Source: Novosphingopyxis baekryungensis DSM 16222 (GTDB taxonomy: Bacteria; Pseudomonadota; Alphaproteobacteria; Sphingomonadales; Sphingomonadaceae). From it: a stretch of DNA of 64,000 bases. Location of the stretch: NCBI RefSeq assembly GCF_000420305.1, contig NZ_ATUR01000004.1, positions 1 through 64,000 of the forward strand. Direction: 5' to 3'. The notes beneath the pieces were generated by a model. That model had not been told where the DNA came from. It saw nothing but the letters and a program-made list of their open reading frames with translations, and ran no database searches. Shown here one piece after another: positions 1 to 64,000 of the stretch. Both the position numbers and the translations under genes were made by a program. Position 1 is the stretch's first letter. The number at the start of each line of letters is the position of its first letter.

Positions 1-180
1 CAAGATCGTCTGATCGGATTGGAAAAGGTCAAAGAGCTTTCCGGATTCGGTCGATCCAAAATCTACGCGATGATGTCGGACGGCCATTTCCCAAATCGGG
101 TAGGCGATGGCGGCAAAGCTCTGTGGTCGGAACGCGAGATCGATCATTGGGTAGAGCAGAGAAAAGACAGCCGCCCTTAA
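1..180 (+). CDS. AlpA-family excisionase/regulator, 5' end outside window
   Basis: The open frame runs from base 1 to a TAA at 178-180 and shows 59 residues. The visible part is a small winged-helix DNA-binding domain of the AlpA (phage P4/CP4-57 regulator) type: an 'IGLEKVKELSGFGRSKIY' helix-turn-helix followed by the FPNRV wing and a W-E-I-W tail. Such proteins activate integrase/excision functions of integrative elements. It converges on the integrase gene, and the two stop codons overlap (178-180 against 177-179), an arrangement typical of P4-like islands. The start codon lies left of the window, so full length is unknown, although AlpA proteins are usually 65-80 residues and little is likely missing. 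Confidence 0.8.
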   Translation, partial: QDRLIGLEKVKELSGFGRSKIYAMMSDGHFPNRVGDGGKALWSEREIDHWVEQRKDSRP

Positions 181-1493
181 GTCCTTCTTTTCCGTCGGGG
201 GCTATGAATAATTGCATTGGGTTCGATAGCGCCTTCCATAATTAGCGTTGCCCATTCCTCTGCCATCTCCCGGCGCCGCGGCATGTATTTGGCCCGGTTA
301 TAGCGAAACTCGCTCTCGGACATGCCTGCCGGTACATGCGCCAGCATTAGATCGATAATCAGCCTGTCGCCGATCACGCGAATGTCCTGACCAAGCTCCA
401 CGCCGATCGCCTCGTTCATGATGGTGGAGAAGCTGGAGCGCCAACCATGCGGGACGTGGCGGCCTTTGTAGCCCTCGCGGTTGTATAGGTAGCCAACCGC
501 GTTCTCACTAAGTGGCTGCAGGCCGGAGGTGATCGCTGGAAAAATATAGGGGCAATTGCCGCTCAGGCGATGAACTGCCCGGAGTGTTGCCACGGCTGCT
601 TGGCTGAGCGGCACCCGGTGATCATAGTCATCGTCCTGCCGCTGGTCTGCTTCGAGCTTCATCTTTTCCGCAGGCACCACCCAGGTGGCTTCGCTGCTGT
701 CGCTATCGAACGAAGCAAAATCGATGCCATGGATGTCCACCCATTCAGCATGGCGAACCATGCCAGGTCGCTGCGCAACCAACGCGAGGAAGCGTGAGGC
801 CAGCCGAGTAACCGGCGATGCGCCTGCATCGTCAATGATTGCGAGGAAACGTCGGATCTCATCCACGTCGGTGAGAGCCGGATAGCGCTTGGCCTTGGGC
901 ACCTTCTTCATCGCCTCGCCAACATCGGTGGCAGGGCTCTCGCACTTGATCCCCATGCCTCTGGCAAACCTGTAGACCGACCGCACGCGCTGCTTCAGCC
1001 TGTGCGCGCTCTCGATCGCGCCGCGGTCCTGCACTTTGTAGAGCACCGCCAGCAGCAGCTGTGTATCGATGTCCTCCAGCGGCAGATGTCCCAGATCGGG
1101 GAACAGATCGCGCTCCATGCTGCGCATCACATCCTGCGCATGCACCGGCTTCCACGCATCGACCTGCTGTGCATACCAGCGACGCGCGATCGTCTCGAAG
1201 CTATAGTCCGAACTCATGTCACCCAGCAGCCGCTTCTTGGCGACGCCGTGCTTCGGGTTGCGCCCTTCCTTCAGAAGCTTGCGCGCACTTTCCATCGCCT
1301 CGCGCGCATCGCCCAGTCCTACGTCCGGAAATGCGCCGATAACCAGCAACTGCTCTTTGCCGTCGAATCGGTATTTATAGCGGAAGCTCTTATGCCCCTT
1401 GGCGCTCACATGCAGGAACAGGCTGTTCCGATCAGCCAGTTTGTAAGCCTTATCGCGCGGCTTGGCCGTCCGCACCTGTCTGTCCGTAAGCAT
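177..1493 (-). CDS. P4-type tyrosine recombinase/integrase (DUF4102 N-terminus)
   Basis: 438 residues, the usual length for this family. Residues 1-90 form the DUF4102 arm-binding domain ('LTDRQVRTAKPRDKAYKLAD'), about 95-205 the SAM-like core-binding domain, and the rest the catalytic domain. The expected catalytic residues can be placed: Arg242 (AQRPGMVR), His349 and Arg352 (HGWR), His386 (MLAHV) and the nucleophile Tyr398 (RYNRAKY). The ATG at 1491-1493 is used. The gene lies 158 bp from the 3' end of tRNA-Ser and on the same strand, so it probably integrates the element into that tRNA. Composition is a little less GC-rich than the chromosomal genes to its right (34 of 60 bases in a sampled line). 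It looks intact and potentially active. Confidence 0.93.
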   Translation of the reverse strand: MLTDRQVRTAKPRDKAYKLADRNSLFLHVSAKGHKSFRYKYRFDGKEQLLVIGAFPDVGLGDAREAMESARKLLKEGRNPKHGVAKKRLLGDMSSDYSFETIARRWYAQQVDAWKPVHAQDVMRSMERDLFPDLGHLPLEDIDTQLLLAVLYKVQDRGAIESAHRLKQRVRSVYRFARGMGIKCESPATDVGEAMKKVPKAKRYPALTDVDEIRRFLAIIDDAGASPVTRLASRFLALVAQRPGMVRHAEWVDIHGIDFASFDSDSSEATWVVPAEKMKLEADQRQDDDYDHRVPLSQAAVATLRAVHRLSGNCPYIFPAITSGLQPLSENAVGYLYNREGYKGRHVPHGWRSSFSTIMNEAIGVELGQDIRVIGDRLIIDLMLAHVPAGMSESEFRYNRAKYMPRRREMAEEWATLIMEGAIEPNAIIHSPRRKRRT

Positions 1494-1497
1494 CCGC

Positions 1498-1538
1498 TAC
1501 CCCCAAACCGATTGTTTCGATACCCCCGATCTACCCCC
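1498..1538. repeat. Three TACCCCC direct repeats upstream of the integrase
   Basis: The heptamer TACCCCC occurs at 1498-1504, 1521-1527 and 1532-1538, between the integrase start and the tRNA-Ser. Just beyond is an inverted repeat CCAATC-GACATG-GATTGG. Clustered short direct repeats beside an integrase and its att site are what arm-type integrase-binding sites look like, and they may also overlap the integrase promoter. That role is inferred from position only. Confidence 0.45.
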
Positions 1539-1651
1539 AATCGACATGGATTGGTGCGGAAACGGTTGGACCACAATCGAATCGAAAATAGCGCAAACGT
1601 CAAGGGTTGCGGGGCTTTGCGGACACTTATGGAAGGATATGGAAGGGGAGG

Positions 1652-1744
1652 TGGCGGACACGGAGGGATTCGAACCCTCGGTACGGAATTAACCCGTACG
1701 GCGGTTTAGCAAACCGCTGGTTTCAGCCACTCACCCACGTGTCC
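1652..1744 (-). tRNA. tRNA-Ser(GCU), probable attachment site of the element to its left
   Basis: Read on the minus strand, the acceptor stem GGACACG pairs with CGTGTCC, followed by discriminator G and an encoded CCA at 1654-1652. The anticodon loop reads TTTGCTAAA (anticodon GCU), there is a long variable arm typical of serine tRNAs, and a GGTTCGAAT T-loop. It decodes AGC/AGU. The 3' end points towards the integrase at 177-1493, so the 3' half of this gene is the likely attachment core. The tRNA itself is complete, as expected when the element carries the identical 3' segment. Confidence 0.95.
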
Positions 1745-1958
1745 CGCTTGGCTTGGCAAGCCGCGTCCTATAACCGCGGTCTTTCGGTCCCGCAACGTCA
1801 GAATCCACCTGTCTTCCTTCACGCGGCGTACATTGTGCCTTAGGCAGACCGCAAAGCACGGCCTGACGCGCTTTGACCGCCCTTGCCGCGGGGCGATGGC
1901 AAGGTGGAATGCCAGGCGGGGACTGGACGGGCCGATGGGTTTGAGGGAGAATGACGCC

Positions 1959-2768
1959 ATGACGAATGCGATAGTGCGACATCTGCTGCCGATAGCGGCG
2001 GCGTTCCTCATGATGGGCCAGCCGGCCTCTGCGCAAATTCGGGAGATCGATCCGAATCAGGCGATCGATGCCGATCTTGGCCCAGCCCCGGATGAGCAGC
2101 GCCTGCCGGACGATGCGGCGGCCCCCACCTATAATCCCTATGATGTGCCGGCCGAGGACAATGTTCTCATGAACGGCCAGACCGATCCCGATTCGGCCTA
2201 TCAGGGCCAGCCACTGCCGCCACCGCCGATGCAGGCCGATGGCACCCGCGCGCCGGCCCCCGTGCCCGCCCCTACCGGCCGGGCGGATACCTATCAGAAG
2301 GACGATCTGATCGGCGCGGCGCAGGGCGTGTTCGGCAAGGGCGCCAAGGGCCTGGGCGGCGTGATCGAGGATATTCTGGCCAAACAAGGCGAGCCCAATG
2401 CCTATATCGTGGGCCGGGAAGGCGGCGGAGCCTTCATCGTGGGCGTGCGCTATGGTTCCGGCACGCTGTTCCACAAGATCGAGGGCGAGCGTCCGGTTTA
2501 CTGGACCGGGCCGTCGGTGGGTTTCGATGCGGGCGCGAATGCCGGCAGCACCTTCATTCTGGTCTATAACCTGTACGACAGCGAGGAGCTGTACCGCCGC
2601 TTCCCCGCCGGTGAGGGCGCGGCCTATCTGCTGGGCGGGTTCAACGTCAGCTATATGCGCAGTGGAGACAAGGTGCTGATCCCGGTCCGCGTGGGTGCCG
2701 GCCTGCGGCTGGGGGCCAATGTCGGCTATATGAAATTCTCCAAGAAGCAGCGCTGGCTCCCTTTCTGA
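1959..2768 (+). CDS. EipA-type periplasmic envelope protein (DUF1134)
   Basis: 269 residues from the ATG at 1959, preceded by GAGGGAGA. An upstream in-frame start would precede the signal peptide and is unlikely. A signal peptide ends at QPASAQ. Residues about 30-110 are proline-, alanine- and aspartate-rich linker. The C-terminal half is the DUF1134 domain (IVGREGGGAF, YWTGPSVGFDAG, RVGAGLRLGANVGY). The family founder, Brucella EipA, is a periplasmic protein needed for envelope integrity and virulence. The long acidic/proline linker is a lineage feature. The gene is monocistronic between tRNA-Ser and the aminotransferase. Family assignment is firm; molecular function is not known. Confidence 0.85.
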   Translation: MTNAIVRHLLPIAAAFLMMGQPASAQIREIDPNQAIDADLGPAPDEQRLPDDAAAPTYNPYDVPAEDNVLMNGQTDPDSAYQGQPLPPPPMQADGTRAPAPVPAPTGRADTYQKDDLIGAAQGVFGKGAKGLGGVIEDILAKQGEPNAYIVGREGGGAFIVGVRYGSGTLFHKIEGERPVYWTGPSVGFDAGANAGSTFILVYNLYDSEELYRRFPAGEGAAYLLGGFNVSYMRSGDKVLIPVRVGAGLRLGANVGYMKFSKKQRWLPF

Positions 2769-2873
2769 TCGTTCAAATGCTCCGATAGCGGCGGACCGCG
2801 TGGCGCTGCGCTCTTGCAGCGGCGCGGCAGACACGGCATGGCACGGCGCGAACCCAACAAGCCGGAGCGCGCC

Positions 2874-4049
2874 ATGTTCGAACAGCTGCAAGACCTTCCC
2901 CCTGACGGGCTGCTCGCGCTGATCAAACTGTATCGTGACGATGCGCGCCCGGAAAAGATCGATCTGGGCGTGGGCGTGTACCGCGATTCCGATGGAGGCA
3001 CCCCGGTCTTTCGTGGGGTCAAAAAGGCCGAGCATCGGCTCCATGAGACGCAGGACAGCAAGAGCTATCTCGGCCCGGAAGGCGATCTCGGCTTCGTCGC
3101 GGCGCTGCGGCCCTATATCTTCGGACAGGGCGATGCTTTTGGCGATCGTCTGCGCGGCGTGCAGACCCCGGGCGGCACGGGTGCGGTGCGGCTGGCTTGC
3201 GAAACGCTGGCCAAGGCCGGCGCGACCAAGGTGCTGCTGGGCACGCCCAGCTGGCCCAATCATGCGCCGATCATTCAGGCAACCGGCATGGAACCGGTCA
3301 CCTTCACCCATGCCGATATCGCGACCGAAACGCTGGATTTCGACGCGCTGCTGACGGCCATGAAGGCAGCCGAAGCGGGCGACGTCGTGCTGCTGCATGG
3401 CTGCTGCCACAATCCCACCGGGATCGATTATGATCTGAACCAGTGGGCGCAGATTGCCGATCTGGTGGCCGAACGCGGCCTGTTTCCGCTCATCGACCTG
3501 GCGTATCAGGGCCTGGGCGCCGGGTTCGAGGAAGATGCCGAAGGCTTGCGCAAGGTGCTTGCCGCCGCGCCGGAATCGATGCTGGCCTATAGCTGCGACA
3601 AGAATTTCGGACTGTATCGGGAGCGCGTGGGCGCGCTGTACGCCATTTCCAAGACCGACGACCAGGCTGCCACCCTGTTCAGCCATCTGCTGTCCAATGC
3701 GCGCGCCAACTGGTCTATGCCGCCGGATCATGGCGCGGCGACGGTGCGCGTGATCCTGACCGATGACGAATTTCGCCGCGAATGGGACGCCGAAGTGGCC
3801 GAGATGCGCGCGCGGCTGAACCGCATGCGCGCCGCGCTGGCGCAGCATGGCACCATCGGCACGGTCGACCTGGCTGCAGTGGGCGAACAGAACGGGCTGT
3901 TCTCCACGCTGAACCTGAACAAGGATCAGGTAATGGCCCTGCGTAAGAGCCACGGCATCTACATGGCTGCTTCCGGCCGCATCAACGTGGCGGGTCTGAA
4001 CGAGCGGAACATCCCGCACTTCGTCGAAGCGCTGCGATCGATCGCCTGA
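2874..4049 (+). CDS. Aromatic/aspartate aminotransferase (class I, PLP)
   Basis: 391 residues from the ATG at 2874, where the family N-terminus 'FEQLQDLPPDGLLALIKLYRDD' begins. It is a fold-type I PLP enzyme of the AspC/TyrB subgroup: 'IDLGVGVYRD' near the N-terminus, 'HGCCHNPTGID' for cofactor contacts, 'DLAYQGLG', and the Schiff-base Lys243 in SCDKNFGLYRERVG. Members move the amino group between aromatic amino acids or aspartate and 2-oxoglutarate. The CDKN in place of the common SFSKN or SYSKN is a variant around the lysine. No operon partner is visible. The sequence does not settle the preference for aromatic substrates over aspartate. Confidence 0.88.
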   Translation: MFEQLQDLPPDGLLALIKLYRDDARPEKIDLGVGVYRDSDGGTPVFRGVKKAEHRLHETQDSKSYLGPEGDLGFVAALRPYIFGQGDAFGDRLRGVQTPGGTGAVRLACETLAKAGATKVLLGTPSWPNHAPIIQATGMEPVTFTHADIATETLDFDALLTAMKAAEAGDVVLLHGCCHNPTGIDYDLNQWAQIADLVAERGLFPLIDLAYQGLGAGFEEDAEGLRKVLAAAPESMLAYSCDKNFGLYRERVGALYAISKTDDQAATLFSHLLSNARANWSMPPDHGAATVRVILTDDEFRREWDAEVAEMRARLNRMRAALAQHGTIGTVDLAAVGEQNGLFSTLNLNKDQVMALRKSHGIYMAASGRINVAGLNERNIPHFVEALRSIA

Positions 4050-4276
4050 TTCGGCCCGGCCGGAAGTTCGCACTCGGCACACCCCGTTCCGCCAAAATTC
4101 TGTCGAAGCGTGTTTTGGCAGCGACGAATGGCGCATGTGCCGGACGGAAATGAACCGAGCCATTGCGGCAGGATAGAGCGCGACGGGCGTGTAGGACAGC
4201 GTTCCCACCAAGTGGCGTGGCTACCCCGTCACGTCACGCTCGGCCGGTCCATGCATCAAGGGATGAGTCGGCAAAT

Positions 4277-4292
4277 ACAAACGTCGGTTTGT
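4277..4292. promoter_or_regulatory. Orphan palindrome ACAAAC-N4-GTTTGT
   Basis: A perfect inverted repeat with 6-bp arms and a GTCG spacer lies in a 261-bp stretch without a gene (4050-4310), between a gene ending at 4049 and one ending at 4311. The pattern is typical of TetR-family operators, but no regulator or gene start adjoins it. The rest of the gap shows nothing codable. Confidence 0.35.
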
Positions 4293-4310
4293 GCTAATTG
4301 CGCCAGGCCA

Positions 4311-5084
4311 TCAATCGATTGACTGGAGAAACGCTGTCACCGTGCGTGCGAATGCGGCGACATTGTCTTCATGGACCACATGGCCAGCGTCAATCATCGT
4401 CAAATCGCTATCGGGCCGTCGCTGTACCATAGCCTGCAGCACGGCATGATCCACAACCCTGCTGTCGGTGCCACCGATCACCAGAGCCGGACAGTCGCTG
4501 GCAAGCCAGTCGTCCCACCAATTACCGTTTAGCCCCTCGCCCACCGCGATCATATCATGCGCGTTGAACGCGAAAATATAGCCGTCCGACGTCTGGCGAA
4601 CCGAGGCGGCTACGGACCAGTATAATCGGTCGCCGACCGCTTGGGCGACATCCAGCTTGCCGGGAAAATTGCCGGACCATGTCTGCAGAAAGTCAAAGCC
4701 ACCATGTTCCTCGGCAGCGGCCTCTTCGATGATCATGGCGCGCACGCGGCTCGGGTAACGAGCGGCGAACTGGAAGGCATTGGTCCCGCCAAGCGAATTA
4801 CCCATTAGCAGGACGGGATCTTCGATCTGCAGATGGTCGAGCAGCGCGCCGATATCACCGACAAATGCCGCACGCGAATAATCGCGTGCGTGATCGCTCC
4901 GCCCATGGCCGCGCTGATCCAGCGCAATCACGCGCCAGTTTGGGAACAGACGGCGTGTGACGGCTTCGAAGGAGGTCGCCTCCATCCAGAGAGCATGGAG
5001 AGCAAGAATGATCGGCCCAGGACCACCGCTATCCAGATAGGAAAGACGCATGCCGTCATGATGGAAAAAGTGGCGTGTGGACAT
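4311..5084 (-). CDS. Alpha/beta-fold hydrolase
   Basis: 257 residues from the ATG at 5084; a TTG five codons upstream (5099) is also open. The fold is clear: oxyanion region 'LALHALWM', 'VIALDQRGHGRSD', the nucleophile elbow GNSLGG, an acid candidate in 'VIGGTDSRVVD' and the catalytic His in 'DAGHVVHEDN'. Substrate cannot be assigned; it could be an esterase, epoxide hydrolase or C-C hydrolase. It lies 63 bp downstream of the Rrf2 regulator gene on the same strand and may be cotranscribed with it. The Ala in the usual HG(F/W) oxyanion motif is a mild departure. Confidence 0.8.
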   Translation of the reverse strand: MSTRHFFHHDGMRLSYLDSGGPGPIILALHALWMEATSFEAVTRRLFPNWRVIALDQRGHGRSDHARDYSRAAFVGDIGALLDHLQIEDPVLLMGNSLGGTNAFQFAARYPSRVRAMIIEEAAAEEHGGFDFLQTWSGNFPGKLDVAQAVGDRLYWSVAASVRQTSDGYIFAFNAHDMIAVGEGLNGNWWDDWLASDCPALVIGGTDSRVVDHAVLQAMVQRRPDSDLTMIDAGHVVHEDNVAAFARTVTAFLQSID

Positions 5085-5147
5085 CTTGTCAGCGCCCAAT
5101 CATCGACTGGTCGGCTCGGTTCAAGCGCGCCTCGCCGAGATGTCCAT

Positions 5148-5642
5148 TCAGCGGCGATGCTCCGCCACATAATTCGCCACCGCAGCCTTGTTGTGATCGT
5201 CGATCTGCGCTTCGCCGTCCCGCACCATATCGGCCACCGTCTGCGTCGATAGCGCATCGCGCCATATTCTTTCGGCATTGAGCATGCGCTTCTTGATGAA
5301 ACAGTCGGCCGCATAAACGCATGGATTTGTCGCTTTGCCCGGTCCGCGTCGGCGAATTTCGCGGCAAAGGAAGAAAGGCTCGGACCCGTCGATCGCTTCC
5401 ACTACATCCAGCAGGCTGATCCGGTCCGGCGGGCGGGCGAGACGGTAGCCGCCTTTGGGCCCCTGCACAGCGTCGAGCACACCGGCTGATGTGAGGGCGC
5501 GCAGATGTTTGAGCAGATAGCTGTCCGACAGCCCGTGCAGTTCGGCCAGATGCTTGCCGGATAGCAGCGCATTTTCGGGCAGCCCGGCCAGTACCAGCAT
5601 GCAGTGCAGGCCCGCTTCGACCCCGTCGCTCATTCGTCTCAT
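5148..5642 (-). CDS. Rrf2-family transcriptional regulator with conserved cysteines
   Basis: 164 residues. The N-terminal winged helix-turn-helix is of Rrf2 type ('LSGKHLAELHGLSDSYLLKHLRAL' region, 'VQGPKGGYRLARPP' wing). Three cysteines, Cys93, Cys108 and Cys114, sit where IscR/NsrR-type members bind an Fe-S cluster or sense redox, so a redox or nitrosative input is likely. It is divergent from an AhpD-like gene (5766), and a perfect CTTATC-GTC-GATAAG palindrome lies in that gene's promoter. An ATG at 5633 is an alternative start. Cluster type and inducer are inference. Confidence 0.87.
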   Translation of the reverse strand: MRRMSDGVEAGLHCMLVLAGLPENALLSGKHLAELHGLSDSYLLKHLRALTSAGVLDAVQGPKGGYRLARPPDRISLLDVVEAIDGSEPFFLCREIRRRGPGKATNPCVYAADCFIKKRMLNAERIWRDALSTQTVADMVRDGEAQIDDHNKAAVANYVAEHRR

Positions 5643-5695
5643 GCATCAAGGATAGTCTCCGTCCGGTCAGGTGCAAGCGACGCGTCGACAGCGGC

Positions 5696-5723
5696 TTGAC
5701 CCTTATCGTCGATAAGTTATATA
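5696..5723 (+). promoter_or_regulatory. Promoter with embedded Rrf2-type operator for the AhpD-like gene
   Basis: A -35 box TTGACC (5696-5701) and -10 box TATATA (5718-5723) are separated by 16 bp. That spacer holds the perfect palindrome CTTATC-GTC-GATAAG (5702-5716). A repressor bound there would block polymerase directly. The site lies between the divergent Rrf2 gene and its neighbour, so the regulator most likely controls both. Confidence 0.65.
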
Positions 5724-5765
5724 GATGATAAAGGGGCGTTTCAAACGGAAAAGGAAAGCCAGCCG

Positions 5766-6209
5766 ATGGTACAGCGTTTCAACATAGCAACGCTTGCTCC
5801 CGATCTTTACGAGGCCATTACAGCGCTCGACCGCGCACTGACCGCATCCGGCATCGACGCCGATCTTCTCCATTTGCTCAAGCTGCGCGCGTCGCAGATC
5901 AATGGATGTTCCTTCTGCGTGGACCTCCACGTGAAAGAGGCCCTTGCCGATGGCATGGACTCGCAACGACTGCATCAGGTCTCTGCCTGGTACGAATCGC
6001 CTGCATTCGATGATCGGGAACGGGCGCTGCTATCATGGACTGAGAGCGTCACGCTGCTAGCGGAAAGCCATGCGCCCGACGACGTGTATGCCGAGATGAA
6101 ACGGCATTTTGCGGCGGATATGATCGCCAGGATGACGGTCGCCCTCGGCGTCATCAATCTATTCAATCGGCTTGCCGTGCCCTCGCGCATGCGTCCGGCA
6201 CAGCGTTAG
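5766..6209 (+). CDS. Carboxymuconolactone decarboxylase/AhpD-like peroxidase-associated protein
   Basis: 147 residues, single CMD domain, all-helical. It carries the redox-active motif Cys48-Ser-Phe-Cys51 followed by His55 (INGCSFCVDLH), as in AhpD alkylhydroperoxidases, so a thiol-disulfide or peroxide-reducing role is likelier than decarboxylation. It is driven by the TTGACC/TATATA promoter at 5696-5723 and faces an Rrf2 regulator, a pairing seen in many proteobacteria. It probably responds to oxidative or nitrosative stress. The electron donor is not evident from context. Confidence 0.88.
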   Translation: MVQRFNIATLAPDLYEAITALDRALTASGIDADLLHLLKLRASQINGCSFCVDLHVKEALADGMDSQRLHQVSAWYESPAFDDRERALLSWTESVTLLAESHAPDDVYAEMKRHFAADMIARMTVALGVINLFNRLAVPSRMRPAQR

Positions 6210-6267
6210 GCCATCATCGGTTCGATCTGTCTTTCTGCCGCCATCCAACGGCGCACACGGGCCCTCG

Positions 6268-6690
6268 TTAACCCGCGAACTTGCCGCGCAAATCCAGCAG
6301 GGCGATCGCCGCCTGCGCCGCTTCGCCGCCTTTGTTCTTTTGTGCAGGATCGGCGCGGGCGGTGGCCTGGGCTTCGTTTTCCACGGTGATGATGCCATTG
6401 CCGATGGCGATGCCGTCCATGGTCAGCGCCATGACGCCCCGCGCGCTTTCGCCCGCCACGATCTCGAAATGATAGGTCTCGCCGCGGATCACCACGCCGA
6501 TGGCGACGAAACCGTCATAGCGGCCGCTTTCGGCGGCCATGGCGAGCGCGCCGGGGATTTCCAGCGCGCCGGGCACGGTCAGCACGTCGGCATGATGCCC
6601 GGCGTCTTCCAGTGCGGCTTTTGCGCCCTGGATGAGCATATCGTTCAGATGGTCGTAGAAGCGCGCTTCCACGATGAGGAATTTCGCCAT
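6268..6690 (-). CDS. ribH: 6,7-dimethyl-8-ribityllumazine synthase
   Basis: 140 residues, normal for the family. It condenses 5-amino-6-ribitylamino-uracil with 3,4-dihydroxy-2-butanone 4-phosphate, the penultimate riboflavin step. Recognised by '[18 protein letters not shown]', '[11 protein letters not shown]', '[16 protein letters not shown]' and '[10 protein letters not shown]'. The last motif normally contains His (QAxxR with a nearby HxK), here replaced by a DPAQKNKG sequence that is common in alphaproteobacteria. It is the last gene of the riboflavin operon, 24 bp after ribE. Confidence 0.96.
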
Positions 6691-6714
6691 GAATATTGTC
6701 CTTTGCGGGGCCCG

Positions 6715-7335
6715 TCAGGCGGCCCGTTTCACCTGTTCGAAGCGCGCCAGATAGCGCGCCAAAATGTCGATCTCCAGATTCACCGCCTGCCCCGTTTCGG
6801 CATCCGCCAGGGTGGTCTGCTCGGCGGTGTGCGGGATGATGTTGAGCGTGAAGACCGTGCCGCCCGGCTTGTCCTCCACATCGTTCACCGTCAGCGATAT
6901 GCCATCCAGCGAGATGGAGCCTTTGCCGGCGATATGCGCGGCCAGCGCGTCCGGCACGCGCACGGTGAATTTGGTGGAATCGCCCTGCGGCTCCAGCGCC
7001 ACGATCTCGCCCACGCCATCGACATGCCCGGTGACGATATGCCCGCCCAGCTCATCGCCGACCTTCAGCGCGCGCTCCAGATTCAGGCGGCGGCCTTCGC
7101 GCCACTGGCCATGCGCGGTGCGCGAGACGGTTTCGCCCGACACATCGACCGCAAACCAGTGGCCGCTATCATCGGTGCCCTTGTCCACCACCGTCAGGCA
7201 CACGCCCGAACAGGCGATGGAGGCGCCGATGGCGAAATCCGATGGATCATAGGCGCAGCCGATAGTGGCGCGGATGTCGCCGCGCTGATCGATGCTGCGG
7301 ATGGTGCCGATGTCTGTGATGATGCCGGTAAACAT
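6715..7335 (-). CDS. ribE: Riboflavin synthase alpha chain
   Basis: 206 residues from the ATG at 7335, the family's canonical MFTGI start. The TGA of ribD ends two bases before this ATG, so the genes are probably translationally coupled. The enzyme dismutates two molecules of ribityllumazine to give riboflavin. Two tandem lumazine-binding barrels are visible: residues about 1-97 ('GCAYDPSDFAIGASIACSGVCLTV') and 98-195 ('GDELGGHIVTGHVDGVGEI', 'GSISLDGISLTVNDV'). Its product pathway partners ribD and ribH flank it. Confidence 0.96.
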   Translation of the reverse strand: MFTGIITDIGTIRSIDQRGDIRATIGCAYDPSDFAIGASIACSGVCLTVVDKGTDDSGHWFAVDVSGETVSRTAHGQWREGRRLNLERALKVGDELGGHIVTGHVDGVGEIVALEPQGDSTKFTVRVPDALAAHIAGKGSISLDGISLTVNDVEDKPGGTVFTLNIIPHTAEQTTLADAETGQAVNLEIDILARYLARFEQVKRAA

Positions 7336-7336
7336 G

Positions 7337-8299
7337 TCAGCGCTCGTAGACCTCCAGCCGGTCGCTGCCAAGCATGCGCGTGTCGGCAAGGTGCCAGCGA
7401 TCATGCGCATCGGCCAGCCGGTCCAGCCCGATATCGCCCAGCGCCGCGCGGCCATCGCCGATCAGGATGGGCGCGCGATAGAGGATGAGCCGGTCCACCA
7501 GATCGGCGCGCAGAAAGGCGGCGGCGGTCTCGGCCCCGCCTTCGACCAGCAGATAATTGCCGGGCAGATCGGCGATGTTTTCCGGCGCATCGATCCCGGT
7601 CCAGCCAGCTGGCACATCGCCGCGCGTCAGCAGCACGCGCTGCGGCGCGCGATCCGCCAGCCCGGCGATGCGCACGTCCAGCCGCGGTGCATCGGCGCGG
7701 AAAGTCCCGCCACCGACCAGAATGGCGTCGCTGCGCGCGCGAAGGCTGTGGCCATGGGCGCGCGCGCGATCGCCGGTGATCCAGCGGCTGGCACCGTCGG
7801 CCATGGCGATCCGCCCGTCGAGCGATGTGGCGAGTTTTAGCGTGACATGCGGGCGGCCATGCTGCTGGCGCGTGAAGAAACCGGCCATCGAGCGATGCGC
7901 CTCGGCCGCCATGACGCCGTGCGTAACCATGATGCCCGAATCGTGCAGGCGGGCGATGCCCTTCCCCTCGGTGCGCGGATCGGCATCATGCGCCGCAATC
8001 ACCACCCGGTCGGGCCGGGCATCGGCCAGCAGATCCGCGCAGGCCGGGCCACGCGGGCTGTCATGCGCGCAGGGTTCGAGCGTGACGAAGACCGTGGCCC
8101 CCTCCAGCGAGCCGGACAGCTGCGCCAGCGCCTGCGCTTCGGCATGGGGGCGGCCACCGGGCTGGGTCCAGCCGCGCGCGATGACGTGCCCCCTGCGGGT
8201 GATGATGCAGCCGACATGCGGGTTGGCCCCGGTGCGGCCACGCCCCCGCTCCCCCAAAAAGAGCGCGGCGGCCATGACGTCCCGATCGCGATGCATCAT
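7337..8299 (-). CDS. ribD: Bifunctional pyrimidine deaminase/reductase
   Basis: 320 residues. The N-terminal deaminase domain carries the zinc motif 'PHAEAQAL' and 'TLEPCAHDSPRGPACAD'. The C-terminal reductase domain (from about residue 145, 'RPHVTLKLATSLDGRIA', 'LVEGGAETAAAFL') uses NADPH. It makes 5-amino-6-ribitylamino-uracil phosphate from the GTP-cyclohydrolase II product. The start ATG at 8299 overlaps the stop of the upstream membrane-protein gene. It is somewhat shorter than the 360-residue E. coli enzyme, with a compact reductase domain. Confidence 0.95.
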   Translation of the reverse strand: MMHRDRDVMAAALFLGERGRGRTGANPHVGCIITRRGHVIARGWTQPGGRPHAEAQALAQLSGSLEGATVFVTLEPCAHDSPRGPACADLLADARPDRVVIAAHDADPRTEGKGIARLHDSGIMVTHGVMAAEAHRSMAGFFTRQQHGRPHVTLKLATSLDGRIAMADGASRWITGDRARAHGHSLRARSDAILVGGGTFRADAPRLDVRIAGLADRAPQRVLLTRGDVPAGWTGIDAPENIADLPGNYLLVEGGAETAAAFLRADLVDRLILYRAPILIGDGRAALGDIGLDRLADAHDRWHLADTRMLGSDRLEVYER

Positions 8300-8754
8300 C
8301 GGGCGGTGGGCGCTGGATCGGGCGCGGCGGGGCCGGACCGGGCAGGCGTGGCCGTATCGGTCTGGCCGCCGGTCTGCGCCGTGACCGGGCGCTCGGCAGC
8401 CGCCTCGGCCTCGATCTCTTCCACATCCATGCCGACCGCGCGGCCCAGCACCTTGTAATTGCTCTTCACCTTGGCCTCGCGCTCGGCCCGCGCGATGCGG
8501 CGCTCCTCGCGTTCCTTCATGATCACCGCCATGCTGCGGTCGATCGGCCAGCTTTCGACATAGATGACTTCCGGCGGCAGCGGGGCGGACTTGGCCTTCG
8601 CATCCAAGATCAGCGCGACCACCAGCCCGATGGCCGGGATCAATGCCAGCGCCAGAAACAGCAGCTTGAACGGCTGCTCCTGCGAGAGGAACAGCCGCAA
8701 ATCGGCATAGGCCTTGCGCGGGCTGACCTGCGAAATGAAATTCATCGACGCCAT
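8296..8754 (-). CDS. Small single-pass membrane protein leading the rib operon
   Basis: 152 residues from the ATG at 8754 (another at 8745); earlier in-frame codons precede the plausible N-terminus. One transmembrane helix (about residues 30-50, 'LLFLALALIPAIGLVVALI') is followed by a charged helical stretch with likely coiled-coil character (MKEREERRIARAEREAKVKS) and an Ala/Pro-rich tail. No family function is recognised. Its TGA overlaps the ribD ATG, so it is cotranscribed with riboflavin genes. The function is unknown; it may only share the promoter. Confidence 0.7.
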   Translation of the reverse strand: MASMNFISQVSPRKAYADLRLFLSQEQPFKLLFLALALIPAIGLVVALILDAKAKSAPLPPEVIYVESWPIDRSMAVIMKEREERRIARAEREAKVKSNYKVLGRAVGMDVEEIEAEAAAERPVTAQTGGQTDTATPARSGPAAPDPAPTAR

Positions 8755-8825
8755 GCGCGCAAATGTAGGACGGATGGGCGCCCTGCGCCAGTGGGCAGAC
8801 GCGCCGATCCGTGCCGATCGTGGCG

Positions 8826-9512
8826 CTATGGCGTGATGGTGAACCGAACCATCAGCGTCTGCCAGCTGGGGACCGGCGTGCCATCCTCGGTCGCCGGCTT
8901 GAAGCGCCATTTGGCCAGCGCCTGACGCCGCGTCGCCTCACCGAATTCCGGCGCGCTGGCGCGCACCACTTCGGCGCGCGACACGCGGCCGTCCGGGCTG
9001 ATCAGCACGCGCACCGTGGCGCTGCCCTCCACCTCCTGTCGCAGCAGATTGGACGGGTAATCCGGCTGGAAATTACGGGCATAGCGCGGATCGCGCACCG
9101 CCTCGCGCAGCACCGAGGCCGGTGTGGGCGTCGGGGTCGGCTGCACGCGCGGCGCGATGACCGTGCCGGTGCCGCCCAGGGTGATGCCCGGAACCGGCAT
9201 CGGGATCGGTTGCGGCTCTGGGCTGGTGCGCGGGCCATCGACCGGTGGTTGCGGCACATCGACCAGCGGTTTGGGGTTGAACAGCGGCGGTGCGGGCGGG
9301 GCCGGTGTATCGGGTTCGCTCCTCACCTCCGGAGGGGGCGGTGGCGGATCGAGCGGCAGCACGTTCACCGCCTCGAACGGTTTGGCCTCGCGCATTTCCT
9401 GCACAGCCGCCGGTGCCAGCAGCACCGCCGCCAGCAATCCGGCATGAATGACGACAGCCGCCGTCATTCCCTTCGCATCGCGCCCCGTGGCGCGTTGATC
9501 GACAAAACTCAT
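8826..9512 (-). CDS. TonB-family energy transducer
   Basis: 228 residues from the ATG at 9512, which has GGAGGAG about eight bases upstream; a GTG at 9518 is also open. A membrane anchor spans about residues 16-37, then a long proline-rich periplasmic spanner (PPPPPPEV, PTPTPTP) and a C-terminal TonB domain ('ARNFQPDYPSNLLRQEVEG', 'VRVLISPDGRVSRAEV', 'FKPATEDGTPV'). It would carry proton-motive energy to outer-membrane receptors. No exbB/exbD is adjacent. The promoter contains a close match to a Zur box, so zinc uptake is a plausible job. Confidence 0.88.
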   Translation of the reverse strand: MSFVDQRATGRDAKGMTAAVVIHAGLLAAVLLAPAAVQEMREAKPFEAVNVLPLDPPPPPPEVRSEPDTPAPPAPPLFNPKPLVDVPQPPVDGPRTSPEPQPIPMPVPGITLGGTGTVIAPRVQPTPTPTPASVLREAVRDPRYARNFQPDYPSNLLRQEVEGSATVRVLISPDGRVSRAEVVRASAPEFGEATRRQALAKWRFKPATEDGTPVPSWQTLMVRFTITP

Positions 9513-9554
9513 CCTCACTCTCCTCCATACAGGCGGCTCCTCAACCGCGGACTA

Positions 9555-9585
9555 ATGTTATACCGTAACATGCTGTCCGTGTGAA
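9555..9585 (-). promoter_or_regulatory. tonB promoter with candidate Zur box
   Basis: On the minus strand a -35 TTCACA (plus 9585-9580), 17-bp spacer and -10 TATAAC (9562-9557) stand about 45 bp before the ATG. A 17-bp palindrome, ATGTTA-TACCG-TAACAT (9555-9571), overlaps the -10. Compared with the proteobacterial Zur consensus ATGTTATANTATAACAT it differs at two positions. Zinc-dependent repression is inferred. Confidence 0.55.
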
Positions 9586-9751
9586 TAGCGTTTGCGGGAA
9601 CAGCGTTGGCGGCGCCCTGCTCCGATGCGGCTGCGCGGTAGGGGATCGGCGCGCGCAATTGTCCGCGCCTCCAGGCCCGCGCGCACTAGGCATAAGCGGG
9701 CGGGCACGTTAGGGCGTCATCCCAACGTCATCTGACAGCGGGACGCGCCCC

Positions 9752-10687
<936 letters not shown>

Positions 10688-10691
10688 CATC

Positions 10692-11489
10692 ATGACGCCC
10701 GCCGATCTCGATCTCGCCAACCGTCTGGCCGATGCCGCCGGAGCGGCGATCCGCCCGTTCTTCCGCGCCGATTTCGCCAGCGAATCCAAGGCCGATGCTT
10801 CCCCGGTGACCGAGGCCGACCGCGCTGCCGAGACCGCGATGCGGCGTTTACTGGATGCCGAGGCTCCGCGCGACGGCGTGCATGGCGAGGAATTTGGCAT
10901 CAAGGAAGGCAGCACCGGGCGCACCTGGGTGCTGGACCCGATCGACGGTACGGTCAGCTTCATGGCTGGCCGCCCGATCTTCGGCACGCTGATCGCGCTG
11001 CTGGAGGATGGCTGGCCGGTGCTGGGCATTATTGACCAGCCGATCGGGCGCGAACGCTGGGTTGGCGCGGCGGGCAAGGGCACCACCTTCAATGGCACGC
11101 CCATCCATGTGCGCACCTGCGCCGAGCTGTCCGGCGCAACGCTGGCGAGCACCAGCCCGAACCTGTTTTCCGACACCGGCGGCCACCGTTTCATGTCGCT
11201 GGCCGCCAAGACGGCGCACAGCCGCCTCGTCTGGGGCGGCGACTGCTATAATTACGGCCTGCTCGCCAGCGGCCAGATCGATCTGGTGGTGGAGCAGGGC
11301 CTGAAACTGCACGATTTCGCCGCGCTCGTGCCCATCGTCGATGGTGCGGGCGGGCTGATGTGCGACTGGGCGGGCGATCCGCTGCACGCGGCGAGCGACG
11401 GTGAAATCATCGCGCTGGGCGATCCGGCCAGGCTGGAAGATGTGCTGGAGGCCCTGGAGAGCATTCCCCCCATGGTGCATGAACACTAG
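10692..11489 (+). CDS. hisN: Histidinol-phosphatase, inositol-monophosphatase type
   Basis: 265 residues from the ATG at 10692, just after the prs stop. It is a metal-dependent phosphatase of the IMPase fold: the metal motifs 'GEEFG' and 'WVLDPIDGTVSF', and a later 'GGDCYNYGLLASGQIDLVVE'. The last motif and overall length fit the HisN subgroup, which removes phosphate from L-histidinol phosphate, rather than inositol monophosphatase or CysQ. A hisC homologue is at 24818, unlinked. Assignment to HisN is by subgroup resemblance. Confidence 0.88.
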   Translation: MTPADLDLANRLADAAGAAIRPFFRADFASESKADASPVTEADRAAETAMRRLLDAEAPRDGVHGEEFGIKEGSTGRTWVLDPIDGTVSFMAGRPIFGTLIALLEDGWPVLGIIDQPIGRERWVGAAGKGTTFNGTPIHVRTCAELSGATLASTSPNLFSDTGGHRFMSLAAKTAHSRLVWGGDCYNYGLLASGQIDLVVEQGLKLHDFAALVPIVDGAGGLMCDWAGDPLHAASDGEIIALGDPARLEDVLEALESIPPMVHEH

Positions 11490-11511
11490 ACCGATCACCC
11501 GGACCGGACGT

Positions 11512-12261
11512 CTAGGCCATGGTCAGGCCGCCATCGACCCTCAGCTCGGCGCCGGTGACATAGCCGGCTTCGTCCGACAGCAGGAACGCCGCCACCTTGG
11601 CGACATCGTCCGGCACGCCGATCCGGCCCAGCGGGATCATCCCGGCCACCTTTTCCTTATAGGTCTTCTGCGCGTCGTCCGGCATGCCCCCGCGCGTGTG
11701 GAAATGCGTCTCGGTCAGTCCCGGGGTGACCATGTTGACGCGGATGCCGCGCGGCGCGAATTCACTGGCGAGCGAACGCACCGCCTGCCGCAACGCCGCC
11801 TTGGACGCGCTGTAAACCAGCGTATCGGCGCGCGCTCCGCCGACCGTGGCCGATCCCACCAGCAGCATCGCGCCGCCATCGCCGATCCGGTCTGCCAGCG
11901 CGCGGGCCTGCAGCAGCGGTCCGCGCAGATTGAGATCGAAATGCCGGTCGACATGCGCGGCATCGATATCGCCGAGCGACTCGAACGCTCCGTAACCGGC
12001 ATTCAGGAACAGCCCGTCCAGCCCGCCGGGCGCAAAGCTGGCCGCCGCCTCAGCCAGCGCCTCCACCGAATCGGGATCGGACGCATCATTGGCGATCACC
12101 GTTGCATCCGGCAGGGCGTTGCGCGCGGCATCGATATGGTCCGCGCTATGGCCGGTCAGCAGCAATCTTGCGCCCTCGCCGGAAAGCCGCTTGGCGGTGG
12201 CCAGGCCAATGCCGGACGTACCGCCGGTGATGAGGATGGATGCGTCTTTAAATCGGTTCAT
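11512..12261 (-). CDS. SDR-family oxidoreductase
   Basis: 249 residues from the ATG at 12261, with AGGAG ten bases upstream. It is a classical short-chain dehydrogenase: cofactor loop TGGTSGIG (residues about 11-18), 'LFLNAGYG', catalytic Ser in 'LLVGSATV', Tyr-x3-Lys in 'VYSASKAAL', and a C-terminal 'SDEAGYVTGAELRVDGG'. It would reduce or oxidise an alcohol/ketone with NAD(P)H. Substrate is not recognisable. It converges on hisN with 22 bp between them and has no operon partner. Confidence 0.87.
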   Translation of the reverse strand: MNRFKDASILITGGTSGIGLATAKRLSGEGARLLLTGHSADHIDAARNALPDATVIANDASDPDSVEALAEAAASFAPGGLDGLFLNAGYGAFESLGDIDAAHVDRHFDLNLRGPLLQARALADRIGDGGAMLLVGSATVGGARADTLVYSASKAALRQAVRSLASEFAPRGIRVNMVTPGLTETHFHTRGGMPDDAQKTYKEKVAGMIPLGRIGVPDDVAKVAAFLLSDEAGYVTGAELRVDGGLTMA

Positions 12262-12515
12262 AAGCTGAAGCTCCTGATAGACCGGAACAACGCAGCGTCG
12301 GCGGATCGGTTCGCACGCGTTTGTCTCCGCATTCGGCCGCTCGAGGCCGCTGGCTGAAGGTGCCGCCGGGGCTTGCCATGGCTGCCATAAACGGCTAGCT
12401 GCCACCGCTTCGACAGAATGGGACGGGCTGGCCGGTTAGGGCTGCCATGTTCGTCCGCAAAAGGAACGGCACGCCTTCGGGCATCTGCCGATCCCCCTTA
12501 TCCAAGGAGACCGAA

Positions 12516-12719
12516 ATGCCCAAGCTGAAGACCAAAAGTGGTGTGAAGAAGCGATTCAAGATCACCGCCACTGGCAAGATCAAGCATGGTGTGGCTGGCA
12601 AGCGCCACCGTTTGATGAGCCATAATTCCAAATATATTCGCCAGAACCGCGGTACCAAGGTCCTTTCGGATCCCGATACCAAGACGGTCAAGAAATGGGC
12701 GCCCTACGGCCTCAACTGA
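12516..12719 (+). CDS. rpmI: 50S ribosomal protein L35
   Basis: 67 residues beginning [14 protein letters not shown], at the ATG preceded by AAGGAGA. It is a basic protein of the large subunit and has the family's usual length. The upstream in-frame extension to 12447 is not part of the protein. It is followed after 42 bp by rplT, the standard pairing. infC, which precedes this pair in many bacteria, is absent here; an SDR gene in the opposite orientation lies upstream. The 254-bp gap before it must hold the promoter, but I see no confident boxes. Confidence 0.97.
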
Positions 12720-12761
12720 GCCCCGGCGACCACATCTTAGAACATCTGAAGGGAATATAGC

Positions 12762-13124
12762 ATGGCACGTGTCAAACGCGGCGTAACCACGCGCGCAAAG
12801 CATAAGCGCACACTCAAAGCGGCAAAGGGCTATTATGGCCGTCGCAAGAATACCATCCGCATCGCCAAGCAGGCCGTCGAAAAGGCCGGCCAATATGCGT
12901 ATCGCGACCGCAAGGTTAAGAAGCGTACGTTCCGCGGTCTGTGGATCCAGCGCATCAACGCAGCCGTCCGCGTGGAAGGCATCACCTATTCGCAGTTCAT
13001 GCACGGCCTGAAGCTGACCGGCATCGAGCTGGACCGCAAGGTGCTGGCCGATCTGGCGATGAACGAAGCCGAAGCCTTTGGCGTGATCGTCAAGCAGGCC
13101 AAGGACGCGCTTCCCGCCGACTGA
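12762..13124 (+). CDS. rplT: 50S ribosomal protein L20
   Basis: 120 residues. It begins [30 protein letters not shown], diagnostic for L20, an early-assembly large-subunit protein that in some bacteria also represses its own operon. GAAGGGAATAT precedes the ATG. It is cotranscribed with rpmI. A strong intrinsic terminator follows at 13151-13180, separating it at least partly from pheS. Confidence 0.97.
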
Positions 13125-13150
13125 TCGATTCCATATCGAATGTGAAAGAA

Positions 13151-13180
13151 GCGCCGCCCCACGGGGTTCGGCGCTTTTTT
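13151..13180 (+). terminator. Intrinsic terminator after rplT
   Basis: Stem GCGCCG/CGGCGC with an inner CCCC/GGGG pair, followed by six T residues (13175-13180). It lies 26 bp past the rplT stop and 30 bp before pheS. It probably ends the rpmI-rplT message, perhaps with partial read-through to pheST. Confidence 0.85.
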
Positions 13181-13210
13181 CTTGTGCGCAGATGATCTAG
13201 CGAGAACGCC

Positions 13211-14305
13211 ATGACTGACATCGATGAAATGAAGGCCCGCTATCTGACCCAAGTGGATGCGGCGCAGGATCTGGACGCGCTGGAAGCGGTCCGCGTGGCC
13301 GCGCTGGGCAAGAAGGGCGCCATCAGCGAACAGCTGAAGACGCTGGGCAAGATGAGCCCCGAGGAGCGCCAGACGCAGGGGCCGATCATCCAGGGCGCGC
13401 GCGGCGCGGTGGCCGATGCCATTCAGGCGCGCAAGGATGCGCTGGAGCGCGCCGCGCTCGATGCGCAGCTGGCCGGGGAGCGCATCGACATGAGCCTGCC
13501 CGCGCCGGTGGCTCCTGCTGGTTCCGTGCATCCGGTGGCGCAGGTGATGGACGAGCTGGCGGAAATCTTCGCCGATCTGGGCTTCGCCGTGGCCACCGGC
13601 CCGGAGATCGAAACCGACTGGTATAATTTCACCGCGCTCAATATTCCGGAAACGCATCCGGCGCGCGCTGAGCATGACACGTTCTACACGGCGGAAAACG
13701 GCCCGGACGGCACGCCGATGGTGCTGCGCACGCACACCAGCCCGGTGCAGATCCGCACCATGACGTCGCAGAAGCCGCCGATCCGCATCATCGCCCCCGG
13801 CCGCACCTATCGTTCCGATTCGGACGCGACGCACACGCCGATGTTCCATCAGGTCGAAGGCCTCGTGATCGATCGGGGCATCCATATGGGCCATCTCAAA
13901 TGGACGCTGGAAACCTTTGTGAAGGCATTTTTCGAGCGGGACGATATCGTGCTGCGCCTGCGCCCGAGCTACTTCCCCTTCACCGAACCATCGGCGGAGG
14001 TCGATGTCGGTTTCTCGGTGGAGAATGGCAAGCGCGTGATCGGGGGCGATCCGGAAGGGCCCAATGGCGGCTGGCTGGAAATTCTGGGGTCCGGCATGGT
14101 GCATCCCAAGGTGACCAGCGCCTGCGGACTGGACCCCGAGGAATATCAGGGCTTCGCCTTCGGCTGCGGCATCGATCGTCTGGCCATGCTGAAATATGGG
14201 ATGGACGATCTGCGCGCCTTTTTCGATGGCGATCTGCGCTGGCTGAAACATTATGGTTTCTCCACGCTCGACATCCCCACCTTGAGCACGGGAGTGGGCG
14301 CATGA
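13211..14305 (+). CDS. pheS: Phenylalanyl-tRNA synthetase alpha subunit
   Basis: 364 residues. An N-terminal coiled coil (about 1-85) precedes the class II catalytic core: motif 2 '[19 protein letters not shown]', '[17 protein letters not shown]', '[18 protein letters not shown]', and motif 3 '[17 protein letters not shown]'. It forms an alpha2-beta2 enzyme with PheT to charge tRNA-Phe. Its TGA overlaps the pheT ATG (ATGA), giving coupled translation and balanced subunits. Confidence 0.97.
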
Positions 14306-16692
14306 AGTTCACGCTGAACTGGCTGAAAGCGCATCTCGATACGGATGCGGATCTCAAGACCATCACCGACAAGCTGACCGCCATCGGCCATGAGCTGGAA
14401 GGCGTGGAGAACCCCGCCGAAGCGCTCAGGGATTTCCGCGTGGCCGAGGTGGTATCCGCCGCGCCGCACCCCAATGCCGACAAGCTGCAGCTGCTGACGG
14501 TCGAAGCGGGCAACGACAAGCCGTGGCAGGTCGTCTGCGGTGCGCCCAATGCGCGTGCCGGCATGAAGGGCGTGTTCGCCCCGCCCGGTGCCTATGTGCC
14601 CGGTGCCGGTTTCGAGCTGAAAGCCGCCAAGATCCGCGGCGTGGAAAGCTTCGGCATGATGTGCTCCGAAAAGGAGCTGGAAATCTCCGACGCGCATGAG
14701 GGCATTATCGAGCTGCCCGCCGATGCGCCCACCGGCGCGGCCTATCCCGATTATGCCGGGCTGGACGATCCGGTGATCGACGTCGCCATCACGCCCAACC
14801 GGCAGGATTGCATGGGCGTGCGCGGCATTGCGCACGACCTGGCGGCGTCCGGCCTCGGCACGCTGAAGCCGCTCGCCATGCCAGCCGATGTCAGCCGCTC
14901 CGGCGCTGGCCCCGATGTGCGGACCGATGATCCGGAAGGCTGCCCGGCCTTCTACGCCTGCACCGTCAGCGGTGTTGTGAATGGTGACGCCCCGGACTGG
15001 ATGAAGCAGCGCCTCACCGCGATCGGACAGAAGCCGATTAGCGCGCTGGTCGATATCACCAACTACATCATGATCGATCTGGGCCGCCCGCTGCATGTCT
15101 ATGACCGCGGCACGCTGAACGGCGCCCTCGTTGCGCGCCGTGCCAGGGATGGCGAAGAGGTGCTGGCGCTGAACGGCAAGACCTACACGCTCGATCCCGC
15201 CATCACCGTGATCGCCGACGACCGGCAGGTGCACGATATCGGCGGCATCATGGGCGGGGAGCATAGCGGCGCGGCGGACGGCACCACCGATGTGCTGATC
15301 GAGTGCGCCTATTTCACGCCCGAGCGTATCGCGACCGCAGGGCAGAAGCTGACGCTGACCAGCGACGCGCGGACGCGGTTCGAGCGCGGCGTCGACCCGG
15401 CCTTTCTCGATGACGGCCTGGAGATCGCCACCGCTTATGTGCTGTCGCTCTGCGGCGGCACGGCGAGCGCGGTCACCCGCGCCGGGTCACCACCGCTCGA
15501 TGCGCGGACGATCGCCTATGACCCTGCGCGCGCCGAAACGCTGGGCGGCATCGCTGTAAAAGACGATCGCCAGCAGGACATATTGGAGCGCCTCGGGTTT
15601 CACGTGGAACGTAGCGCGCCCTGGACGGTCATCGTGCCCAGCTGGCGCCGCGATGTCGAAGGCTCGGCCGATCTGGTGGAGGAAGTCGTGCGGATGGTGG
15701 GGCTCGATGCGCTACCCTCCACGCCGCTGCCGCGTACGCCAGGTGTGGCCAAGCCCACCGCCTCGCCCGAGCAGAAGCTGGAACGCCGCCTGCGCCGTCT
15801 CGCCGCATCGCGCGGCCTGAACGAGGCGGTCAACTGGTCCTTCATTAGCGCCAAGGAAGCCGCGCCATTCGGGGGCGGTGACTGGACCGTCGCCAATCCG
15901 ATCAGCGAAGAGCTGAAGATCATGCGCCCCTCGCTGCTGCCGGGGCTGCTTTCCGCCACGAAGCGCAATATGGACCGGTCCGCCGACAGCGTGCGGCTGT
16001 TCGAAGTTGGGCGGCGCTACTTCCGCGCGGCCGATGGCAAAAGCGACGAGCGTGCCACGCTGACCCTGTTGCTGGCCGGTGAGCGCACCCCGCGCGACTG
16101 GCAAAGCGGCAAGGCGCAAGGCTTCGGGCCGTTCGATGCCAAAGCGGAAGCGAGCGCGCTGCTGGAAGCGGCAGGCGTTGATGTGCGCAAGCTGATGGAA
16201 ATGGGCGAGGCCGGCGATCATTATCATCCCGGCCAGTCCGGCACCTTGGGGCTCGGGCCGAAGAATATACTCGCCGCCTTCGGTACGCTGCATCCCTCCC
16301 TCACCCGCGACATGGGCTTGAAGGGGCCGGTCATGGCCGCCGAACTGTTCCTCGACGCGATCCCGCTGAAGGCGAAAAGCGGCCACCGGCGCGACGGCTA
16401 TGCGCCCCCCGCATTGCAGCCCGTCACGCGCGATTTCGCGTTTCTGATCGACGCCGACACGCCCGCGAACGAGCTGGTGCGGGCCATCCGCGGCGCGGAC
16501 AAGGCGCATATCATCGCCGCGCGCCTGTTCGACCGCTTCGAAGGCGCCGGCGTGCCCGAAGGCAAGGTGAGCCTGGCGATCGAGGTCACGCTGCAACCGG
16601 GCGAACAGAGCTTTACCGAGGAAGCGCTGAGCGCGATTTCGGACAAGGTCATCAAGGCGGCGGCCAAGCAGGGCGCTGAATTGCGCGGCTAA
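14302..16692 (+). CDS. pheT: Phenylalanyl-tRNA synthetase beta subunit
   Basis: 796 residues from the ATG overlapping the pheS stop. Domains in order: tRNA-binding OB fold (about 40-150, '[17 protein letters not shown]', '[17 protein letters not shown]'), B3/B4 editing region ('[23 protein letters not shown]', '[11 protein letters not shown]'), B5 ('[10 protein letters not shown]', '[21 protein letters not shown]'), catalytic-like core and C-terminal anticodon-binding FDX domain ('[19 protein letters not shown]'). The length is standard. A parS-like sequence (15596-15611) lies within the coding region. Confidence 0.97.
15596..15611. promoter_or_regulatory. parS-like ParB-binding site inside pheT
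   Basis: The 14-bp core GTTTCACGTGGAAC matches the parS consensus GTTYCACGTGRAAC exactly; only the two outermost positions of the 16-mer differ. It lies about 28.6 kb from the oriC candidate, the outlier among the sites in this window. Confidence 0.5.
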
Positions 16693-16702
16693 ACAGATAT
16701 TG

Positions 16703-16795
16703 CCGTTCGTGCTGAGCCTGTCGAAGCACCGTCCTTCTTTTTCGCAACGTCGGCGGAAAGAACGTACGGCCCTTCGACAAGCGCAGGGCGAACGG
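16703..16795. repeat. Imperfect palindromic intergenic repeat
   Basis: Two arms, CCGTTCGTGCTGAGCCTGTC at the left and its diverged inverse ending GCAGGGCGAACGG at the right, face each other across about 40 bp between pheT and prfC. The motif 'TTCGTGCTGAGCCTGTCGAAG' class is a dispersed extragenic palindrome that I recall from many sphingomonad genomes. It could fold into a long cruciform or RNA hairpin and terminate pheT transcription. Confidence 0.6.
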
Positions 16796-16817
16796 ATTTT
16801 GTGCTATTGGAACCATC

Positions 16818-18398
16818 ATGACCACCCCCACCTCCAACCGCCGAACCTTTGCGATTATCTCGCATCCCGATGCCGGCAAGACCACGCTGACCGAAAAGCT
16901 GCTGCTGCAGGGCGGCGCCATCCATCTGGCGGGCGAGGTGAAAGCGCGCGGAGCGGCACGGCGCGCGCGGTCCGACTGGATGAAGATCGAACAGCAGCGC
17001 GGCATCTCGGTCACCAGCTCGGTCATGACGTTCGAGCGGCCGGATGCGGACGGCAATATCATCACCTTCAACCTGCTCGACACGCCGGGGCATGAGGATT
17101 TTTCCGAAGACACCTATCGCACACTGACCGCGGTCGATTCGGCCATCATGGTGATCGACGCGGCCAAGGGTATCGAGCCGCAGACGCGCAAATTGTTCGA
17201 GGTTTGCCGCCTGCGCTCCGTGCCGATCTTCACCTTCGTCAACAAGGTGGACCGGGAGGGCCGCGATCCGTTCGAGCTGCTGGACGAGGTGGCCGACATG
17301 CTGGCGCTCGACGTCTGCCCGATGAGCTGGCCAGCCGGCATGGGCGGCCTGTTCGAAGGCGTCTATGATCTGGAGCGCAACCGGCTGGCGATGCCCAGCG
17401 GCCCTTCCAAGGAATATGAGGGCAAAGCGGCGGAGTTCTCCGGGCTCGACGACCCGAAGCTGGACGAGACCATCCAGCGCGCCGAACAGCTGCGCGAAGA
17501 GGCCGAGCTGGCCCAGGCGGGCTATGCCGATTTCGATCTGGAAGCCTATCGGAATGGCGATCTCACGCCCGTTTACTTCGGCTCCGCATTGAAGAATTTC
17601 GGTGTGACCGAACTGATCGACGCGATCGCCCGCTACGCCCCGCCGCCGCGCCCGCAACCGTCCGAACAGGGCGTGATCGGGCCGGAAACGGACGAGGTCA
17701 GCGGCTTCATCTTCAAGGTGCAGGCCAATATGGACCCGCAGCACCGCGACCGAATCGCGTTCATGCGGCTGTGCTCGGGCACGTTCAAGCGCGGCATGAA
17801 GCTGACGCCTTCCGGCCTCGGCAAGCCGATTGCGGTGCATTCCCCCATCCTGTTTTTCGCGCAGGACCGCGAGATTGCCGATACGGCGCAGCCGGGCGAT
17901 ATCATCGGCATTCCCAATCACGGCACGCTGCGCGTGGGCGATACGCTAAGCGAGAAGAACAGCATCCGCTTCACCGGCCTGCCCAATTTCGCGCCGGAAA
18001 TCCTGCGCCGCGTGCAGCTGAAAGATCCGACCAAGACCAAGCAATTGCGCAAGGCGCTGGACGATCTTTCTGAAGAAGGCGTGATCCAGGTCTTCTATCC
18101 GGAGATCGGCGCGAACCATATCGTCGGTGTGGTCGGGCAGTTGCAGCTGGAGGTGCTCGTGGCTCGTTTGGAAGCGGAATATAAGGTGGAGGCCGCGCTG
18201 GAGCAGGCCCCGTTCGACACAGCCCGCTGGCTGATCGGAGACGAGGACAAGATCGAGGCGTTCAAGCGGATCAACCAGGGCAGCCTGGCCAGCGACCGCG
18301 ACGGCAATGCGGTCTTCCTCGCCAAATCGGCCTGGGATGTCGGCTATCAGGAAGAGAAGAACCCGGACCTGAAGTTCAGCGCCACCAAGGAGCGGTAG
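16818..18398 (+). CDS. prfC: Peptide chain release factor 3
   Basis: 526 residues. It is a translational GTPase that recycles RF1/RF2 from the ribosome. G1 is SHPDAGKTT, G3 'LLDTPGHEDF', G4 'FVNKVDREG', followed by domain II ('FIFKVQANMDPQHRDRIAFMRL') and domain III ('GVVGQLQLEVLVARLEAEYKV'). The 'FTFVNKVDREGRDPFELLDE' stretch separates it from EF-G. It is monocistronic; the palindromic repeat upstream leaves little room for an obvious promoter. prfC is non-essential and patchily distributed in bacteria. Confidence 0.96.
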   Translation: MTTPTSNRRTFAIISHPDAGKTTLTEKLLLQGGAIHLAGEVKARGAARRARSDWMKIEQQRGISVTSSVMTFERPDADGNIITFNLLDTPGHEDFSEDTYRTLTAVDSAIMVIDAAKGIEPQTRKLFEVCRLRSVPIFTFVNKVDREGRDPFELLDEVADMLALDVCPMSWPAGMGGLFEGVYDLERNRLAMPSGPSKEYEGKAAEFSGLDDPKLDETIQRAEQLREEAELAQAGYADFDLEAYRNGDLTPVYFGSALKNFGVTELIDAIARYAPPPRPQPSEQGVIGPETDEVSGFIFKVQANMDPQHRDRIAFMRLCSGTFKRGMKLTPSGLGKPIAVHSPILFFAQDREIADTAQPGDIIGIPNHGTLRVGDTLSEKNSIRFTGLPNFAPEILRRVQLKDPTKTKQLRKALDDLSEEGVIQVFYPEIGANHIVGVVGQLQLEVLVARLEAEYKVEAALEQAPFDTARWLIGDEDKIEAFKRINQGSLASDRDGNAVFLAKSAWDVGYQEEKNPDLKFSATKER

Positions 18399-18491
18399 AG
18401 TTCAGCTTGCTTGCGGGACGGGGCGTTGGCAGCCCTGCATCCGCTCTGGATGGCCGCGTCGTTTACGGTTTTTCGCAATGACGATGGGCGT

Positions 18492-19757
18492 TCAGCCCAC
18501 CCAGTCCTTACGCAGATGCTTGGCTGCCAAGGCCATCAGCAGCGCGGCGATCAGGTAGAAGCCTAGCGCGCCGACCATGGTGTAACGCAGCGCCTCGGCG
18601 CCATATTGCGCGGTGATCGCATCCGACACGGCGCCCAGGATCAGCGAGCCGAGACCCAACCCGATCAGATTGTTGATGAACAGGAAGCTGGCCGAGGCTG
18701 TGGCGCGCATATTGGCGGGCACCAGATGCTGCACGGCGGTGATGACCGGGCCCAGCCAGACATAGGCCAGCGCCTGCGGCAGCAGGAACAGCGCAAAAGC
18801 CAGCCAGATCGAGCTCGACAGCATGCCCGCGGCGAACAGCGGCACCGCAATGACGAAGGCGATGGCGGGCAGGCGCGCATAGGCGGCCTTGTCGCGCCCG
18901 CCCAGCCGGTCCCCCAGCCAGCCGCCCGCCAGCACGCCGGCGCTGCCGCCGATCAGCAGCACCGCACCGATAAATTGCGATGTGCCGACCAGATCCAGCC
19001 CGAAGCTGCGCTGCATCAGGCTGGGAAGCCAGAAGGCCAGTCCATAACCGCACATCGAACTGAACGAGGCACCGAAGGCGAGCAGCCAGAAGCTGGGCTT
19101 TCTAGAGAGGATGCCGAATACGGTGCCGAAGGCGGGTCGCTGCGCATCGCCCGCATGATCATCATATCGGCCGCGCGGCGGGTCTTTCACAAGCAGCTTG
19201 AACGGCACAGCGATCAGCACCCCGGCCAGGCCGACCGCGATGAACGCCGTGCGCCACTCGATCGCACTGGCGACATAACCGCCGAACAGGACGCCGGCGG
19301 CGGATCCTAGCGGAATGCCGAGCGAATAGATGGACAGCGCGCGTGCGCGCTGTTCCTGCGGAAAGGTATCGGCGATCAGCGCATAGCTCGGCGCGACGCC
19401 GCCCGCCTCGCCCACGCCGACGCCCAGACGGAACAGGAACATCTGCCAGAATCCGGTGGCGAGCCCGCACAGCGCGGTAAATCCGCTCCAGACGGTGAGC
19501 GAAATGGTGATGACCCAGCTGCGGCTGCTCTTGTCCGCCAGCAGCGACAGCGGGATCGCCAGCGTGGAATAGAGCAGCGCAAAGGCGATACCGCCCAGCG
19601 CGCCTAGCTGCGTGTCCGTGAGCTGCAGGTCCGCCTTGATCGGCACCGCCAGAATGGAGAGGATCTGCCGGTCGAGAAAATTGAACGTGTAGACCAACAG
19701 CAGCATGGCCAGCACGCCCGCCCGACTACCGGGGGAATTTGCAACGGGGCTGGCCAT
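18492..19757 (-). CDS. MFS transporter, spinster type
   Basis: 421 residues with twelve predicted membrane helices. The N-terminal 'LLLVYTFNFLDRQILSILAVPIKADL' and 'GVGVGEAGGVAPSYALIADTFP' motifs are typical of spinster-like MFS proteins abundant in sphingomonads. Loop 2-3 'LADKSSRSW' replaces the classic GxxxDRxGRR. It is downstream of and codirectional with the TonB-dependent receptor gene (67 bp between them), so inner- and outer-membrane steps of one uptake route are likely cotranscribed. The substrate is unknown, possibly an aromatic or other hydrophobic compound. Confidence 0.87.
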   Translation of the reverse strand: MASPVANSPGSRAGVLAMLLLVYTFNFLDRQILSILAVPIKADLQLTDTQLGALGGIAFALLYSTLAIPLSLLADKSSRSWVITISLTVWSGFTALCGLATGFWQMFLFRLGVGVGEAGGVAPSYALIADTFPQEQRARALSIYSLGIPLGSAAGVLFGGYVASAIEWRTAFIAVGLAGVLIAVPFKLLVKDPPRGRYDDHAGDAQRPAFGTVFGILSRKPSFWLLAFGASFSSMCGYGLAFWLPSLMQRSFGLDLVGTSQFIGAVLLIGGSAGVLAGGWLGDRLGGRDKAAYARLPAIAFVIAVPLFAAGMLSSSIWLAFALFLLPQALAYVWLGPVITAVQHLVPANMRATASASFLFINNLIGLGLGSLILGAVSDAITAQYGAEALRYTMVGALGFYLIAALLMALAAKHLRKDWVG

Positions 19758-19824
19758 GCGGGGTCCGATCAGAAAGACGCTGCCAGTGCGATGGGTCCGG
19801 CAGCGTCATGAGAGGTTAGGCGAC

Positions 19825-22218
19825 TTAGAATTTGATGCCCGCCGTGACGAACACCTGCCGCGGATTGCCATAATAGGCGGTCAGCACCCCTTCACTACCA
19901 AGCGTGGAGGTATAGGGGCTTCCATTTGCGGGGTTCGGAACGAAGGCGCCCGTGTCCGGATTTTGCGCCAGGAAGTTGTAGCCTGACACAATATAACGCT
20001 TATCGAACAGGTTGCGGCCATGGAGGCCCAGAGTGAAGCGGTCCCCCGGGGCGTGCCAGACGACATTGGCGTCGAACAGCGTGTAGCCCGGTTGATCGAG
20101 CAGCGGGTTACGCAATTCGAACTGCTGTGTCTTGCTGCGATAAGCCGCCGTGGTGCTGGCGTCGACATAGCCTTGCCCCACGGGAAGCGAGAGGCTGAGC
20201 GTGCCGCTAGCGGTGAATTCCGGCGTGTTCTGAAAGGCGCGGTTGTCCGCCACATCGATCCCGCGTGCATCGATGAACTGCAGATATTCGGCATCCAGAT
20301 AGCCCGCCGTGGCGCTGATGTTGAAGCGGCTGGACGGACCGGCGAAATCGCGCGCGACCACGGCATTGCCTTCGAACTCAAGACCCTGGATCCGTGCGCG
20401 CCCCGCATTGGTGGTCACACCGACAAAGGTCTGTTGGCCATTGACGGTAGCGCCGACCGAACCGGGGATCTGCACTTCGTTATAATCGGAGCGGAACGCG
20501 GCGATGCCGACATTGATCCGGCGGTCGAAAAAGGAGCCCTTATAGCCGATTTCATAGGCATCGACCGTTTCGGGATCGAAAGTGAAAAACTGAAAGATAT
20601 CGTCCTGATCGCCCTGCGCGCCGCTGACACCATTGCCATTCAGATCGGGCGCGGCCGATCCCACGCCGCGCGGATCGAAGCCACCGCCCTTGAAGCCCTT
20701 GGAATAGCTCGCGTACAGCAGATGGTCTTCCGTCGGCTTGAAGCTGAGTGAGGCGCGGGGGGTGAACTTCTTGAAATTGCGGGTTCCGTCAAAATCGGTC
20801 TGTTGCACGAACAGGCTACCGGTGCCGCCGAAAAACGGAGAGCCCCCGCCGAGATAGACCGCGCGGTTGATGTTGGAGGAACGCTCATCCCAGGTATAGC
20901 GTCCGCCCACCGACAGGGCGAATTGCGGCGTGATATCATAGGTGGCATCGGCAAAGACGGCGTAGGTTTCCGTATCGACATCGCCAAAGGTCAGTGCGGT
21001 CACGCCGCCGGGCAGACGCACATCGAAGACGGTGCGTGCATTGGCATCCAGATAATAGAAGCCGACCAGCCCGTTGAAATTGCCCACATTGAACAGCGCC
21101 TGCACTTCCTGGCTGAACTGCTTGTTGTTGTAAAAAGCGGGCACGTCGACATCGACTGCGGGCAGCGCATCGAAATCGATCGGGGTGGCGCTGTCATCCT
21201 TGCGATAGCCGGTGATGGAGCGGAGCGTTACATAGTTGCCGGCCTCAAGCTCCATGAACAGCGAACCGCCATAGGCTTCCACGTCCTGCTTGGGATCGTT
21301 CAGGCCACCGCGGGTATCATAAACGTCGTCGAGCGGCTGGATCCCGCTGCTCAAACCGGGAATGAGCCGGTGGCCGCCACGCGGATTGCTATTGTCATCG
21401 GTATAATCGCCCGACAAGCGCACGAACAGCGGGCCGCGATCATATTCGATCGACCCGCGCACCGCCCGGATCTGCTTATCGTAATTTTCCAGCCCGGTGG
21501 TCAGGTTGGTACCGAAACCGTCGCGCGAGAGCACCGCTCCACCACCGCCAATGGCAAATCCGCTATCGCCGAGCGGCATGGCAAAACTGGCGGTGATATC
21601 CGCCTGATTATAGGTGCCATAGGTGGCGCGCAGATTGAGCCTGGGTGTATCGCCCAGACGGCGGGTCACATATTTGATCGCGCCGCCAATCGTATTGCGG
21701 CCATAAAGTGTGCCCTGTGGACCGCGCAGAACCTCGATGCGCTCGACATCGTAGATCTCCAGCACCGCGCCCTGCGGCCGGTTCAGATAGACATCATCCA
21801 GATAGATGCCGACACCGGCCTCGAACCCGGCCACCGGATCCTGCTGCCCCACGCCGCGAATGAATGCGGTAAGGGTGTTGTTGGTGCCGCGTGAGGGCTC
21901 CAGCGTGACGCTTGGGGTGGTCTGCGCAATGTCCGTGATGTCGATGGCACCGGATTGCTGCAGCTGCTCGCCCGAATAGGCAGTGATGGCGATCGGCACG
22001 TCCTGCAGCCGTTCTTCACGGCGGCGGGCGGTCACCACGATCACGCTGCCGGGATCGGAAAGATTGTCGCTCTCGTCCTGCGGTGCGGACGAAGCGGAAA
22101 CGGCCGCTCCCATGTCATCATTCGCGTTGGTCTGGGCGGTTGCCGGTACGCTGCCGAGCGCCGCCATCGCTACACCGGAGAACAGCGCCACGCGCCACTG
22201 AGCTGTCGAAAAAGCCAT
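19825..22218 (-). CDS. TonB-dependent outer-membrane receptor
   Basis: 797 residues from the ATG at 22218, with AGGGGA upstream. A signal peptide ends near VPATAQT. A TonB-box-like 'SVIVVTARRREE' leads into the plug domain (about 55-170; 'IRGVGQQDP', 'VERIEVLRGPQGTLYGRNTIGGAI'). The remainder is the 22-strand barrel ending 'NPRQVFVTAGIKF', with the terminal Phe used by the BAM complex. The subgroup (no CarboxypepD domain) is the one multiplied in sphingomonads for uptake of complex organics. A TetR regulator lies divergently upstream, and a TetR-like operator stands between them. Confidence 0.93.
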   Translation of the reverse strand: MAFSTAQWRVALFSGVAMAALGSVPATAQTNANDDMGAAVSASSAPQDESDNLSDPGSVIVVTARRREERLQDVPIAITAYSGEQLQQSGAIDITDIAQTTPSVTLEPSRGTNNTLTAFIRGVGQQDPVAGFEAGVGIYLDDVYLNRPQGAVLEIYDVERIEVLRGPQGTLYGRNTIGGAIKYVTRRLGDTPRLNLRATYGTYNQADITASFAMPLGDSGFAIGGGGAVLSRDGFGTNLTTGLENYDKQIRAVRGSIEYDRGPLFVRLSGDYTDDNSNPRGGHRLIPGLSSGIQPLDDVYDTRGGLNDPKQDVEAYGGSLFMELEAGNYVTLRSITGYRKDDSATPIDFDALPAVDVDVPAFYNNKQFSQEVQALFNVGNFNGLVGFYYLDANARTVFDVRLPGGVTALTFGDVDTETYAVFADATYDITPQFALSVGGRYTWDERSSNINRAVYLGGGSPFFGGTGSLFVQQTDFDGTRNFKKFTPRASLSFKPTEDHLLYASYSKGFKGGGFDPRGVGSAAPDLNGNGVSGAQGDQDDIFQFFTFDPETVDAYEIGYKGSFFDRRINVGIAAFRSDYNEVQIPGSVGATVNGQQTFVGVTTNAGRARIQGLEFEGNAVVARDFAGPSSRFNISATAGYLDAEYLQFIDARGIDVADNRAFQNTPEFTASGTLSLSLPVGQGYVDASTTAAYRSKTQQFELRNPLLDQPGYTLFDANVVWHAPGDRFTLGLHGRNLFDKRYIVSGYNFLAQNPDTGAFVPNPANGSPYTSTLGSEGVLTAYYGNPRQVFVTAGIKF

Positions 22219-22284
22219 CGGATATCCCCTCACTACAGGCATGGACGGATCGGCCCGTCTCTATAAACGAGGTGCATAATGAAA

Positions 22285-22302
22285 GTTGAACCATCTTTCA
22301 AC
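22285..22302. promoter_or_regulatory. Candidate TetR operator GTTGAA-N6-TTCAAC
   Basis: A perfect 6-6-6 inverted repeat sits in the region between the divergent TonB-dependent receptor (start 22218) and the TetR gene. A TTG start for the TetR frame at 22286 would fall inside it, which argues for a later start for that gene. Autoregulation and control of the receptor are inferred from position. Confidence 0.5.
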
Positions 22303-22384
22303 TACAGATAAACATGCGCGTAATGAAATGATCGACCATGTCCCCCATCGGGGTGATAAGGGGCGGCCGGCATGGCGCGAAAGG

Positions 22385-23008
22385 ATGGGGATGATGCACA
22401 GCAGGACGGGCGGGGACGACGTCAAGCAGCCACGTACCGAGCGGGGGCGGCGTACCCAGCGCAAATTGCTCGATGCTGCCGCCGATGAATTTGGCGAAAA
22501 AGGATTCCACGAAGCGTCGATCAGTTCGATCACGCGGGCGGCGGGGACCGCGCTGGGCAGCTTCTATACCTATTTCGATTCGAAAGATGCCATCTTCCGG
22601 GCGCTGGTGCGCGACATGTCTCACCGCGTCGGCCGTCATGCCGCCGAAGCGATCGGGCAGGAAAAGGGCGCGCTCGCCATCGAACGGCTGGCGCTGCGCA
22701 GTTTTCTAGAGTTCGCGCACGAGCATAAGGAAATTTATCGCATTATCGACGAAGCCGAATTCGTCGATCCCGCCAGCTATCGCCGCCATTATGAAACCAT
22801 TGCCAGTCGGATCGAGGGGCGGCTGCGCGCGGGCAGCGAATCGGGCGAGCTGCGCGGCGATGTCGGGGAACTGCACGCCTGGGCCATCATGGGGATGAAC
22901 GTGTTTCTGGGGCTGCGCTATGCCGTCTGGGGGCAGGATGCGGACCCGGACGCCTTGTCTGCCGAGGCCGAGCGGCTGATCGCGCACGGGCTGGCGGCAC
23001 GCGACTGA
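22385..23008 (+). CDS. TetR-family transcriptional regulator
   Basis: About 207 residues if the ATG at 22385 is used; further ATGs at 22328, 22391 and 22394 are open and none has a decisive ribosome site. The DNA-binding domain is clear: 'RRTQRKLLDAAADEFGEKGFHEASISSITRAAGTALGSFYTYFDSKDAIF'-type sequence spanning about residues 20-70. The C-terminal ligand domain has 'IDEAEFVDPASYRRHYETI', as in regulators of fatty-acid or aromatic degradation. It is divergent from the TonB-dependent receptor and probably represses it. The inducer is unknown. Confidence 0.87.
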   Translation: MGMMHSRTGGDDVKQPRTERGRRTQRKLLDAAADEFGEKGFHEASISSITRAAGTALGSFYTYFDSKDAIFRALVRDMSHRVGRHAAEAIGQEKGALAIERLALRSFLEFAHEHKEIYRIIDEAEFVDPASYRRHYETIASRIEGRLRAGSESGELRGDVGELHAWAIMGMNVFLGLRYAVWGQDADPDALSAEAERLIAHGLAARD

Positions 23009-23017
23009 CGCGCTTGT

Positions 23018-23623
23018 TCAGCGCGTCAGCAGAAACACCGCCTGATCGGCCATCAGATTGGCCCAGCGCTCGCCCCGCGCCCGGCCGCCGGTCAGATACC
23101 AGGACTTTTCGATCCGGTAGCCACGCAGACGCGCCAAGGAGCGGAAATCGGCAATGGTCAAATGGTGGATGTTGGGCGTTTCATACCAGCTTTCCGGCAA
23201 GGCGCGATTGACCGGCATGCGCCCGCGAAACGCCAGATTGGCACGCACCCGCCAATGCGCGAAATTGGGGAAGGAAACGAACGCCGCCTTGCCGATACGC
23301 AGCAATTGCTCGAGCGCGACATCGGGCCGGTTCATCGTCTGCAGCGCCTGGCTGAGCACGGCATAATCGAAGCTGTCGCCGGGATAATCGGCCAGATCGC
23401 GTCCGGCATCGCCCTGCACGACCGGCAGCCCCCGCCCCACCGCGTCCGCCACCAGATGCGGATCGATCTCGAGACCGCGCGCATCGACCTGCTTGCGGCT
23501 GCGCAGTTCCGCCATCAGATCACCATGGCCGCAACCGATGTCGAGCATGCGTGCGAACGGTTCGATATGCTGCGCGATGATGGCCAGATCCGGGCGCAGG
23601 CGGCGGGGCAGCGGGGCGCTCAT
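23018..23623 (-). CDS. metW: Methionine biosynthesis protein MetW
   Basis: 201 residues. It is a class I SAM-dependent methyltransferase-like fold: '[15 protein letters not shown]' motif I, '[15 protein letters not shown]' motif II, '[17 protein letters not shown]'. In proteobacteria MetW always accompanies metX and is needed for full homoserine O-acyltransferase activity. Its start ATG overlaps the metX TGA, giving translational coupling. The family's standard C-terminus ([17 protein letters not shown]) is present. Confidence 0.95.
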
Positions 23624-24735
23624 GCAGACGCACCGATAAAGCCGGACACCACCCGGTCCAGCTCCGGATTGTCCAGCAGGAAGGCGTCATGACCGAAGGG
23701 GCTCGACAGCTCGACGAAGCTGACATCCGCGCCCGCCCCGTTCAGCGCATGGACGATCCGGCGGGATTCGGCGGTGGGATACAGCCAGTCGCTATCGAAG
23801 CTGACCAGACAGAACCGGGTCTTCGTGCCATCAAAGGCGCCGGCCAACCGGCCGTCATGGGCATCGGCCAGGTCGAAATAGTCCATGGCGCGCGTGATAT
23901 ACAGATAGCTGTTGGCATCGAACCGGCCGGTGAAACTCAATCCCTGATGGCGCAGATAGCTTTCCACCTGGAAATCCGCATCGAAGCCGAAGCTCTTGTC
24001 GGTACGGTCCTGCAGACGGCGGCCAAATTTCTCAGTCAGCCCCGCTTCGGACAGATAGGTGATGTGCGCGGCCATGCGCGCGACGGACAGCCCCGCCGTC
24101 GGTGGATCGCTTTCATGATAATAGGCCCCGCCGCGCCATTTGGGGTCCGCCATGATCGCCTGCCGCCCGACTTCGTGGAAGGCGATGTTCTGCGCCGAAT
24201 GCCGCGCCGCGCTGGCGATCACCACGGCCCGCGCCACCCGCTGCGGGAACAGCGAGGCCCATGTCAGCGTCTGCATACCGCCCATCGATCCGCCGATGAC
24301 GGCATGCAGGCGCTCAATGCCGAGATGCCCGATCAGCAATTCCTGCGCCCGCACCATGTCTGCCAGCGTGATGACCGGAAAATCCATGCCATAGGCCACA
24401 GCGGTGGCCGGATCCTCGCTGGCCGGGCCAGAACTGCCCATGCAGCTGCCCAGCACATTGGCGCAGATAACGCAGAACCGATCCGTATCGACGGGTTTGC
24501 CAGGCCCCACCATGCGCGCCCACCAGCCGGGCTTGCCCGTCATAGGATGGGTGGAGGCACAATATTGATCGCCGGTCAGCGCGTGGCACACGAGGATGGC
24601 GTTGTCCGCATCTTCGTTGAGCGTGCCATAGGTTTCATAGGCGATTTCGACCGGCGCGAAACTGCCACCGCTATCGAGCGGGACCGGCCCCAACAGCCGC
24701 ACCTTGCGGTCCAATCCGAAACGCTCATCCATCAT
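23620..24735 (-). CDS. metX: Homoserine O-acyltransferase
   Basis: 371 residues from the ATG at 24735 (24732 equally possible). It is an alpha/beta hydrolase-fold enzyme that acylates homoserine in methionine synthesis. The nucleophile Ser lies in '[10 protein letters not shown]'; the Asp and His are in 'FDSDWLYP' and 'FGHDAFLL'. 'CHALTGDQ' forms the oxyanion region. Acetyl or succinyl preference cannot be read with certainty from this window; many alphaproteobacterial MetX proteins use succinyl-CoA. A hairpin directly upstream (24749-24783) may regulate it. Confidence 0.94.
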
Positions 24736-24748
24736 CTGGTGCCTTAGC

Positions 24749-24783
24749 AAGCACGGCGCGGCTTGCAATGGCGCGGCGTGCTT
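24749..24783 (-). promoter_or_regulatory. Leader hairpin before metX, possible degenerate SAM-II-like element
   Basis: AAGCAC and GTGCTT pair across 23 bases with further GCGC/GCGC pairing inside. On the metX strand the sequence contains ATTGCAAGC-CGCG and then GCTAAGG close to the start codon. That resembles the 3' half of SAM-II riboswitches (UUGCAAGCGCG...GCUAA), but the conserved GAUUU loop is not evident. Treat it as a leader hairpin of unknown function. Confidence 0.3.
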
Positions 24784-24817
24784 GGCGCGGACCGGGCGGC
24801 GCGCTAGATGACAGATC

Positions 24818-25912
24818 ATGAGCGCACCAAAACCCAAAGCCTGGATCGATGCCATCCACGCCTATGTCCCCGGCAAGAGCAAGGCGGCCAGCGGCCAGAC
24901 GCTGATCAAATTGTCGGCCAATGAGAATCCGCTGGGTACATCGCCGCGCGCGATGGAAGCCATGGCGGCGCTGGACGGCCCCCGGCATCTCTATCCCGAC
25001 CCCGATTCCCGCGCGCTACGGGACGCGATCGGCAAGGCGAACGGGATCGATCCGGCCCGCATCGTCTGCGGTACCGGATCGGGGGAGCTTCTGGGGATGG
25101 CCGCGCAAGGCTATGCCGGGCCGGGCGATGAGATCCTGTATGTGCGCTATGGGTTTTCGCTCTATGACATCATCGCGCGCAAATGCGGCGCCACACCGGT
25201 GGAAGTGCCGGACCGCGATTATGGAACGGATATCGACGGGCTGCTCGCCGCAGTCACGCCCAATACGCGGGTGGTTTTTCTGGCCAATCCCAACAACCCC
25301 ACCGGGACGCTGTCCAGCGCGGCGGAGCTGGCCCGTTTGCATGCGGCGCTGCCGGCCGATGTGCTCCTGGTGCTCGATCATGCCTATGTCGAATATCTGT
25401 CCGAAGAAGAGCAGGATGGCGGGCTGCAGCTTTCCATGGCGGCGGACAATGTGCTGGTGACGCGCACCTTTTCCAAAATCTACGGGCTGGCCGGAGAGCG
25501 CGTGGGCTGGGCGACCGGCCATCCGGATATCATCGCCACGCTCAACAAGATCCGCGGACCGTTCAACCTGACCAGCGATGCGCAGGCCATGGCCGAGGCC
25601 TCCGTCCAGGATGCCGATTTCGTGCAGGAAACCCGGGCGCATAATCGCAAATGGCGCGCCTGGCTGACCGAAGAAATCACGGCGCTGGGCAATCACGGCG
25701 TCCGTCCGGTGCCCAGCTACGCCAATTTCCTGCTGGTGCTGTTCGAGGGCGGCAAGAATGCGGAGGGCGCACAGGAAGCGCTGGCGGAGGCTGGCTATGC
25801 CGTGCGCCATCTGCCCGGGCAGGGCCTGCCCCATGCGCTGCGCATCACGATCGGCAGTGAAGAGGACAATCGCGCCGTGGTGGCCGCGCTACGCGCCTAT
25901 CTGAACGGTTAG
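24818..25912 (+). CDS. hisC: Histidinol-phosphate aminotransferase
   Basis: 364 residues, fold-type I PLP enzyme. Seen are '[17 protein letters not shown]', '[12 protein letters not shown]', '[10 protein letters not shown]' and the Schiff-base Lys in '[15 protein letters not shown]'. It converts imidazole-acetol phosphate and glutamate to histidinol phosphate; alphaproteobacterial HisC often also works on aromatic amino acids. It is divergent from metX with 82 bp between the starts. Its TAG overlaps the stop of plsC on the other strand. It complements hisN at 10692. Confidence 0.94.
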
Positions 25913-26601
25913 GCGCCCGGCAGGTTGAGCGCGTTGATGGCTGTGTGCACGCGTGCCTCGGCCTCTTCGCGGGGCAAACCGGGGGGTATCGTCTCGCCGA
26001 TCAGATAGGTGATCACGCCCTTGCGCACGGGCAGGCCGTTGCGGTCGACATGTTGCCGACTGTTCACGGCAATCGGCACCACCGGAATGTTGAGCAGTTT
26101 GTACAGACCCGCAAAGCCGGAACGCAGCGGTGGTGCTTCGCCAGGCAAGGCGCGGGTGCCTTCGGGAAAGATCACGATCGGTCGCCCTGCCGCGGACATG
26201 GCCCGTCCGGTTTTCATCAGCGCGCGCAGCTCCTTGGCGCCGCCCGCCCGATCGATACCGATCAGTCCATAGGTGGATGCCACCACGCCCCAGAGCGGAA
26301 TTTTCAGCAATTCCCCCTTGGCGATGACGGCTGGCCGATCGAACAGGCGCGGCATATCGATCGTTTCGAAATAGCTTTCATGCTTGATGGCGTAGAGAAA
26401 TGGCTCGCGCGGCAATTCTCCGTCGATGCGCACGGTCACCCCGCCGATATGCGCCATGCAGTTGTTCTGAAACCAGCTCCAGTTCTCCGCGATGCGCGCC
26501 AGCAGTTCCTTGTTCACGAAGGCCATGATCGTGCCCAGCAGGACATAGATCGTGCTGCCGCCGTAAAAGATGATGGCGTACAGAATGCGGCGAAGCGTCA
26601 T
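25909..26601 (-). CDS. plsC: 1-acyl-sn-glycerol-3-phosphate acyltransferase
   Basis: 230 residues from the ATG at 26601. A membrane-associated PlsC domain that adds the second acyl chain to lysophosphatidic acid. The catalytic box is '[10 protein letters not shown]', i.e. HX4E rather than the usual HX4D, which is common in alphaproteobacterial members. The glycerol-phosphate loop is '[14 protein letters not shown]'. An N-terminal hydrophobic helix ('[23 protein letters not shown]') anchors it. It is the last gene of the ftsE-ftsX-ydcF-plsC operon, two bases after ydcF. Confidence 0.92.
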
Positions 26602-26603
26602 CG

Positions 26604-27134
26604 TCAAATTCCCAGCAGCGACGCGGCAAGCCGCAGCCAATATTTGTTATATTCCCGAAATAGCGCCGCAAAGCTCGGCCGGGTCGGCACCGCGTCCGGT
26701 ACCAGCAGGATCTCCGCCGGCAAGGTCTTGGCCAGTTCCAGCTCGGCCCGGCGCATGTGCCAGTCGCTGGTGACCAGGCGGATCGAGCGGACGTCGCGGC
26801 GCGCGGCCCAGCGGGCGGTCTCCGTGGCGTTGGAGCGCGTATCGATCGAACGAAAGCCAAGATCGATGCAGCAATCTTCCAGCTTTTTGGGCCAGTCATA
26901 TTCCGCTTCCAGATCGGCCACGCGCACATCTGGGTCCACGCCGGAAATCAGCATATAATCGGCATCCCCGTCTTCGAGCACCTGCAAGGCGCGGTCGATG
27001 CGGTTGGCCCCGCCGGTCAGAACCACCACCGCATCCGTTTTCTGATCGCTTGCCGGTTCCGGCAGCAAAAGCGAAAACCAGGCAAATCCCAGGATCCAGG
27101 CCAGCACGGGCACCGAGAGCAGGCGGACGATCAC
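26604..27134 (-). CDS. YdcF/SanA-family (DUF218) membrane protein
   Basis: 176 residues. An N-terminal membrane helix ('LLSVPVLAWILGFAWFSLLL') is followed by a DUF218 domain: 'DAVVVLTGGANRIDRAL', 'LISGVDPDV', 'STRSNATETARWA'-type helix, and 'LVTSDWHMRRAELELA'. Members are implicated in envelope polysaccharide or peptidoglycan barrier functions (SanA, ElyC) but the reaction is unknown. The start ATG overlaps the ftsX stop; plsC follows immediately. The FtsEX context supports an envelope role. Confidence 0.87.
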   Translation of the reverse strand: MIVRLLSVPVLAWILGFAWFSLLLPEPASDQKTDAVVVLTGGANRIDRALQVLEDGDADYMLISGVDPDVRVADLEAEYDWPKKLEDCCIDLGFRSIDTRSNATETARWAARRDVRSIRLVTSDWHMRRAELELAKTLPAEILLVPDAVPTRPSFAALFREYNKYWLRLAASLLGI

Positions 27135-28027
27135 AGCATTTTCCGCAACGCGCCGAGGATGGTGAGCCGCGCCATCAGCATGGCCAGCAGGACGGTGATG
27201 ACCGGAATGCCCAGAAGCGGTGCGAGCAACCAGGGTGAAAAGGTCGATGCGTTCAGCAATGGTGTCTCCAGAGCGGCCAGCTGGCGGCTCAGCCCCACCA
27301 GCATAGCCGCCCCGGCCAGAAAACCCAGAACAGATCCGAATGTCGCATCCAGCGCCATGCGCCGTTGAAACAGCCGGGATATCTGCAGATCGGTGCCGCC
27401 CAGCAGATGAACGATGGCGATGGTAGCGCTATGGCTGCCCAGCGCGCTGCGTGCGGCCAGCACCACGGTGGCCGCCGTTGCGATGGCCAGCAACAGGATC
27501 AGCGCGGCGGCCAGCCATTGCAGCGACTGCATGGCCTGCAGAACGGGTTCGAGCCAGGCGCTATCGGCATCGATCCGCGCGCTGGGGGCCACATCCAGTA
27601 CAGCCGCGCTGATACTGGCCAGCATCATGTCGTCCACCGGACGGGCAAGCGTCAGATCGATCAACGCCGGCAGGGGAATATCCTCTGCAATGCTGCCGCC
27701 GCCGAACCACGGTGCCAGCAGCGCCTCCACATCGGCGGGGGGCACGGCATCGGCGCGCACGATCTGTGGCAGCTGCACCAGCGCCCGCTGCGCCGCCCGT
27801 TGTTCCCGATCGCGCACGGCGGGGTCGGGCGCCAGGATCTGCACGGTCGCTTCGCGCGACAATTGCTCGCCCGTCGACGTGGTGGCCGAAGACAGCGTAA
27901 GCGCGGCGGCGGCGGCCAGCACCGTGAGAAACACCATGATCGCGATGACCCAGGGCATGGGCCCGCTCAGCCGGCCCTCCGGCATCAATTGGCGGTTCGG
28001 CGCGCTTTGGGTTCTGCCACGGAACAT
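27131..28027 (-). CDS. ftsX: Cell division protein FtsX
   Basis: 298 residues. Four membrane helices: one near residues 23-45 and three in the C-terminal half ('WLAAALILLLAIATAATVVLAAR', 'FGSVLGFLAGAAMLVGL', 'WLLAPLLGIPVITVLLAMLMARL'), with a periplasmic extracellular domain between the first and second. It forms a complex with FtsE that activates amidases or other hydrolases at the septum. The sequence is divergent, as usual for FtsX, so adjacency to ftsE carries part of the identification. The gap to ftsE is eight bases. Confidence 0.92.
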   Translation of the reverse strand: MFRGRTQSAPNRQLMPEGRLSGPMPWVIAIMVFLTVLAAAAALTLSSATTSTGEQLSREATVQILAPDPAVRDREQRAAQRALVQLPQIVRADAVPPADVEALLAPWFGGGSIAEDIPLPALIDLTLARPVDDMMLASISAAVLDVAPSARIDADSAWLEPVLQAMQSLQWLAAALILLLAIATAATVVLAARSALGSHSATIAIVHLLGGTDLQISRLFQRRMALDATFGSVLGFLAGAAMLVGLSRQLAALETPLLNASTFSPWLLAPLLGIPVITVLLAMLMARLTILGALRKML

Positions 28028-28035
28028 GAGCGCGT

Positions 28036-28749
28036 TCAGGCGCCAAGAACCAGCGGCTTGGGCGGATAGCGCAGCGCGCCCGTCGGATCCGACAGGCGGC
28101 CGCGATCCAGCTGCATCATCTGCGCGCCGCCGATCTTGCCGATCAGGTGAATATCGTGGGTTGCCACGACCACGGTGGTGCCAAGCTTGTTAAGGGCACT
28201 GAACAATTTCAGCAGCCGCACGGCAAGATCGGGATCGACATTGCCCGTGGGTTCGTCGGCCACCAGAATCTCCGGCCTGCCGATCACCGCCCGCGCAATC
28301 GCCACACGCTGCTGCTCCCCGCCGGACAAGGTGGCGGGCCGCGCCGTGGCGCGCTCGGTCAGCCCGATCCAGTCGAGCATTTCCTTCACCGGCCCGGCTA
28401 GATCGCCCTCCGGCACGCCCGCCACGCGCAGCGGCAGAGCAATATTGTCGAACGCGGTAAGATGGGGCACCAGCCGGAAATCCTGAAACACCACCCCGAT
28501 ACGGCGACGGAACCCCGGCAGACGCCGACGCGGCATCGTCACCGCATCCTCGCCGAATAATTTGATCACGCCGCGGCTCGGCCGCTGCGCCAGATAAAGC
28601 AATTTGAGCAGCGATGTTTTGCCAGCGCCAGAGGTGCCCGTCAGGAAGTAAAAGCTGCCTGGAAAAAGCGTGAAGCTGATATCGGACAGCGTTTCAGCGC
28701 CGGTGCCGTAGCGCAGGCCGACATTCTGGAATTCCACCACCTGATCCAT
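28036..28749 (-). CDS. ftsE: Cell division ATP-binding protein FtsE
   Basis: 237 residues, ABC ATPase. Walker A is GTSGAGKTS, the Q-loop 'GVVFQDFRLVPHLTAFDNIALPL', signature LSGGEQQRVAIARA, Walker B 'ILVADEPTGNVDPDL', and switch His in 'VVVATHDIHLI'. It powers FtsX during septal peptidoglycan remodelling. It opens a four-gene operon (ftsE, ftsX, ydcF, plsC) that runs away from the divergent DUF3426 gene. A C-terminal extension of some 20 residues beyond the core ABC fold is present. Confidence 0.95.
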   Translation of the reverse strand: MDQVVEFQNVGLRYGTGAETLSDISFTLFPGSFYFLTGTSGAGKTSLLKLLYLAQRPSRGVIKLFGEDAVTMPRRRLPGFRRRIGVVFQDFRLVPHLTAFDNIALPLRVAGVPEGDLAGPVKEMLDWIGLTERATARPATLSGGEQQRVAIARAVIGRPEILVADEPTGNVDPDLAVRLLKLFSALNKLGTTVVVATHDIHLIGKIGGAQMMQLDRGRLSDPTGALRYPPKPLVLGA

Positions 28750-28870
28750 ATCCTGTCAGCAGATGGCAAAAGCCGGGGGCCGGGTAAAGCGCCACGTGCG
28801 GCGGCTGGCCTCCCCCGCCAGAAACGTATCGCTGCTTGCGCTTGATTCGCGCCTGATGTTTATGGGCCGC

Positions 28871-29629
28871 ATGCTGCTCATCTGTCCTGCCTGTAACACG
28901 CGCTATGTCGTTCCGGACGCCGCGATCGGCGCGACGGGGCGGCAGGTCCGCTGCGCCTCGTGCAAGCATAGCTGGTATCAGCAAGCTGCCGCGCTCGATC
29001 TGGAGACAGAGCACCAGAGCGACCCGGTGCCGGATGAGACCTCCCGTCACGCGCCTGCGCCGGAGAGGTCAGCGCCAGAACCGCGTCGGGCAGAGGCACC
29101 GCCGAAAATGGCTGAAGAGCCCGCTCCACCGCCGATCACCCCGCCCCGCTATGAACGATCCGTTGAGAATCGCCGCAGCAGCTTTGCGCATGAGCCGCCC
29201 TTCCGCCCGCGCCGCAATCCGGCGCGGCTGTGGACGATCGCTGCCTTGCTGTTCGCGCTGGTGATCGCCGGGGGCGGTTTCCTTCTCTGGCAGTCGGGCT
29301 GGCTCAGCAGCGGCATGACCTTTGCCGCGCAGCAGCCCGCACTGGAAATCGTGCTCGATGCCAAGCAGGACCGGCAGACATTGACCGATGGGACGGAATA
29401 TTTCGCCGCCAGCGGGACCATCGTGAACAGCAGCGCCATCGAGCAACAAGTGCCCCCCATGCTAGTGGTGCTGAAGGACGTGCAGGGCCGCACGGTTTAT
29501 AGCTGGACGATGAACCCGCCGGTGCGCAGCCTAGCGCCGGGCGGCAAGGCGGAATTCAACGAAGCCAAGCTCGACGTGCCGCGTTCGGCCACCGAACTGT
29601 TCATCGGCTGGGCCCGCGATTCCGAGTGA
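28871..29629 (+). CDS. MJ0042 zinc-ribbon and DUF3426 membrane protein
   Basis: 252 residues from the ATG at 28871, where the zinc-ribbon begins; ATGs at 28856 and 28862 are alternatives. An MJ0042-type ribbon (CPAC...CASC, residues about 5-35) precedes a proline-rich disordered region, one membrane helix ('LWTIAALLFALVIAGGGFLLW', about 119-140) and a C-terminal DUF3426 domain with FxxLRV-like beta structure ('LEIVLDAKQDRQTL', 'RSLAPGGKAEFNEAKLDVP'). It is divergent from ftsE, a common alphaproteobacterial arrangement. Function is unknown; envelope or division linkage is only contextual. Confidence 0.85.
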   Translation: MLLICPACNTRYVVPDAAIGATGRQVRCASCKHSWYQQAAALDLETEHQSDPVPDETSRHAPAPERSAPEPRRAEAPPKMAEEPAPPPITPPRYERSVENRRSSFAHEPPFRPRRNPARLWTIAALLFALVIAGGGFLLWQSGWLSSGMTFAAQQPALEIVLDAKQDRQTLTDGTEYFAASGTIVNSSAIEQQVPPMLVVLKDVQGRTVYSWTMNPPVRSLAPGGKAEFNEAKLDVPRSATELFIGWARDSE

Positions 29630-29688
29630 TCGACAGTTCGCGGGAAAATCTTTGCACGAAATATCATAGCCCTGCCCAGCTTATCTGG

Positions 29689-29717
29689 TTGCGCGCGCCA
29701 GACCCCTTTGCTAATGG
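29689..29717 (+). promoter_or_regulatory. Candidate promoter of the first tRNA-Leu copy
   Basis: TTGCGC (29689-29694), a 17-bp spacer and TAATGG (29712-29717) lie 24 bp before the tRNA. The second copy has no equally good pair of boxes at that distance, which suggests this is the original gene and the right-hand one may be poorly expressed. Confidence 0.4.
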
Positions 29718-29734
29718 CTCCGGCCTACCTGCGG

Positions 29735-29828
29735 ACGGTGTGCGGTCGTGGCGGAATGGTAGACGCGCAACGTTGAGGTCGTTGTGGGCGAAAGCCCGTG
29801 GAAGTTCGAGTCTTCTCGACCGCACCAA
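29735..29828. repeat. Left copy of a 94-bp direct repeat containing tRNA-Leu
   Basis: The repeat runs from seven bases before the tRNA (ACGGTGT) to one base after CCA and matches 31860-31953 at 93 of 94 positions. The flanks outside differ completely. The whole tRNA is duplicated, not just its 3' end. Confidence 0.85.
29742..29827 (+). tRNA. tRNA-Leu(GAG), left copy
   Basis: 86 bases. Acceptor stem GCGGTCG pairs with CGACCGC, discriminator A, encoded CCA. The anticodon stem CAACG/CGTTG encloses TTGAGGT, giving anticodon GAG for CUC/CUU codons. A long variable arm (TGGGCGAAAGCCCGT) and T-loop GTTCGAGTC complete it. An almost identical copy lies 2,125 bp to the right; the only difference is T against C at 29760/31885 in the D-arm. 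Confidence 0.95.
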
Positions 29829-30390
29829 TTATTTCAAGACTTTAAAGACGAATCAACGGGTTAGATGGGTAGGGTTTTCCGACATCCCCCATAATATCCC
29901 CTGCGATGAGTTCGCTTGCGTCTGCTGTGTATGTCACTGGATCAGAGCGGGTATCCCAGTGGTTTCGTCTCGGCTTTACGGCACTTCCCGATAAGCCGAG
30001 ACGACCTTTGCACGAATTTGAATGCCGAAGATCAGGTTCGCTGGTTGCATCTTCTTTGATGATCGCCATCGTATACGCATCTGCCCGCGCGACCGCACCT
30101 CGTCACTACAGACCCCGGTGACTGGAGCCAGTCTGCCGCGGAACCAGCCTCAGCAGTGGTAACATCGGTTGTCACAAGCGGCCCAAAGGAGACATCCGAC
30201 CCTCTGTCTCGATGCTGCGGTGCGGCCCGTCAGACCAGTCGCTCGCTGTAGGTGCAAAATCGAGCCGGCCGCGAATGGGAAGTGTGGCGGACGTAGCTGC
30301 CGTTCGCCCTCTGACATCCGACGACCGCTTCACGCGCCTTTCGACGGCGGTTTTGAAGCGGTCGTTGTGTGTCGGCGTGGCCGTCTGGCG
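29829..30390. other. 562-bp apparently non-coding region inside the tRNA-Leu-flanked segment
   Basis: No frame here shows a recognisable protein or an acceptable start with ribosome site; the short open frames have no family features. It holds a long hairpin (29965-30004) and a smaller one (GACTGG-AG-CCAGTC, 30120-30133). It may be decayed remains of an integrase or other element gene, or regulatory DNA; I cannot tell. Confidence 0.5.
29965..30004. repeat. Long inverted repeat with 12-bp arms
   Basis: TCGTCTCGGCTT (29965-29976) and AAGCCGAGACGA (29993-30004) are perfect inverse arms across 16 bp. There is no T-tract on either side, so a simple intrinsic terminator is unlikely. It sits in the non-coding part of the tRNA-Leu-flanked segment and may be a recombinase or protein binding site or a structured RNA. 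Confidence 0.6.
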
Positions 30391-31248
30391 CTAGGTGCCG
30401 GACGAACTTAGTAAATATGTGACCACAGCGGAAAGTGGTGTTGTTTCACGCCCGATAAGAGCGGACAAATCTTTGCTGTCTTCGAACAGAGCACCGGTCG
30501 CTGTGACGGTGTCCATCGCGGCAAGGAAACCAGCAAATTCAGGCGGCATACCGGTTTGCGCCAACGCAGCAGCGTAGTCTGCCTCTGTCATGTTGACGTA
30601 TGGGATTGCCTTGCCAGCCTGTCTGGACAATTCGGCAGCGGCCTCGGCCAAGGTGAATGCATCGTCACCGGCTAGTTCGTAGGTTTTTCCCTGCTTTGCG
30701 GGATCCATCAAGACGGCGGCGGCAGCAGCGGCGTAGTCTTCGCGCGTCGCGGCTGAAATTTTCCCATCGCCCGAGGCTCCAATCAATGCGCCATGCTCAA
30801 GCGCAGCGGCAAAACCCATCGCGTAGTTCTCCGTGTACCATCCGTTGCGCAGCAAGGTTGTGGACAGGCCGGAGGCCGCAAGCAACTCTTCGGTGGCTAC
30901 ATGTTCGGATGTCACAGGAGTGGGGTTTTCGGCTGCGCGCAGAAAGCTGGTATAGGCGATATGTTTCACACCCGCGGCTTTGGCGGCGTCGATCACCGCT
31001 TTGTGCTGTGCGACACGCTGGCCGATTTCGGAACTTGAAATCAGCAGCAGCTGGTCGACGCCCACCAAGGCAGGGGCAAGTGTTTCGGTGGCGTTATAGT
31101 CGAACACGCGGACTTCAACGCCAAGCTCAGTGGCCTTTTCGGGGTTTCTCGCAAGGGCGACGATGGGCTCTGCGTCGATTTGAACCTTGAGTTTTTCAAC
31201 GACAATTTGGCCCAACTGGCCGGTAGCGCCTGTGATCGCGATAGTCAT
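30391..31248 (-). CDS. NAD(P)H:quinone oxidoreductase, QorB/NmrA-like SDR
   Basis: 285 residues from the ATG at 31248, preceded by AAGGAG at good spacing. It is an atypical SDR: glycine motif 'ITGATGQLGQIVVEKL', 'PIVALARNPEKA', 'FDYNATETL', 'KHIAYTSFL', and 'LRNGWYTENY', closely resembling E. coli QorB (YtfG), which reduces quinones with NADPH. It is divergent from an HxlR regulator, the arrangement of qor2/qorR. Base composition is lower in GC than neighbours (34 of 60 bases in one sampled line against 43 of 60 in ftsE), consistent with acquisition. It lies between the two tRNA-Leu copies. Confidence 0.88.
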   Translation of the reverse strand: MTIAITGATGQLGQIVVEKLKVQIDAEPIVALARNPEKATELGVEVRVFDYNATETLAPALVGVDQLLLISSSEIGQRVAQHKAVIDAAKAAGVKHIAYTSFLRAAENPTPVTSEHVATEELLAASGLSTTLLRNGWYTENYAMGFAAALEHGALIGASGDGKISAATREDYAAAAAAVLMDPAKQGKTYELAGDDAFTLAEAAAELSRQAGKAIPYVNMTEADYAAALAQTGMPPEFAGFLAAMDTVTATGALFEDSKDLSALIGRETTPLSAVVTYLLSSSGT

Positions 31249-31291
31249 GTGGTACTCCTTCAAAACTGATGGAAAACTAGATAGCGACTTC

Positions 31292-31308
31292 ACTTACCAT
31301 CCGTAAGT
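31292..31308. promoter_or_regulatory. Operator ACTTAC-N5-GTAAGT between the qorB- and qorR-like genes
   Basis: A perfect inverted repeat with 6-bp arms and a CATCC spacer lies 44 bp before the qorB-like start and 39 bp before the HxlR start. HxlR-type QorR binds a symmetrical site in just this position and represses both genes. The self-complementary GTACGTAC follows immediately (31307-31314). Confidence 0.65.
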
Positions 31309-31346
31309 ACGTACTAAAATGTTAGTTTGAGTTTTTGAGAGGCCAC

Positions 31347-31760
31347 ATGCCAAGCCTGAGTGAGACGATCCAATCGGGGGGGCTAAAGGGCAACCTTTTG
31401 GTTACGCAATGCCCGTCGCGCCAGATCCTGAAGGACGTGACAAGCCGCTGGGGCGTTCTTGTGCTGATCGCGCTGCAAACCGGTAGGCTGCGCTTTGCCG
31501 AATTGCGCCGTACCGTGGGCGGGGTCAGTGACCGGATGCTGTCCCAGACCCTTCAAACGCTCGAAAGAGACGGTTTTGTCAGCCGCACCGTCTACGATGT
31601 TGTGCCGCCGCATGTAGAATACTCCCTGACCCCCAGAGGCTGCGACGTGGCCGAGTTGGTCCGCGCATTGGCCGATTGGATCGAAAACGCGACGCCTGAT
31701 ATCATGGCAGGAAAAGCGCCCCCACCGACCGAGAGTTTGTCTGGCATCACGTCCGATTAA
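31347..31760 (+). CDS. HxlR-family redox regulator, QorR-like
   Basis: 137 residues from the ATG at 31347 (GAGAGG upstream); a TTG at 31335 is also open. It is a winged helix-turn-helix protein: 'LKDVTSRWGVLVLIALQTGRLRFAELRRTVGGVSDRMLSQTL' region and wing 'YDVVPPHVEYSLTPRG'. A single N-terminal Cys22 (TQCPSRQ) matches the position of the sensing cysteine in QorR/YodB-type HxlR proteins, which lose DNA binding on oxidation by diamide, peroxide or quinones. It probably represses itself and the divergent quinone reductase. Confidence 0.88.
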   Translation: MPSLSETIQSGGLKGNLLVTQCPSRQILKDVTSRWGVLVLIALQTGRLRFAELRRTVGGVSDRMLSQTLQTLERDGFVSRTVYDVVPPHVEYSLTPRGCDVAELVRALADWIENATPDIMAGKAPPPTESLSGITSD

Positions 31761-31859
31761 ATCCACAAGTGGCAATGCAGACGGGCCGAACTGCCGCATC
31801 CCTACATTGCGACGCAGAACAGCAATGCGCTGATCTTACTGGTTCGAATGTCGACGTCC

Positions 31860-31953
31860 ACGGTGTGCGGTCGTGGCGGAATGGCAGACGCGCAACGTTG
31901 AGGTCGTTGTGGGCGAAAGCCCGTGGAAGTTCGAGTCTTCTCGACCGCACCAA
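31860..31953. repeat. Right copy of the 94-bp direct repeat containing tRNA-Leu
   Basis: It matches 29735-29828 except for one base (C at 31885). Together the two copies bracket the quinone-reductase/regulator pair. No integrase or transposase gene is present between them. Confidence 0.85.
31867..31952 (+). tRNA. tRNA-Leu(GAG), right copy
   Basis: 86 bases, with the same cloverleaf, anticodon GAG and encoded CCA as the copy at 29742. The one change lies in the D-arm (GGAATGGCAGAC) and should not disturb folding. Boxes upstream are weak (TTACTG near 31836 with no clear -35), so expression may be lower than for the left copy. Confidence 0.93.
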
Positions 31954-32151
31954 ATTCATCTGATGTCTCTGAATACCGCGAAGCGCCTAGCCATCGCTTT
32001 GGCTTGGCGGTCTCTCGTCATGCCGTGCGTGTTCCCTGCCCGAATGAGGTCCGCCCTTTAGGAAGCCATTGGGCGCGCAATCCCGGGGCAAACCGCTGTT
32101 TCTATTGCGAGATCTTGCGAGTGGGTCACGAAGTAGCGCTGCGCGACTTTG

Positions 32152-33057
32152 CTAAAAGTCTCCGCCGCTCAGCCGCTGACAGAGCATATCGAGCTGGTCC
32201 AGACTTCCGTACCGAATCGTCATGCGCCCGGACGAACCCTCGCTGGCGATGGCCACGTCGAGCCCGAGCAGATCCGACAGCTGGGTCTCCAGCGCCTTGA
32301 TATCCGGATCGTCGCTCTTTGGCGAGTTGGTCGATGCGCGGCGCCGTGGCTCGGCCCCGCCCTTCGATTGCCGCACAATTTTTTCCACGTCACGAACCGT
32401 CAGCCCATCGCGTTCAATTCGGTGGGCCAACCCTTCCGCATCGTCAAAACCGATCAATGCGCGCGCATGGCCCATTTGTAGCCGGTTTTCCAGCATGAGG
32501 GCACGCACCGAATTTGGCAGATCGAGAAGCCGCATGAGGTTCGCCACATGGCTGCGGGACTTGTCGACCAATGCCGCCAGGGCCTTCTGACTATGGCCGA
32601 AGTCTTCCGTCAGACGGTGATAGGCCTCCGCCTCTTCGATCGGGTTCAGATCCTCGCGCTGCACGTTCTCGATCAGCGCGATTTCCAGCGTCTCGCTATC
32701 GCCGAAATCGCGGATGATGGCCGGGATCTCATGCAGGGCGGCGCGCTGTGCCGCGCGCCACCGCCGTTCGCCAGCGACGATCTGATAGCCTTTGCCACTG
32801 GGTGCAGGCCGCACGACGATCGGCTGGATGATCCCGCGTTCGCGAATGCTCTGGGCCAGTTCCTCCAACGCCGTCTGGGCAAAATGCCGCCGCGGCTGAT
32901 CGGGATGCGGCTTCAGATCGGCAATCGGAAGCAGCCGAACGCTCGACTGATCTGGCGCCACTGGCGTGTCGTTCGACGGACGATCGCGGATGGCATCGCC
33001 CAGCAAGCTGTCGAGACCCCGTCCAAGGCCGCGTTTTTTCTCTCCGGCGGCACTCAT
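32152..33057 (-). CDS. parB: Chromosome partitioning protein ParB
   Basis: 301 residues. N-terminal 'KKRGLGRGLDSLLGD', the CTP-binding ParB/Srx domain ('LLPIADLKPHPDQPRRHF', 'GIIQPIVVRP', 'GYQIVAGERRWRAAQRA'), the KorB-like helix-turn-helix ('LTEDFGHSQKALAALVDKSRSHVANLMRLL') and a C-terminal dimerisation domain. It loads on parS sites as a CTP-dependent sliding clamp. Its stop is near 32152, and its ATG overlaps the parA stop. Several parS sequences lie in the adjacent rsmG and the mnmG-mnmE gap. Confidence 0.96.
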   Translation of the reverse strand: MSAAGEKKRGLGRGLDSLLGDAIRDRPSNDTPVAPDQSSVRLLPIADLKPHPDQPRRHFAQTALEELAQSIRERGIIQPIVVRPAPSGKGYQIVAGERRWRAAQRAALHEIPAIIRDFGDSETLEIALIENVQREDLNPIEEAEAYHRLTEDFGHSQKALAALVDKSRSHVANLMRLLDLPNSVRALMLENRLQMGHARALIGFDDAEGLAHRIERDGLTVRDVEKIVRQSKGGAEPRRRASTNSPKSDDPDIKALETQLSDLLGLDVAIASEGSSGRMTIRYGSLDQLDMLCQRLSGGDF

Positions 33058-33830
33058 GCGGCAATATCCTCTTTCGGAAGACGCTCGATCAATTCGCGCG
33101 CCAGATCGATATAGGCCATGCTACCGGCGCAGCGATGATCGTAAATCAACGCCGGCAGGCCATGGCTGGGCGCTTCCGACAGGCGCACATTGCGCGGGAT
33201 GACGGTATCGAACACGATCGGGCCGAGCACGGACCGCACATCGTCTGACACCTGCTCCGTCAGCCTGTTGCGCCGATCATACATGGTGAGCGCCACGCCC
33301 AATATGGACAGATCCGGATTGAACCGCGTGCGCACCAGCTCGACGGTCTGCAACAACTGGCTGAGCCCCTCCAGGGCAAAGAACTCGCATTGCAAAGGCA
33401 CCAATACGGAATGCGCAGCGACCAGGGCATTGACCGTCAACAGGCCTAGCGACGGCGGGCAATCGATCAGGCAGACATCATAGGTGGAAGCCGATGCGAT
33501 GGCGGTTTGCAGGGCGTTGGAACGGCGATCGCGATCGACCAGCTCGATTTCCGCGCCGGACAAGTCGACCGTCGCCGGCACGATGGACAATCCGGGCACG
33601 TCGGTTTTGACCGTGCACTCCGCCAGATCGGCTTCACCGATCAGCAATTCATAGCTGGTCCAGTCGCGCTGATCCCGTGCAACCCCCAGCCCGGTCGACG
33701 CATTGCCCTGCGGATCGAGATCGATCAACAATACTTTCGCGCCCGTCGCCGCCAGTGCGGTCGCGAGATTGATGGCGGTGGTGGTTTTTCCAACGCCGCC
33801 TTTTTGATTGGCTATTGCGATGCACCTCAT
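33054..33830 (-). CDS. parA: Chromosome partitioning ATPase ParA
   Basis: 258 residues. Deviant Walker A KGGVGKTTTAINLA with the signature lysine, 'VLLIDLDPQGNASTGLG' and 'YDVCLIDCPPSLGLLTVNAL'. The short form without an N-terminal DNA-binding domain is typical of chromosomal ParA (type Ib-like/Soj). It forms the DNA-bound gradient that moves ParB-parS complexes and so the origin. The ATG overlaps the rsmG stop. In Caulobacter relatives this gene is essential. Confidence 0.96.
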   Translation of the reverse strand: MRCIAIANQKGGVGKTTTAINLATALAATGAKVLLIDLDPQGNASTGLGVARDQRDWTSYELLIGEADLAECTVKTDVPGLSIVPATVDLSGAEIELVDRDRRSNALQTAIASASTYDVCLIDCPPSLGLLTVNALVAAHSVLVPLQCEFFALEGLSQLLQTVELVRTRFNPDLSILGVALTMYDRRNRLTEQVSDDVRSVLGPIVFDTVIPRNVRLSEAPSHGLPALIYDHRCAGSMAYIDLARELIERLPKEDIAA

Positions 33831-34447
33831 ACGGCGCCCCTCCCTACCAGAATGCCGGCGTCTGGATCGCTCAAGCTTTGTTCCACGTGGAACATGACCT
33901 TATGTTTTCGCGGCAGTTCGGCATAATGCATAGCAGCATTTTTTCCACGTGGAAGCACCCATGCTGTGTCTTCACAGGAAAACGGCCGCGCAAGATCGAG
34001 CAATTCAAGCACCGGCGCAAAAGCGCGTGCGACGATCGCGCCTGCGGGTCTTGGCGCGATCGTCTGCAAACGGCTGCATTCGACCGTCACTCTGGCGCTC
34101 AAGCCTAACGCGGTGATGGCTTCTTCCAGAAACGCACAGCGCCGTTTGCGCGATTCGACTAGGACAACATCATCCGACCGCAAGATTGCCAGCACAAGGC
34201 CAGGCAATCCCGGACCGCTGCCAAGATCCAGCATCGGCCCTTTCAATGTCTTTGGCAAATGGGGCGCGAGTTGGGCGCTATCGAAGATGTGGCGCTCCCA
34301 CAAATTTGCGACGGTCGACGCAGAAATGAGATTCTGCTGGCTGTTTTCCGCGACCAGCATGGAAGCAAATTGGTCGAGCTGTCCCAATGTTTCACGTGAA
34401 ACACCGAGCGTCGCGGACAGCCATTCACAAACGGCATCCTTGGTCAC
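33827..34447 (-). CDS. rsmG: 16S rRNA (guanine527-N7)-methyltransferase
   Basis: 206 residues from a GTG start that overlaps the mnmG stop (GTGA). Known also as GidB; it methylates G527 of 16S rRNA. Seen are '[27 protein letters not shown]', '[17 protein letters not shown]' (SAM site) and '[17 protein letters not shown]'. Two exact parS sequences fall inside its coding region (33879-33894, 34388-34403), encoding parts of 'MFHVEQ' and 'VSRETLG', so the protein sequence here is constrained twice. Confidence 0.95.
33879..33894. promoter_or_regulatory. parS site (exact)
   Basis: The 16-bp perfect palindrome TGTTCCACGTGGAACA matches the chromosomal ParB-binding consensus TGTTYCACGTGRAACA at all positions. 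It lies in the 3' part of rsmG, about 50 bp from parA. Confidence 0.88.
33941..33956. promoter_or_regulatory. Degenerate parS half-match
   Basis: The 12-bp core TTCCACGTGGAA is intact but three outer positions differ from consensus. It lies 62 bp from the exact site at 33879, inside rsmG, and may be a weak ParB site or a decaying copy. Confidence 0.4.
34388..34403. promoter_or_regulatory. parS site (exact)
   Basis: The 16-bp perfect palindrome TGTTTCACGTGAAACA is the canonical parS. It lies near the 5' end of rsmG, about 510 bp from the other exact site in that gene. Confidence 0.9.
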
Positions 34448-36264
34448 GCTACGGTCAACTTTTTCGACGCAACCAGAATTGCGGTGAGTGCAGCCGGGGT
34501 AATGCCGCGAAGGCGGCCGGCCGCGCCCAAACTCTGCGGTCTCGCGGCCTCCAGCCGCTCCACCATTTCGTTCGAAAGGCCGGCTATCCGCCGGTAATCC
34601 ATATCGCGGTCCAGCCGCAACGCATCGTTCCGTTGCAGCAGATTGAGCTCATTATCCTGGCGGAGCAGATAGGGCGCATAGCGGATATCTTCGGTCACCT
34701 CGTCGAGCAGCTCAGCGCCGAACGCATCGTCGACGAAGTCCCGCGCATGATATTCCGGATGCGCCAACCATTCGGCACCGGTTTTCGGCGGCCCTGCCTT
34801 CCCGCCACCGTGCGGGTGATCGAAGCGCTGGTTCAGCTGGTCAAGCGCCGCTGCCTTGCGCTCCGCCATGCTCGCATGTTTTGCAGCCCTCTCCGCCCCG
34901 ACACAACCGAGTGCAATGCCCATGCCCGTCAGCCGCGTCATGGCATTGTCCGATCGCAGCCGGAGACGATACTCGGCGCGTGCGGTCAACATGCGATAGG
35001 GTTCGGTCACGCCCTGGAGCACCAGGTCGTCGATCATGACCGCCATATAGCTGTTAGCTCGGTCGAGCGCGGGGCCTGACTTACCGAGAAGCTGGGCCGC
35101 AGCATGGAGGCCGGCCATAAGCCCCTGGGCCGCTGCTTCTTCATAACCCGTGGTGCCGTTGATCTGACCCGCGCAATAGAGCCCAGGCATGGCCCGCAAT
35201 TGCAGCCCATGATCGAGCGAGCGCGGGTCGATATGGTCATATTCCACGGCATAGCCGGGCACGACCATCTCGACCTGTTCGAGGCCGCGCATGGAGCGCA
35301 GCATCGCGTGCTGGATGTCCACCGGCAAAGATGTGCTGATGCCGTTGGGATAGATGGCATGATCATCCAGGCCCTCAGGCTCCAGAAAAACCTGATGCCC
35401 GTCCCGGTCGCCGAAACGATGAATCTTGTCCTCGATCGACGGGCAATAGCGCGGACCCGCGCCATCGATATGGCCGGAAAAAAGCGGCGATCGATCCAGC
35501 CCAGACCGGATGATGTCATGACTGCGCTGATTGGTGCGCGTGATGGCGCAGAACAATTGCGGCACCGAACGCGCGCCTGACAAGGGGGACATGGTCCAAT
35601 GGCCATCGTCCGACGGCTGCTGCTCAAGCTTTGCCCAATCGATGGTCCGGCCATCGAGCCGCGGCGGCGTGCCGGTCTTCAATCTGGCCATCGGGAGCGC
35701 CATGTCCCGCATTTGCGCTGCGAGACGCGTGGCACCGCCCTCCCCGACACGGCCCCCGTCCATTCGCTCCTCGCCGCGGAACATCTTTCCGCCGAGAAAA
35801 GTGCCCGTGGCGAGAATGACCGCGCGGCAAGCAATGCGATCCCCATTGGCGAGGATCAGACCGGCGATCACGCCGTCTTGCACCACAAGCTCGGCAGCCT
35901 CCCCCTCGACAATGGTCAGATGGCTTTGCGCCCGGACCATCGTCTGGATCGCATCACGAAAGAGACGCCGGTCGGCTTGCACGCGCGGCCCGCGCACGGC
36001 GGCGCCCTTGCTGCTGTTGAGCATGCGATAGTGGATGGCCGCCGCATCGGCAGCGCGCGCGATGAGGCCATCCAGCGCATCGACTTCCCGAACCAGATGG
36101 CCCTTGCCCAAACCACCGATGGCCGGATTGCAGGACATGGCACCGATCTTGGTCTGGTCGAGCGTGAGCAATGCGACGTTGCAGCCCATCCGCGCGGCGG
36201 CTGCAGCAGCTTCGACGCCGGCATGTCCGCCACCGACGACTATGATATCGAATGTGTGGGTCAC
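34444..36264 (-). CDS. mnmG: tRNA U34 carboxymethylaminomethylation enzyme MnmG
   Basis: 606 residues from a GTG start. Also called GidA. With MnmE it installs the 5-carboxymethylaminomethyl group on wobble uridine of several tRNAs using FAD, NADH and methylene-folate. The FAD fold begins '[22 protein letters not shown]'; '[19 protein letters not shown]', '[20 protein letters not shown]', '[17 protein letters not shown]' and '[16 protein letters not shown]' are family signatures. The rsmG start overlaps its stop. mnmE lies 66 bp upstream, separated by a parS site. Confidence 0.97.
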
Positions 36265-36314
36265 GGTGCAGACCTACCGCGTGCAGCTTTAGAGGTCAAA
36301 ATGAGATCGCCCCA

Positions 36315-36330
36315 TGTTCCACGTGGAACA
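36315..36330. promoter_or_regulatory. parS site (exact), between mnmE and mnmG
   Basis: TGTTCCACGTGGAACA, identical to the site at 33879. It directly abuts the mnmE stop codon at 36331 and is the only exact site here outside a gene. Confidence 0.9.
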
Positions 36331-37620
36331 TCATTTTCCGATGCAAAAGCCGGAGAAAATATGATCCAGCAAATTTTCCGTATGTGTCCGGCCTGTGAGG
36401 CGATCGAAGGCCAGCCGTGCCAGCCGAAGATGCTCGGCGCGCAGCAGAAGATCGCGCGCCTTGGCCGCATCTTCCAGCTGGTTCGCGGCCTCCCGCAATT
36501 CGTCCCGCTGACGAGCGTTCAAGGCATAATCTCCAGGACGCGGCACCAGCGTCTTGCCCAACGCGACGATGCGATCCTGCAATGCTCTTAGCCCGTCACC
36601 GGTGACCACCGAGACCGGCAGCGCGTCATCGCCTTTGGCCAGCCCGCCGAGATCAGCCTTGCTGTCGATCTCGATCAGCGCAGCATGATCGGGCCCGTGC
36701 CCCCGTTCACCAAGCCATAGAATGATGTCGGCCCGGTCCATCGCAGCGTGCGCACGCTGGATCCCAACCTTCTCGATCGCGTCGTCGGTGCTGTCCCGCA
36801 GCCCAGCCGTATCGCTGAGCACAAAGGCCAAACCGCCAAGCGCGATAGGCACTTCCACCACATCGCGGGTGGTCCCGGCCATGTCAGAAACGATCGCGGC
36901 GTCCCGCTGGGCGAGTGCATTGATCAGGCTGGACTTGCCGGCATTTGGCGGGCCGGCGAGCACCACCCTTATGCCGTCGCGCAAGCGCTCAACCGTTGGC
37001 TTTGCCGCCTCCGCCGAAAGCTGGTTCGCCAGCGCCAGCGCGTCGGCCGACACCTGGTCGTCCGCCTGCCCTTCGGACGCGACATCGTCTTCATCGGAGA
37101 AATCGAGTTCGGCTTCGACCATGGCTGATAGCTGGAGCAAATGTTGGCGCCACTGTTCCACCTGCCGCCCAAATCCACTGCCCGCCATGTCGATTGCGGC
37201 GCGGCGCTGCCATTCGGTTTCCGCAGACAGAAGATCGGACAGCGCTTCGGCCTGGCCGAGATCGATACGGCCATTGGCAAAGGCGCGCCGCGTAAATTCG
37301 CCGGCCTCCGCGGCGCGCAAACCAGCGATCTGATCCAGCGCACCTTCCACGGCCCGCACAACCGCGCGTCCACCGTGCAGATGGAGTTCCACCAGGTCTT
37401 CGCCCGTCGCGCTGTTCGGGCCGGGAAAACTGAGGACCACGGCCTGATCCAGAACCGCGCCATCGCCGCCGCGCAGCATCTGCAGCGCCGCCGTTCGCGG
37501 TTCCGGCACGCGACCGGACAATTGCGCAAGCGCAGTCAGCGCTTGCGGCCCGCTGATTCGAACGATCGCGATGGCGGCGGGCGGCTGCCCACTGGACAGC
37601 GCAAAAATCGTATCAGCCAT
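36331..37620 (-). CDS. mnmE: tRNA modification GTPase MnmE
   Basis: 429 residues. N-terminal folate-binding domain ('TIFALSSGQPPAAIAIVRISGP'), a helical domain, an inserted Ras-like G domain from about residue 210 ('VVLAGPPNAGKSSLINAL', 'DMAGTTRDVVEV', 'LSDTAGLRDSTDDAIEKVG') and the C-terminal catalytic 'CIGK'. The usual NKxD G4 motif is weak here ('IEIDSKADLGG'), which also occurs in other alphaproteobacterial MnmE. It works as a complex with MnmG, its downstream neighbour. It has the lower end of normal length (about 430-460). Confidence 0.95.
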   Translation of the reverse strand: MADTIFALSSGQPPAAIAIVRISGPQALTALAQLSGRVPEPRTAALQMLRGGDGAVLDQAVVLSFPGPNSATGEDLVELHLHGGRAVVRAVEGALDQIAGLRAAEAGEFTRRAFANGRIDLGQAEALSDLLSAETEWQRRAAIDMAGSGFGRQVEQWRQHLLQLSAMVEAELDFSDEDDVASEGQADDQVSADALALANQLSAEAAKPTVERLRDGIRVVLAGPPNAGKSSLINALAQRDAAIVSDMAGTTRDVVEVPIALGGLAFVLSDTAGLRDSTDDAIEKVGIQRAHAAMDRADIILWLGERGHGPDHAALIEIDSKADLGGLAKGDDALPVSVVTGDGLRALQDRIVALGKTLVPRPGDYALNARQRDELREAANQLEDAAKARDLLLRAEHLRLARLAFDRLTGRTHTENLLDHIFSGFCIGK

Positions 37621-37632
37621 GGCCCGGAAGCG

Positions 37633-37893
37633 TCAGTCCTTGGACTTCTTCGACGTGCCCTGCATGCTGTTGGCCGCTGCGCCTTCCATGAAAGTCTGAA
37701 ACATCTTCAGGCCCATTTGACCCATCGGCGCGACCTGCTTGGCGAAGCTTTCGAGCTGATCGAGGTTCGTCACGCCCTTCATGGCCTGCGCGACATTGTC
37801 GACATAAATCTCGTTGGCCTTGGTCACATCGGGAAGACCCATGAAGCGGCGGGCCTCTTCCGGCGTGCAGTCGATCTCGATATTCATTTTCAT
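37633..37893 (-). CDS. Small conserved protein, DUF6489-like
   Basis: 86 residues from the ATG at 37893 (37902 and 37887 are alternatives); GAGAGG lies about ten bases upstream. The product begins MNIEID-CTPEEARRFMGLPDV and continues with an amphipathic helix (DQLESFAKQVAPMGQMGLKMFQTFMEG) ending in a lysine/serine tail. It resembles a small alphaproteobacterial family of unknown function; the Gly/Met-rich helix recalls phasins that coat polyhydroxybutyrate granules, but that is speculation. It sits 12 bp upstream of mnmE on the same strand and may be cotranscribed. Confidence 0.8.
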   Translation of the reverse strand: MKMNIEIDCTPEEARRFMGLPDVTKANEIYVDNVAQAMKGVTNLDQLESFAKQVAPMGQMGLKMFQTFMEGAAANSMQGTSKKSKD

Positions 37894-37995
37894 GACGCCC
37901 ATGCCTCTCGTTGCGGAACGGCCATCATGGCCGCTCGTTGCGTCTGCGATACATAGGGATGGATCGGCCATCCCGAAAGAGCAGGAGAATTCCCC

Positions 37996-38694
37996 ATGAC
38001 CGCCATGCGCAGCATCGACACCCTGGACGGCAACAACAGCTTCAATTGCTATGTCGCCGAGCCGGAGAACAAGCCGAAAGCGGCGATCATCGTGATTCAG
38101 GAAATCTTCGGCGTCAATGCGGGCATCCGGCGCAAGGCCGACAAGCTGGCGGAGGCCGGATATCTCGCCATCGCGCCCGATCTGTTCTGGCAGCTGGAAC
38201 CGGGCATCGAGCTTGATCCCGACATCGAGGGGGAAATGCAGGAGGCGCTGGATCTGATGCAGAAGTTCGACCAGGATGAAGGCATCCGCGACATCGAAGC
38301 GACGATCCGCTTTGCGCGCAGCGAGTTCGGCGTCAGCAAGGTTGGCGCGGTCGGTTACTGCCTGGGCGGAAGGCTGGCCTATATGGCCGCCGCGCGCACC
38401 GACAGCGATGCCACGGTCGGCTATTATGCCGTCGGGGTAGATGGCCTGCTTGGTGAAAAGGACGCCATTGCCAACCCGCTCATGCTCCACATTCCCGAAG
38501 AAGACGGCTTTGTGGACAAGGAGACGCAAAAGGCCATGCATGATGGCCTGGACGATCACCCCAAGGTGACTCTCCATGACTATCCCGGCATGGACCATGG
38601 CTTCGCTACCGAGTTCGGAAACCGGCGGGACGAGGAAAATGCTGCAACCGCCGACAAGCGCAGCATGGACTTCTTCGCGCAGCATCTGGGCTGA
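37996..38694 (+). CDS. Dienelactone hydrolase-family protein
   Basis: 232 residues from the ATG preceded by AGGAG. Alpha/beta hydrolase with the Cys nucleophile characteristic of dienelactone hydrolases ('AVGYCLGGRLAY'), Asp in 'EEDGFVDKE' and His in 'YPGMDHGFATEF'. 'IVIQEIFGVNAGIRRKADKLAEAGY' is the usual N-terminal block. Family members hydrolyse dienelactone in aromatic catabolism, but no other such gene is near and many homologues have unrelated esterase roles. Followed after 11 bp by the FMN-GltS-like gene, possibly as an operon. Confidence 0.88.
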   Translation: MTAMRSIDTLDGNNSFNCYVAEPENKPKAAIIVIQEIFGVNAGIRRKADKLAEAGYLAIAPDLFWQLEPGIELDPDIEGEMQEALDLMQKFDQDEGIRDIEATIRFARSEFGVSKVGAVGYCLGGRLAYMAAARTDSDATVGYYAVGVDGLLGEKDAIANPLMLHIPEEDGFVDKETQKAMHDGLDDHPKVTLHDYPGMDHGFATEFGNRRDEENAATADKRSMDFFAQHLG

Positions 38695-38705
38695 GGATCG
38701 CCGCG

Positions 38706-40310
38706 ATGACCAGGTTACGTTGGAAAGACGGCTGGCGATTGGTGCTGCCGGTCGCCATTCTGGCCATGCTGGTCGTCTGCCTCTTGGATCCGGGGCGCTA
38801 TTGGGTGCTCTGGATTCTCGTGCCCTTGACGCTTCTGGCGTTGTGGGACTTCTTCCAGCGGCCCCACACGCTGCTGCGCAACTTCCCGATCACCGGCCAT
38901 ATCCGCTGGATCATGGAGGCCCTGCGGCCCTATCTGCGCAGCTATATCGTGGAAAGCGATCTGGACGGACGGCCGTTCAGCATCGACGAGCGCGCGCTGG
39001 TCTATGCCCGCGCCAAGGGCGATCTGGACGATCACCCGATGGGCACCGAGCTGGACGTCTATTCCTCCGAATATGAATGGATGACCCATTCGATCGCGCC
39101 CAATGATTCCGCCGACAAGAATCCGCGCGTGCTGGTGGGCGGCCCGCAATGCAGCAAACCCTATCAGGCATCCGTGCTGAACATATCGGCCATGAGCTTC
39201 GGATCGCTCGGCTCGAACGCAATTGAGGCGCTCAATCTCGGCGCGAAGCTGGGCGGCTTCTATCATGACACCGGCGAAGGCGGTATCAGCCGCTATCACC
39301 GCAAGCATGGTGGCGATCTGACCTGGGAGATCGGCAGCGGCTATTTCGGCTGTCATGACGGTCAGGGCCATTTCGACGCCGAGATGTTTCGCGATAACGC
39401 GCAGCATGAGCAGGTGCGGATGATCGAGATCAAACTCAGCCAGGGTGCCAAACCGGGCCATGGCGGTGTTTTGCCCGGCGCCAAGGTGACCGAAGAGATT
39501 GCCGAAGCCCGCGGTGTGGAAGTTGGACAGGACTGCGTGTCCCCCGCCGGCCACAGTGCCTTTTCCAACCCCATCGAGATGCTGGAATGGTCCGCGCGGT
39601 TGCGCGACCTGTCCGGCGGCAAGCCGGTCGGTATCAAATTGTGCGTCGGCCAGCCGCACGAAGTCATGGCGATCATGAAAGCGATGCTGGAGACGGACAT
39701 CCTGCTCGATTACATCGTGGTGGATGGCGGCGAAGGCGGAACCGGCGCGGCGCCGGTCGAGCTGTCCAACCGCGTCGGCTATCCGCTTCGCGAGGGGCTG
39801 ATCATCGTGCGCAACGCGCTGGTCGGATCGGGCCTGAAAGATCGCATCAAGCTGGCCGCGTCCGGCAAGGTGCATAGCGGCGCGGGACTGGCCGCCAATG
39901 CAGCGCTCGGCGCGGACTGGTGCAATGCCGGCCGTGCCTTCATGTTCTCGCTTGGCTGTGTGCAGTCCATGCGGTGCCATACCGGCCTTTGCCCGACAGG
40001 CGTGGCGACCCAGAATCCGACCAGGCAACGCGGCCTCGTCGTCGAAGATAAAGCGGAGCGGGTGGCACGCTTCCACCAGCAGACCGTGAAGGCCCTGCAC
40101 ATGATCATGGTGTCCATGGGTCTGCAGCACCCGCGCGACATCCGGCCGGAACATTTCCATGAGCGCATTTCGGATATGCGCTCCCAGTCGATCGACAAGG
40201 TCTATGATTTTCTGAGCGAGGGAGAACTGCTCGGTGGCAGCGCCAGCGAATCCTATGCCGCGATGTGGAACGCGGCGCAGGCGAGCAGCTTCCGGTCGGT
40301 CGCAGCCTGA
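38706..40310 (+). CDS. FMN-binding glutamate-synthase-family protein, membrane anchored
   Basis: 534 residues. Two N-terminal membrane helices (about 11-45) precede a TIM-barrel FMN domain of glutamate synthase: 'ISAMSFGSLGSNAIEALNLGA', 'TGEGGISRYHRKHGGDL', 'SQGAKPGHGGVLPGAKVTEEIA', 'VVDGGEGGTGAAPVEL'. Cys418, Cys424 and Cys429 (CVQSMRCHTGLC) match the 3Fe-4S ligands of GltS. It has neither the amidotransferase nor the NADPH domain, so it is a stand-alone synthase-like oxidoreductase whose substrate is unknown. Such proteins are common in proteobacteria and archaea; some are linked to lipid or glutamate metabolism. Confidence 0.88.
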   Translation: MTRLRWKDGWRLVLPVAILAMLVVCLLDPGRYWVLWILVPLTLLALWDFFQRPHTLLRNFPITGHIRWIMEALRPYLRSYIVESDLDGRPFSIDERALVYARAKGDLDDHPMGTELDVYSSEYEWMTHSIAPNDSADKNPRVLVGGPQCSKPYQASVLNISAMSFGSLGSNAIEALNLGAKLGGFYHDTGEGGISRYHRKHGGDLTWEIGSGYFGCHDGQGHFDAEMFRDNAQHEQVRMIEIKLSQGAKPGHGGVLPGAKVTEEIAEARGVEVGQDCVSPAGHSAFSNPIEMLEWSARLRDLSGGKPVGIKLCVGQPHEVMAIMKAMLETDILLDYIVVDGGEGGTGAAPVELSNRVGYPLREGLIIVRNALVGSGLKDRIKLAASGKVHSGAGLAANAALGADWCNAGRAFMFSLGCVQSMRCHTGLCPTGVATQNPTRQRGLVVEDKAERVARFHQQTVKALHMIMVSMGLQHPRDIRPEHFHERISDMRSQSIDKVYDFLSEGELLGGSASESYAAMWNAAQASSFRSVAA

Positions 40311-40404
40311 TCAAAGCGCCTCACGCATTGTGCAGACCGGTCTGGAAACCATCGTCATCCAGAACAGGTCAGCTACCACTCTGCTTGAACGAGCAATCCG
40401 ACGG

Positions 40405-40431
40405 CGATCGTCCACAACCTAGGGACGATCG
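40405..40431. terminator. Hairpin between convergent genes
   Basis: CGATCGTCC (40405-40413) and GGACGATCG (40423-40431) are perfect arms across nine bases, in the 132-bp gap between two convergent genes. There is no T-run, so factor-independent termination would be weak; it may protect 3' ends. Confidence 0.5.
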
Positions 40432-40442
40432 TCGATTCCGGT

Positions 40443-41153
40443 TCAGCCGAACAGCGTCAGCAGGCCCGTTGTGTCCGCGCCGCCGACCAGACCCTCATAG
40501 ACCATCTTGCCGGCAACATAGAGGATGACGATCAGGCCCAGATAGCCGAGCCAGCGATGCCGTTCGATATATTTGGCGATGATGTTGGCCGCCACACCCA
40601 TCAGGATGACCGACAGGATCAGGCCAACCACTAGAATGCCGGGATGCTCGCGCGCTGCGCCGGCCACAGCCAATACATTGTCGAGGCTCATCGATACATC
40701 GGCCACGGCAACGGCCCAGGCGGCGGCGGCGAAACTCTTGACCGGTTTGACACCGACCTCGTCTCCGCTCGCGCTGCCGCCCTCCTGCAGTTCGCGATAG
40801 AATTTCCACGCAACCCAGATCAGCAACAGGCCGCCGGCGAACACCAGACCCACGATCCCCAGAAGCCAGGTGACGATGAGGGCGAAGAAAATGCGCAGGA
40901 CCAGCGCCGCACCGATGCCGATCAGGATGACCTTTTTACGGTCTTCCGCCGGCAAGCCCGCCGCCAGCGCACCGACGACGATGGCGTTATCGCCCGCCAG
41001 CAGCAGATCGATGGCCAGCACCTGACCGAACGCGGCCAGTTGCGACGGCTGCGTGATGTTCGAAAAATCGGCGATGATATGCTGCCAGATTTCCGACAGC
41101 GAGCCGATTCCGGCCGATGCACCCGCTTGGGCGAATAGGAGAAATTCGAACAT
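40443..41153 (-). CDS. TerC-family integral membrane protein (YjbE type)
   Basis: 236 residues with seven membrane helices. The family's acidic motifs are 'DLLLAGDNAIVVGAL' and 'VADVSMSLDNVLAVAG', which line a metal path. Characterised relatives export Mn2+ (MeeF/MeeY) or act in tellurite resistance, so Mn2+ efflux or metalation of secreted proteins is the best guess. The start ATG at 41153 is preceded by AGGAGC. A strong hairpin stands in its leader (41168-41191). It is not in an operon. Confidence 0.88.
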   Translation of the reverse strand: MFEFLLFAQAGASAGIGSLSEIWQHIIADFSNITQPSQLAAFGQVLAIDLLLAGDNAIVVGALAAGLPAEDRKKVILIGIGAALVLRIFFALIVTWLLGIVGLVFAGGLLLIWVAWKFYRELQEGGSASGDEVGVKPVKSFAAAAWAVAVADVSMSLDNVLAVAGAAREHPGILVVGLILSVILMGVAANIIAKYIERHRWLGYLGLIVILYVAGKMVYEGLVGGADTTGLLTLFG

Positions 41154-41167
41154 GGAAGCTCCTGGAA

Positions 41168-41191
41168 CGTGACGGGCCAGCCCGCATCACG
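41168..41191 (-). promoter_or_regulatory. Hairpin in the leader of the TerC-family gene
   Basis: On the gene strand CGTGA...TCACG and CGGG...CCCG pair to form a 9-bp stem with a TG bulge and a four-base loop, ending 14 bases before the start codon and close to AGGAG. TerC genes are often preceded by a Mn2+ (yybP-ykoY) riboswitch; the conserved loops of that class are not evident here. Confidence 0.4.
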
Positions 41192-41250
41192 GGCCAAAAT
41201 CGGCGAATCCGACCATGGCCCGCATCTTAATGGCGATCTGTAGCGGCTGC

Positions 41251-42507
<1,257 letters not shown>

Positions 42508-42712
42508 ATGGATTCCAAACCCGGCAGGACGCGGGACAATGTTGAAACTGGAAAATTCGGCGCGCGGCGCCAGGCTGGCGAGGCGCGCGAAACAAAGCCC
42601 GGACGGGCTGCATGGCAACGGATTTAGGCTCCGCCGCCGGGCCTGTCAATCGGGCCCGGTGAATCGGGCATCCGATCGGGCTGTTCCGCCGCCGCCATGT
42701 GGATGCATGGCC

Positions 42713-43153
42713 TCAGAAGGGTTTGACGATCACCAGGACGACGATGAGCGCAATCGCGATGGCCGGCACTTCGTTCAACAAACGCAGCGCCTTGCCGCTC
42801 AACGGCCGCTCGCCGCGTGCCAGCTTCTTGCCATAACCGATGAGATAGCCGTGATAGCCGGACAGGCCGATCACCAGCAGCAGCTTTGCGCCGAACCATC
42901 CCGTGCTCCAAGCACCGATGGTGAAGGCCAGCGTCAGCCCCAAGATCCAGACCAGGATCATCGACGGATTGAGGATGATCTTCAGCAGCTTGCGCTCCCG
43001 TTCGGCGAATTTCTCCGCCTCTTCGGAGCCGGACAGGGCCTCCTGGTGATAGACATACAGCCGGGGCAGCATGAACAGGCCAGCCATCCAGAAGATGACG
43101 AAAATCAGATGGGCGGCCTTCAGCCAGAGATACAGCACGGACAATGTTTCCAT
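42713..43153 (-). CDS. hemJ: Protoporphyrinogen oxidase HemJ
   Basis: 146 residues, four membrane helices. The UPF0093/CopD-like family has a conserved His and Arg: 'AAHLIFVIFWMAGLFMLPRLYVYH' and 'KLLLVIGLSGYHGYL'. It oxidises protoporphyrinogen IX in haem synthesis in organisms lacking HemG/HemY. It is 15 bp downstream of hemE on the same strand, so the two haem genes probably form an operon running towards rho. The family was long annotated as CopD. Confidence 0.92.
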   Translation of the reverse strand: METLSVLYLWLKAAHLIFVIFWMAGLFMLPRLYVYHQEALSGSEEAEKFAERERKLLKIILNPSMILVWILGLTLAFTIGAWSTGWFGAKLLLVIGLSGYHGYLIGYGKKLARGERPLSGKALRLLNEVPAIAIALIVVLVIVKPF

Positions 43154-43168
43154 TCGAATCTTGTAGAA

Positions 43169-44197
43169 TTATTTGCCGAGCAGCCCAAGCAATTTTCCGA
43201 CATGCGCGATCGGCGTGTCCTGCTGAATGCCATGACCCAGATTGAAGATATGCGGGCGATCGGCAAAGGCATGGCGGATGGTCGCCACCGCGGATTCCAG
43301 CGCCTCCCCGCCCGCGATCAGCAACAGGGGATCGAGATTACCCTGTACCGGCAGGCCTTTGGGCAGCACGTCATTTGCCCAGACGGGATCAACCGTTTCG
43401 TCCAGCCCGATGGCATCGACGCCGGTTGCCTCGGCATAGCGGGCCAGCTTGCCGCCGGCACCCTTGGGAAAACCGATGATCGGGGTATCCGGATGACGGT
43501 CCCGCACGCGTTCGACGATGGCGCGGTTGGGCGCGATCACCCAGCGTTCGAACTGCGCGGGGCTGAGCGATCCGGCCCAGCTGTCAAACAATTGCACCGC
43601 TTCGGCTCCCGCCGCGATCTGGCCGCTGAGATAATCCGCCGTCACCTCGATCAGCCGATCGATCAGTGCCTGAAAACGCGCTGGCTCGGCATAGGCCATG
43701 CGGCGCGTCAGGCTCTGGTCGCGGCTGCCCTCGCCTGCCACCATATAGGTCGATACGGTCCATGGACTGCCGGCAAAGCCCAGCATGGTGGTCTGCGGCG
43801 GCAAGGCGGCACGGACCTGGCGTACCGTCTCGTAGATCGGCTCGAAGCGGCTGAAATCGGGCGTCAGGGCGTCCAGCGCATGATCGGCCAGGATCGGGGT
43901 CAGGCGCGGCCCCTCGCCCGCCACGAAGCGCAGATCCTGCCCCAGCGCGTGCGGGATGATCAGGATGTCGGAAAACAGGATCGCACCGTCGAAGCCGAAC
44001 CGCCGGATCGGCTGCAGCGTCACCTCGGCGGCGGACGGGCTGTCATAGACCAGATCGAGGAAGCCGCCCTTTTCCGCCCGCAATGCCCGATATTCGGCAA
44101 GATAGCGGCCGGCCTGGCGCATCAGCCAGACGGGGGGCGGATCACGGCGTTCCCCGCGCAGCACGGCGAGCAATGGTTTATCGATTCTCGCAGTCAT
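43169..44197 (-). CDS. hemE: Uroporphyrinogen decarboxylase
   Basis: 342 residues. It removes four carboxyl groups from uroporphyrinogen III to give coproporphyrinogen III. N-terminal signature 'PPVWLMRQAGRYLAEYRALR', 'ILFSDILIIPHALGQDL', 'LGFAGSPWTVSTYM' and 'NLGHGIQQDTP' are present. Its ATG is 302 bp from the start of the divergent PPDK-regulatory gene, and the gap is the oriC candidate; hemE flanks the replication origin in Caulobacter and many alphaproteobacteria. Its promoter must lie within the AT-rich block at 44208-44240. Confidence 0.97.
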   Translation of the reverse strand: MTARIDKPLLAVLRGERRDPPPVWLMRQAGRYLAEYRALRAEKGGFLDLVYDSPSAAEVTLQPIRRFGFDGAILFSDILIIPHALGQDLRFVAGEGPRLTPILADHALDALTPDFSRFEPIYETVRQVRAALPPQTTMLGFAGSPWTVSTYMVAGEGSRDQSLTRRMAYAEPARFQALIDRLIEVTADYLSGQIAAGAEAVQLFDSWAGSLSPAQFERWVIAPNRAIVERVRDRHPDTPIIGFPKGAGGKLARYAEATGVDAIGLDETVDPVWANDVLPKGLPVQGNLDPLLLIAGGEALESAVATIRHAFADRPHIFNLGHGIQQDTPIAHVGKLLGLLGK

Positions 44198-44499
44198 GCC
44201 GGGCTTCCTAAATCCTTATATATTTAAAAGAGAGATAGATGATGGGAGATGGGCCGTGGATAAGCGGCGCTCTAGGTCCATCCACCATGTTTGCCAACAG
44301 ATTGACTCCATCGCGCCGGGGACTCCGGCAACGAGTCGCACCGGGCTACCCATGTTTTCAACAGCATGGGGATAACAAAGCCAGGCTGTGGACGAATGCT
44401 GGGCGACTCGCGTTGCACCATGCCGTTTGTCCGCAGCGCAGATCATCCCCAGCGCTATCCCTTGATTTATCCACGATTCGCCAACAAAGCTCAGCGGCC
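44198..44499. other. Candidate chromosomal replication origin (oriC)
   Basis: The gap between hemE and the PPDK regulator, syntenic with Caulobacter Cori. DnaA-box-like nonamers: TTATCCACG at 44255-44263 (minus) and 44467-44475 (plus), each one base from TTATCCACA; TTATCCCCA at 44367-44375 (minus, one mismatch); TCGTCCACA at 44387-44395 (minus, two mismatches). An AT-rich stretch at 44208-44240 (CCTTATATATTTAAAAGAG) could be the unwinding element. An inverted repeat CCCATG-N10-CATGGG spans 44349-44370. The upstream frame of the next gene continues through part of this region but its protein starts at 44500. Confidence 0.75.
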
Positions 44500-45339
44500 A
44501 TGGAACGCTTTCACCTTCATCTGCTCTCGGACTCGACCGGGGAAACGCTGGATAACATCGCCAAGGCTGCGCTGGTGCAGTTCGACGAGATCGACGTGGT
44601 GAAGCATTTCTGGCCGATGGTGCGCTCCGATGTGCATCTGGAACGCATTCTGGACGATGTGGCCGAAAATCCGGGGATGGTGCTGTTCACGCTGGTGAAT
44701 GTCGAGACGCGCCGCAAGCTGGAAAAGCGCTGCCGGGCGCTCGGTCTGCCCGCTATCCCGGCGCTGGATGCTGTGACCGATGCCTTGTCCGACATGCTGG
44801 GGCAGAAGGCCAAGGCGCGGCCCGGGCGGCAGCATAGTCTGGACGCCGCCTATTTCGCCCGCGTGGAGGCCATCCAATATACCATCGCCCATGATGATGG
44901 GGTGCATCAGGAAGGGTGGGAAGAGGCCGATATCATCTTGGCGGGCGTGTCGCGCACCTCCAAGACGCCGACCAGCATCTATCTGGCCAATCGCGGATAC
45001 AAGACCGCCAATATCCCGGTGGTGGTGGAATCGCCGCCGCCCGATACGCTCTATCATCTGCGCAACCCGCTGATCGTGGGTTTGACGACGAGCGCGGACC
45101 GGCTGGTGCAGATCCGCCGCAACCGCCTGCTGTCGCTGAACCAGATGCCGGAAACTGACTATGTGGAGGGGGATAAGGTGTCCGCCGAAGTGAAATTCGC
45201 CCGCCGCATCTTCGCCGATCGCGGCTGGCCGGTGATCGACGTGACGCGGCGCTCCATCGAGGAGACGGCGGCGGCGATCATCAATCTGGCGAATGACCGG
45301 GAGCTTTCCGGCCGCAAGCGCCAGGGCAATATCATTTGA
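44500..45339 (+). CDS. Pyruvate, phosphate dikinase regulatory protein (DUF299)
   Basis: 279 residues from the ATG at 44500, where the family sequence 'MERFHLHLLSDSTGETL' begins. It is a bifunctional ADP-dependent kinase/Pi-dependent phosphorylase acting on PPDK or PEP synthetase. The P-loop 'AGVSRTSKTPTSIYLANRGYKTANIPVV' is diagnostic. It is the RP001-type gene flanking oriC in alphaproteobacteria. Its TGA overlaps the maf start. Whether the target here is PPDK or PEP synthetase cannot be told from the window. Confidence 0.93.
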   Translation: MERFHLHLLSDSTGETLDNIAKAALVQFDEIDVVKHFWPMVRSDVHLERILDDVAENPGMVLFTLVNVETRRKLEKRCRALGLPAIPALDAVTDALSDMLGQKAKARPGRQHSLDAAYFARVEAIQYTIAHDDGVHQEGWEEADIILAGVSRTSKTPTSIYLANRGYKTANIPVVVESPPPDTLYHLRNPLIVGLTTSADRLVQIRRNRLLSLNQMPETDYVEGDKVSAEVKFARRIFADRGWPVIDVTRRSIEETAAAIINLANDRELSGRKRQGNII

Positions 45340-45932
45340 TCGCGCCGCTTGTCCTGGCGTCCGGCAGTGCGATCCGGCGAACCATACTGGAAGCGGCGGG
45401 GGTCGCGTTCCACGTGAAACCGGCACGGGTCGATGAAGATGCGTTGAAGGACGCGCTGTCCGATCTGAAATTGCGCGATCTGGCCGATGCCCTGGCCGAG
45501 GCAAAGGCGCTGCGTGGATCGCAGGCGACGCCGGATCAGCTGGTGCTGGGCGCCGATTCCATGCTGGAGCTGGCGGACGGCACGCGGCTGGACAAACCCG
45601 AGAATCCGGAGGCGGCGCGCGCGCAGCTGTCCGCCATGTCGGGCGGCACCCATAAGCTGCATGCCGCCGCCGTGATTGCCGAAAACGGTGCGGCGGTCTG
45701 GCGGCATGTCGATACCGCGCGGTTGCACGTCCGCACCCTGTCGGACGATTTCATTGCCGCTTATGTGGAGGCGGAATGGGATTCGATCCGCCACACCAGC
45801 GGCTGCTTCGAATATGAAGGCCGGGGGGCGCAGCTGTTTTCGCGCGTCGACGGCAGCCATTTCACCATTCTCGGCCTGCCGCTGCTGCCGCTGCTGGCCT
45901 TTTTACGCGCCCGAAAGATGATGCCGTCATGA
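45336..45932 (+). CDS. Maf-like nucleotide pyrophosphatase
   Basis: 198 residues from a TTG start overlapping the preceding TGA. Hydrolyses dTTP/UTP or modified nucleotides to monophosphates. 'LASGSAIRRTILEAAG' corresponds to the canonical LASxSPRR; 'LVLGADSMLEL', 'LDKPENPEAARAQLSAMSGGTH' and 'GCFEYEGRGAQLFSRVDGSHFTILGLPL' follow the family. A near-exact parS lies at its 5' end (45406-45421). It starts an overlapping series with aroE and coaE. Confidence 0.92.
   Translation: MIAPLVLASGSAIRRTILEAAGVAFHVKPARVDEDALKDALSDLKLRDLADALAEAKALRGSQATPDQLVLGADSMLELADGTRLDKPENPEAARAQLSAMSGGTHKLHAAAVIAENGAAVWRHVDTARLHVRTLSDDFIAAYVEAEWDSIRHTSGCFEYEGRGAQLFSRVDGSHFTILGLPLLPLLAFLRARKMMPS
45406..45421. promoter_or_regulatory. 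parS-like site inside maf, 1 kb from oriC
   Basis: The core GTTCCACGTGAAAC matches GTTYCACGTGRAAC exactly; only the terminal base on each side of the 16-mer differs. It is the closest ParB-type site to the oriC candidate and the only one to its right. Confidence 0.6.
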
Positions 45933-46753
45933 AACAGATAACCGGCCAGCCCTATGCCGAGGTGATCGGCAATCCGGTGAAGCACAGCAAATCGCCGCTG
46001 ATCCATCGTTTTTGGCTCAACCGTCTCGGGATCGATGCCGATTATCGCATCGCCGAGATATCTGCGGACGGGCTGGCGGACTATTTTGCCGAGCGGCGCG
46101 AAGATCCGGACTGGATGGGGTGCAACATCACCATTCCGCACAAGATCGCCGCGCTGGATCATGTGGCCGACCCAGGCGGCGTGCGAGACACGATCGGCGC
46201 GATCAATACCGTGTTTCGCGGCGAGGACGGCCTGCTGACCGGCACCAATACCGATGCCGCCGGCTTCTGGGCACCGATTGCGGAGCGCAACTGGTCCGGG
46301 CGCCATGCCATCGTCATCGGATCGGGCGGCGCGGCGCGGGCGGTTCTTTTCGCGCTGGCCAGAGGCGGCATCGGCGAGGTGACGATGGTGGCGCGCAACC
46401 CGTTGAAGGCCATGGGTCTTTTGGCGCATTTCGGTCTGAAAGGCGGCGTGCAGGCGATGGATGTCAAGCTGCCGGCGGCCCATCTGCTGATCAACGCCAG
46501 CCCCCTGGGGATGAGCGGACAGGAGCCCCTGGCGCTCGATCTGGAACCGCTCAAACGCGGCGCCTTGGTCTATGATCTGGTCTACAAGCCGGTGGAAACT
46601 GCGCTGCTGCGCCAGGCCGAGGACCGCGAACTGGAGGTAGTGGATGGCCTTTCCATGCTGGTGGCGCAGGCCGCCTTTGCCTTTGAGCTGTTCTTCGGGG
46701 AAGCGGCGCCGGAGGAAGGCCAGGAGGCGCTGTTCGAGAAGCTGACGGCATGA
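45929..46753 (+). CDS. aroE: Shikimate 5-dehydrogenase
   Basis: 274 residues. NADPH-dependent reduction of 3-dehydroshikimate in aromatic amino-acid synthesis. Substrate site 'VIGNPVKHSKSPLIHRFWL' and catalytic Lys in 'CNITIPHKIAAL'; dinucleotide loop 'VIGSGGAARAVLFAL'; C-terminal 'DGLSMLVAQAAFAFELF'. Its ATG overlaps the maf stop and its stop overlaps coaE, indicating one transcript from the origin rightwards. Confidence 0.96.
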   Translation: MKQITGQPYAEVIGNPVKHSKSPLIHRFWLNRLGIDADYRIAEISADGLADYFAERREDPDWMGCNITIPHKIAALDHVADPGGVRDTIGAINTVFRGEDGLLTGTNTDAAGFWAPIAERNWSGRHAIVIGSGGAARAVLFALARGGIGEVTMVARNPLKAMGLLAHFGLKGGVQAMDVKLPAAHLLINASPLGMSGQEPLALDLEPLKRGALVYDLVYKPVETALLRQAEDRELEVVDGLSMLVAQAAFAFELFFGEAAPEEGQEALFEKLTA

Positions 46754-47382
46754 GCCATCCGCCCGATCAGAGCACACGGCCCGCCATCATTGGTCTGACC
46801 GGATCGATCGGCATGGGCAAATCCACCGTTGCCGCGATGTTTGCCGAACTTGGCGTGCCGATATTCGATGCCGATGCCGTGGTGCGGCACTTGCAGGGTC
46901 CAGGCGGCGCGCTGCTGCCCATGATCGAAGACGCCTTTCCCGGCACCACGGGGCCGGATGGCGTGGACCGCGGCGCCTTGGGGGAGATGGTCTTCGGAAA
47001 GCCGGACGAACTGGCCCGGCTGGAAGCCATCGTGCACCCCGCCGTTGCCAATCGCCGCCTGGGCTTTCTCGATTCCCATGCCGATGCGCCCCTGATCCTG
47101 TTCGATATCCCCCTGTTGTTCGAAAAGGGCGGCGCGGACGGCGTCGATCATATCGTGGTCGTCAGCGCGCCTGCTAGCCAGCAGCGCGAACGCGTGCTCG
47201 CCAGGCCCGGCATGACCGAGCAGAAATTTGCCGATATTATGAAACTGCAACTGCCCGATGCCGACAAGCGCGCGCGGGCGCATCATGTGATCGATACCGG
47301 CACCACGCTGGAGGAGACGCGCCGGCAGGTGAAAGCGCTGATCGCGCGCCTTGGCGGCAGCCGGGATCAATCCCGGCCTTGA
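46750..47382 (+). CDS. coaE: Dephospho-CoA kinase
   Basis: 210 residues. Last step of coenzyme A synthesis. P-loop 'GLTGSIGMGKSTVAAMFAELGVPIFDADAVV', 'HPAVANRR', 'LILFDIPLLFEKG' and 'VVVSAPASQQRERVLARPGMTEQKF'. ATG overlaps the aroE stop. The maf-aroE-coaE-dnaQ order next to oriC is conserved widely in alphaproteobacteria. Confidence 0.96.
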   Translation: MSHPPDQSTRPAIIGLTGSIGMGKSTVAAMFAELGVPIFDADAVVRHLQGPGGALLPMIEDAFPGTTGPDGVDRGALGEMVFGKPDELARLEAIVHPAVANRRLGFLDSHADAPLILFDIPLLFEKGGADGVDHIVVVSAPASQQRERVLARPGMTEQKFADIMKLQLPDADKRARAHHVIDTGTTLEETRRQVKALIARLGGSRDQSRP

Positions 47383-47413
47383 ATGACATGGCCCACAGGT
47401 GAATAGACCACCC

Positions 47414-48118
47414 ATGCGAGAGATTATCTTCGATACCGAGACGACGGGCGTGGACCCGGACAATGGCGACCGGATGGTCGAAATCGGATGCATCGAGATG
47501 ATCGACCGGGTGATGACCGGTGCCACCTATCATTGCTATTATAATCCCGAACGTCCGATGGATCCGGGGGCCGAGCGCGTCCACGGGCTGGGCGATGCGT
47601 TTTTGCGGGACAAGCCGCGCTTTGCCGAGAAAACCGAAGAGCTGCTGGAGTTTCTGGGCGATGCCGCGCTGGTGGCGCATAATGCCAAATTCGATTTCGG
47701 CTTTCTCAACATGGAGCTGGATCGCTGCGGACTGGCTCCGGTGGACTATGCCCGCATGGTCGACACGGTGGCGATTGCACGGCGCAAGCATCCCGGTGCC
47801 AAGGCATCGCTCGATGCGCTGTGCACGCGCTACGGGATCGATCGCAGTCACCGGGTAAAACATGGCGCGCTGCTGGATGCCGAATTGCTGGCCCAGCTCT
47901 ATATCGAGCTGACCGGCGGGCGGCAGATCGGCCTCGGTCTGGGCAGTCAGTCCGGCGACGCGGGACAGGCGGTGCAGACGCCCACCAGCCTGTTGCCGAC
48001 CGGTCCGGCCCGCGCGCCGCGCCACCATGCACCGAATGACGAGGAATTGGCGCGTCATGCACAGCTTGTCGCTGATATTCCGGGGGCGCTTTGGAGCAGC
48101 GGCCGTGCGCGTCGCTGA
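47414..48118 (+). CDS. dnaQ: DNA polymerase III epsilon subunit (proofreading exonuclease)
   Basis: 234 residues from the ATG at 47414; a GTG at 47399 is open but less likely. DEDDh 3'-5' exonuclease: ExoI 'IIFDTETTGVDPDNGDRMVEIG', ExoII 'LVAHNAKFDFGFLNMEL', ExoIII 'HRVKHGALLDAELLAQLYIEL'. It binds the polymerase and theta-like partners to correct errors during replication. The C-terminal tail past residue 185 (polymerase-binding) is poorly conserved, as usual. Next to the origin, as in Caulobacter. Confidence 0.95.
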   Translation: MREIIFDTETTGVDPDNGDRMVEIGCIEMIDRVMTGATYHCYYNPERPMDPGAERVHGLGDAFLRDKPRFAEKTEELLEFLGDAALVAHNAKFDFGFLNMELDRCGLAPVDYARMVDTVAIARRKHPGAKASLDALCTRYGIDRSHRVKHGALLDAELLAQLYIELTGGRQIGLGLGSQSGDAGQAVQTPTSLLPTGPARAPRHHAPNDEELARHAQLVADIPGALWSSGRARR

Positions 48119-48128
48119 CGGTTTGTAC

Positions 48129-48154
48129 TGAACCGTTTCGGTCCTTCGACCGTT
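48129..48154 (+). promoter_or_regulatory. Candidate EcfG-type promoter of hpf
   Basis: TGAACC (48129-48134), 16 bp, CGTT (48151-48154) approximates the alphaproteobacterial general-stress promoter GGAAC-N16-17-CGTT with one mismatch (T for the first G). The sequence ACCGTTTC also recurs 17 bp apart at 48132 and 48149. It leaves about 20 bp of leader containing AAGAAGGAG. Confidence 0.4.
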
Positions 48155-48182
48155 TCAGAACATTAAGAAGGAGAAAAATCCC

Positions 48183-48752
48183 ATGCAGATTCAGGTTTCC
48201 GGTCATCAGGTGGACACAGGCGAAGCGCTGCGCGCGCATGTCGAGGATCGCATGACTGCGGTTGCGGACAAATATTTCCCTGACACGATTTCTGGCCAGG
48301 CGACGTTCGGCCGCGGCCCGCATGACAGTTTCACCTGCGACATCGTGACCCATGTGATGCAGGGTCTCTGGCTAAAGGCCGATGCCAATGCGCAGGATGC
48401 GCACAAGGCGTTCGACGGCGCGCTCGGCAAGATCGAGAAGCAGCTGCGCCGCTATATGCGCCGGATCAAGGATCGCCATAGCCAGGCGGCCCATGCGCTG
48501 AAGGAAGAGGAAGCCGCCTATACGGTGTTCGATTCCGAGGAAGAATCGCATGAGGCCAGCGATTCGCCACCGATCGTCGCGGAACTGCGCGCAAACATCC
48601 CCGAAGTGTCGGTTTCCGATGCGGTTATGGTGTTGAACATGCGCAGCACGCCAGCACTCCTGTTTAAAAACTCTGGAACCGGCCGCCATAATATGGTTTA
48701 CCGCCGCGACGATGGCACGATCGGATGGGTGGAACCGCAAACCGCGTCCTGA
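48183..48752 (+). CDS. hpf: Ribosome hibernation promoting factor, long form
   Basis: 189 residues. The N-terminal half (about 1-100; 'MQIQVSGHQVDTGEALRAHVEDRM', 'VTHVMQGLWLKADANAQDAHKAFDGAL') binds the 30S subunit. The C-terminal domain (about 125-189; 'VVMVLNMRSTPALLF' region, 'NMVYRRDDGTIGWVEP') dimerises ribosomes into 100S particles. It has strong AAGAAGGAG before the ATG. ptsN follows, the arrangement normally found beside rpoN, but rpoN is not here. The possible EcfG promoter would tie it to stress or starvation. Confidence 0.94.
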   Translation: MQIQVSGHQVDTGEALRAHVEDRMTAVADKYFPDTISGQATFGRGPHDSFTCDIVTHVMQGLWLKADANAQDAHKAFDGALGKIEKQLRRYMRRIKDRHSQAAHALKEEEAAYTVFDSEEESHEASDSPPIVAELRANIPEVSVSDAVMVLNMRSTPALLFKNSGTGRHNMVYRRDDGTIGWVEPQTAS

Positions 48753-48844
48753 CAGCTGCCAATCCCCGGAGATGTTGGGACAATTCGGGTCACAACACAC
48801 AGGCTTTACTGGAAGCGCCGCTTTTGGGCGTGAGTTCTTTTACT

Positions 48845-49315
48845 ATGTTGATCGACTATAGCTGTGGGTTGCATGAAAAGGCGGTGGTGGCCGATGCCGC
48901 CATCTCCGGCAAGGCGGCTTTGTTTGCACTGATGGGGGCCCGTGCCGAGGCGAGCTACGGCGTGGATGCCGATGCCGTCACCGCGGCCCTTCAGCAGCGC
49001 GAAAATCTCGGTTCGACCGGTTTTGGCAATGGCATCGCCATTCCGCATGCCCGGCTGGCGCAGATCACCGATCCCGTCGGTCTGTTCGTGCGGCTGGAAA
49101 AGCCGGTCGAATATGCCAGTATCGATGAACGGCCGGTCGATCTGGTGTTCGGCCTCCTGTCGCCTGTCGCGGACGGCGCACGACATCTCAAGGTGCTGGC
49201 CGGAATTTCACGGACTTTGCGGGATGAGGGCAATCTAGCCCGGCTTCGCGGCGCGTCGAACGCCGATGCCATTTATGCCTTGCTGGCTGGACGTTATGAG
49301 TTCGACGCCGCCTGA
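48845..49315 (+). CDS. ptsN: PTS IIA-like nitrogen regulatory protein PtsN
   Basis: 156 residues from the ATG at 48845; the family N-terminus is not sharply marked, and a GTG at 48830 is an alternative. EIIA domain with phospho-His in 'GNGIAIPHARL', preceded by 'VTAALQQRENLGSTGFG' and followed by 'VFGLLSPVADGARHLKVLAGISRTL'. It is the terminal acceptor of the nitrogen PTS and acts in regulation, not sugar transport. It is placed after hpf. The thioesterase gene overlaps its last 20 bases. Confidence 0.92.
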   Translation: MLIDYSCGLHEKAVVADAAISGKAALFALMGARAEASYGVDADAVTAALQQRENLGSTGFGNGIAIPHARLAQITDPVGLFVRLEKPVEYASIDERPVDLVFGLLSPVADGARHLKVLAGISRTLRDEGNLARLRGASNADAIYALLAGRYEFDAA

Positions 49316-49769
49316 GGCCTCCAGCGGGCAGGACGCGCATTTTCGCGCGTTGGAGTCGCTGTATCGGACTGCGCCGATCAACCATCTGTTCGATTCCGAG
49401 ATCGAGATCATGGGTCCGGGCAAATGCGATATCTGGTTCAACGTCGATGAACGCCATTTGCACGCCGCCGGGGCCGTGCACGGATCGGCCTATTTCAAGA
49501 TGCTGGACGATGCCGCCTTTTACGCGGTGAACAGCCTGGTGACCGATCGGTTCGTGCTGACGACCGCGTTCAATCTGCTGTTCACCCGCCCGATCCAGCC
49601 GGGCCGCCTGCGTGCGACGGGCCGCTGGATCAGCGGCCGCAAGCGCATCTATGTGGGGGAAGCCCGCCTGATCGATGCCGATGGGGAAGAGGCCGGACGC
49701 GGCACCGGCACATTCATGCGCTCGCGCATCCCGCTGGCCGGCCTGCCCGGCTATAGCAACGGGGCATGA
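49296..49769 (+). CDS. PaaI-like thioesterase (hotdog fold)
   Basis: 157 residues from the ATG at 49296, inside the ptsN 3' end. The hotdog domain has 'HAAGAVHGSAYFKMLDDAAFYAVNS' (helix and catalytic Asp region) and 'LTTAFNLLFTRPIQPGRLRATGRW'. Such proteins hydrolyse acyl-CoA thioesters, including phenylacetyl-CoA derivatives. No pathway context is visible, so substrate is open. It forms a compact series with ptsN and the following DUF1491 gene, which overlaps its stop. Confidence 0.86.
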   Translation: MSSTPPEASSGQDAHFRALESLYRTAPINHLFDSEIEIMGPGKCDIWFNVDERHLHAAGAVHGSAYFKMLDDAAFYAVNSLVTDRFVLTTAFNLLFTRPIQPGRLRATGRWISGRKRIYVGEARLIDADGEEAGRGTGTFMRSRIPLAGLPGYSNGA

Positions 49770-50110
49770 TCGCTCCACGGCTGGCCGCGCATATGCATAT
49801 CGGCGCGATTCGGCGCCTGTGCGAACGCGAGGGAGGCTTTGCCACCATTCTTGCCAAGGGTGATCAGACCGCCGGTGACATCGTGATCATCCTGCGCGGA
49901 AGAGACCAGCAATTGCGGCTGATACGCAGGGCGGCCAGCTGGGACGGCCCACCCAGCTGGTCGAACCTGGATACGCAACATATTGAAAATGAACAGGAAC
50001 TGGAATCCGCGACCGCAAAAATGCGTGCGGTGGACCAGGATCTATGGCTGATTGAACTGGACGTCCCGCAGGCGGAACGGTTCATCGCGCTACTGCGCGA
50101 CTTGGTTTGA
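49766..50110 (+). CDS. DUF1491 protein
   Basis: 114 residues. Begins MIAPRLAAHMHIGAIRRLCE and matches the DUF1491 layout of alphaproteobacteria: 'GGFATILAKGDQTAGDIVIILR', 'WDGPPSW', and C-terminal 'DQDLWLIELDVPQAERFI'. No catalytic motif or membrane segment is visible. Its ATG overlaps the thioesterase stop. Function unknown. On the opposite strand just downstream a consensus EcfG-like promoter (50145-50170) points into its 3' end. Confidence 0.85.
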   Translation: MIAPRLAAHMHIGAIRRLCEREGGFATILAKGDQTAGDIVIILRGRDQQLRLIRRAASWDGPPSWSNLDTQHIENEQELESATAKMRAVDQDLWLIELDVPQAERFIALLRDLV

Positions 50111-50144
50111 CTCCTGCCGGAGCATGAGTAAATGCGACGCCAGA

Positions 50145-50170
50145 AACGAGCGCAAGTGGTCAACGGTTCC
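50145..50170 (-). promoter_or_regulatory. Antisense EcfG-consensus promoter-like sequence
   Basis: On the minus strand GGAAC (plus 50170-50166), exactly 17 bp, and CGTT (50148-50145) match the general-stress consensus. No gene starts downstream on that strand; transcription would run antisense to the DUF1491 gene. About one or two such matches are expected by chance in 64 kb, so it may be meaningless. Confidence 0.3.
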
Positions 50171-50286
50171 GTCCAGGGGGGCGAAAATCGACAAACACGC
50201 GAGTCGGAAGATGATCCCCAGCAGAATGGGTTGTAATTTTTAGGTTTCTGCTGCGCGGGTGTCTGCCGCACGAATATGTGAAATTG

Positions 50287-51015
50287 ATGTTCAATTATCT
50301 GAAGGCTGCGGGTGCCGCGGCTGTTTCCATGTTGCTGGTATCCGCCGTCGTCGTGACCGATACCAGTGTTGCCGTTGCTGCCGAAGAGCAGCAGCAGACC
50401 ACACTCATCGCCGGCGAGATCAATGTCGATCCCGGTGTTCTTGCCGAGCTTCAGGCCGATCAGGCCGTGGCCGATGCGCAGGAAGGTGCAGACGATGCCC
50501 AAGGGCCGAGCACCGACAACATTACATTCTATAGCGAAGCCGTGATTGCACCGGTGCCGGAACGCAGCCAGCCCGAGGTCGCAGCAATCCCCGATACGCA
50601 GGCCAGCAGCCTGTCGCAGCTCGTATCCATGCAGCGCGCCGATGCCGCGCTCGATGCCGAAGAGCGCTGCCTTGCCGGCACCATCTATTTCGAATCCAAG
50701 GGCGAATCTCTGGAGGGCCAGCTGGCCGTAGCCAAGGTTGTCCTGAACCGCGCCGCCTCGTCCCGCTGGCCGAACTCGATCTGTGGCGTGGTGTATCAGA
50801 AGAGCCAATTCAGCTTCGTGCGCGGCGGCAAGATGCCCCATATCCGCAAGGCAAGCGCCTCGTGGAAGCGCGCCAAGGCCATCGCCCGCATTGCGCTGGA
50901 CGGTGCCTGGCAGAGCGAAGTGGATGATGCGCTGTTCTTCCACGCCAAATATGTCTCGCCCGGTTGGCGGCTCACCCGCGTCGGCGCGGTGGACAAGCAT
51001 ATCTTCTACCGCTGA
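50287..51015 (+). CDS. SleB-type cell wall hydrolase
   Basis: 242 residues from the ATG at 50287; a GTG at 50278 is equally open. A signal peptide ('AAGAAAVSMLLVSAVVVTDTSVAVAA') precedes a low-complexity Ala/Asp/Gln linker. Residues about 130-242 are the Hydrolase_2/SleB domain: 'ERCLAGTIYFESKGESLEGQLAVAKVVLNR', 'SICGVVYQKSQFSFV', 'DDALFFHAKYVSPGW', with the catalytic Glu in YFESKGE. It cleaves peptidoglycan in the periplasm. A strong terminator follows. Preceding gap has no visible promoter apart from the AT-rich 50223-50245. Confidence 0.9.
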   Translation: MFNYLKAAGAAAVSMLLVSAVVVTDTSVAVAAEEQQQTTLIAGEINVDPGVLAELQADQAVADAQEGADDAQGPSTDNITFYSEAVIAPVPERSQPEVAAIPDTQASSLSQLVSMQRADAALDAEERCLAGTIYFESKGESLEGQLAVAKVVLNRAASSRWPNSICGVVYQKSQFSFVRGGKMPHIRKASASWKRAKAIARIALDGAWQSEVDDALFFHAKYVSPGWRLTRVGAVDKHIFYR

Positions 51016-51036
51016 GCGGTGATGACGATCTGATCT

Positions 51037-51063
51037 AAAGGCCCCGCTCAGGGGCCTTTATTA
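51037..51063. terminator. Intrinsic terminator after the cell wall hydrolase gene
   Basis: A perfect 9-bp stem AAAGGCCCC/GGGGCCTTT with loop GCTCA, followed by TTTATTAT. It stands 22 bp past the hydrolase stop and 30 bp before mmcB. Confidence 0.85.
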
Positions 51064-51091
51064 TGTTCCCCTCCTGTTCTATGGCAGGTCC

Positions 51092-51580
51092 ATGTTGGAC
51101 ATGGCCCCTCGAATCGATCTCACCGGCGCAGCTGCGGTAACGCGCGGACTGCGGCGCATGTTTGCCCGCCATCAGTTGTTCCTTCTGCCGGAAGTCCCGT
51201 TGCGCAATGGCCGCCGGGCCGATGGCATGGGGCTGGACGCCAAGGGGCAGGTGGTGATCGTGGAGATCAAATGCTCGCGTGCCGATCTTCTGGGGGACCA
51301 GAAATGGCGCGACTATCTGGATTTTTGCGACCGTTTTTACTGGGCCGTTCCGCCGGAAATGGATGAGGCGCTGCTGGCGCGGGAGGGGTTCGAGCCGGAG
51401 CGCACGGGCCTGATCGTGGCCGATGCCTATGATGCGGCCATCGTGCGGCAGGCCGTCAGCGTGCCGCTGGCTGCGGCGCGGCGCAAGAAGGAAACCGAAC
51501 GCCTGGCACGCATCGCCATGCGTCGGCACACGCAGATGCAGGATCCGGAAATAGCCTGGGGCGTGGAACCGAGCGACTGA
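51092..51580 (+). CDS. mmcB: MmcB-family DNA repair protein
   Basis: 162 residues. DUF1052/MmcB: 'LPEVPLRNGRRADGMGLDAKGQVVIVEIKCSRADLLGDQKW', 'DFCDRFYWAVPP', with a PD-(D/E)xK-like nuclease pattern (Asp in RADGMG, Glu-Ile-Lys in EIKCS). In Caulobacter it is induced by mitomycin C and contributes to damage tolerance. The ATG at 51092 is used; 51101 is possible. It is monocistronic between a terminator and the oppositely oriented ankyrin gene. Confidence 0.9.
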   Translation: MLDMAPRIDLTGAAAVTRGLRRMFARHQLFLLPEVPLRNGRRADGMGLDAKGQVVIVEIKCSRADLLGDQKWRDYLDFCDRFYWAVPPEMDEALLAREGFEPERTGLIVADAYDAAIVRQAVSVPLAAARRKKETERLARIAMRRHTQMQDPEIAWGVEPSD

Positions 51581-51584
51581 TGTT

Positions 51585-51608
51585 GGCGATGGCGATGGCG
51601 ATGGCGAT
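51585..51608. repeat. Hexanucleotide tandem repeat (GGCGAT)4
   Basis: Four perfect copies just after the mmcB stop, in the 55-bp gap to the ankyrin gene. It is outside coding sequence in any accepted gene. Confidence 0.8.
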
Positions 51609-51635
51609 CCGCCCCGTCATGCCGGTGGCCGCGCT

Positions 51636-52265
51636 TTATTTGATGCCGGAAAAGTCCAGCTCGCCATTGGCCTTGGTGGAAGGGGCATCGGGCTTGGCTT
51701 CCAGCAGATCGAGAATGGTGCGCGCCCGGTTGTCTAGGCGCGCATAATCGCGAGCGGACCGTCCGCTCACATTATCCGTGATATCCGCATCCGCGCCATG
51801 TTTCAGCAGCATGCGCACCGTCTCGGAATCGCGCAACTGCACCGCGCGGATCAGCGGCGTTTCGCCGGCGCGGTTGGTCTGGTTCACCTTGGCCCCATAG
51901 GTCAGCAGGGTTTCCATCCCGTCCAGATAGCCAAGCTGCGTGGCCAGCATCAGCGGCGTGTTGCCGTCATCATCGCCGATATTGGGGTTGGCGTTCTTTG
52001 CCAGCAGAAATCTGATCCAGGCGGAATCGCGCCGTTCCACCACCATGTGCATGGCGGTGCGTCCGTCGTCGCGTTGCCGCGCATTGACCACATTGGTGCC
52101 CGGCACCTGCAGGAGCGACGTGACCTTCTCGCCATCGCGTTTCTTGACCGCTTCCAGAAAGCTGTAGCTTGGCGACACCTGACTTTGCGCCTGGGCGGCA
52201 TGATAGGGCACCGCCAGACCGGTGAAACTGGATGCGAGGAGGACGGCGATCATGATAGGGCGCAT
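51636..52265 (-). CDS. Exported ankyrin-repeat protein
   Basis: 209 residues. A signal peptide ('MIAVLLASSFTGLAVPYHAAQAQ') is followed by about four ankyrin repeats: 'GRTAMHMVVERRDSAWIRFLLAKNANPNI', 'GNTPLMLATQLGYLDGMETLLTYGAKVN', 'GETPLIRAVQLRDSETVRMLLKHGADADI' and 'GRSARDYARLDNRARTILDLL'. Ankyrin repeats bind proteins; export suggests periplasmic scaffolding, for instance protecting catalase or other partners. The partner is not indicated by neighbours. Confidence 0.9.
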   Translation of the reverse strand: MRPIMIAVLLASSFTGLAVPYHAAQAQSQVSPSYSFLEAVKKRDGEKVTSLLQVPGTNVVNARQRDDGRTAMHMVVERRDSAWIRFLLAKNANPNIGDDDGNTPLMLATQLGYLDGMETLLTYGAKVNQTNRAGETPLIRAVQLRDSETVRMLLKHGADADITDNVSGRSARDYARLDNRARTILDLLEAKPDAPSTKANGELDFSGIK

Positions 52266-52325
52266 GGATATGGTACCGTTTGATGGTTGATCGGTGCTGT
52301 TTAGCAGACCAAAAGAAAGCCTGTC

Positions 52326-52952
52326 ATGAACAAAGCCCGTTTTTCAAGCATGGTCGCCGCGATGGCGCTTGCCGGATGTCAGGCGTCCGATCCCGCGCCC
52401 TCCGCGCCGGAGCGTCCGCCGCTGGAAGGGGCCAGCATCGGTGGGCCGTTCACGCTGACCGGCAGCGACGGCAAGCCGGTCTCCTTCAGCGATTTCGATG
52501 GGAAATATCGCATCGTCTATTTCGGCTACACCTATTGCCCGGACGTCTGCCCGGTGGATCTGCAGCATATCAGCGCAGGCCTTCGCCGTTTCAGCAAAGA
52601 GAACCCCACGCTTGGCCGGGATATCCAGCCGATCTTCATCACCGTCGATCCGGAGCGGGACACGCCCGCGGTGGTGGGGGACTATGTCGGCAATTTCGGC
52701 AAGCGGTTGATCGGGCTGACCGGAACGCCCGAACAGATTGCCAAGGTGGCGCAGGAATTTGCGGTCTATTACAGCAAGGAGCCGGGCAGCGGGCCGGACG
52801 ATTATCTGATGGCGCATTCGCAAACGCCGTTCCTGATGGGCCGCGACGGCAAACCGCTGGCGGTGTTGCCGGTCGACGATCCCTCCACGCCCAAGGTGGA
52901 CGAAGGCAGTGCCAAGGCCATTGCCGATGAACTGGACCGCTGGGTTTCATGA
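52326..52952 (+). CDS. SCO1/SenC/PrrC-family copper-thioredoxin lipoprotein
   Basis: 208 residues. Lipobox 'ALAGC' at residues 14-18 anchors it. The thioredoxin-like domain carries 'FGYTYCPDVCPVDLQHIS' (Cu ligands Cys-x3-Cys) and the third ligand His in 'LMAHSQTPF'. SCO proteins deliver copper to the CuA site of cytochrome oxidase or act as thiol reductants. Its TGA overlaps the ycgN start (ATGA). No oxidase genes are near. It heads a three-gene operon with ycgN and a ygjP-like gene. Confidence 0.93.
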   Translation: MNKARFSSMVAAMALAGCQASDPAPSAPERPPLEGASIGGPFTLTGSDGKPVSFSDFDGKYRIVYFGYTYCPDVCPVDLQHISAGLRRFSKENPTLGRDIQPIFITVDPERDTPAVVGDYVGNFGKRLIGLTGTPEQIAKVAQEFAVYYSKEPGSGPDDYLMAHSQTPFLMGRDGKPLAVLPVDDPSTPKVDEGSAKAIADELDRWVS

Positions 52953-53389
52953 CCGATCGCTTCTGGGAAAAACCGATCGAAGCGCTGGACCGGGCGCAGT
53001 GGGAAGCGCTGTGCGATGGCTGCGGCAAATGCTGCATGCACAAGGTGGAAGATGACGAGACCGGTGAGATTTACGACACCAACGTCTCCTGCCGCCTGCT
53101 CGATACCAGCACGGCGCGCTGTTCCGACTATCGCCGGCGGCGGTTCCTTGTGCCGGACTGTATCCGGCTGACCCGCAGCAAGATCGATCGCTTTCCCTGG
53201 CTGCCCAAGACCTGCGCCTATCGGCTGCGCGCCGAGGGGGAGCCGCTGCGCGACTGGCACTATCTGATCAGCGGTAGCACGGAGACGGTGCACGAGGCCG
53301 GCATCTCCGTGCGGGGCCGTGCGATATCGGAAAGCGTGGCGGGGCCGCTGGAAGACCATATTCTGGACGACGATGTTCTGGAGCACTGA
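52949..53389 (+). CDS. YcgN family cysteine-cluster protein (UPF0260)
   Basis: 146 residues. The cysteine clusters 'LCDGCGKCCMHKVEDDETGEIYDTNVSCRLLD' and later 'RCSDYRRRRFLVPDCIRL' belong to the CxxCxxCC family (YkgJ/YcgN), likely binding Zn or an Fe-S cluster. 'WLPKTCAYRL' is also diagnostic. Function unknown. It lies between an SCO gene and a metallopeptidase gene, overlapping both. Confidence 0.9.
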   Translation: MTDRFWEKPIEALDRAQWEALCDGCGKCCMHKVEDDETGEIYDTNVSCRLLDTSTARCSDYRRRRFLVPDCIRLTRSKIDRFPWLPKTCAYRLRAEGEPLRDWHYLISGSTETVHEAGISVRGRAISESVAGPLEDHILDDDVLEH

Positions 53390-54083
53390 AGAGCCCACCG
53401 TCGAGATCGACGGGCAGGTCTATCCGCTGCGGATTCGGCGGATGGCCCAGGCACGGCGCATGAGCCTCAGGGCGGATCCGGTGCGCGGCGAAGTGAAGAT
53501 CAGCGGCCCGACCAGATTGCGCACGGCCGAGGCGCTGGCCTTTGCCCGGTCCCGGCATGACTGGCTGGCCCAGCGCTTTGCCGCGGCGGCCCAGCCGGTG
53601 GCGCTGGACGCCGGATCGACCATCGGTTTCTGCGGCGATCCGGTGGAGATCGTGCATGATCCAGGCCATGGGCGTATCGTCAGCCTGTGCGACGATCGCC
53701 TGCTGGTCGGCGGGCCGCCGGAGCATGTCGCGACCAGGGTGGAGCGCTGGTTGCGGCGCGAGGCCCGGCGGCTGATGGCCGACGATCTTTCCTTTTACTG
53801 CGCGCGCGCGGGCTGCGCGGTGCCAAAGCTGTCGATCGGCGATGCGCGATCGCGCTGGGGCAGCTGTTCCAGCCACGGGCATATCCGGATGGGCTGGCGG
53901 CTGGTCATGGCCCCGCATGCGGTGCGCCGTTCGGTGGTCGCCCATGAAGTCGCGCATCTGACGCATATGGATCATAGCGCCAGATTCTACGCGCTGCTCG
54001 ACCGGATTTTCGATGGGGACCGCAAAAGCTGCGACGCCTGGCTGAAAGCGCATGGCACCGGCCTGCACATGATCGGTGCCTGA
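53373..54083 (+). CDS. YgjP/SprT-like metallopeptidase (DUF45)
   Basis: 236 residues from the ATG at 53373, overlapping the ycgN end by 17 bases; earlier in-frame codons are within ycgN. The zinc motif is 'HEVAHLTHMDHS' with a 'DARSRWGSCSSHGHIRMGWRLVMAP' block typical of YgjP-like proteins. Proteins of this class are predicted zinc peptidases; UTP pyrophosphatase activity has been proposed for relatives. Third gene of the SCO-ycgN series. Confidence 0.87.
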   Translation: MFWSTEEPTVEIDGQVYPLRIRRMAQARRMSLRADPVRGEVKISGPTRLRTAEALAFARSRHDWLAQRFAAAAQPVALDAGSTIGFCGDPVEIVHDPGHGRIVSLCDDRLLVGGPPEHVATRVERWLRREARRLMADDLSFYCARAGCAVPKLSIGDARSRWGSCSSHGHIRMGWRLVMAPHAVRRSVVAHEVAHLTHMDHSARFYALLDRIFDGDRKSCDAWLKAHGTGLHMIGA

Positions 54084-54095
54084 CCGGCGGAAACT

Positions 54096-56213
54096 TTAGT
54101 AGATCAGCCCATCCTCACCATTGTCGCTGGGCCGCTCGTCCGGCCGCGGCTGGGCTGGGGGCGGTAGCGGTTCGGGACGGCGGGGCTCCTGGCGCGGTTC
54201 CGGGCGGCGTTGCCCACGGCCCAGCGCCCGGTCGATCCAGCTGTCATCGAGAACAGGTTCGCTGCGCGGATCGGGTTGCCCTTCGCGCGCGGGCGGATTG
54301 CCTTCGATGGGCAGGCCATATTCATCCACGAACTCGCCGTCTTCCGGCGCGCCATAATAGGAGTCCGGATCGTCCTCCAGCTGCCAGTCGGGCAGGGTAA
54401 CCTCGGTATCGAACGGCGTGGAGGGGCGCGTGGACGTGGCGGCTTTCATGAACGCGGCCCAGGCGCGCGCAGGGGCGGTGCCGCCCTGCAGGCCGCTGAC
54501 CGTCTTGGCATCGTCCCGGCCCATCCACACGCCCGTGGTGAGCCCGCTGGAAAAGCCGAAAAAGGTACCGTCCTTGTTGCTGGTGGTCGTCCCGGTCTTG
54601 CCCGCCGCCGGCCGCCCGATCTGCGCGGCGCGGCCGGTGCCGGTGTTGACCGCGGTCTGCAACAGGTCGGTCATGGTCGCGGCGACATAGTCGTCCACCA
54701 GCGGCGCGCCCGGTTCTTCGCGCCGTTCATACAGCACCTCGTTATCGGCGGTGACGACCTTCAGGATGCCATAGGGCTCCACCGCGCGGCCCCCGCCGGA
54801 TATCTCGGCAAAGGCGCGCGTCATGTCGATCAGCCGCGTCTCGGACGTGCCGAGCACCATGGCCGGATGCGTGTTGATCGGCGTGGTGATGCCGAAGCGC
54901 CGGGCCATGCCGGCTACCGTGCTGAAGCCCAGCTCATTGCCGATCTGCGCGGCCACCGTATTCTTGGAAAAGGCGAAGGCGTTGCGCACCGATATCGGTC
55001 CGGAGTAGCTGCCGCCGCTGTTGCGCGGGGTCCAGCCGTCGATCTGCACCGGCTCGTCCGTGACCACATCGTCCGGGCTGTACCCAGCCTCCAGCGCCGC
55101 GAGATAGACGAACAGCTTCCAGCTCGATCCGGGCTGGCGCACCGCGGTGACGGCGCGATTGTAGTTGGAAGTGACATAGTCCGATCCACCCACCATGGCG
55201 CGCACGGCCCCGTCATTTTCCATGGCGACTAGCGCCCCTTGCGCGCCGGATGGCACGTTGGACTGGATCGCCGCGGTCGCTTCGCGCTGCATGGACAGGT
55301 CCACGGTGGTCCATACGTCGATCGGCTGGATGGTTTCGTCGATCAGCATGTCGAGCTGCGGCAGCGCCCAGTCGGTAAAATAGCGCACGCTGTTCTGCGG
55401 CGGCTCCGGCGCCAGCGCCACGTCGGCCGGCTCGGTGGATGCGGCCTGCCCCGGGCTGATCACGCCATTGTCTTCCATCGCACGCAACACGACGGAGGCA
55501 CGGCCGATGGCGGCCTGCGCATCGGCAGTGGGGGAGTAGTTGGACGGCGCCTTGACCAGTCCGGCGATGATCGCCGCTTCGCCAAGACTGAGCGTGGTGG
55601 CGTCATGATCGAAGAATTTGCGGCTGGCGGCATCGATGCCATAGGCACCGCCGCCGAAATAGACCTTGTTGAGATACAGTTCGAGGATCTGGTCCTTGGA
55701 GAATTTGCTCTCCAGCGCCATCGCCAGCACGGCCTCCCGCACTTTGCGGCCCACGGTATATTTGTTGTTGAGAAAAATGGTCCGCGCGAGCTGCTGCGTG
55801 ATGGTGGACGCGCCCTGCAGACGGCGGTTGGTGTTGCGGTTCTGCCAGGCAAACAGGGCCGAACGGGCCATGCCCTTGGGGTCCAGCCCGAGATGCGATC
55901 GGAAGCGGCGATCCTCGATGGAGATCATCGCGTCCTTCATCACCGCAGGGATCTGGTCGCTCGGCAGCCAGCGGCCATAGCTCGGCCCGATTTCCTGAAT
56001 GATGGAGCCGTCCGCGGCACGCACGCGGATCATCTGGCCCTGCTCGATATTCTTGAGATCGGTGTAGCCCGGCAATTCGGACCGGGCGACCGCCACCATC
56101 ACCACCAGGGCGACCAGGCCGATCAGGCCCAAAGCAACTCCGATCTGGACCATGCGCGTCAAGATGCGCAGGACCGGACCCTTCCGCTTATTCGATGATG
56201 TCGCCCTCGCCAT
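54096..56213 (-). CDS. Class A penicillin-binding protein (1A type)
   Basis: 705 residues. Membrane anchor about 20-45; glycosyltransferase 51 domain about 70-245 with catalytic Glu in 'ISIEDRRFRSHLG' and 'STITQQLARTIFLNN'; transpeptidase domain about 310-600 with active Ser in 'PGSSWKLF' (SxxK), 'SKN' (AFSKNTVA) and KTGT ('AGKTGTTTSNKDGTF'). It polymerises and cross-links peptidoglycan. The C-terminal tail is rich in Pro, Arg and Asp and probably disordered. It lacks the OB insertion of E. coli PBP1a and is closer to the shorter alphaproteobacterial form. Confidence 0.92.
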   Translation of the reverse strand: MARATSSNKRKGPVLRILTRMVQIGVALGLIGLVALVVMVAVARSELPGYTDLKNIEQGQMIRVRAADGSIIQEIGPSYGRWLPSDQIPAVMKDAMISIEDRRFRSHLGLDPKGMARSALFAWQNRNTNRRLQGASTITQQLARTIFLNNKYTVGRKVREAVLAMALESKFSKDQILELYLNKVYFGGGAYGIDAASRKFFDHDATTLSLGEAAIIAGLVKAPSNYSPTADAQAAIGRASVVLRAMEDNGVISPGQAASTEPADVALAPEPPQNSVRYFTDWALPQLDMLIDETIQPIDVWTTVDLSMQREATAAIQSNVPSGAQGALVAMENDGAVRAMVGGSDYVTSNYNRAVTAVRQPGSSWKLFVYLAALEAGYSPDDVVTDEPVQIDGWTPRNSGGSYSGPISVRNAFAFSKNTVAAQIGNELGFSTVAGMARRFGITTPINTHPAMVLGTSETRLIDMTRAFAEISGGGRAVEPYGILKVVTADNEVLYERREEPGAPLVDDYVAATMTDLLQTAVNTGTGRAAQIGRPAAGKTGTTTSNKDGTFFGFSSGLTTGVWMGRDDAKTVSGLQGGTAPARAWAAFMKAATSTRPSTPFDTEVTLPDWQLEDDPDSYYGAPEDGEFVDEYGLPIEGNPPAREGQPDPRSEPVLDDSWIDRALGRGQRRPEPRQEPRRPEPLPPPAQPRPDERPSDNGEDGLIY

Positions 56214-56314
56214 TCACCCCATCCGATACGCCCAGCAGGACGCTCTCACAAGCGCCGTGGCGCTGTATGGGTGCTGAATGACGGATCGTCGGCGTCGTTG
56301 GTCGATCCGGTGGA

Positions 56315-56725
56315 TCAGTCGGCGTCGTCTTCGTCCGGTTCGAAATCCAGCGAGGCACTGTTCATGCAGTATCGCAGGCCGGTGGGCGGCGGGCCGTCCG
56401 GGAAAACATGGCCCAGATGGCCACCGCAACTGGCGCAGCGCGCTTCGGTGCGCACCATGCCATGGCTGGTATCGCGCACTTCCTCCACCGCATCGTCGGT
56501 GGCAGGCGCGGTGAAACTGGGCCAGCCGGAGCCGCTGTCATATTTATCGGCCGATTCGAACAGTTCACTGCCGCAGGCGGCACAGAAATAGGTGCCGTCG
56601 CGCTTCTCGCCGTTCAGCTTGCCGGTAAAGGCGCGTTCGGTGCCGCCCTCGCGCAGGATATGGTAGCGTTCGTCGCCCAGCTTTTCGCGCCACTCGGCTT
56701 CGGTCATGGTCTTTTCGTCTGTCAT
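56315..56725 (-). CDS. msrB: Methionine-R-sulfoxide reductase
   Basis: 136 residues from the ATG at 56725. In-frame ATGs at 56776 and 56734 exist, but the 56776 one would lie at the transcription start of the promoter below and cannot serve that transcript. Zn-binding '[11 protein letters not shown]' and '[12 protein letters not shown]' and the catalytic Cys in '[11 protein letters not shown]' are present; 'SGSGWPSF' is the substrate loop. It repairs oxidised methionine. Short on its own; the PBP gene follows downstream in the same direction after about 100 bp. Confidence 0.94.
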
Positions 56726-56780
56726 GGCATCCATGTGGGAAGAGTTGGAAATATCTTCAATATCGGGGTTCTGCATGCCG

Positions 56781-56806
56781 AACGCGTGATGGCTTGCGCG
56801 CGTTCC
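56781..56806 (-). promoter_or_regulatory. Consensus EcfG general-stress promoter of msrB
   Basis: On the minus strand GGAAC (plus 56806-56802), exactly 17 bp, CGTT (56784-56781). It matches the sigma-EcfG consensus of alphaproteobacteria at all nine fixed positions. Transcription would start near 56774, about 50 bp before the ATG at 56725. MsrB is a typical stress-regulon member, which supports it. Confidence 0.6.
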
Positions 56807-56887
56807 CTGATTGGCTTGCTGGTAGCTCCGGCTGGCCGGTATCGCTGGCGGCGCTTGGCGCAGGGATCCGGCCGTACTGGCCTTGGA

Positions 56888-57928
56888 TCAATGACCGCGC
56901 GGATTGGCGGCGCGTGCGATCATCAACAGGTCATTGGCCAGCATGGGGCCGGCCAGCGCCGATCCGCCGGACATCAGCCGCTGCTCGATCTCGAACAGGC
57001 GCGCGTTCAACCGCGTCAATTTGGACGATGACCAGCAGGATAGCGCCTGCTTATAGGCACCCTGTTCCTTGAAAAAGATGCTGCGCGTGCGGTCGACCAG
57101 CGGGCCGATCTGCGCGCCTTCATCCACTTCCGCGCGCAGCCCGGCCAGCTGCACGACGCGCCGTTGCAGCGCCTTGACGATCCGCACCTCGTTCACGCCG
57201 AGCTGGCTGGCCGCGCTGAGCTCTTCGCTCGTCGCTCTGATATTGCCGGCCATCACGGCGCCGAGCAGGCCGGAGATATCCTCCTCCAGCGTCTCGGCGC
57301 TCAGCAGGGCGATGGTCTGGGCGTCCACGGTTGCGGGACGATCCGGCGCGGCGTCGCAATAGAGGGCGATCTTGTCGATCTCATTGGCGGCCAGGGTCCG
57401 GTCGAAGCCGGTGGACTCCGCCACCAGGCGGGCCAGATCGCGGTCCATGCGCAGCCCGGCGGCTTCGGCCAGCCGCGCGACATGCGCGATCGCATCATTC
57501 TCGGTCGGGGGATAGCAGGCCAGCATCATCGCACCGGGATGGCTCTGGCCCAGCTTGCGTAGCTTGTTGGTCGGGGTGAGGTTGCCGGTGGTGGCGATCA
57601 CCGGTGAGCCCGCCTCCGCCGCATCCAGCAGGTTCTCGATCGCGGCAAAGCCTTCATCGCGCGTCAGCCGCAGGCGAATATAGCGCTTGTCCCCGAACAG
57701 CGAGATCGATGCCGCCTCATCGGCCAGCAGCGCCGGTTCGGATCGGATCTGCGCGCCATCCAGATCGAGCCGCTCTGCGTCTTTCATTTCGGCGGAAAGC
57801 TTGCGCGCAATATCCTCGATCGTGGACGGATCGGTGCCGAACAGCAGGAAGAGGCGGATGTCGGGGCGCTGGCCGATGGCCGCGATCAGATCGCGCTCGC
57901 TGAGTTTTCGGCCCCCGGACCTGCTCAT
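56888..57928 (-). CDS. holA: DNA polymerase III delta subunit
   Basis: 346 residues. Clamp-loader AAA+-like subunit that opens the beta clamp. Weakly conserved as usual: 'RLFLLFGTDPSTIEDIARKL', 'LLADEAASISLFGDKRYIRL', 'SPVIATTGNLTPTNKLRKL', 'ARLVAESTGFDRTLAANEIDKIALYCDA' and 'VVQLAGLRAEVDEG'. Context settles it: holA follows leuS-lptE in alphaproteobacteria. The gap to lptE is 22 bases. Confidence 0.93.
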   Translation of the reverse strand: MSRSGGRKLSERDLIAAIGQRPDIRLFLLFGTDPSTIEDIARKLSAEMKDAERLDLDGAQIRSEPALLADEAASISLFGDKRYIRLRLTRDEGFAAIENLLDAAEAGSPVIATTGNLTPTNKLRKLGQSHPGAMMLACYPPTENDAIAHVARLAEAAGLRMDRDLARLVAESTGFDRTLAANEIDKIALYCDAAPDRPATVDAQTIALLSAETLEEDISGLLGAVMAGNIRATSEELSAASQLGVNEVRIVKALQRRVVQLAGLRAEVDEGAQIGPLVDRTRSIFFKEQGAYKQALSCWSSSKLTRLNARLFEIEQRLMSGGSALAGPMLANDLLMIARAANPRGH

Positions 57929-57950
57929 GCCGTCTCTGGCACCGGCCCGC

Positions 57951-58457
57951 TCATGGTGCGGACTCGGCCTGCGCCCGGGCCGCCTCGGCGGACAGGCGCG
58001 TGACGATCTGGCTGGCGAGCCGATCGGCGATATTCTCCAGCGCGGTATTCTCCGCCGCGATCACCGCATATTCGGAGGAGACGACATCGATGCCGGCATC
58101 GCTGCCCTCGGTCGCGTCCAGCAGCACCTCTCCCGTCGTGAGATCGGTGACCTGATAGCGCGCGCGCAGCGTCCGGCGTTCACGGGTGATGGCATCGTCG
58201 CTGCGCACGCCGAAGCCTTCGATCTCGTCATCCAGCTTCACGGTCAGGCGATAGCGCGGCGCGCCGGTGCCGAGCAGCTGCAGCCGTTCCTGCAGCGCAT
58301 TGCGCACCAGCCAGCCGCCGCGCCCGGCAATCGGCTCCACCTCCACACTGCCCAGCGCGCTGCCCACAAAGCCGTTGCTGCCGCCGGCATAAAGCGGCTT
58401 GAGCCCGCAGCCGGACAGCAGCGTGAGCGCCAGCATGGGCAGCAACCAGCGGATCAT
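57951..58457 (-). CDS. lptE: LPS-assembly lipoprotein LptE
   Basis: 168 residues. Signal peptide with lipobox 'LLSGC' at 14-18. After 'GLKPLYAGG' come the LptE-type strands '[22 protein letters not shown]', 'YRLTVKLDD', '[15 protein letters not shown]', '[28 protein letters not shown]'. It plugs the LptD barrel in the outer membrane. Its ATG overlaps the leuS stop. C-terminal Ala/Gln helix. Recognised chiefly by context and the LptE helix motif. Confidence 0.92.
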
Positions 58458-60961
58458 AGGACGATGTTCACCAAGCGGTCGGGCACCACGATCACCTTGC
58501 GCACCGGCGCACCATCGATGCTGCGCTGCACCTTTTCGGATGCCAGCGCGGCCTTCTCCATGGCGTCCTTGTCCAGGCCCTTGGGCACCGTCAGCGTATC
58601 GCGCAATTTGCCTTTGACCTGAATGGCCACGGTCACTTCATCCTCCACCAGCAGGGCAGGATCGAAACGCGGCCATGGCGCATCGGCGATCAGGCCGTCC
58701 TGATCCAGCCGCGCCCAGCACTCTTCCGCCAGATGCGGCGCCATGGGGGACAGCAGCAGCAGCAGGGTACGGACGGTCTCGGTCCGGGTGGCAGAGGGCT
58801 TGGCCTTTTCCACGGCATTGGTCAGCTCGTAAATCTTGGCGACCGCCTTGTTGAAAGACAGCGCCTCGATATCTTCGCCCACGCCAGCGATGGTCTGGTG
58901 CAGCTTGCGCAGCAGCGCCTTGTCTTCGCCCTGCGCCGCGTCGGCAGAACCGACCAGCCGCCAGATCCGCTGCACGAAGCGCCAGGCGCCCTCGATCCCC
59001 GCGTCGGACCATAAAAGATCGCGCTCGGGCGGGCTGTCGGACAGCATGAACCAGCGCACCGCGTCTGCGCCATATTGGTCGATGATCGCGTCCGGATCGA
59101 CGACGTTCTTCTTGGACTTGGACATCTTTTCCACGCGGCCTGCCGTCGCCGGCGTCCCGTCGGAAATGCGCATCCAGTCCGCGCCGTCTTTCTTCACTTC
59201 GTCTGGCGAGAGCCAGCTGCCGTCCCCGGCAGACCAGGTCTGATGCGTCACCATGCCCTGCGTGAACAGGCTCTGGAACGGCTCGGCCAGATCGATCATG
59301 CCGATATGGCGCAGCGCCCGGGTCCAGAAGCGCGCATAGAGCAGGTGCAGGATGGCATGCTCCACGCCGCCGATATACTGGCCGACGGGCAGCCAGCTCT
59401 CGGCCTCCGCCTTGTCGAACGGCTTGTCGTCCGGCTGGCTGGCAAAACGGATGAAATACCAGCTGGAATCGACGAAGGTGTCGAGCGTGTCGGTCTCGCG
59501 CCGCGCCGGATTGCCGCAGGATGGGCAATCGACCCTGGACCAGGTCGGGTGCCGGTCCAGCGGATTACCGGGCGTCTCGAAATCGATATCCTCGGGCAGC
59601 ACGATCGGCAGCTGGTCCTTGGGCACCGGCACCGCGCCGCACGCGTCGCAATGGATGATCGGGATCGGTGTGCCCCAATAGCGCTGCCGCGACACGCCCC
59701 AGTCGCGCAGCCGCCAGGTCGTCGTCGCCTCGCCCCAGCCTTGCGCCTCGGCGCGGTCGATCACCGTCTTTTTGGCGTCCTCGATAGCCATGCCATCCAG
59801 AAAGCGGGAGTTCACGATGCTGCCATCGCCGGTATAGGCGCTGTCGCCCACCGGTTCGCCCGCATCACCCTCAGCGGATACCACGCGGTTGATCGGCAGA
59901 TCATATTTGCTGGCAAATTCGAAGTCGCGCTGGTCATGCGCGGGCACGCCGAAGACCGCGCCGGTGCCATAATCCATCAGCACGAAATTCGCGACATAGA
60001 CCGGCAGCGTCCATTCCGGATCGAGCGGATGGACCGCTTTCAGGCCGGTGTCATAACCCTTTTTCTCGGCGGTCTCCAGCTCGGCGGCGGACGTACCGCT
60101 GCGGCGGCATTCGGCGGCGAAGTCTGCCAGGGCGGCGTCTTTTTCCGCCAGTTCCAGCGCGATCGGATGATCGGCGGCCACGGCAACGAAGCTGGCACCG
60201 AAAATGGTGTCGGGCCGGGTGGAGAAGACCTCCACCTTGTCGGACCGGTCCGCCAGATCGAACGAAAAGCGCAGGCCCTGGCTCTTGCCGATCCAGTTGG
60301 ACTGCATCAGCCGCACCTTGTCCGGCCAGTCCTTCAGATCGTCCAGACCGCTCAGCAGCTCGTCGGCAAATTCGGTAATCTTCAGGAACCACTGGCTCAG
60401 CTTGCGCCGCTCGACCGGCGCGCCGGAACGCCAGCCCTTGCCGTCGATCACCTGTTCATTGGCCAGCACGGTCATGTCGACCGGGTCCCAATTGACCGCG
60501 CTTTCCTTGCGATAGACCAAGCCGGCGGCGTACATATCCAGGAACAGGGCCTGTTCATGGCCGTAATATTCAGGTTCGCAGGTCGCCAGTTCGCGGCTCC
60601 AGTCGAACGAGAAGCCGATGCGTTTCAGCTGCGCCTTCATGTGCGCGATATTGGCGCGGGTCCATGTTCCCGGATGGACCTTCTTTTCCATCGCGGCATT
60701 TTCCGCCGGCATGCCGAACGCGTCCCAGCCCATCGGGTGCAGCACGGCATGGCCGGTCATCGCCTTGTAGCGCGCCAGTACATCGCCCATCGTGTAATTG
60801 CGCACATGGCCGATATGGATGCGGCCCGATGGATAGGGGAACATCTCCAGCACATAGGATTTGGGCCGGTCCGGATAGCGATCGGCGGAAAAGCTCGCCT
60901 CCTCGTCCCAGCGTTTTTGCCACCGCGCATCGGCAGTGTGATGATTGAAACGGTCTGCCAT
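58454..60961 (-). CDS. leuS: Leucyl-tRNA synthetase
   Basis: 835 residues, class Ia enzyme. HIGH motif in '[18 protein letters not shown]', editing CP1 domain (about 220-420) with '[17 protein letters not shown]' and '[19 protein letters not shown]', the tryptophan-rich '[19 protein letters not shown]' zinc region, KMSKS in '[15 protein letters not shown]', and an anticodon-binding C-terminus. Length is normal. It is in an operon between the DUF3576 gene (10-bp gap) and lptE (overlap). Confidence 0.97.
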
Positions 60962-60971
60962 CAGATTGCGA

Positions 60972-61409
60972 TCAGCCGGTGATGGCCGAGCGCCTCAGGT
61001 CGCGCGCCTTGCCGAGAATGATCTGCTCCATCTTCTGCACCGTGGCCGCGCGCACCGGCGCATCGACCCAGGTGCCGCCATTATTGATCTGGCGGGATCC
61101 GGCAACACGCAGCGCATCGGCCCGCAGGTCCTGGTCCAGAATGGTCACGGTGAGCTTCATCCGCTCGCCGGGGCTCTGCGGATTGACGTACCAGTCGGTC
61201 ACGATCACGCCGCCGGCGCTGTCCGTCTGCAGCAGCGGCATGAAGCTCAGCGTATCGAGCGACGCGCGCCACAGATAGCTGTTCACGCCAATCGTGGTCA
61301 CCTGGCTGGCGGCCAGATCGGCCGTGGGGCGATCCTTCCCGCCACAGGCGCCGAGCGCCAGCGTGGAAGCGATGAGGATGGCGGATGCGGTAAGGCGCGT
61401 CATGCGCAT
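60972..61409 (-). CDS. DUF3576 lipoprotein
   Basis: 145 residues from the ATG at 61409 (AGAGG upstream); 61403 is possible. Lipobox 'LALGAC' about residues 15-20. The DUF3576 domain follows: '[37 protein letters not shown]', '[18 protein letters not shown]' and '[22 protein letters not shown]'. Alphaproteobacterial, always upstream of leuS; function unknown, presumably outer-membrane or periplasmic. First gene of the leuS-lptE-holA operon. Confidence 0.88.
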
Positions 61410-61641
61410 GGAAAACCTCTGGCCTGAGAGTAACGGGAATTGCGCGCTTCTATATATGCTCACGCTGCAAGGGCAAGGTTGCTGCGTCACCGCAGGTTAA
61501 CCTGAGATGGCTAGGATGAAACTGTGAGATAAAGGACACAGCGGCGCATGAAAACTCAAATGCCCGCATCTGCCAGGCTTTGAGCGGAACCGCTTTCGCT
61601 TTAAGGGACTTGGAAGAGTATTGCATATCAGGGGAAGCAGG

Positions 61642-62415
61642 ATGTCGTCGGGCCGCAAGCAGCTTTGGATCATGGGGGGCGCCCTGGCGTCTGCCATGGC
61701 GCTGTGCGGTGCCGGCGTGGTGGCCGCGCAACCGGCGGTTTCCAACGATTCGAGCCGCCAGTTTTCCGAAATCCTGCTCAATTCCTCCAGCGGTCTGTTC
61801 ACGCCGGCCGGTCTCGATGCGAAATCGGCCGAGCGCTTCCGGCAGGCCGCCGTGGCGAGTCGCGGGAAGTTCCGCTTCACGCCGGCTGGGGTCGGTCAGG
61901 CCCGTACGCGCGCCGTCACCGTGGCGATCCGCGCGTCATCGGACGAGACGCCGCGCGCCGTTTCCGTGCGCAACGTGATCGCGCAAAGTGAAGCCGGGCT
62001 GCGCACATCCGGCAATGGCGAGACCCTGACGGTCAAGCCGACCAAATATGAGCTCGGTACGGCGAAGGGCTGGACCAGCTTTGCGCTGCCGAACGAAAGC
62101 CGCAAGAGCAACCTGCCCGCCATCGGGCAGATCAGCGCGGGCGCCGGGTACAGGCTCGATGAAGAAGAGCGCGCCAACAAGCGCAGCAAGTTCAACACGC
62201 GGGTCACGCTCGATTCGCCGTCATCGGGCCGGACCTTGCAGCGTCGCATGGGCGGCGCGAACGAATATGCCCTGGATGTCGGCGGCAGCTATTCGATCAC
62301 CAAGGGTGTCGATGTGACCGCCGGGGTTCGCTATGAAAGCGAGCAGCAGGCACCGCTCGTGGATGAGCAGCAGGACAGCCAGGCCGTCTATCTCGGAACG
62401 CTGATCCGCTTCTGA
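61642..62415 (+). CDS. Uncharacterised exported protein, possible outer-membrane protein
   Basis: 257 residues from the ATG at 61642, with GGGGAAGCAGG before it. A signal peptide ('WIMGGALASAMALCGAGVVAAQ', cleavage near residue 30) precedes a region with short amphipathic strands. The C-terminus 'YSITKGVDVTAGVRYESEQQ' and 'DSQAVYLGTLIRF' alternates polar and hydrophobic residues and ends in Phe, as in outer-membrane barrels. The middle is too charged for a full barrel of normal size. I recognise no family; it is monocistronic with divergent neighbours on both sides. Confidence 0.72.
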   Translation: MSSGRKQLWIMGGALASAMALCGAGVVAAQPAVSNDSSRQFSEILLNSSSGLFTPAGLDAKSAERFRQAAVASRGKFRFTPAGVGQARTRAVTVAIRASSDETPRAVSVRNVIAQSEAGLRTSGNGETLTVKPTKYELGTAKGWTSFALPNESRKSNLPAIGQISAGAGYRLDEEERANKRSKFNTRVTLDSPSSGRTLQRRMGGANEYALDVGGSYSITKGVDVTAGVRYESEQQAPLVDEQQDSQAVYLGTLIRF

Positions 62416-62466
62416 TATCGCGGCGTCACGGCCAATCCGGCTTCCCGGCAATCCGGCATTTTCTTC

Positions 62467-63045
62467 TTATCGCTTGATCAACGCATCGATGGCGGCCCAG
62501 CCATCGACCGGAAGGTTGCGCATCATCGCGGCGCGGGCGCGGTTCATTCCGCCCAATGCGATCACTTTTTCCTGTCTGTTCGCCTGCTGCGCCATGGCGC
62601 GCCATCCGCCGACGCCCAGAACCGGCTGCCCTGGATGGGACCGGGTCGCATGGACCGGAGAGATCAGCATCCATTGCGCACCGGCTCGGCGGGCGGCACG
62701 GAGTTCCTGCCGATCATGCACCGCCGCGCTCGCAGCAAGCCCTGCACAGCGACCGCGCTGCCATCGTCCATGCACGCCGTCCGCGCGCCAGCGGCGGGCC
62801 TTGCGCGGGGTATCGGCGAGAAAGACCAGCATGCCGCGCCGTTTGGCGATCCGGTGCAATTGCCGGAACAGGGCGCGGCGCGCGCTCTCCTCCAGATCAT
62901 AATGCCGCAGCACGATCACGCTGCCGAAGGGCAAGGCGCGCGCGCTGCGGATCAGGGCATCGCCGAATCGCGGATCGGTCATCATCCAGACGACCGGGCG
63001 GTTTGGCCGGGGCGAACCGCCTCCTGATGCTTTGCCCTTCGCCAT
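62467..63045 (-). CDS. Thiamine-phosphate synthase-like (ThiE/TenI) protein
   Basis: 192 residues from the ATG at 63045; ATGs about twenty codons downstream are possible. The TMP-TENI barrel is visible in part: 'PFGSVIVLRHYDLEESARRALF', 'GMLVFLADTPRKARRWRADGVHG', 'ISPVHATRSHPGQPVLGVGGWRAMA' and 'VIALGGMNRARAAMM'. It is short compared with ThiE (about 210) and the diphosphate-binding residues are not all evident, so it may not make thiamine phosphate. TenI-like proteins act as tautomerases. It is divergent from yggS. Confidence 0.78.
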   Translation of the reverse strand: MAKGKASGGGSPRPNRPVVWMMTDPRFGDALIRSARALPFGSVIVLRHYDLEESARRALFRQLHRIAKRRGMLVFLADTPRKARRWRADGVHGRWQRGRCAGLAASAAVHDRQELRAARRAGAQWMLISPVHATRSHPGQPVLGVGGWRAMAQQANRQEKVIALGGMNRARAAMMRNLPVDGWAAIDALIKR

Positions 63046-63068
63046 GGCCGCAGCTATAGGCCTGAGCC

Positions 63069-63728
63069 ATGAACGAAGCGACCCCCCTCTCCACCGTCCG
63101 CGCGGATATCGCGTCCGCTGCCAGCCGTGCGGCACGCGCGCCGGACGCGATCGATCTGATTGCCGTGTCCAAGACGCGCTCTGCGCAGGAGATCCGCCCC
63201 CTGCTGGAAGAGGGGCACCGCAGTTTCGGCGAGAACCGCGTGGGCGAGGCGGCGGAAAAATGGCCGCAATTGCGCGACGATTATCCCGGCGTGGTACTGC
63301 ACATGATCGGGCAGCTGCAATCGAACAAAGCGGAAGAGGCGGCGCAGCTGTTCGATGTCCTCCACACGGTCGATCGCGCCTCGCTGATCAAGGCGCTGGG
63401 CAAGGTGGTGGCATCGGGGGGCCGTTGTCCGCCCTGCTTCCTGCAGGTCAATATCGGCGAAGAGGCGCAGAAGGGCGGCTGCGCGATCGACGATATCGGC
63501 GCGCTCCTGGAGCGTGCCCGCACCGCCGGTCTCGATATGATCGGGCTGATGTGCATTCCGCCGCAGGAGGTGGAGCCCGCCCCCTATTTCGCGCTGCTGG
63601 GCAAGCTCGCAGCCGAGCATGGCTTGGATCAGCTCAGCATGGGCATGTCCGCCGATTATGACACCGCCGTGTTGCTGGGCGCGACGCAGGTGCGCATCGG
63701 CACGGCGCTGTTCGGACCGCGCAGCTAA
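63069..63728 (+). CDS. YggS-family PLP homeostasis protein
   Basis: 219 residues. TIM-barrel fold-type III PLP protein without known catalytic reaction, controlling free PLP and amino-acid balance (YggS/PROSC). The Schiff-base Lys is in 'LIAVSKTRSAQEI'; 'FGENRVGEAAEKW', 'HMIGQLQSNKAEEAAQLFDVLHTVD', 'LQVNIGEEAQKGGC' and 'LSMGMSADYDTAVLLGATQVRIGTALFG' are the family motifs. Often beside proC or division genes; here next to a ThiE-like gene, a different context. Confidence 0.94.
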   Translation: MNEATPLSTVRADIASAASRAARAPDAIDLIAVSKTRSAQEIRPLLEEGHRSFGENRVGEAAEKWPQLRDDYPGVVLHMIGQLQSNKAEEAAQLFDVLHTVDRASLIKALGKVVASGGRCPPCFLQVNIGEEAQKGGCAIDDIGALLERARTAGLDMIGLMCIPPQEVEPAPYFALLGKLAAEHGLDQLSMGMSADYDTAVLLGATQVRIGTALFGPRS

Positions 63729-63770
63729 GTCTCTCGGGCCGGCGCGTTCCGCTGGCGTAGCCGGGACGGC

Positions 63771-64000
63771 TCAGGCCGGATCGGGGATCGGTCCGCCGCT
63801 TTCGCGTCCCTTGGCCGCCTCGCGTCCTGCCGATTTCTCGCGCGCGCCTTCCTTGCGGGCGCGCTCTTCCATCTTCTGCGCCTTCAGCTCTTCCGGGGTG
63901 TCGGGCGCCACGAAGCTGATGATGATATCGTCTTCCTCGATCGTCGGCCGGGCCGATGTGGAGAAGAACAGCAGGCGTTTGTCCGGCTTCATCACCGCCA
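63771..64000 (-). CDS. C-terminal part of an unidentified protein, start beyond window
   Basis: The frame is open to the right edge and stops at 63771. About 76 residues are visible. The visible tail has a strand-rich segment ('KRLLFFSTSARPTIEEDDIIISFVAP') followed by a long charged helix rich in Arg, Lys and Glu and a flexible end. The first segment resembles a TrkA-C-like or regulatory beta domain at the end of a larger protein, for example a cation/proton antiporter, but this is a guess. No function is assigned. Confidence 0.55.
   Translation of the reverse strand, partial: AVMKPDKRLLFFSTSARPTIEEDDIIISFVAPDTPEELKAQKMEERARKEGAREKSAGREAAKGRESGGPIPDPA

Follow-up and report, generated by a model that had tools for sequence, protein, structure and literature searches.

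Does the 302-bp gap between hemE and the PPDK-regulator gene of Novosphingopyxis baekryungensis contain the chromosomal origin of replication, as an earlier note on this DNA had claimed, and what could be the use of the five GANTC sites, the methylation sites of CcrM, that lie in it? The note had recognised the origin features of the gap and overlooked the GANTC array. Both questions were approached in the window, that is, the whole stretch of 64 kb analysed, and by comparison with the rest of the draft genome, with a sister species whose genome is complete (G001; 3,191,507 bp) and with the equivalent gaps of relatives.

A predicted origin between hemE and the PPDK-regulator gene

The gap is bounded by the starts of two divergent genes. 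hemE, encoding uroporphyrinogen decarboxylase (TIGR01464, PF01208), lies on the minus strand at 43169-44197 with its start at 44197, and the gene of the PPDK/PEP-synthase regulatory kinase-pyrophosphorylase (DUF299/COG1806; PF03618, NF003742) lies on the plus strand at 44500-45339 with its start at 44500. This leaves exactly the 302 bp, from 44198 to 44499, that had been announced. The identities previously given to the flanking genes were confirmed; further genes, including a UPF0093 and a TerC gene, are scattered between them. Family models on both genes thus place the gap between the same flanks, hemE and COG1806/DUF299, as the Caulobacter crescentus origin Cori; the equivalence with Cori had been asserted beforehand and agrees with the passages of PMC1914354, in which the Rickettsia origin also occupies a hemE / COG1806 gap and Cori likewise contains DnaA boxes and an AT-rich block.

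Equivalent gaps were cut out of 135 of 138 short loci from relatives, L007, L034 and L111 having no usable hemE start. Twelve came from other families of the order and L067 (964 bp) was dropped for its length, leaving 122 family gaps. These are not independent because some genomes occur twice (L030 and L135 have identical sites). A thinned set of 101 gaps, with 8-mer overlap under 0.35 and length under 420, was used for counts at aligned columns.

DnaA boxes were searched with the consensus TTATCCACA and a main cut-off of one mismatch. Three of the six boxes detected in the 64-kb window fall in the gap: TTATCCACG at 44255-44263 on the minus strand, TTATCCCCA at 44367-44375 on the minus strand and TTATCCACG again at 44467-44475 on the plus strand, in columns where 21, 22 and 21 of the 101 thinned gaps, respectively, carry a box. 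Four further boxes, at 44355, 44387, 44427 and 44443, have two mismatches. Among them, the degenerate TTTTCAACA (44355-44363, plus strand), to which the box at 44367 is the inverted neighbour, and the weak TCGTCCACA (44387-44395, minus strand) stand in columns where 52/101 and 28/101 relatives have a box within one mismatch. The neighbouring column at 44478 carries a box in 51 of the thinned gaps and none in N. baekryungensis. The four DnaA-box-like nonamers counted earlier were therefore a matter of cut-off, since there are three at one mismatch and four more at two; the sites named at 44255 and 44467 stand.

The occurrence of several boxes in one gap, a trait of Cori-type origins, is beyond chance. 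In 395 kb sampled from the genome itself, 30 boxes were detected, or 0.023 per 302 bp, and none of 15,560 overlapping 302-bp windows (25-bp steps) contained at least two; in G001, 46 boxes were found in 640 kb, the stretch over its gap being left out, and again no window held two. Matches of 191 shuffled 9-mers in the 122 family gaps averaged 6.5 and never exceeded 91, whereas 284 DnaA boxes were counted there. At least one box is present in 114 of them, and 8 have none within one mismatch. The two divergent genes need promoters in the gap, and one could regard it as a mere promoter region with chance DnaA-like boxes, the origin lying elsewhere; a clustering of boxes unmatched in the sampled 395 kb and recurring across the family argues against this reading, as does the position of Cori in the equivalent gap (PMC1914354, in the passages concerned). 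The perfect consensus TTATCCACA was ruled out as an origin marker, having 10 copies in the genome and none in the gap. The GAT-rich stretch that separates the AT-rich block from 44255 was considered as a DnaA-trio and dropped, its polarity seeming wrong by eye.

Adjoining hemE, the block at 44208-44243 is a candidate duplex-unwinding element. The 33 bp from 44211 reach 79% AT, the maximum for 33-bp windows across the 64 kb, which bears out the AT-rich block described earlier at 44208-44240; with wider windows the block is tied third (50 bp) and tied fifth (100 bp). Inverted repeats are also present, as had been noted, in the form of three pairs with arms of 8-10 nt. One pair is formed by the two outer DnaA boxes and another, 44332-44339 / 44403-44410, by two GANTC sites. 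For the latter, both sites occur in 54 of 101 gaps and the match of the arms across relatives is equalled or surpassed by 174 of 2000 shuffles. The arms are thus not clearly better matched than shuffles, so that the inverted repeat as such is little supported, and we rejected the pair as one binding unit. Two one-mismatch IHF sites were found in the gap by scoring against an E. coli-type consensus, an exact site occurring in 2 of the 122 family gaps.

CtrA limits origin firing in Caulobacter. No perfect CtrA site (TTAA-N7-TTAA) was detected in the 122 family gaps, and CtrA sites were rejected for the gap since one-mismatch TTAA pairs were no commoner with the N7 spacer (14) than with the control spacers N5 (16), N6 (19) and N8 (14). 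Cori differs in this respect, with five TTAA-N7-TTAA sites, and also has an IHF site (PMC1914354, as the passages have it). The missing sites do not exclude a Cori-type origin, because some other predicted alphaproteobacterial origins described in the same passages also lack them. In Sphingomonas melonis, growth was unharmed by the loss of CtrA, as the passage of PMC8116508 reads.

Segregation genes and GC skew around the gap

As around Cori, parAB and parS are nearby. parB (32152-33057, minus strand) is recognised by TIGR00180 over its cut-off, and parA (33054-33830, minus strand) encodes a ParA-family ATPase for which the models shown score below their curated cut-offs. The sole perfect parS of the genome, TGTTTCACGTGAAACA, is located at 34388-34403. 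It is flanked by two identical parS-like palindromes with two mismatches, TGTTCCACGTGGAACA, at 33879-33894 and 36315-36330. These three are all the matches of the genome allowing up to two mismatches; they are comprised between 33.9 and 36.3 kb, about 8-10 kb from the gap.

Inside the window, the cumulative GC skew has its minimum at about 42-44 kb. The skew is -0.008 over 1-44.2 kb and +0.022 over 44.5-64 kb or, nearer to the gap, -0.018 over 24.0-44.2 kb and +0.044 over 44.5-57 kb. The earlier note had expected the skew of the whole chromosome to change sign here, and we checked this by sampling 33 stretches of 20 kb from G001. The skew was negative in 15 of 17 stretches to the left of the gap and positive in 14 of 15 to the right, with a value of -0.013 for the stretch over the gap and a second sign change about 1.5-1.6 Mb away. 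The nearest stretch to the left (-58 kb) has the wrong sign (+0.011), which limits the location of the change to an interval from about -154 to +37 kb. A change of skew near the gap was accordingly recovered in the sister chromosome, at a resolution of about 190 kb, whereas the own contig C4 is irregular beyond about 90 kb.

In the draft genome, which consists of 10 contigs, C2 is positive in 7/7 stretches and C3 negative in 5/5. C4, by contrast, has a value of +0.004 at 70-90 kb, and its 7 stretches between 110 and 365 kb are all negative. This second change to the right would favour an origin elsewhere. However, collinearity with G001 extends to about 90 kb on C4, and the DNA found there at 150 and 350 kb corresponds, in equal orientation, to positions of G001 that lie 204 and 298 kb left of the gap of that genome, that is, on the other replichore, which points to a rearrangement or a mis-join and not to a second origin. 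The C4 segment from about 90 to 150 kb looks like a translocation or a mis-joined contig, which need not move the origin. The reversal beyond 90-110 kb remains a blemish on the origin case, explained only by the two matches to G001.

With the sampled skew of G001 changing near the gap and the sole parS matches of the genome close by, we consider it very improbable that the gap is a promoter region and nothing else. The origin call at 44198-44499 is supported by the DnaA boxes, the AT-rich element, parAB/parS and the local and sister-chromosome skew, and we conclude with high confidence that this gap is the predicted oriC of a Sphingomonadaceae chromosome. The biochemistry of initiation and segregation can be sketched by homology with Caulobacter Cori: DnaA would load on the boxes of the gap and melt the AT-rich block beside hemE, and the duplicated origins would then be segregated by ParB-parS, 8-10 kb leftward.

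Such a placement is ordinary and expected, because an oriC near hemE has already been published for Sphingopyxis granuli TFA and most Sphingomonadaceae of DoriC (passages of PMC4741004). These origins, predicted with DoriC/Ori-Finder, resemble the present one in family, hemE neighbourhood, conservation of DnaA boxes and presence of a putative unwinding element. The call anchors the draft chromosome of N. baekryungensis and fits a known syntenic rule.

The GANTC array in the gap and in relatives

The five GANTC sites of the gap compare with 0.36 expected from the genome itself. They are located at 44304-44308, 44321-44325, 44333-44337, 44405-44409 and 44475-44479, the last overlapping the final base of the DnaA box at 44467, and one further site lies just inside hemE and another just inside the PPDK-regulator gene. 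The site at 44333 is the most conserved, occupying the same column in 78 of the 101 thinned gaps and a 14-column band in 80; in this band the middle base is G or T in 85 of 87 sites. The column of the 44304 site holds a GANTC in 29/101 gaps, and the band around the 44405 site (columns 391-432) contains any GANTC in 68/101. GANTC is mentioned nowhere in the passages of the oriC account of PMC4741004; the array is described here.

In the genome as sampled, GANTC is depleted to 0.35 of expectation, and none of the 15,560 windows of 302 bp from the sampled 395 kb has at least five. One simple explanation is that the array has no role, sites accumulating wherever the selection that depletes them in coding DNA is absent; GANTC is indeed under-represented genome-wide and higher between genes, according to passages of PMC3973325. 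Other intergenic DNA was examined as pieces of at least 200 bp from crude ORF-based calling in two genomes of the genus. The GANTC density is 1.39 per kb for the 56 pieces of the own genome, none of which has more than 4 sites, and 1.62 per kb for the 80 pieces of G001, none of which has more than 3, to be compared with 16.6 per kb in the N. baekryungensis gap and 13.35 per kb in the family gaps. Intergenic DNA thus has about a ninth of the density of the gaps (an 8-10-fold difference), which speaks against mere accumulation.

The excess also extends beyond the gap. The zone from 40001 to 52000 holds 40 sites, 5 in the gap and 35 outside, against a mean of 14.4 and a maximum of 27 in 155 overlapping 12-kb windows sampled from the genome, its bounds having been picked after the profile was seen. 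GTNAC, CTNAG and CANTG are not raised in this zone. That sites are enriched outside the gap as well again argues against a roleless accumulation. Only one other place in the window has 5 GANTC in 302 bp, namely 41106-41295, where rho ends and a TerC-family gene lies downstream.

Across the 122 family gaps, 516 GANTC were counted where 145.9 are expected by composition (3.5-fold), and 100 Markov simulations gave a mean of 157 (sd 12.6) and a maximum of 185. Sites relieved of depletion should be at random expectation and not above it. All 122 gaps have at least one GANTC, with up to 12 per gap, and GANTC ranks first of the 16 XYNY'X' palindromes. AGNCT is also raised (1.85, vs 0.56 for the own-genome background; GANTC 3.54 vs 0.35). 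In 500-bp bins over the named relatives, the gap bin has 6.37 GANTC per kb; coding DNA located 500-1000 bp inside the PPDK regulator gives 4.44 per kb, and the other ten bins give 1.3-3.0.

Outside the family, the 12 gaps from other families of the order contain 25 GANTC vs 16.5 expected, in 9 gaps and with 13 from a single one; the genomes of the 3 gaps lacking GANTC nevertheless carry the CcrM RAMA domain. For other orders, 115 genomes were searched and 68 matched, from which the best 28 new loci yielded 26 gaps; among these best loci, GANTC is present in 22 of 26 gaps, with 76 sites in total, 1.74 times the expectation, and ranks first of the 16 palindromes. The trait is broad and strongest in Sphingomonadaceae among the families sampled. 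A strong rise of GANTC around the origin is reported for four alphaproteobacterial orders, including 17 genomes of Sphingomonadales, in passages of PMC9836097, where sites were counted along the chromosome and normalised to 1000 bp, and several GANTC motifs in Caulobacter origins are mentioned in passages of PMC3973325. The array described here is a sharper view of this coarsely known trend: it is resolved to the 302-bp gap and, beyond those passages of PMC9836097, includes conserved columns, controls with intergenic DNA and other palindromes, and genomes devoid of the neighbouring gene.

Genomes of this last kind were identified among 199 family genomes, 12 of which gave no match to the PPDK regulator. 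hemE was searched in 10 of these 12 and was present in 7, from three genera (G089, G156, G208, G121, G181, G037 and G008; L221-L228), with no match in the other 3; G008 is 86% complete. The 330 bp beside hemE contain 3-9 GANTC in each of the 7 genomes (39 in 2,310 bp) and the next 1.14-1.16 kb only 0-5. The array therefore stays beside hemE independently of the PPDK-regulator gene. DnaA boxes within one mismatch number 10-12 in the 700-bp hemE flank of three genomes, all of one genus, 1-2 in three others and none in the last.

Several side observations were made on these loci. The 10-12 boxes in 700 bases of one genus (g37; L224, L225 and L226) compare with a range of 0-5 per gap across the 122 of the family. 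Inspection by eye showed a Maf-like frame after the hemE flank in L221-L223 and L227. In G008 (L227/L228), hemE matches in two overlapping pieces, possibly due to a frameshift or a sequencing error.

Possible roles of the array

A ccrM gene is predicted in the genome, with N6_N4_Mtase and RAMA domains. Its score with the CcrM model, 605.8 bits, is under the cut-off of 830 of this Caulobacter model. Methylation sites are thus clustered at the predicted origin of a genome with a matching orphan methyltransferase gene, itself predicted from sequence, as in the Dam/SeqA system. The E. coli oriC also combines clustered adenine-methylation sites with DnaA boxes and an AT-rich element, but it uses GATC and Dam where the N. 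baekryungensis gap has GANTC and CcrM instead. A survey of RAMA in 43 genomes gave 2 without a match and 1 below the cut-off, too few for the absence of CcrM to be used as a natural control. Among the genomes of the class, G243 (L191) has 6 GANTC in its gap yet no RAMA match.

The sites could alternatively serve CcrM/GcrA-dependent transcription of hemE, of the PPDK regulator or of a CcnA-like small RNA, and not origin control. In passages of PMC3973325, CcrM and GcrA act mainly on transcription in Caulobacter; hemE transcription matters for Cori and a non-coding RNA, CcnA, adjoins it, according to published passages. The sites may have a role at the hemE promoter. The version involving the PPDK regulator is contradicted by the 7 genomes in which the array persists and that gene is not detected, and the up to 12 sites per family gap contrast with the at most 4 in other intergenic pieces sampled.

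GcrA-type sites were rejected as the reason for the array. Both YGAKTCG, which we take to be a form of the GcrA-type motif, and YGAKTCK are rarer in gaps than in genome samples. For YGAKTCK, the motif taken from a published passage, the counts are 105 of 516 gap sites vs 142 of 469 in own-genome samples and 239 of 722 in G001, which weighs against the GcrA version of the transcriptional explanation. Taken together, we hold a transcriptional purpose to be somewhat unlikely.

The sites might also be a by-product of other conserved binding sites, the second form of a roleless array. Conserved columns and the oriented central base of one band are what a larger binding site would give, and despite the densities reported above we regard the absence of any role of its own as a serious possibility, although we would still wager against it.

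If the array does have a role at the origin, its likeliest use, which we put forward tentatively, is perhaps to mark whether the origin has been replicated. Firing would leave the GANTC sites hemimethylated until CcrM acts late in the cell cycle, and the hemimethylated array would distinguish the replicated from the not-replicated state at an origin without recognisable CtrA sites. That CcrM enforces firing once per cycle in Sphingomonadaceae, the hemimethylated array blocking re-initiation until CcrM acts, through a putative reader or altered DnaA binding, appears to us more doubtful. We know neither of a protein that reads hemimethylated GANTC at an origin nor of a SeqA-like reader here.

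Experiments in other genera bear on such a block. In passages of PMC3973325, initiation control is normal in Caulobacter without CcrM, which weighs against a CcrM role, and CcrM over-expression leads to extra chromosomes, which favours one. The GANTC-free gaps of RAMA-carrying genomes in other families, the gap of G243, the raised AGNCT and the rich coding bin inside the PPDK regulator also count against such a role. In Agrobacterium tumefaciens, as related in passages of PMC11514494, GANTC sites lie in the origin module of the repABC origin ori2, for which hemimethylation has been proposed to limit re-initiation, and CcrM depletion delayed ori2 with no obvious effect on ori1; ori2 is a RepC-dependent secondary origin, unlike the DnaA-dependent oriC. 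No published proposal of CcrM control at a Sphingomonadaceae oriC was found in the open-licence literature searched, part of it consulted as passages.

If true, a block of re-initiation through CcrM and GANTC would be an independently evolved functional counterpart of Dam/SeqA. The array bears on a possible direct action of CcrM methylation at the origin, and it offers a concrete, mutable target for asking how a second firing is prevented at alphaproteobacterial origins that lack CtrA sites.
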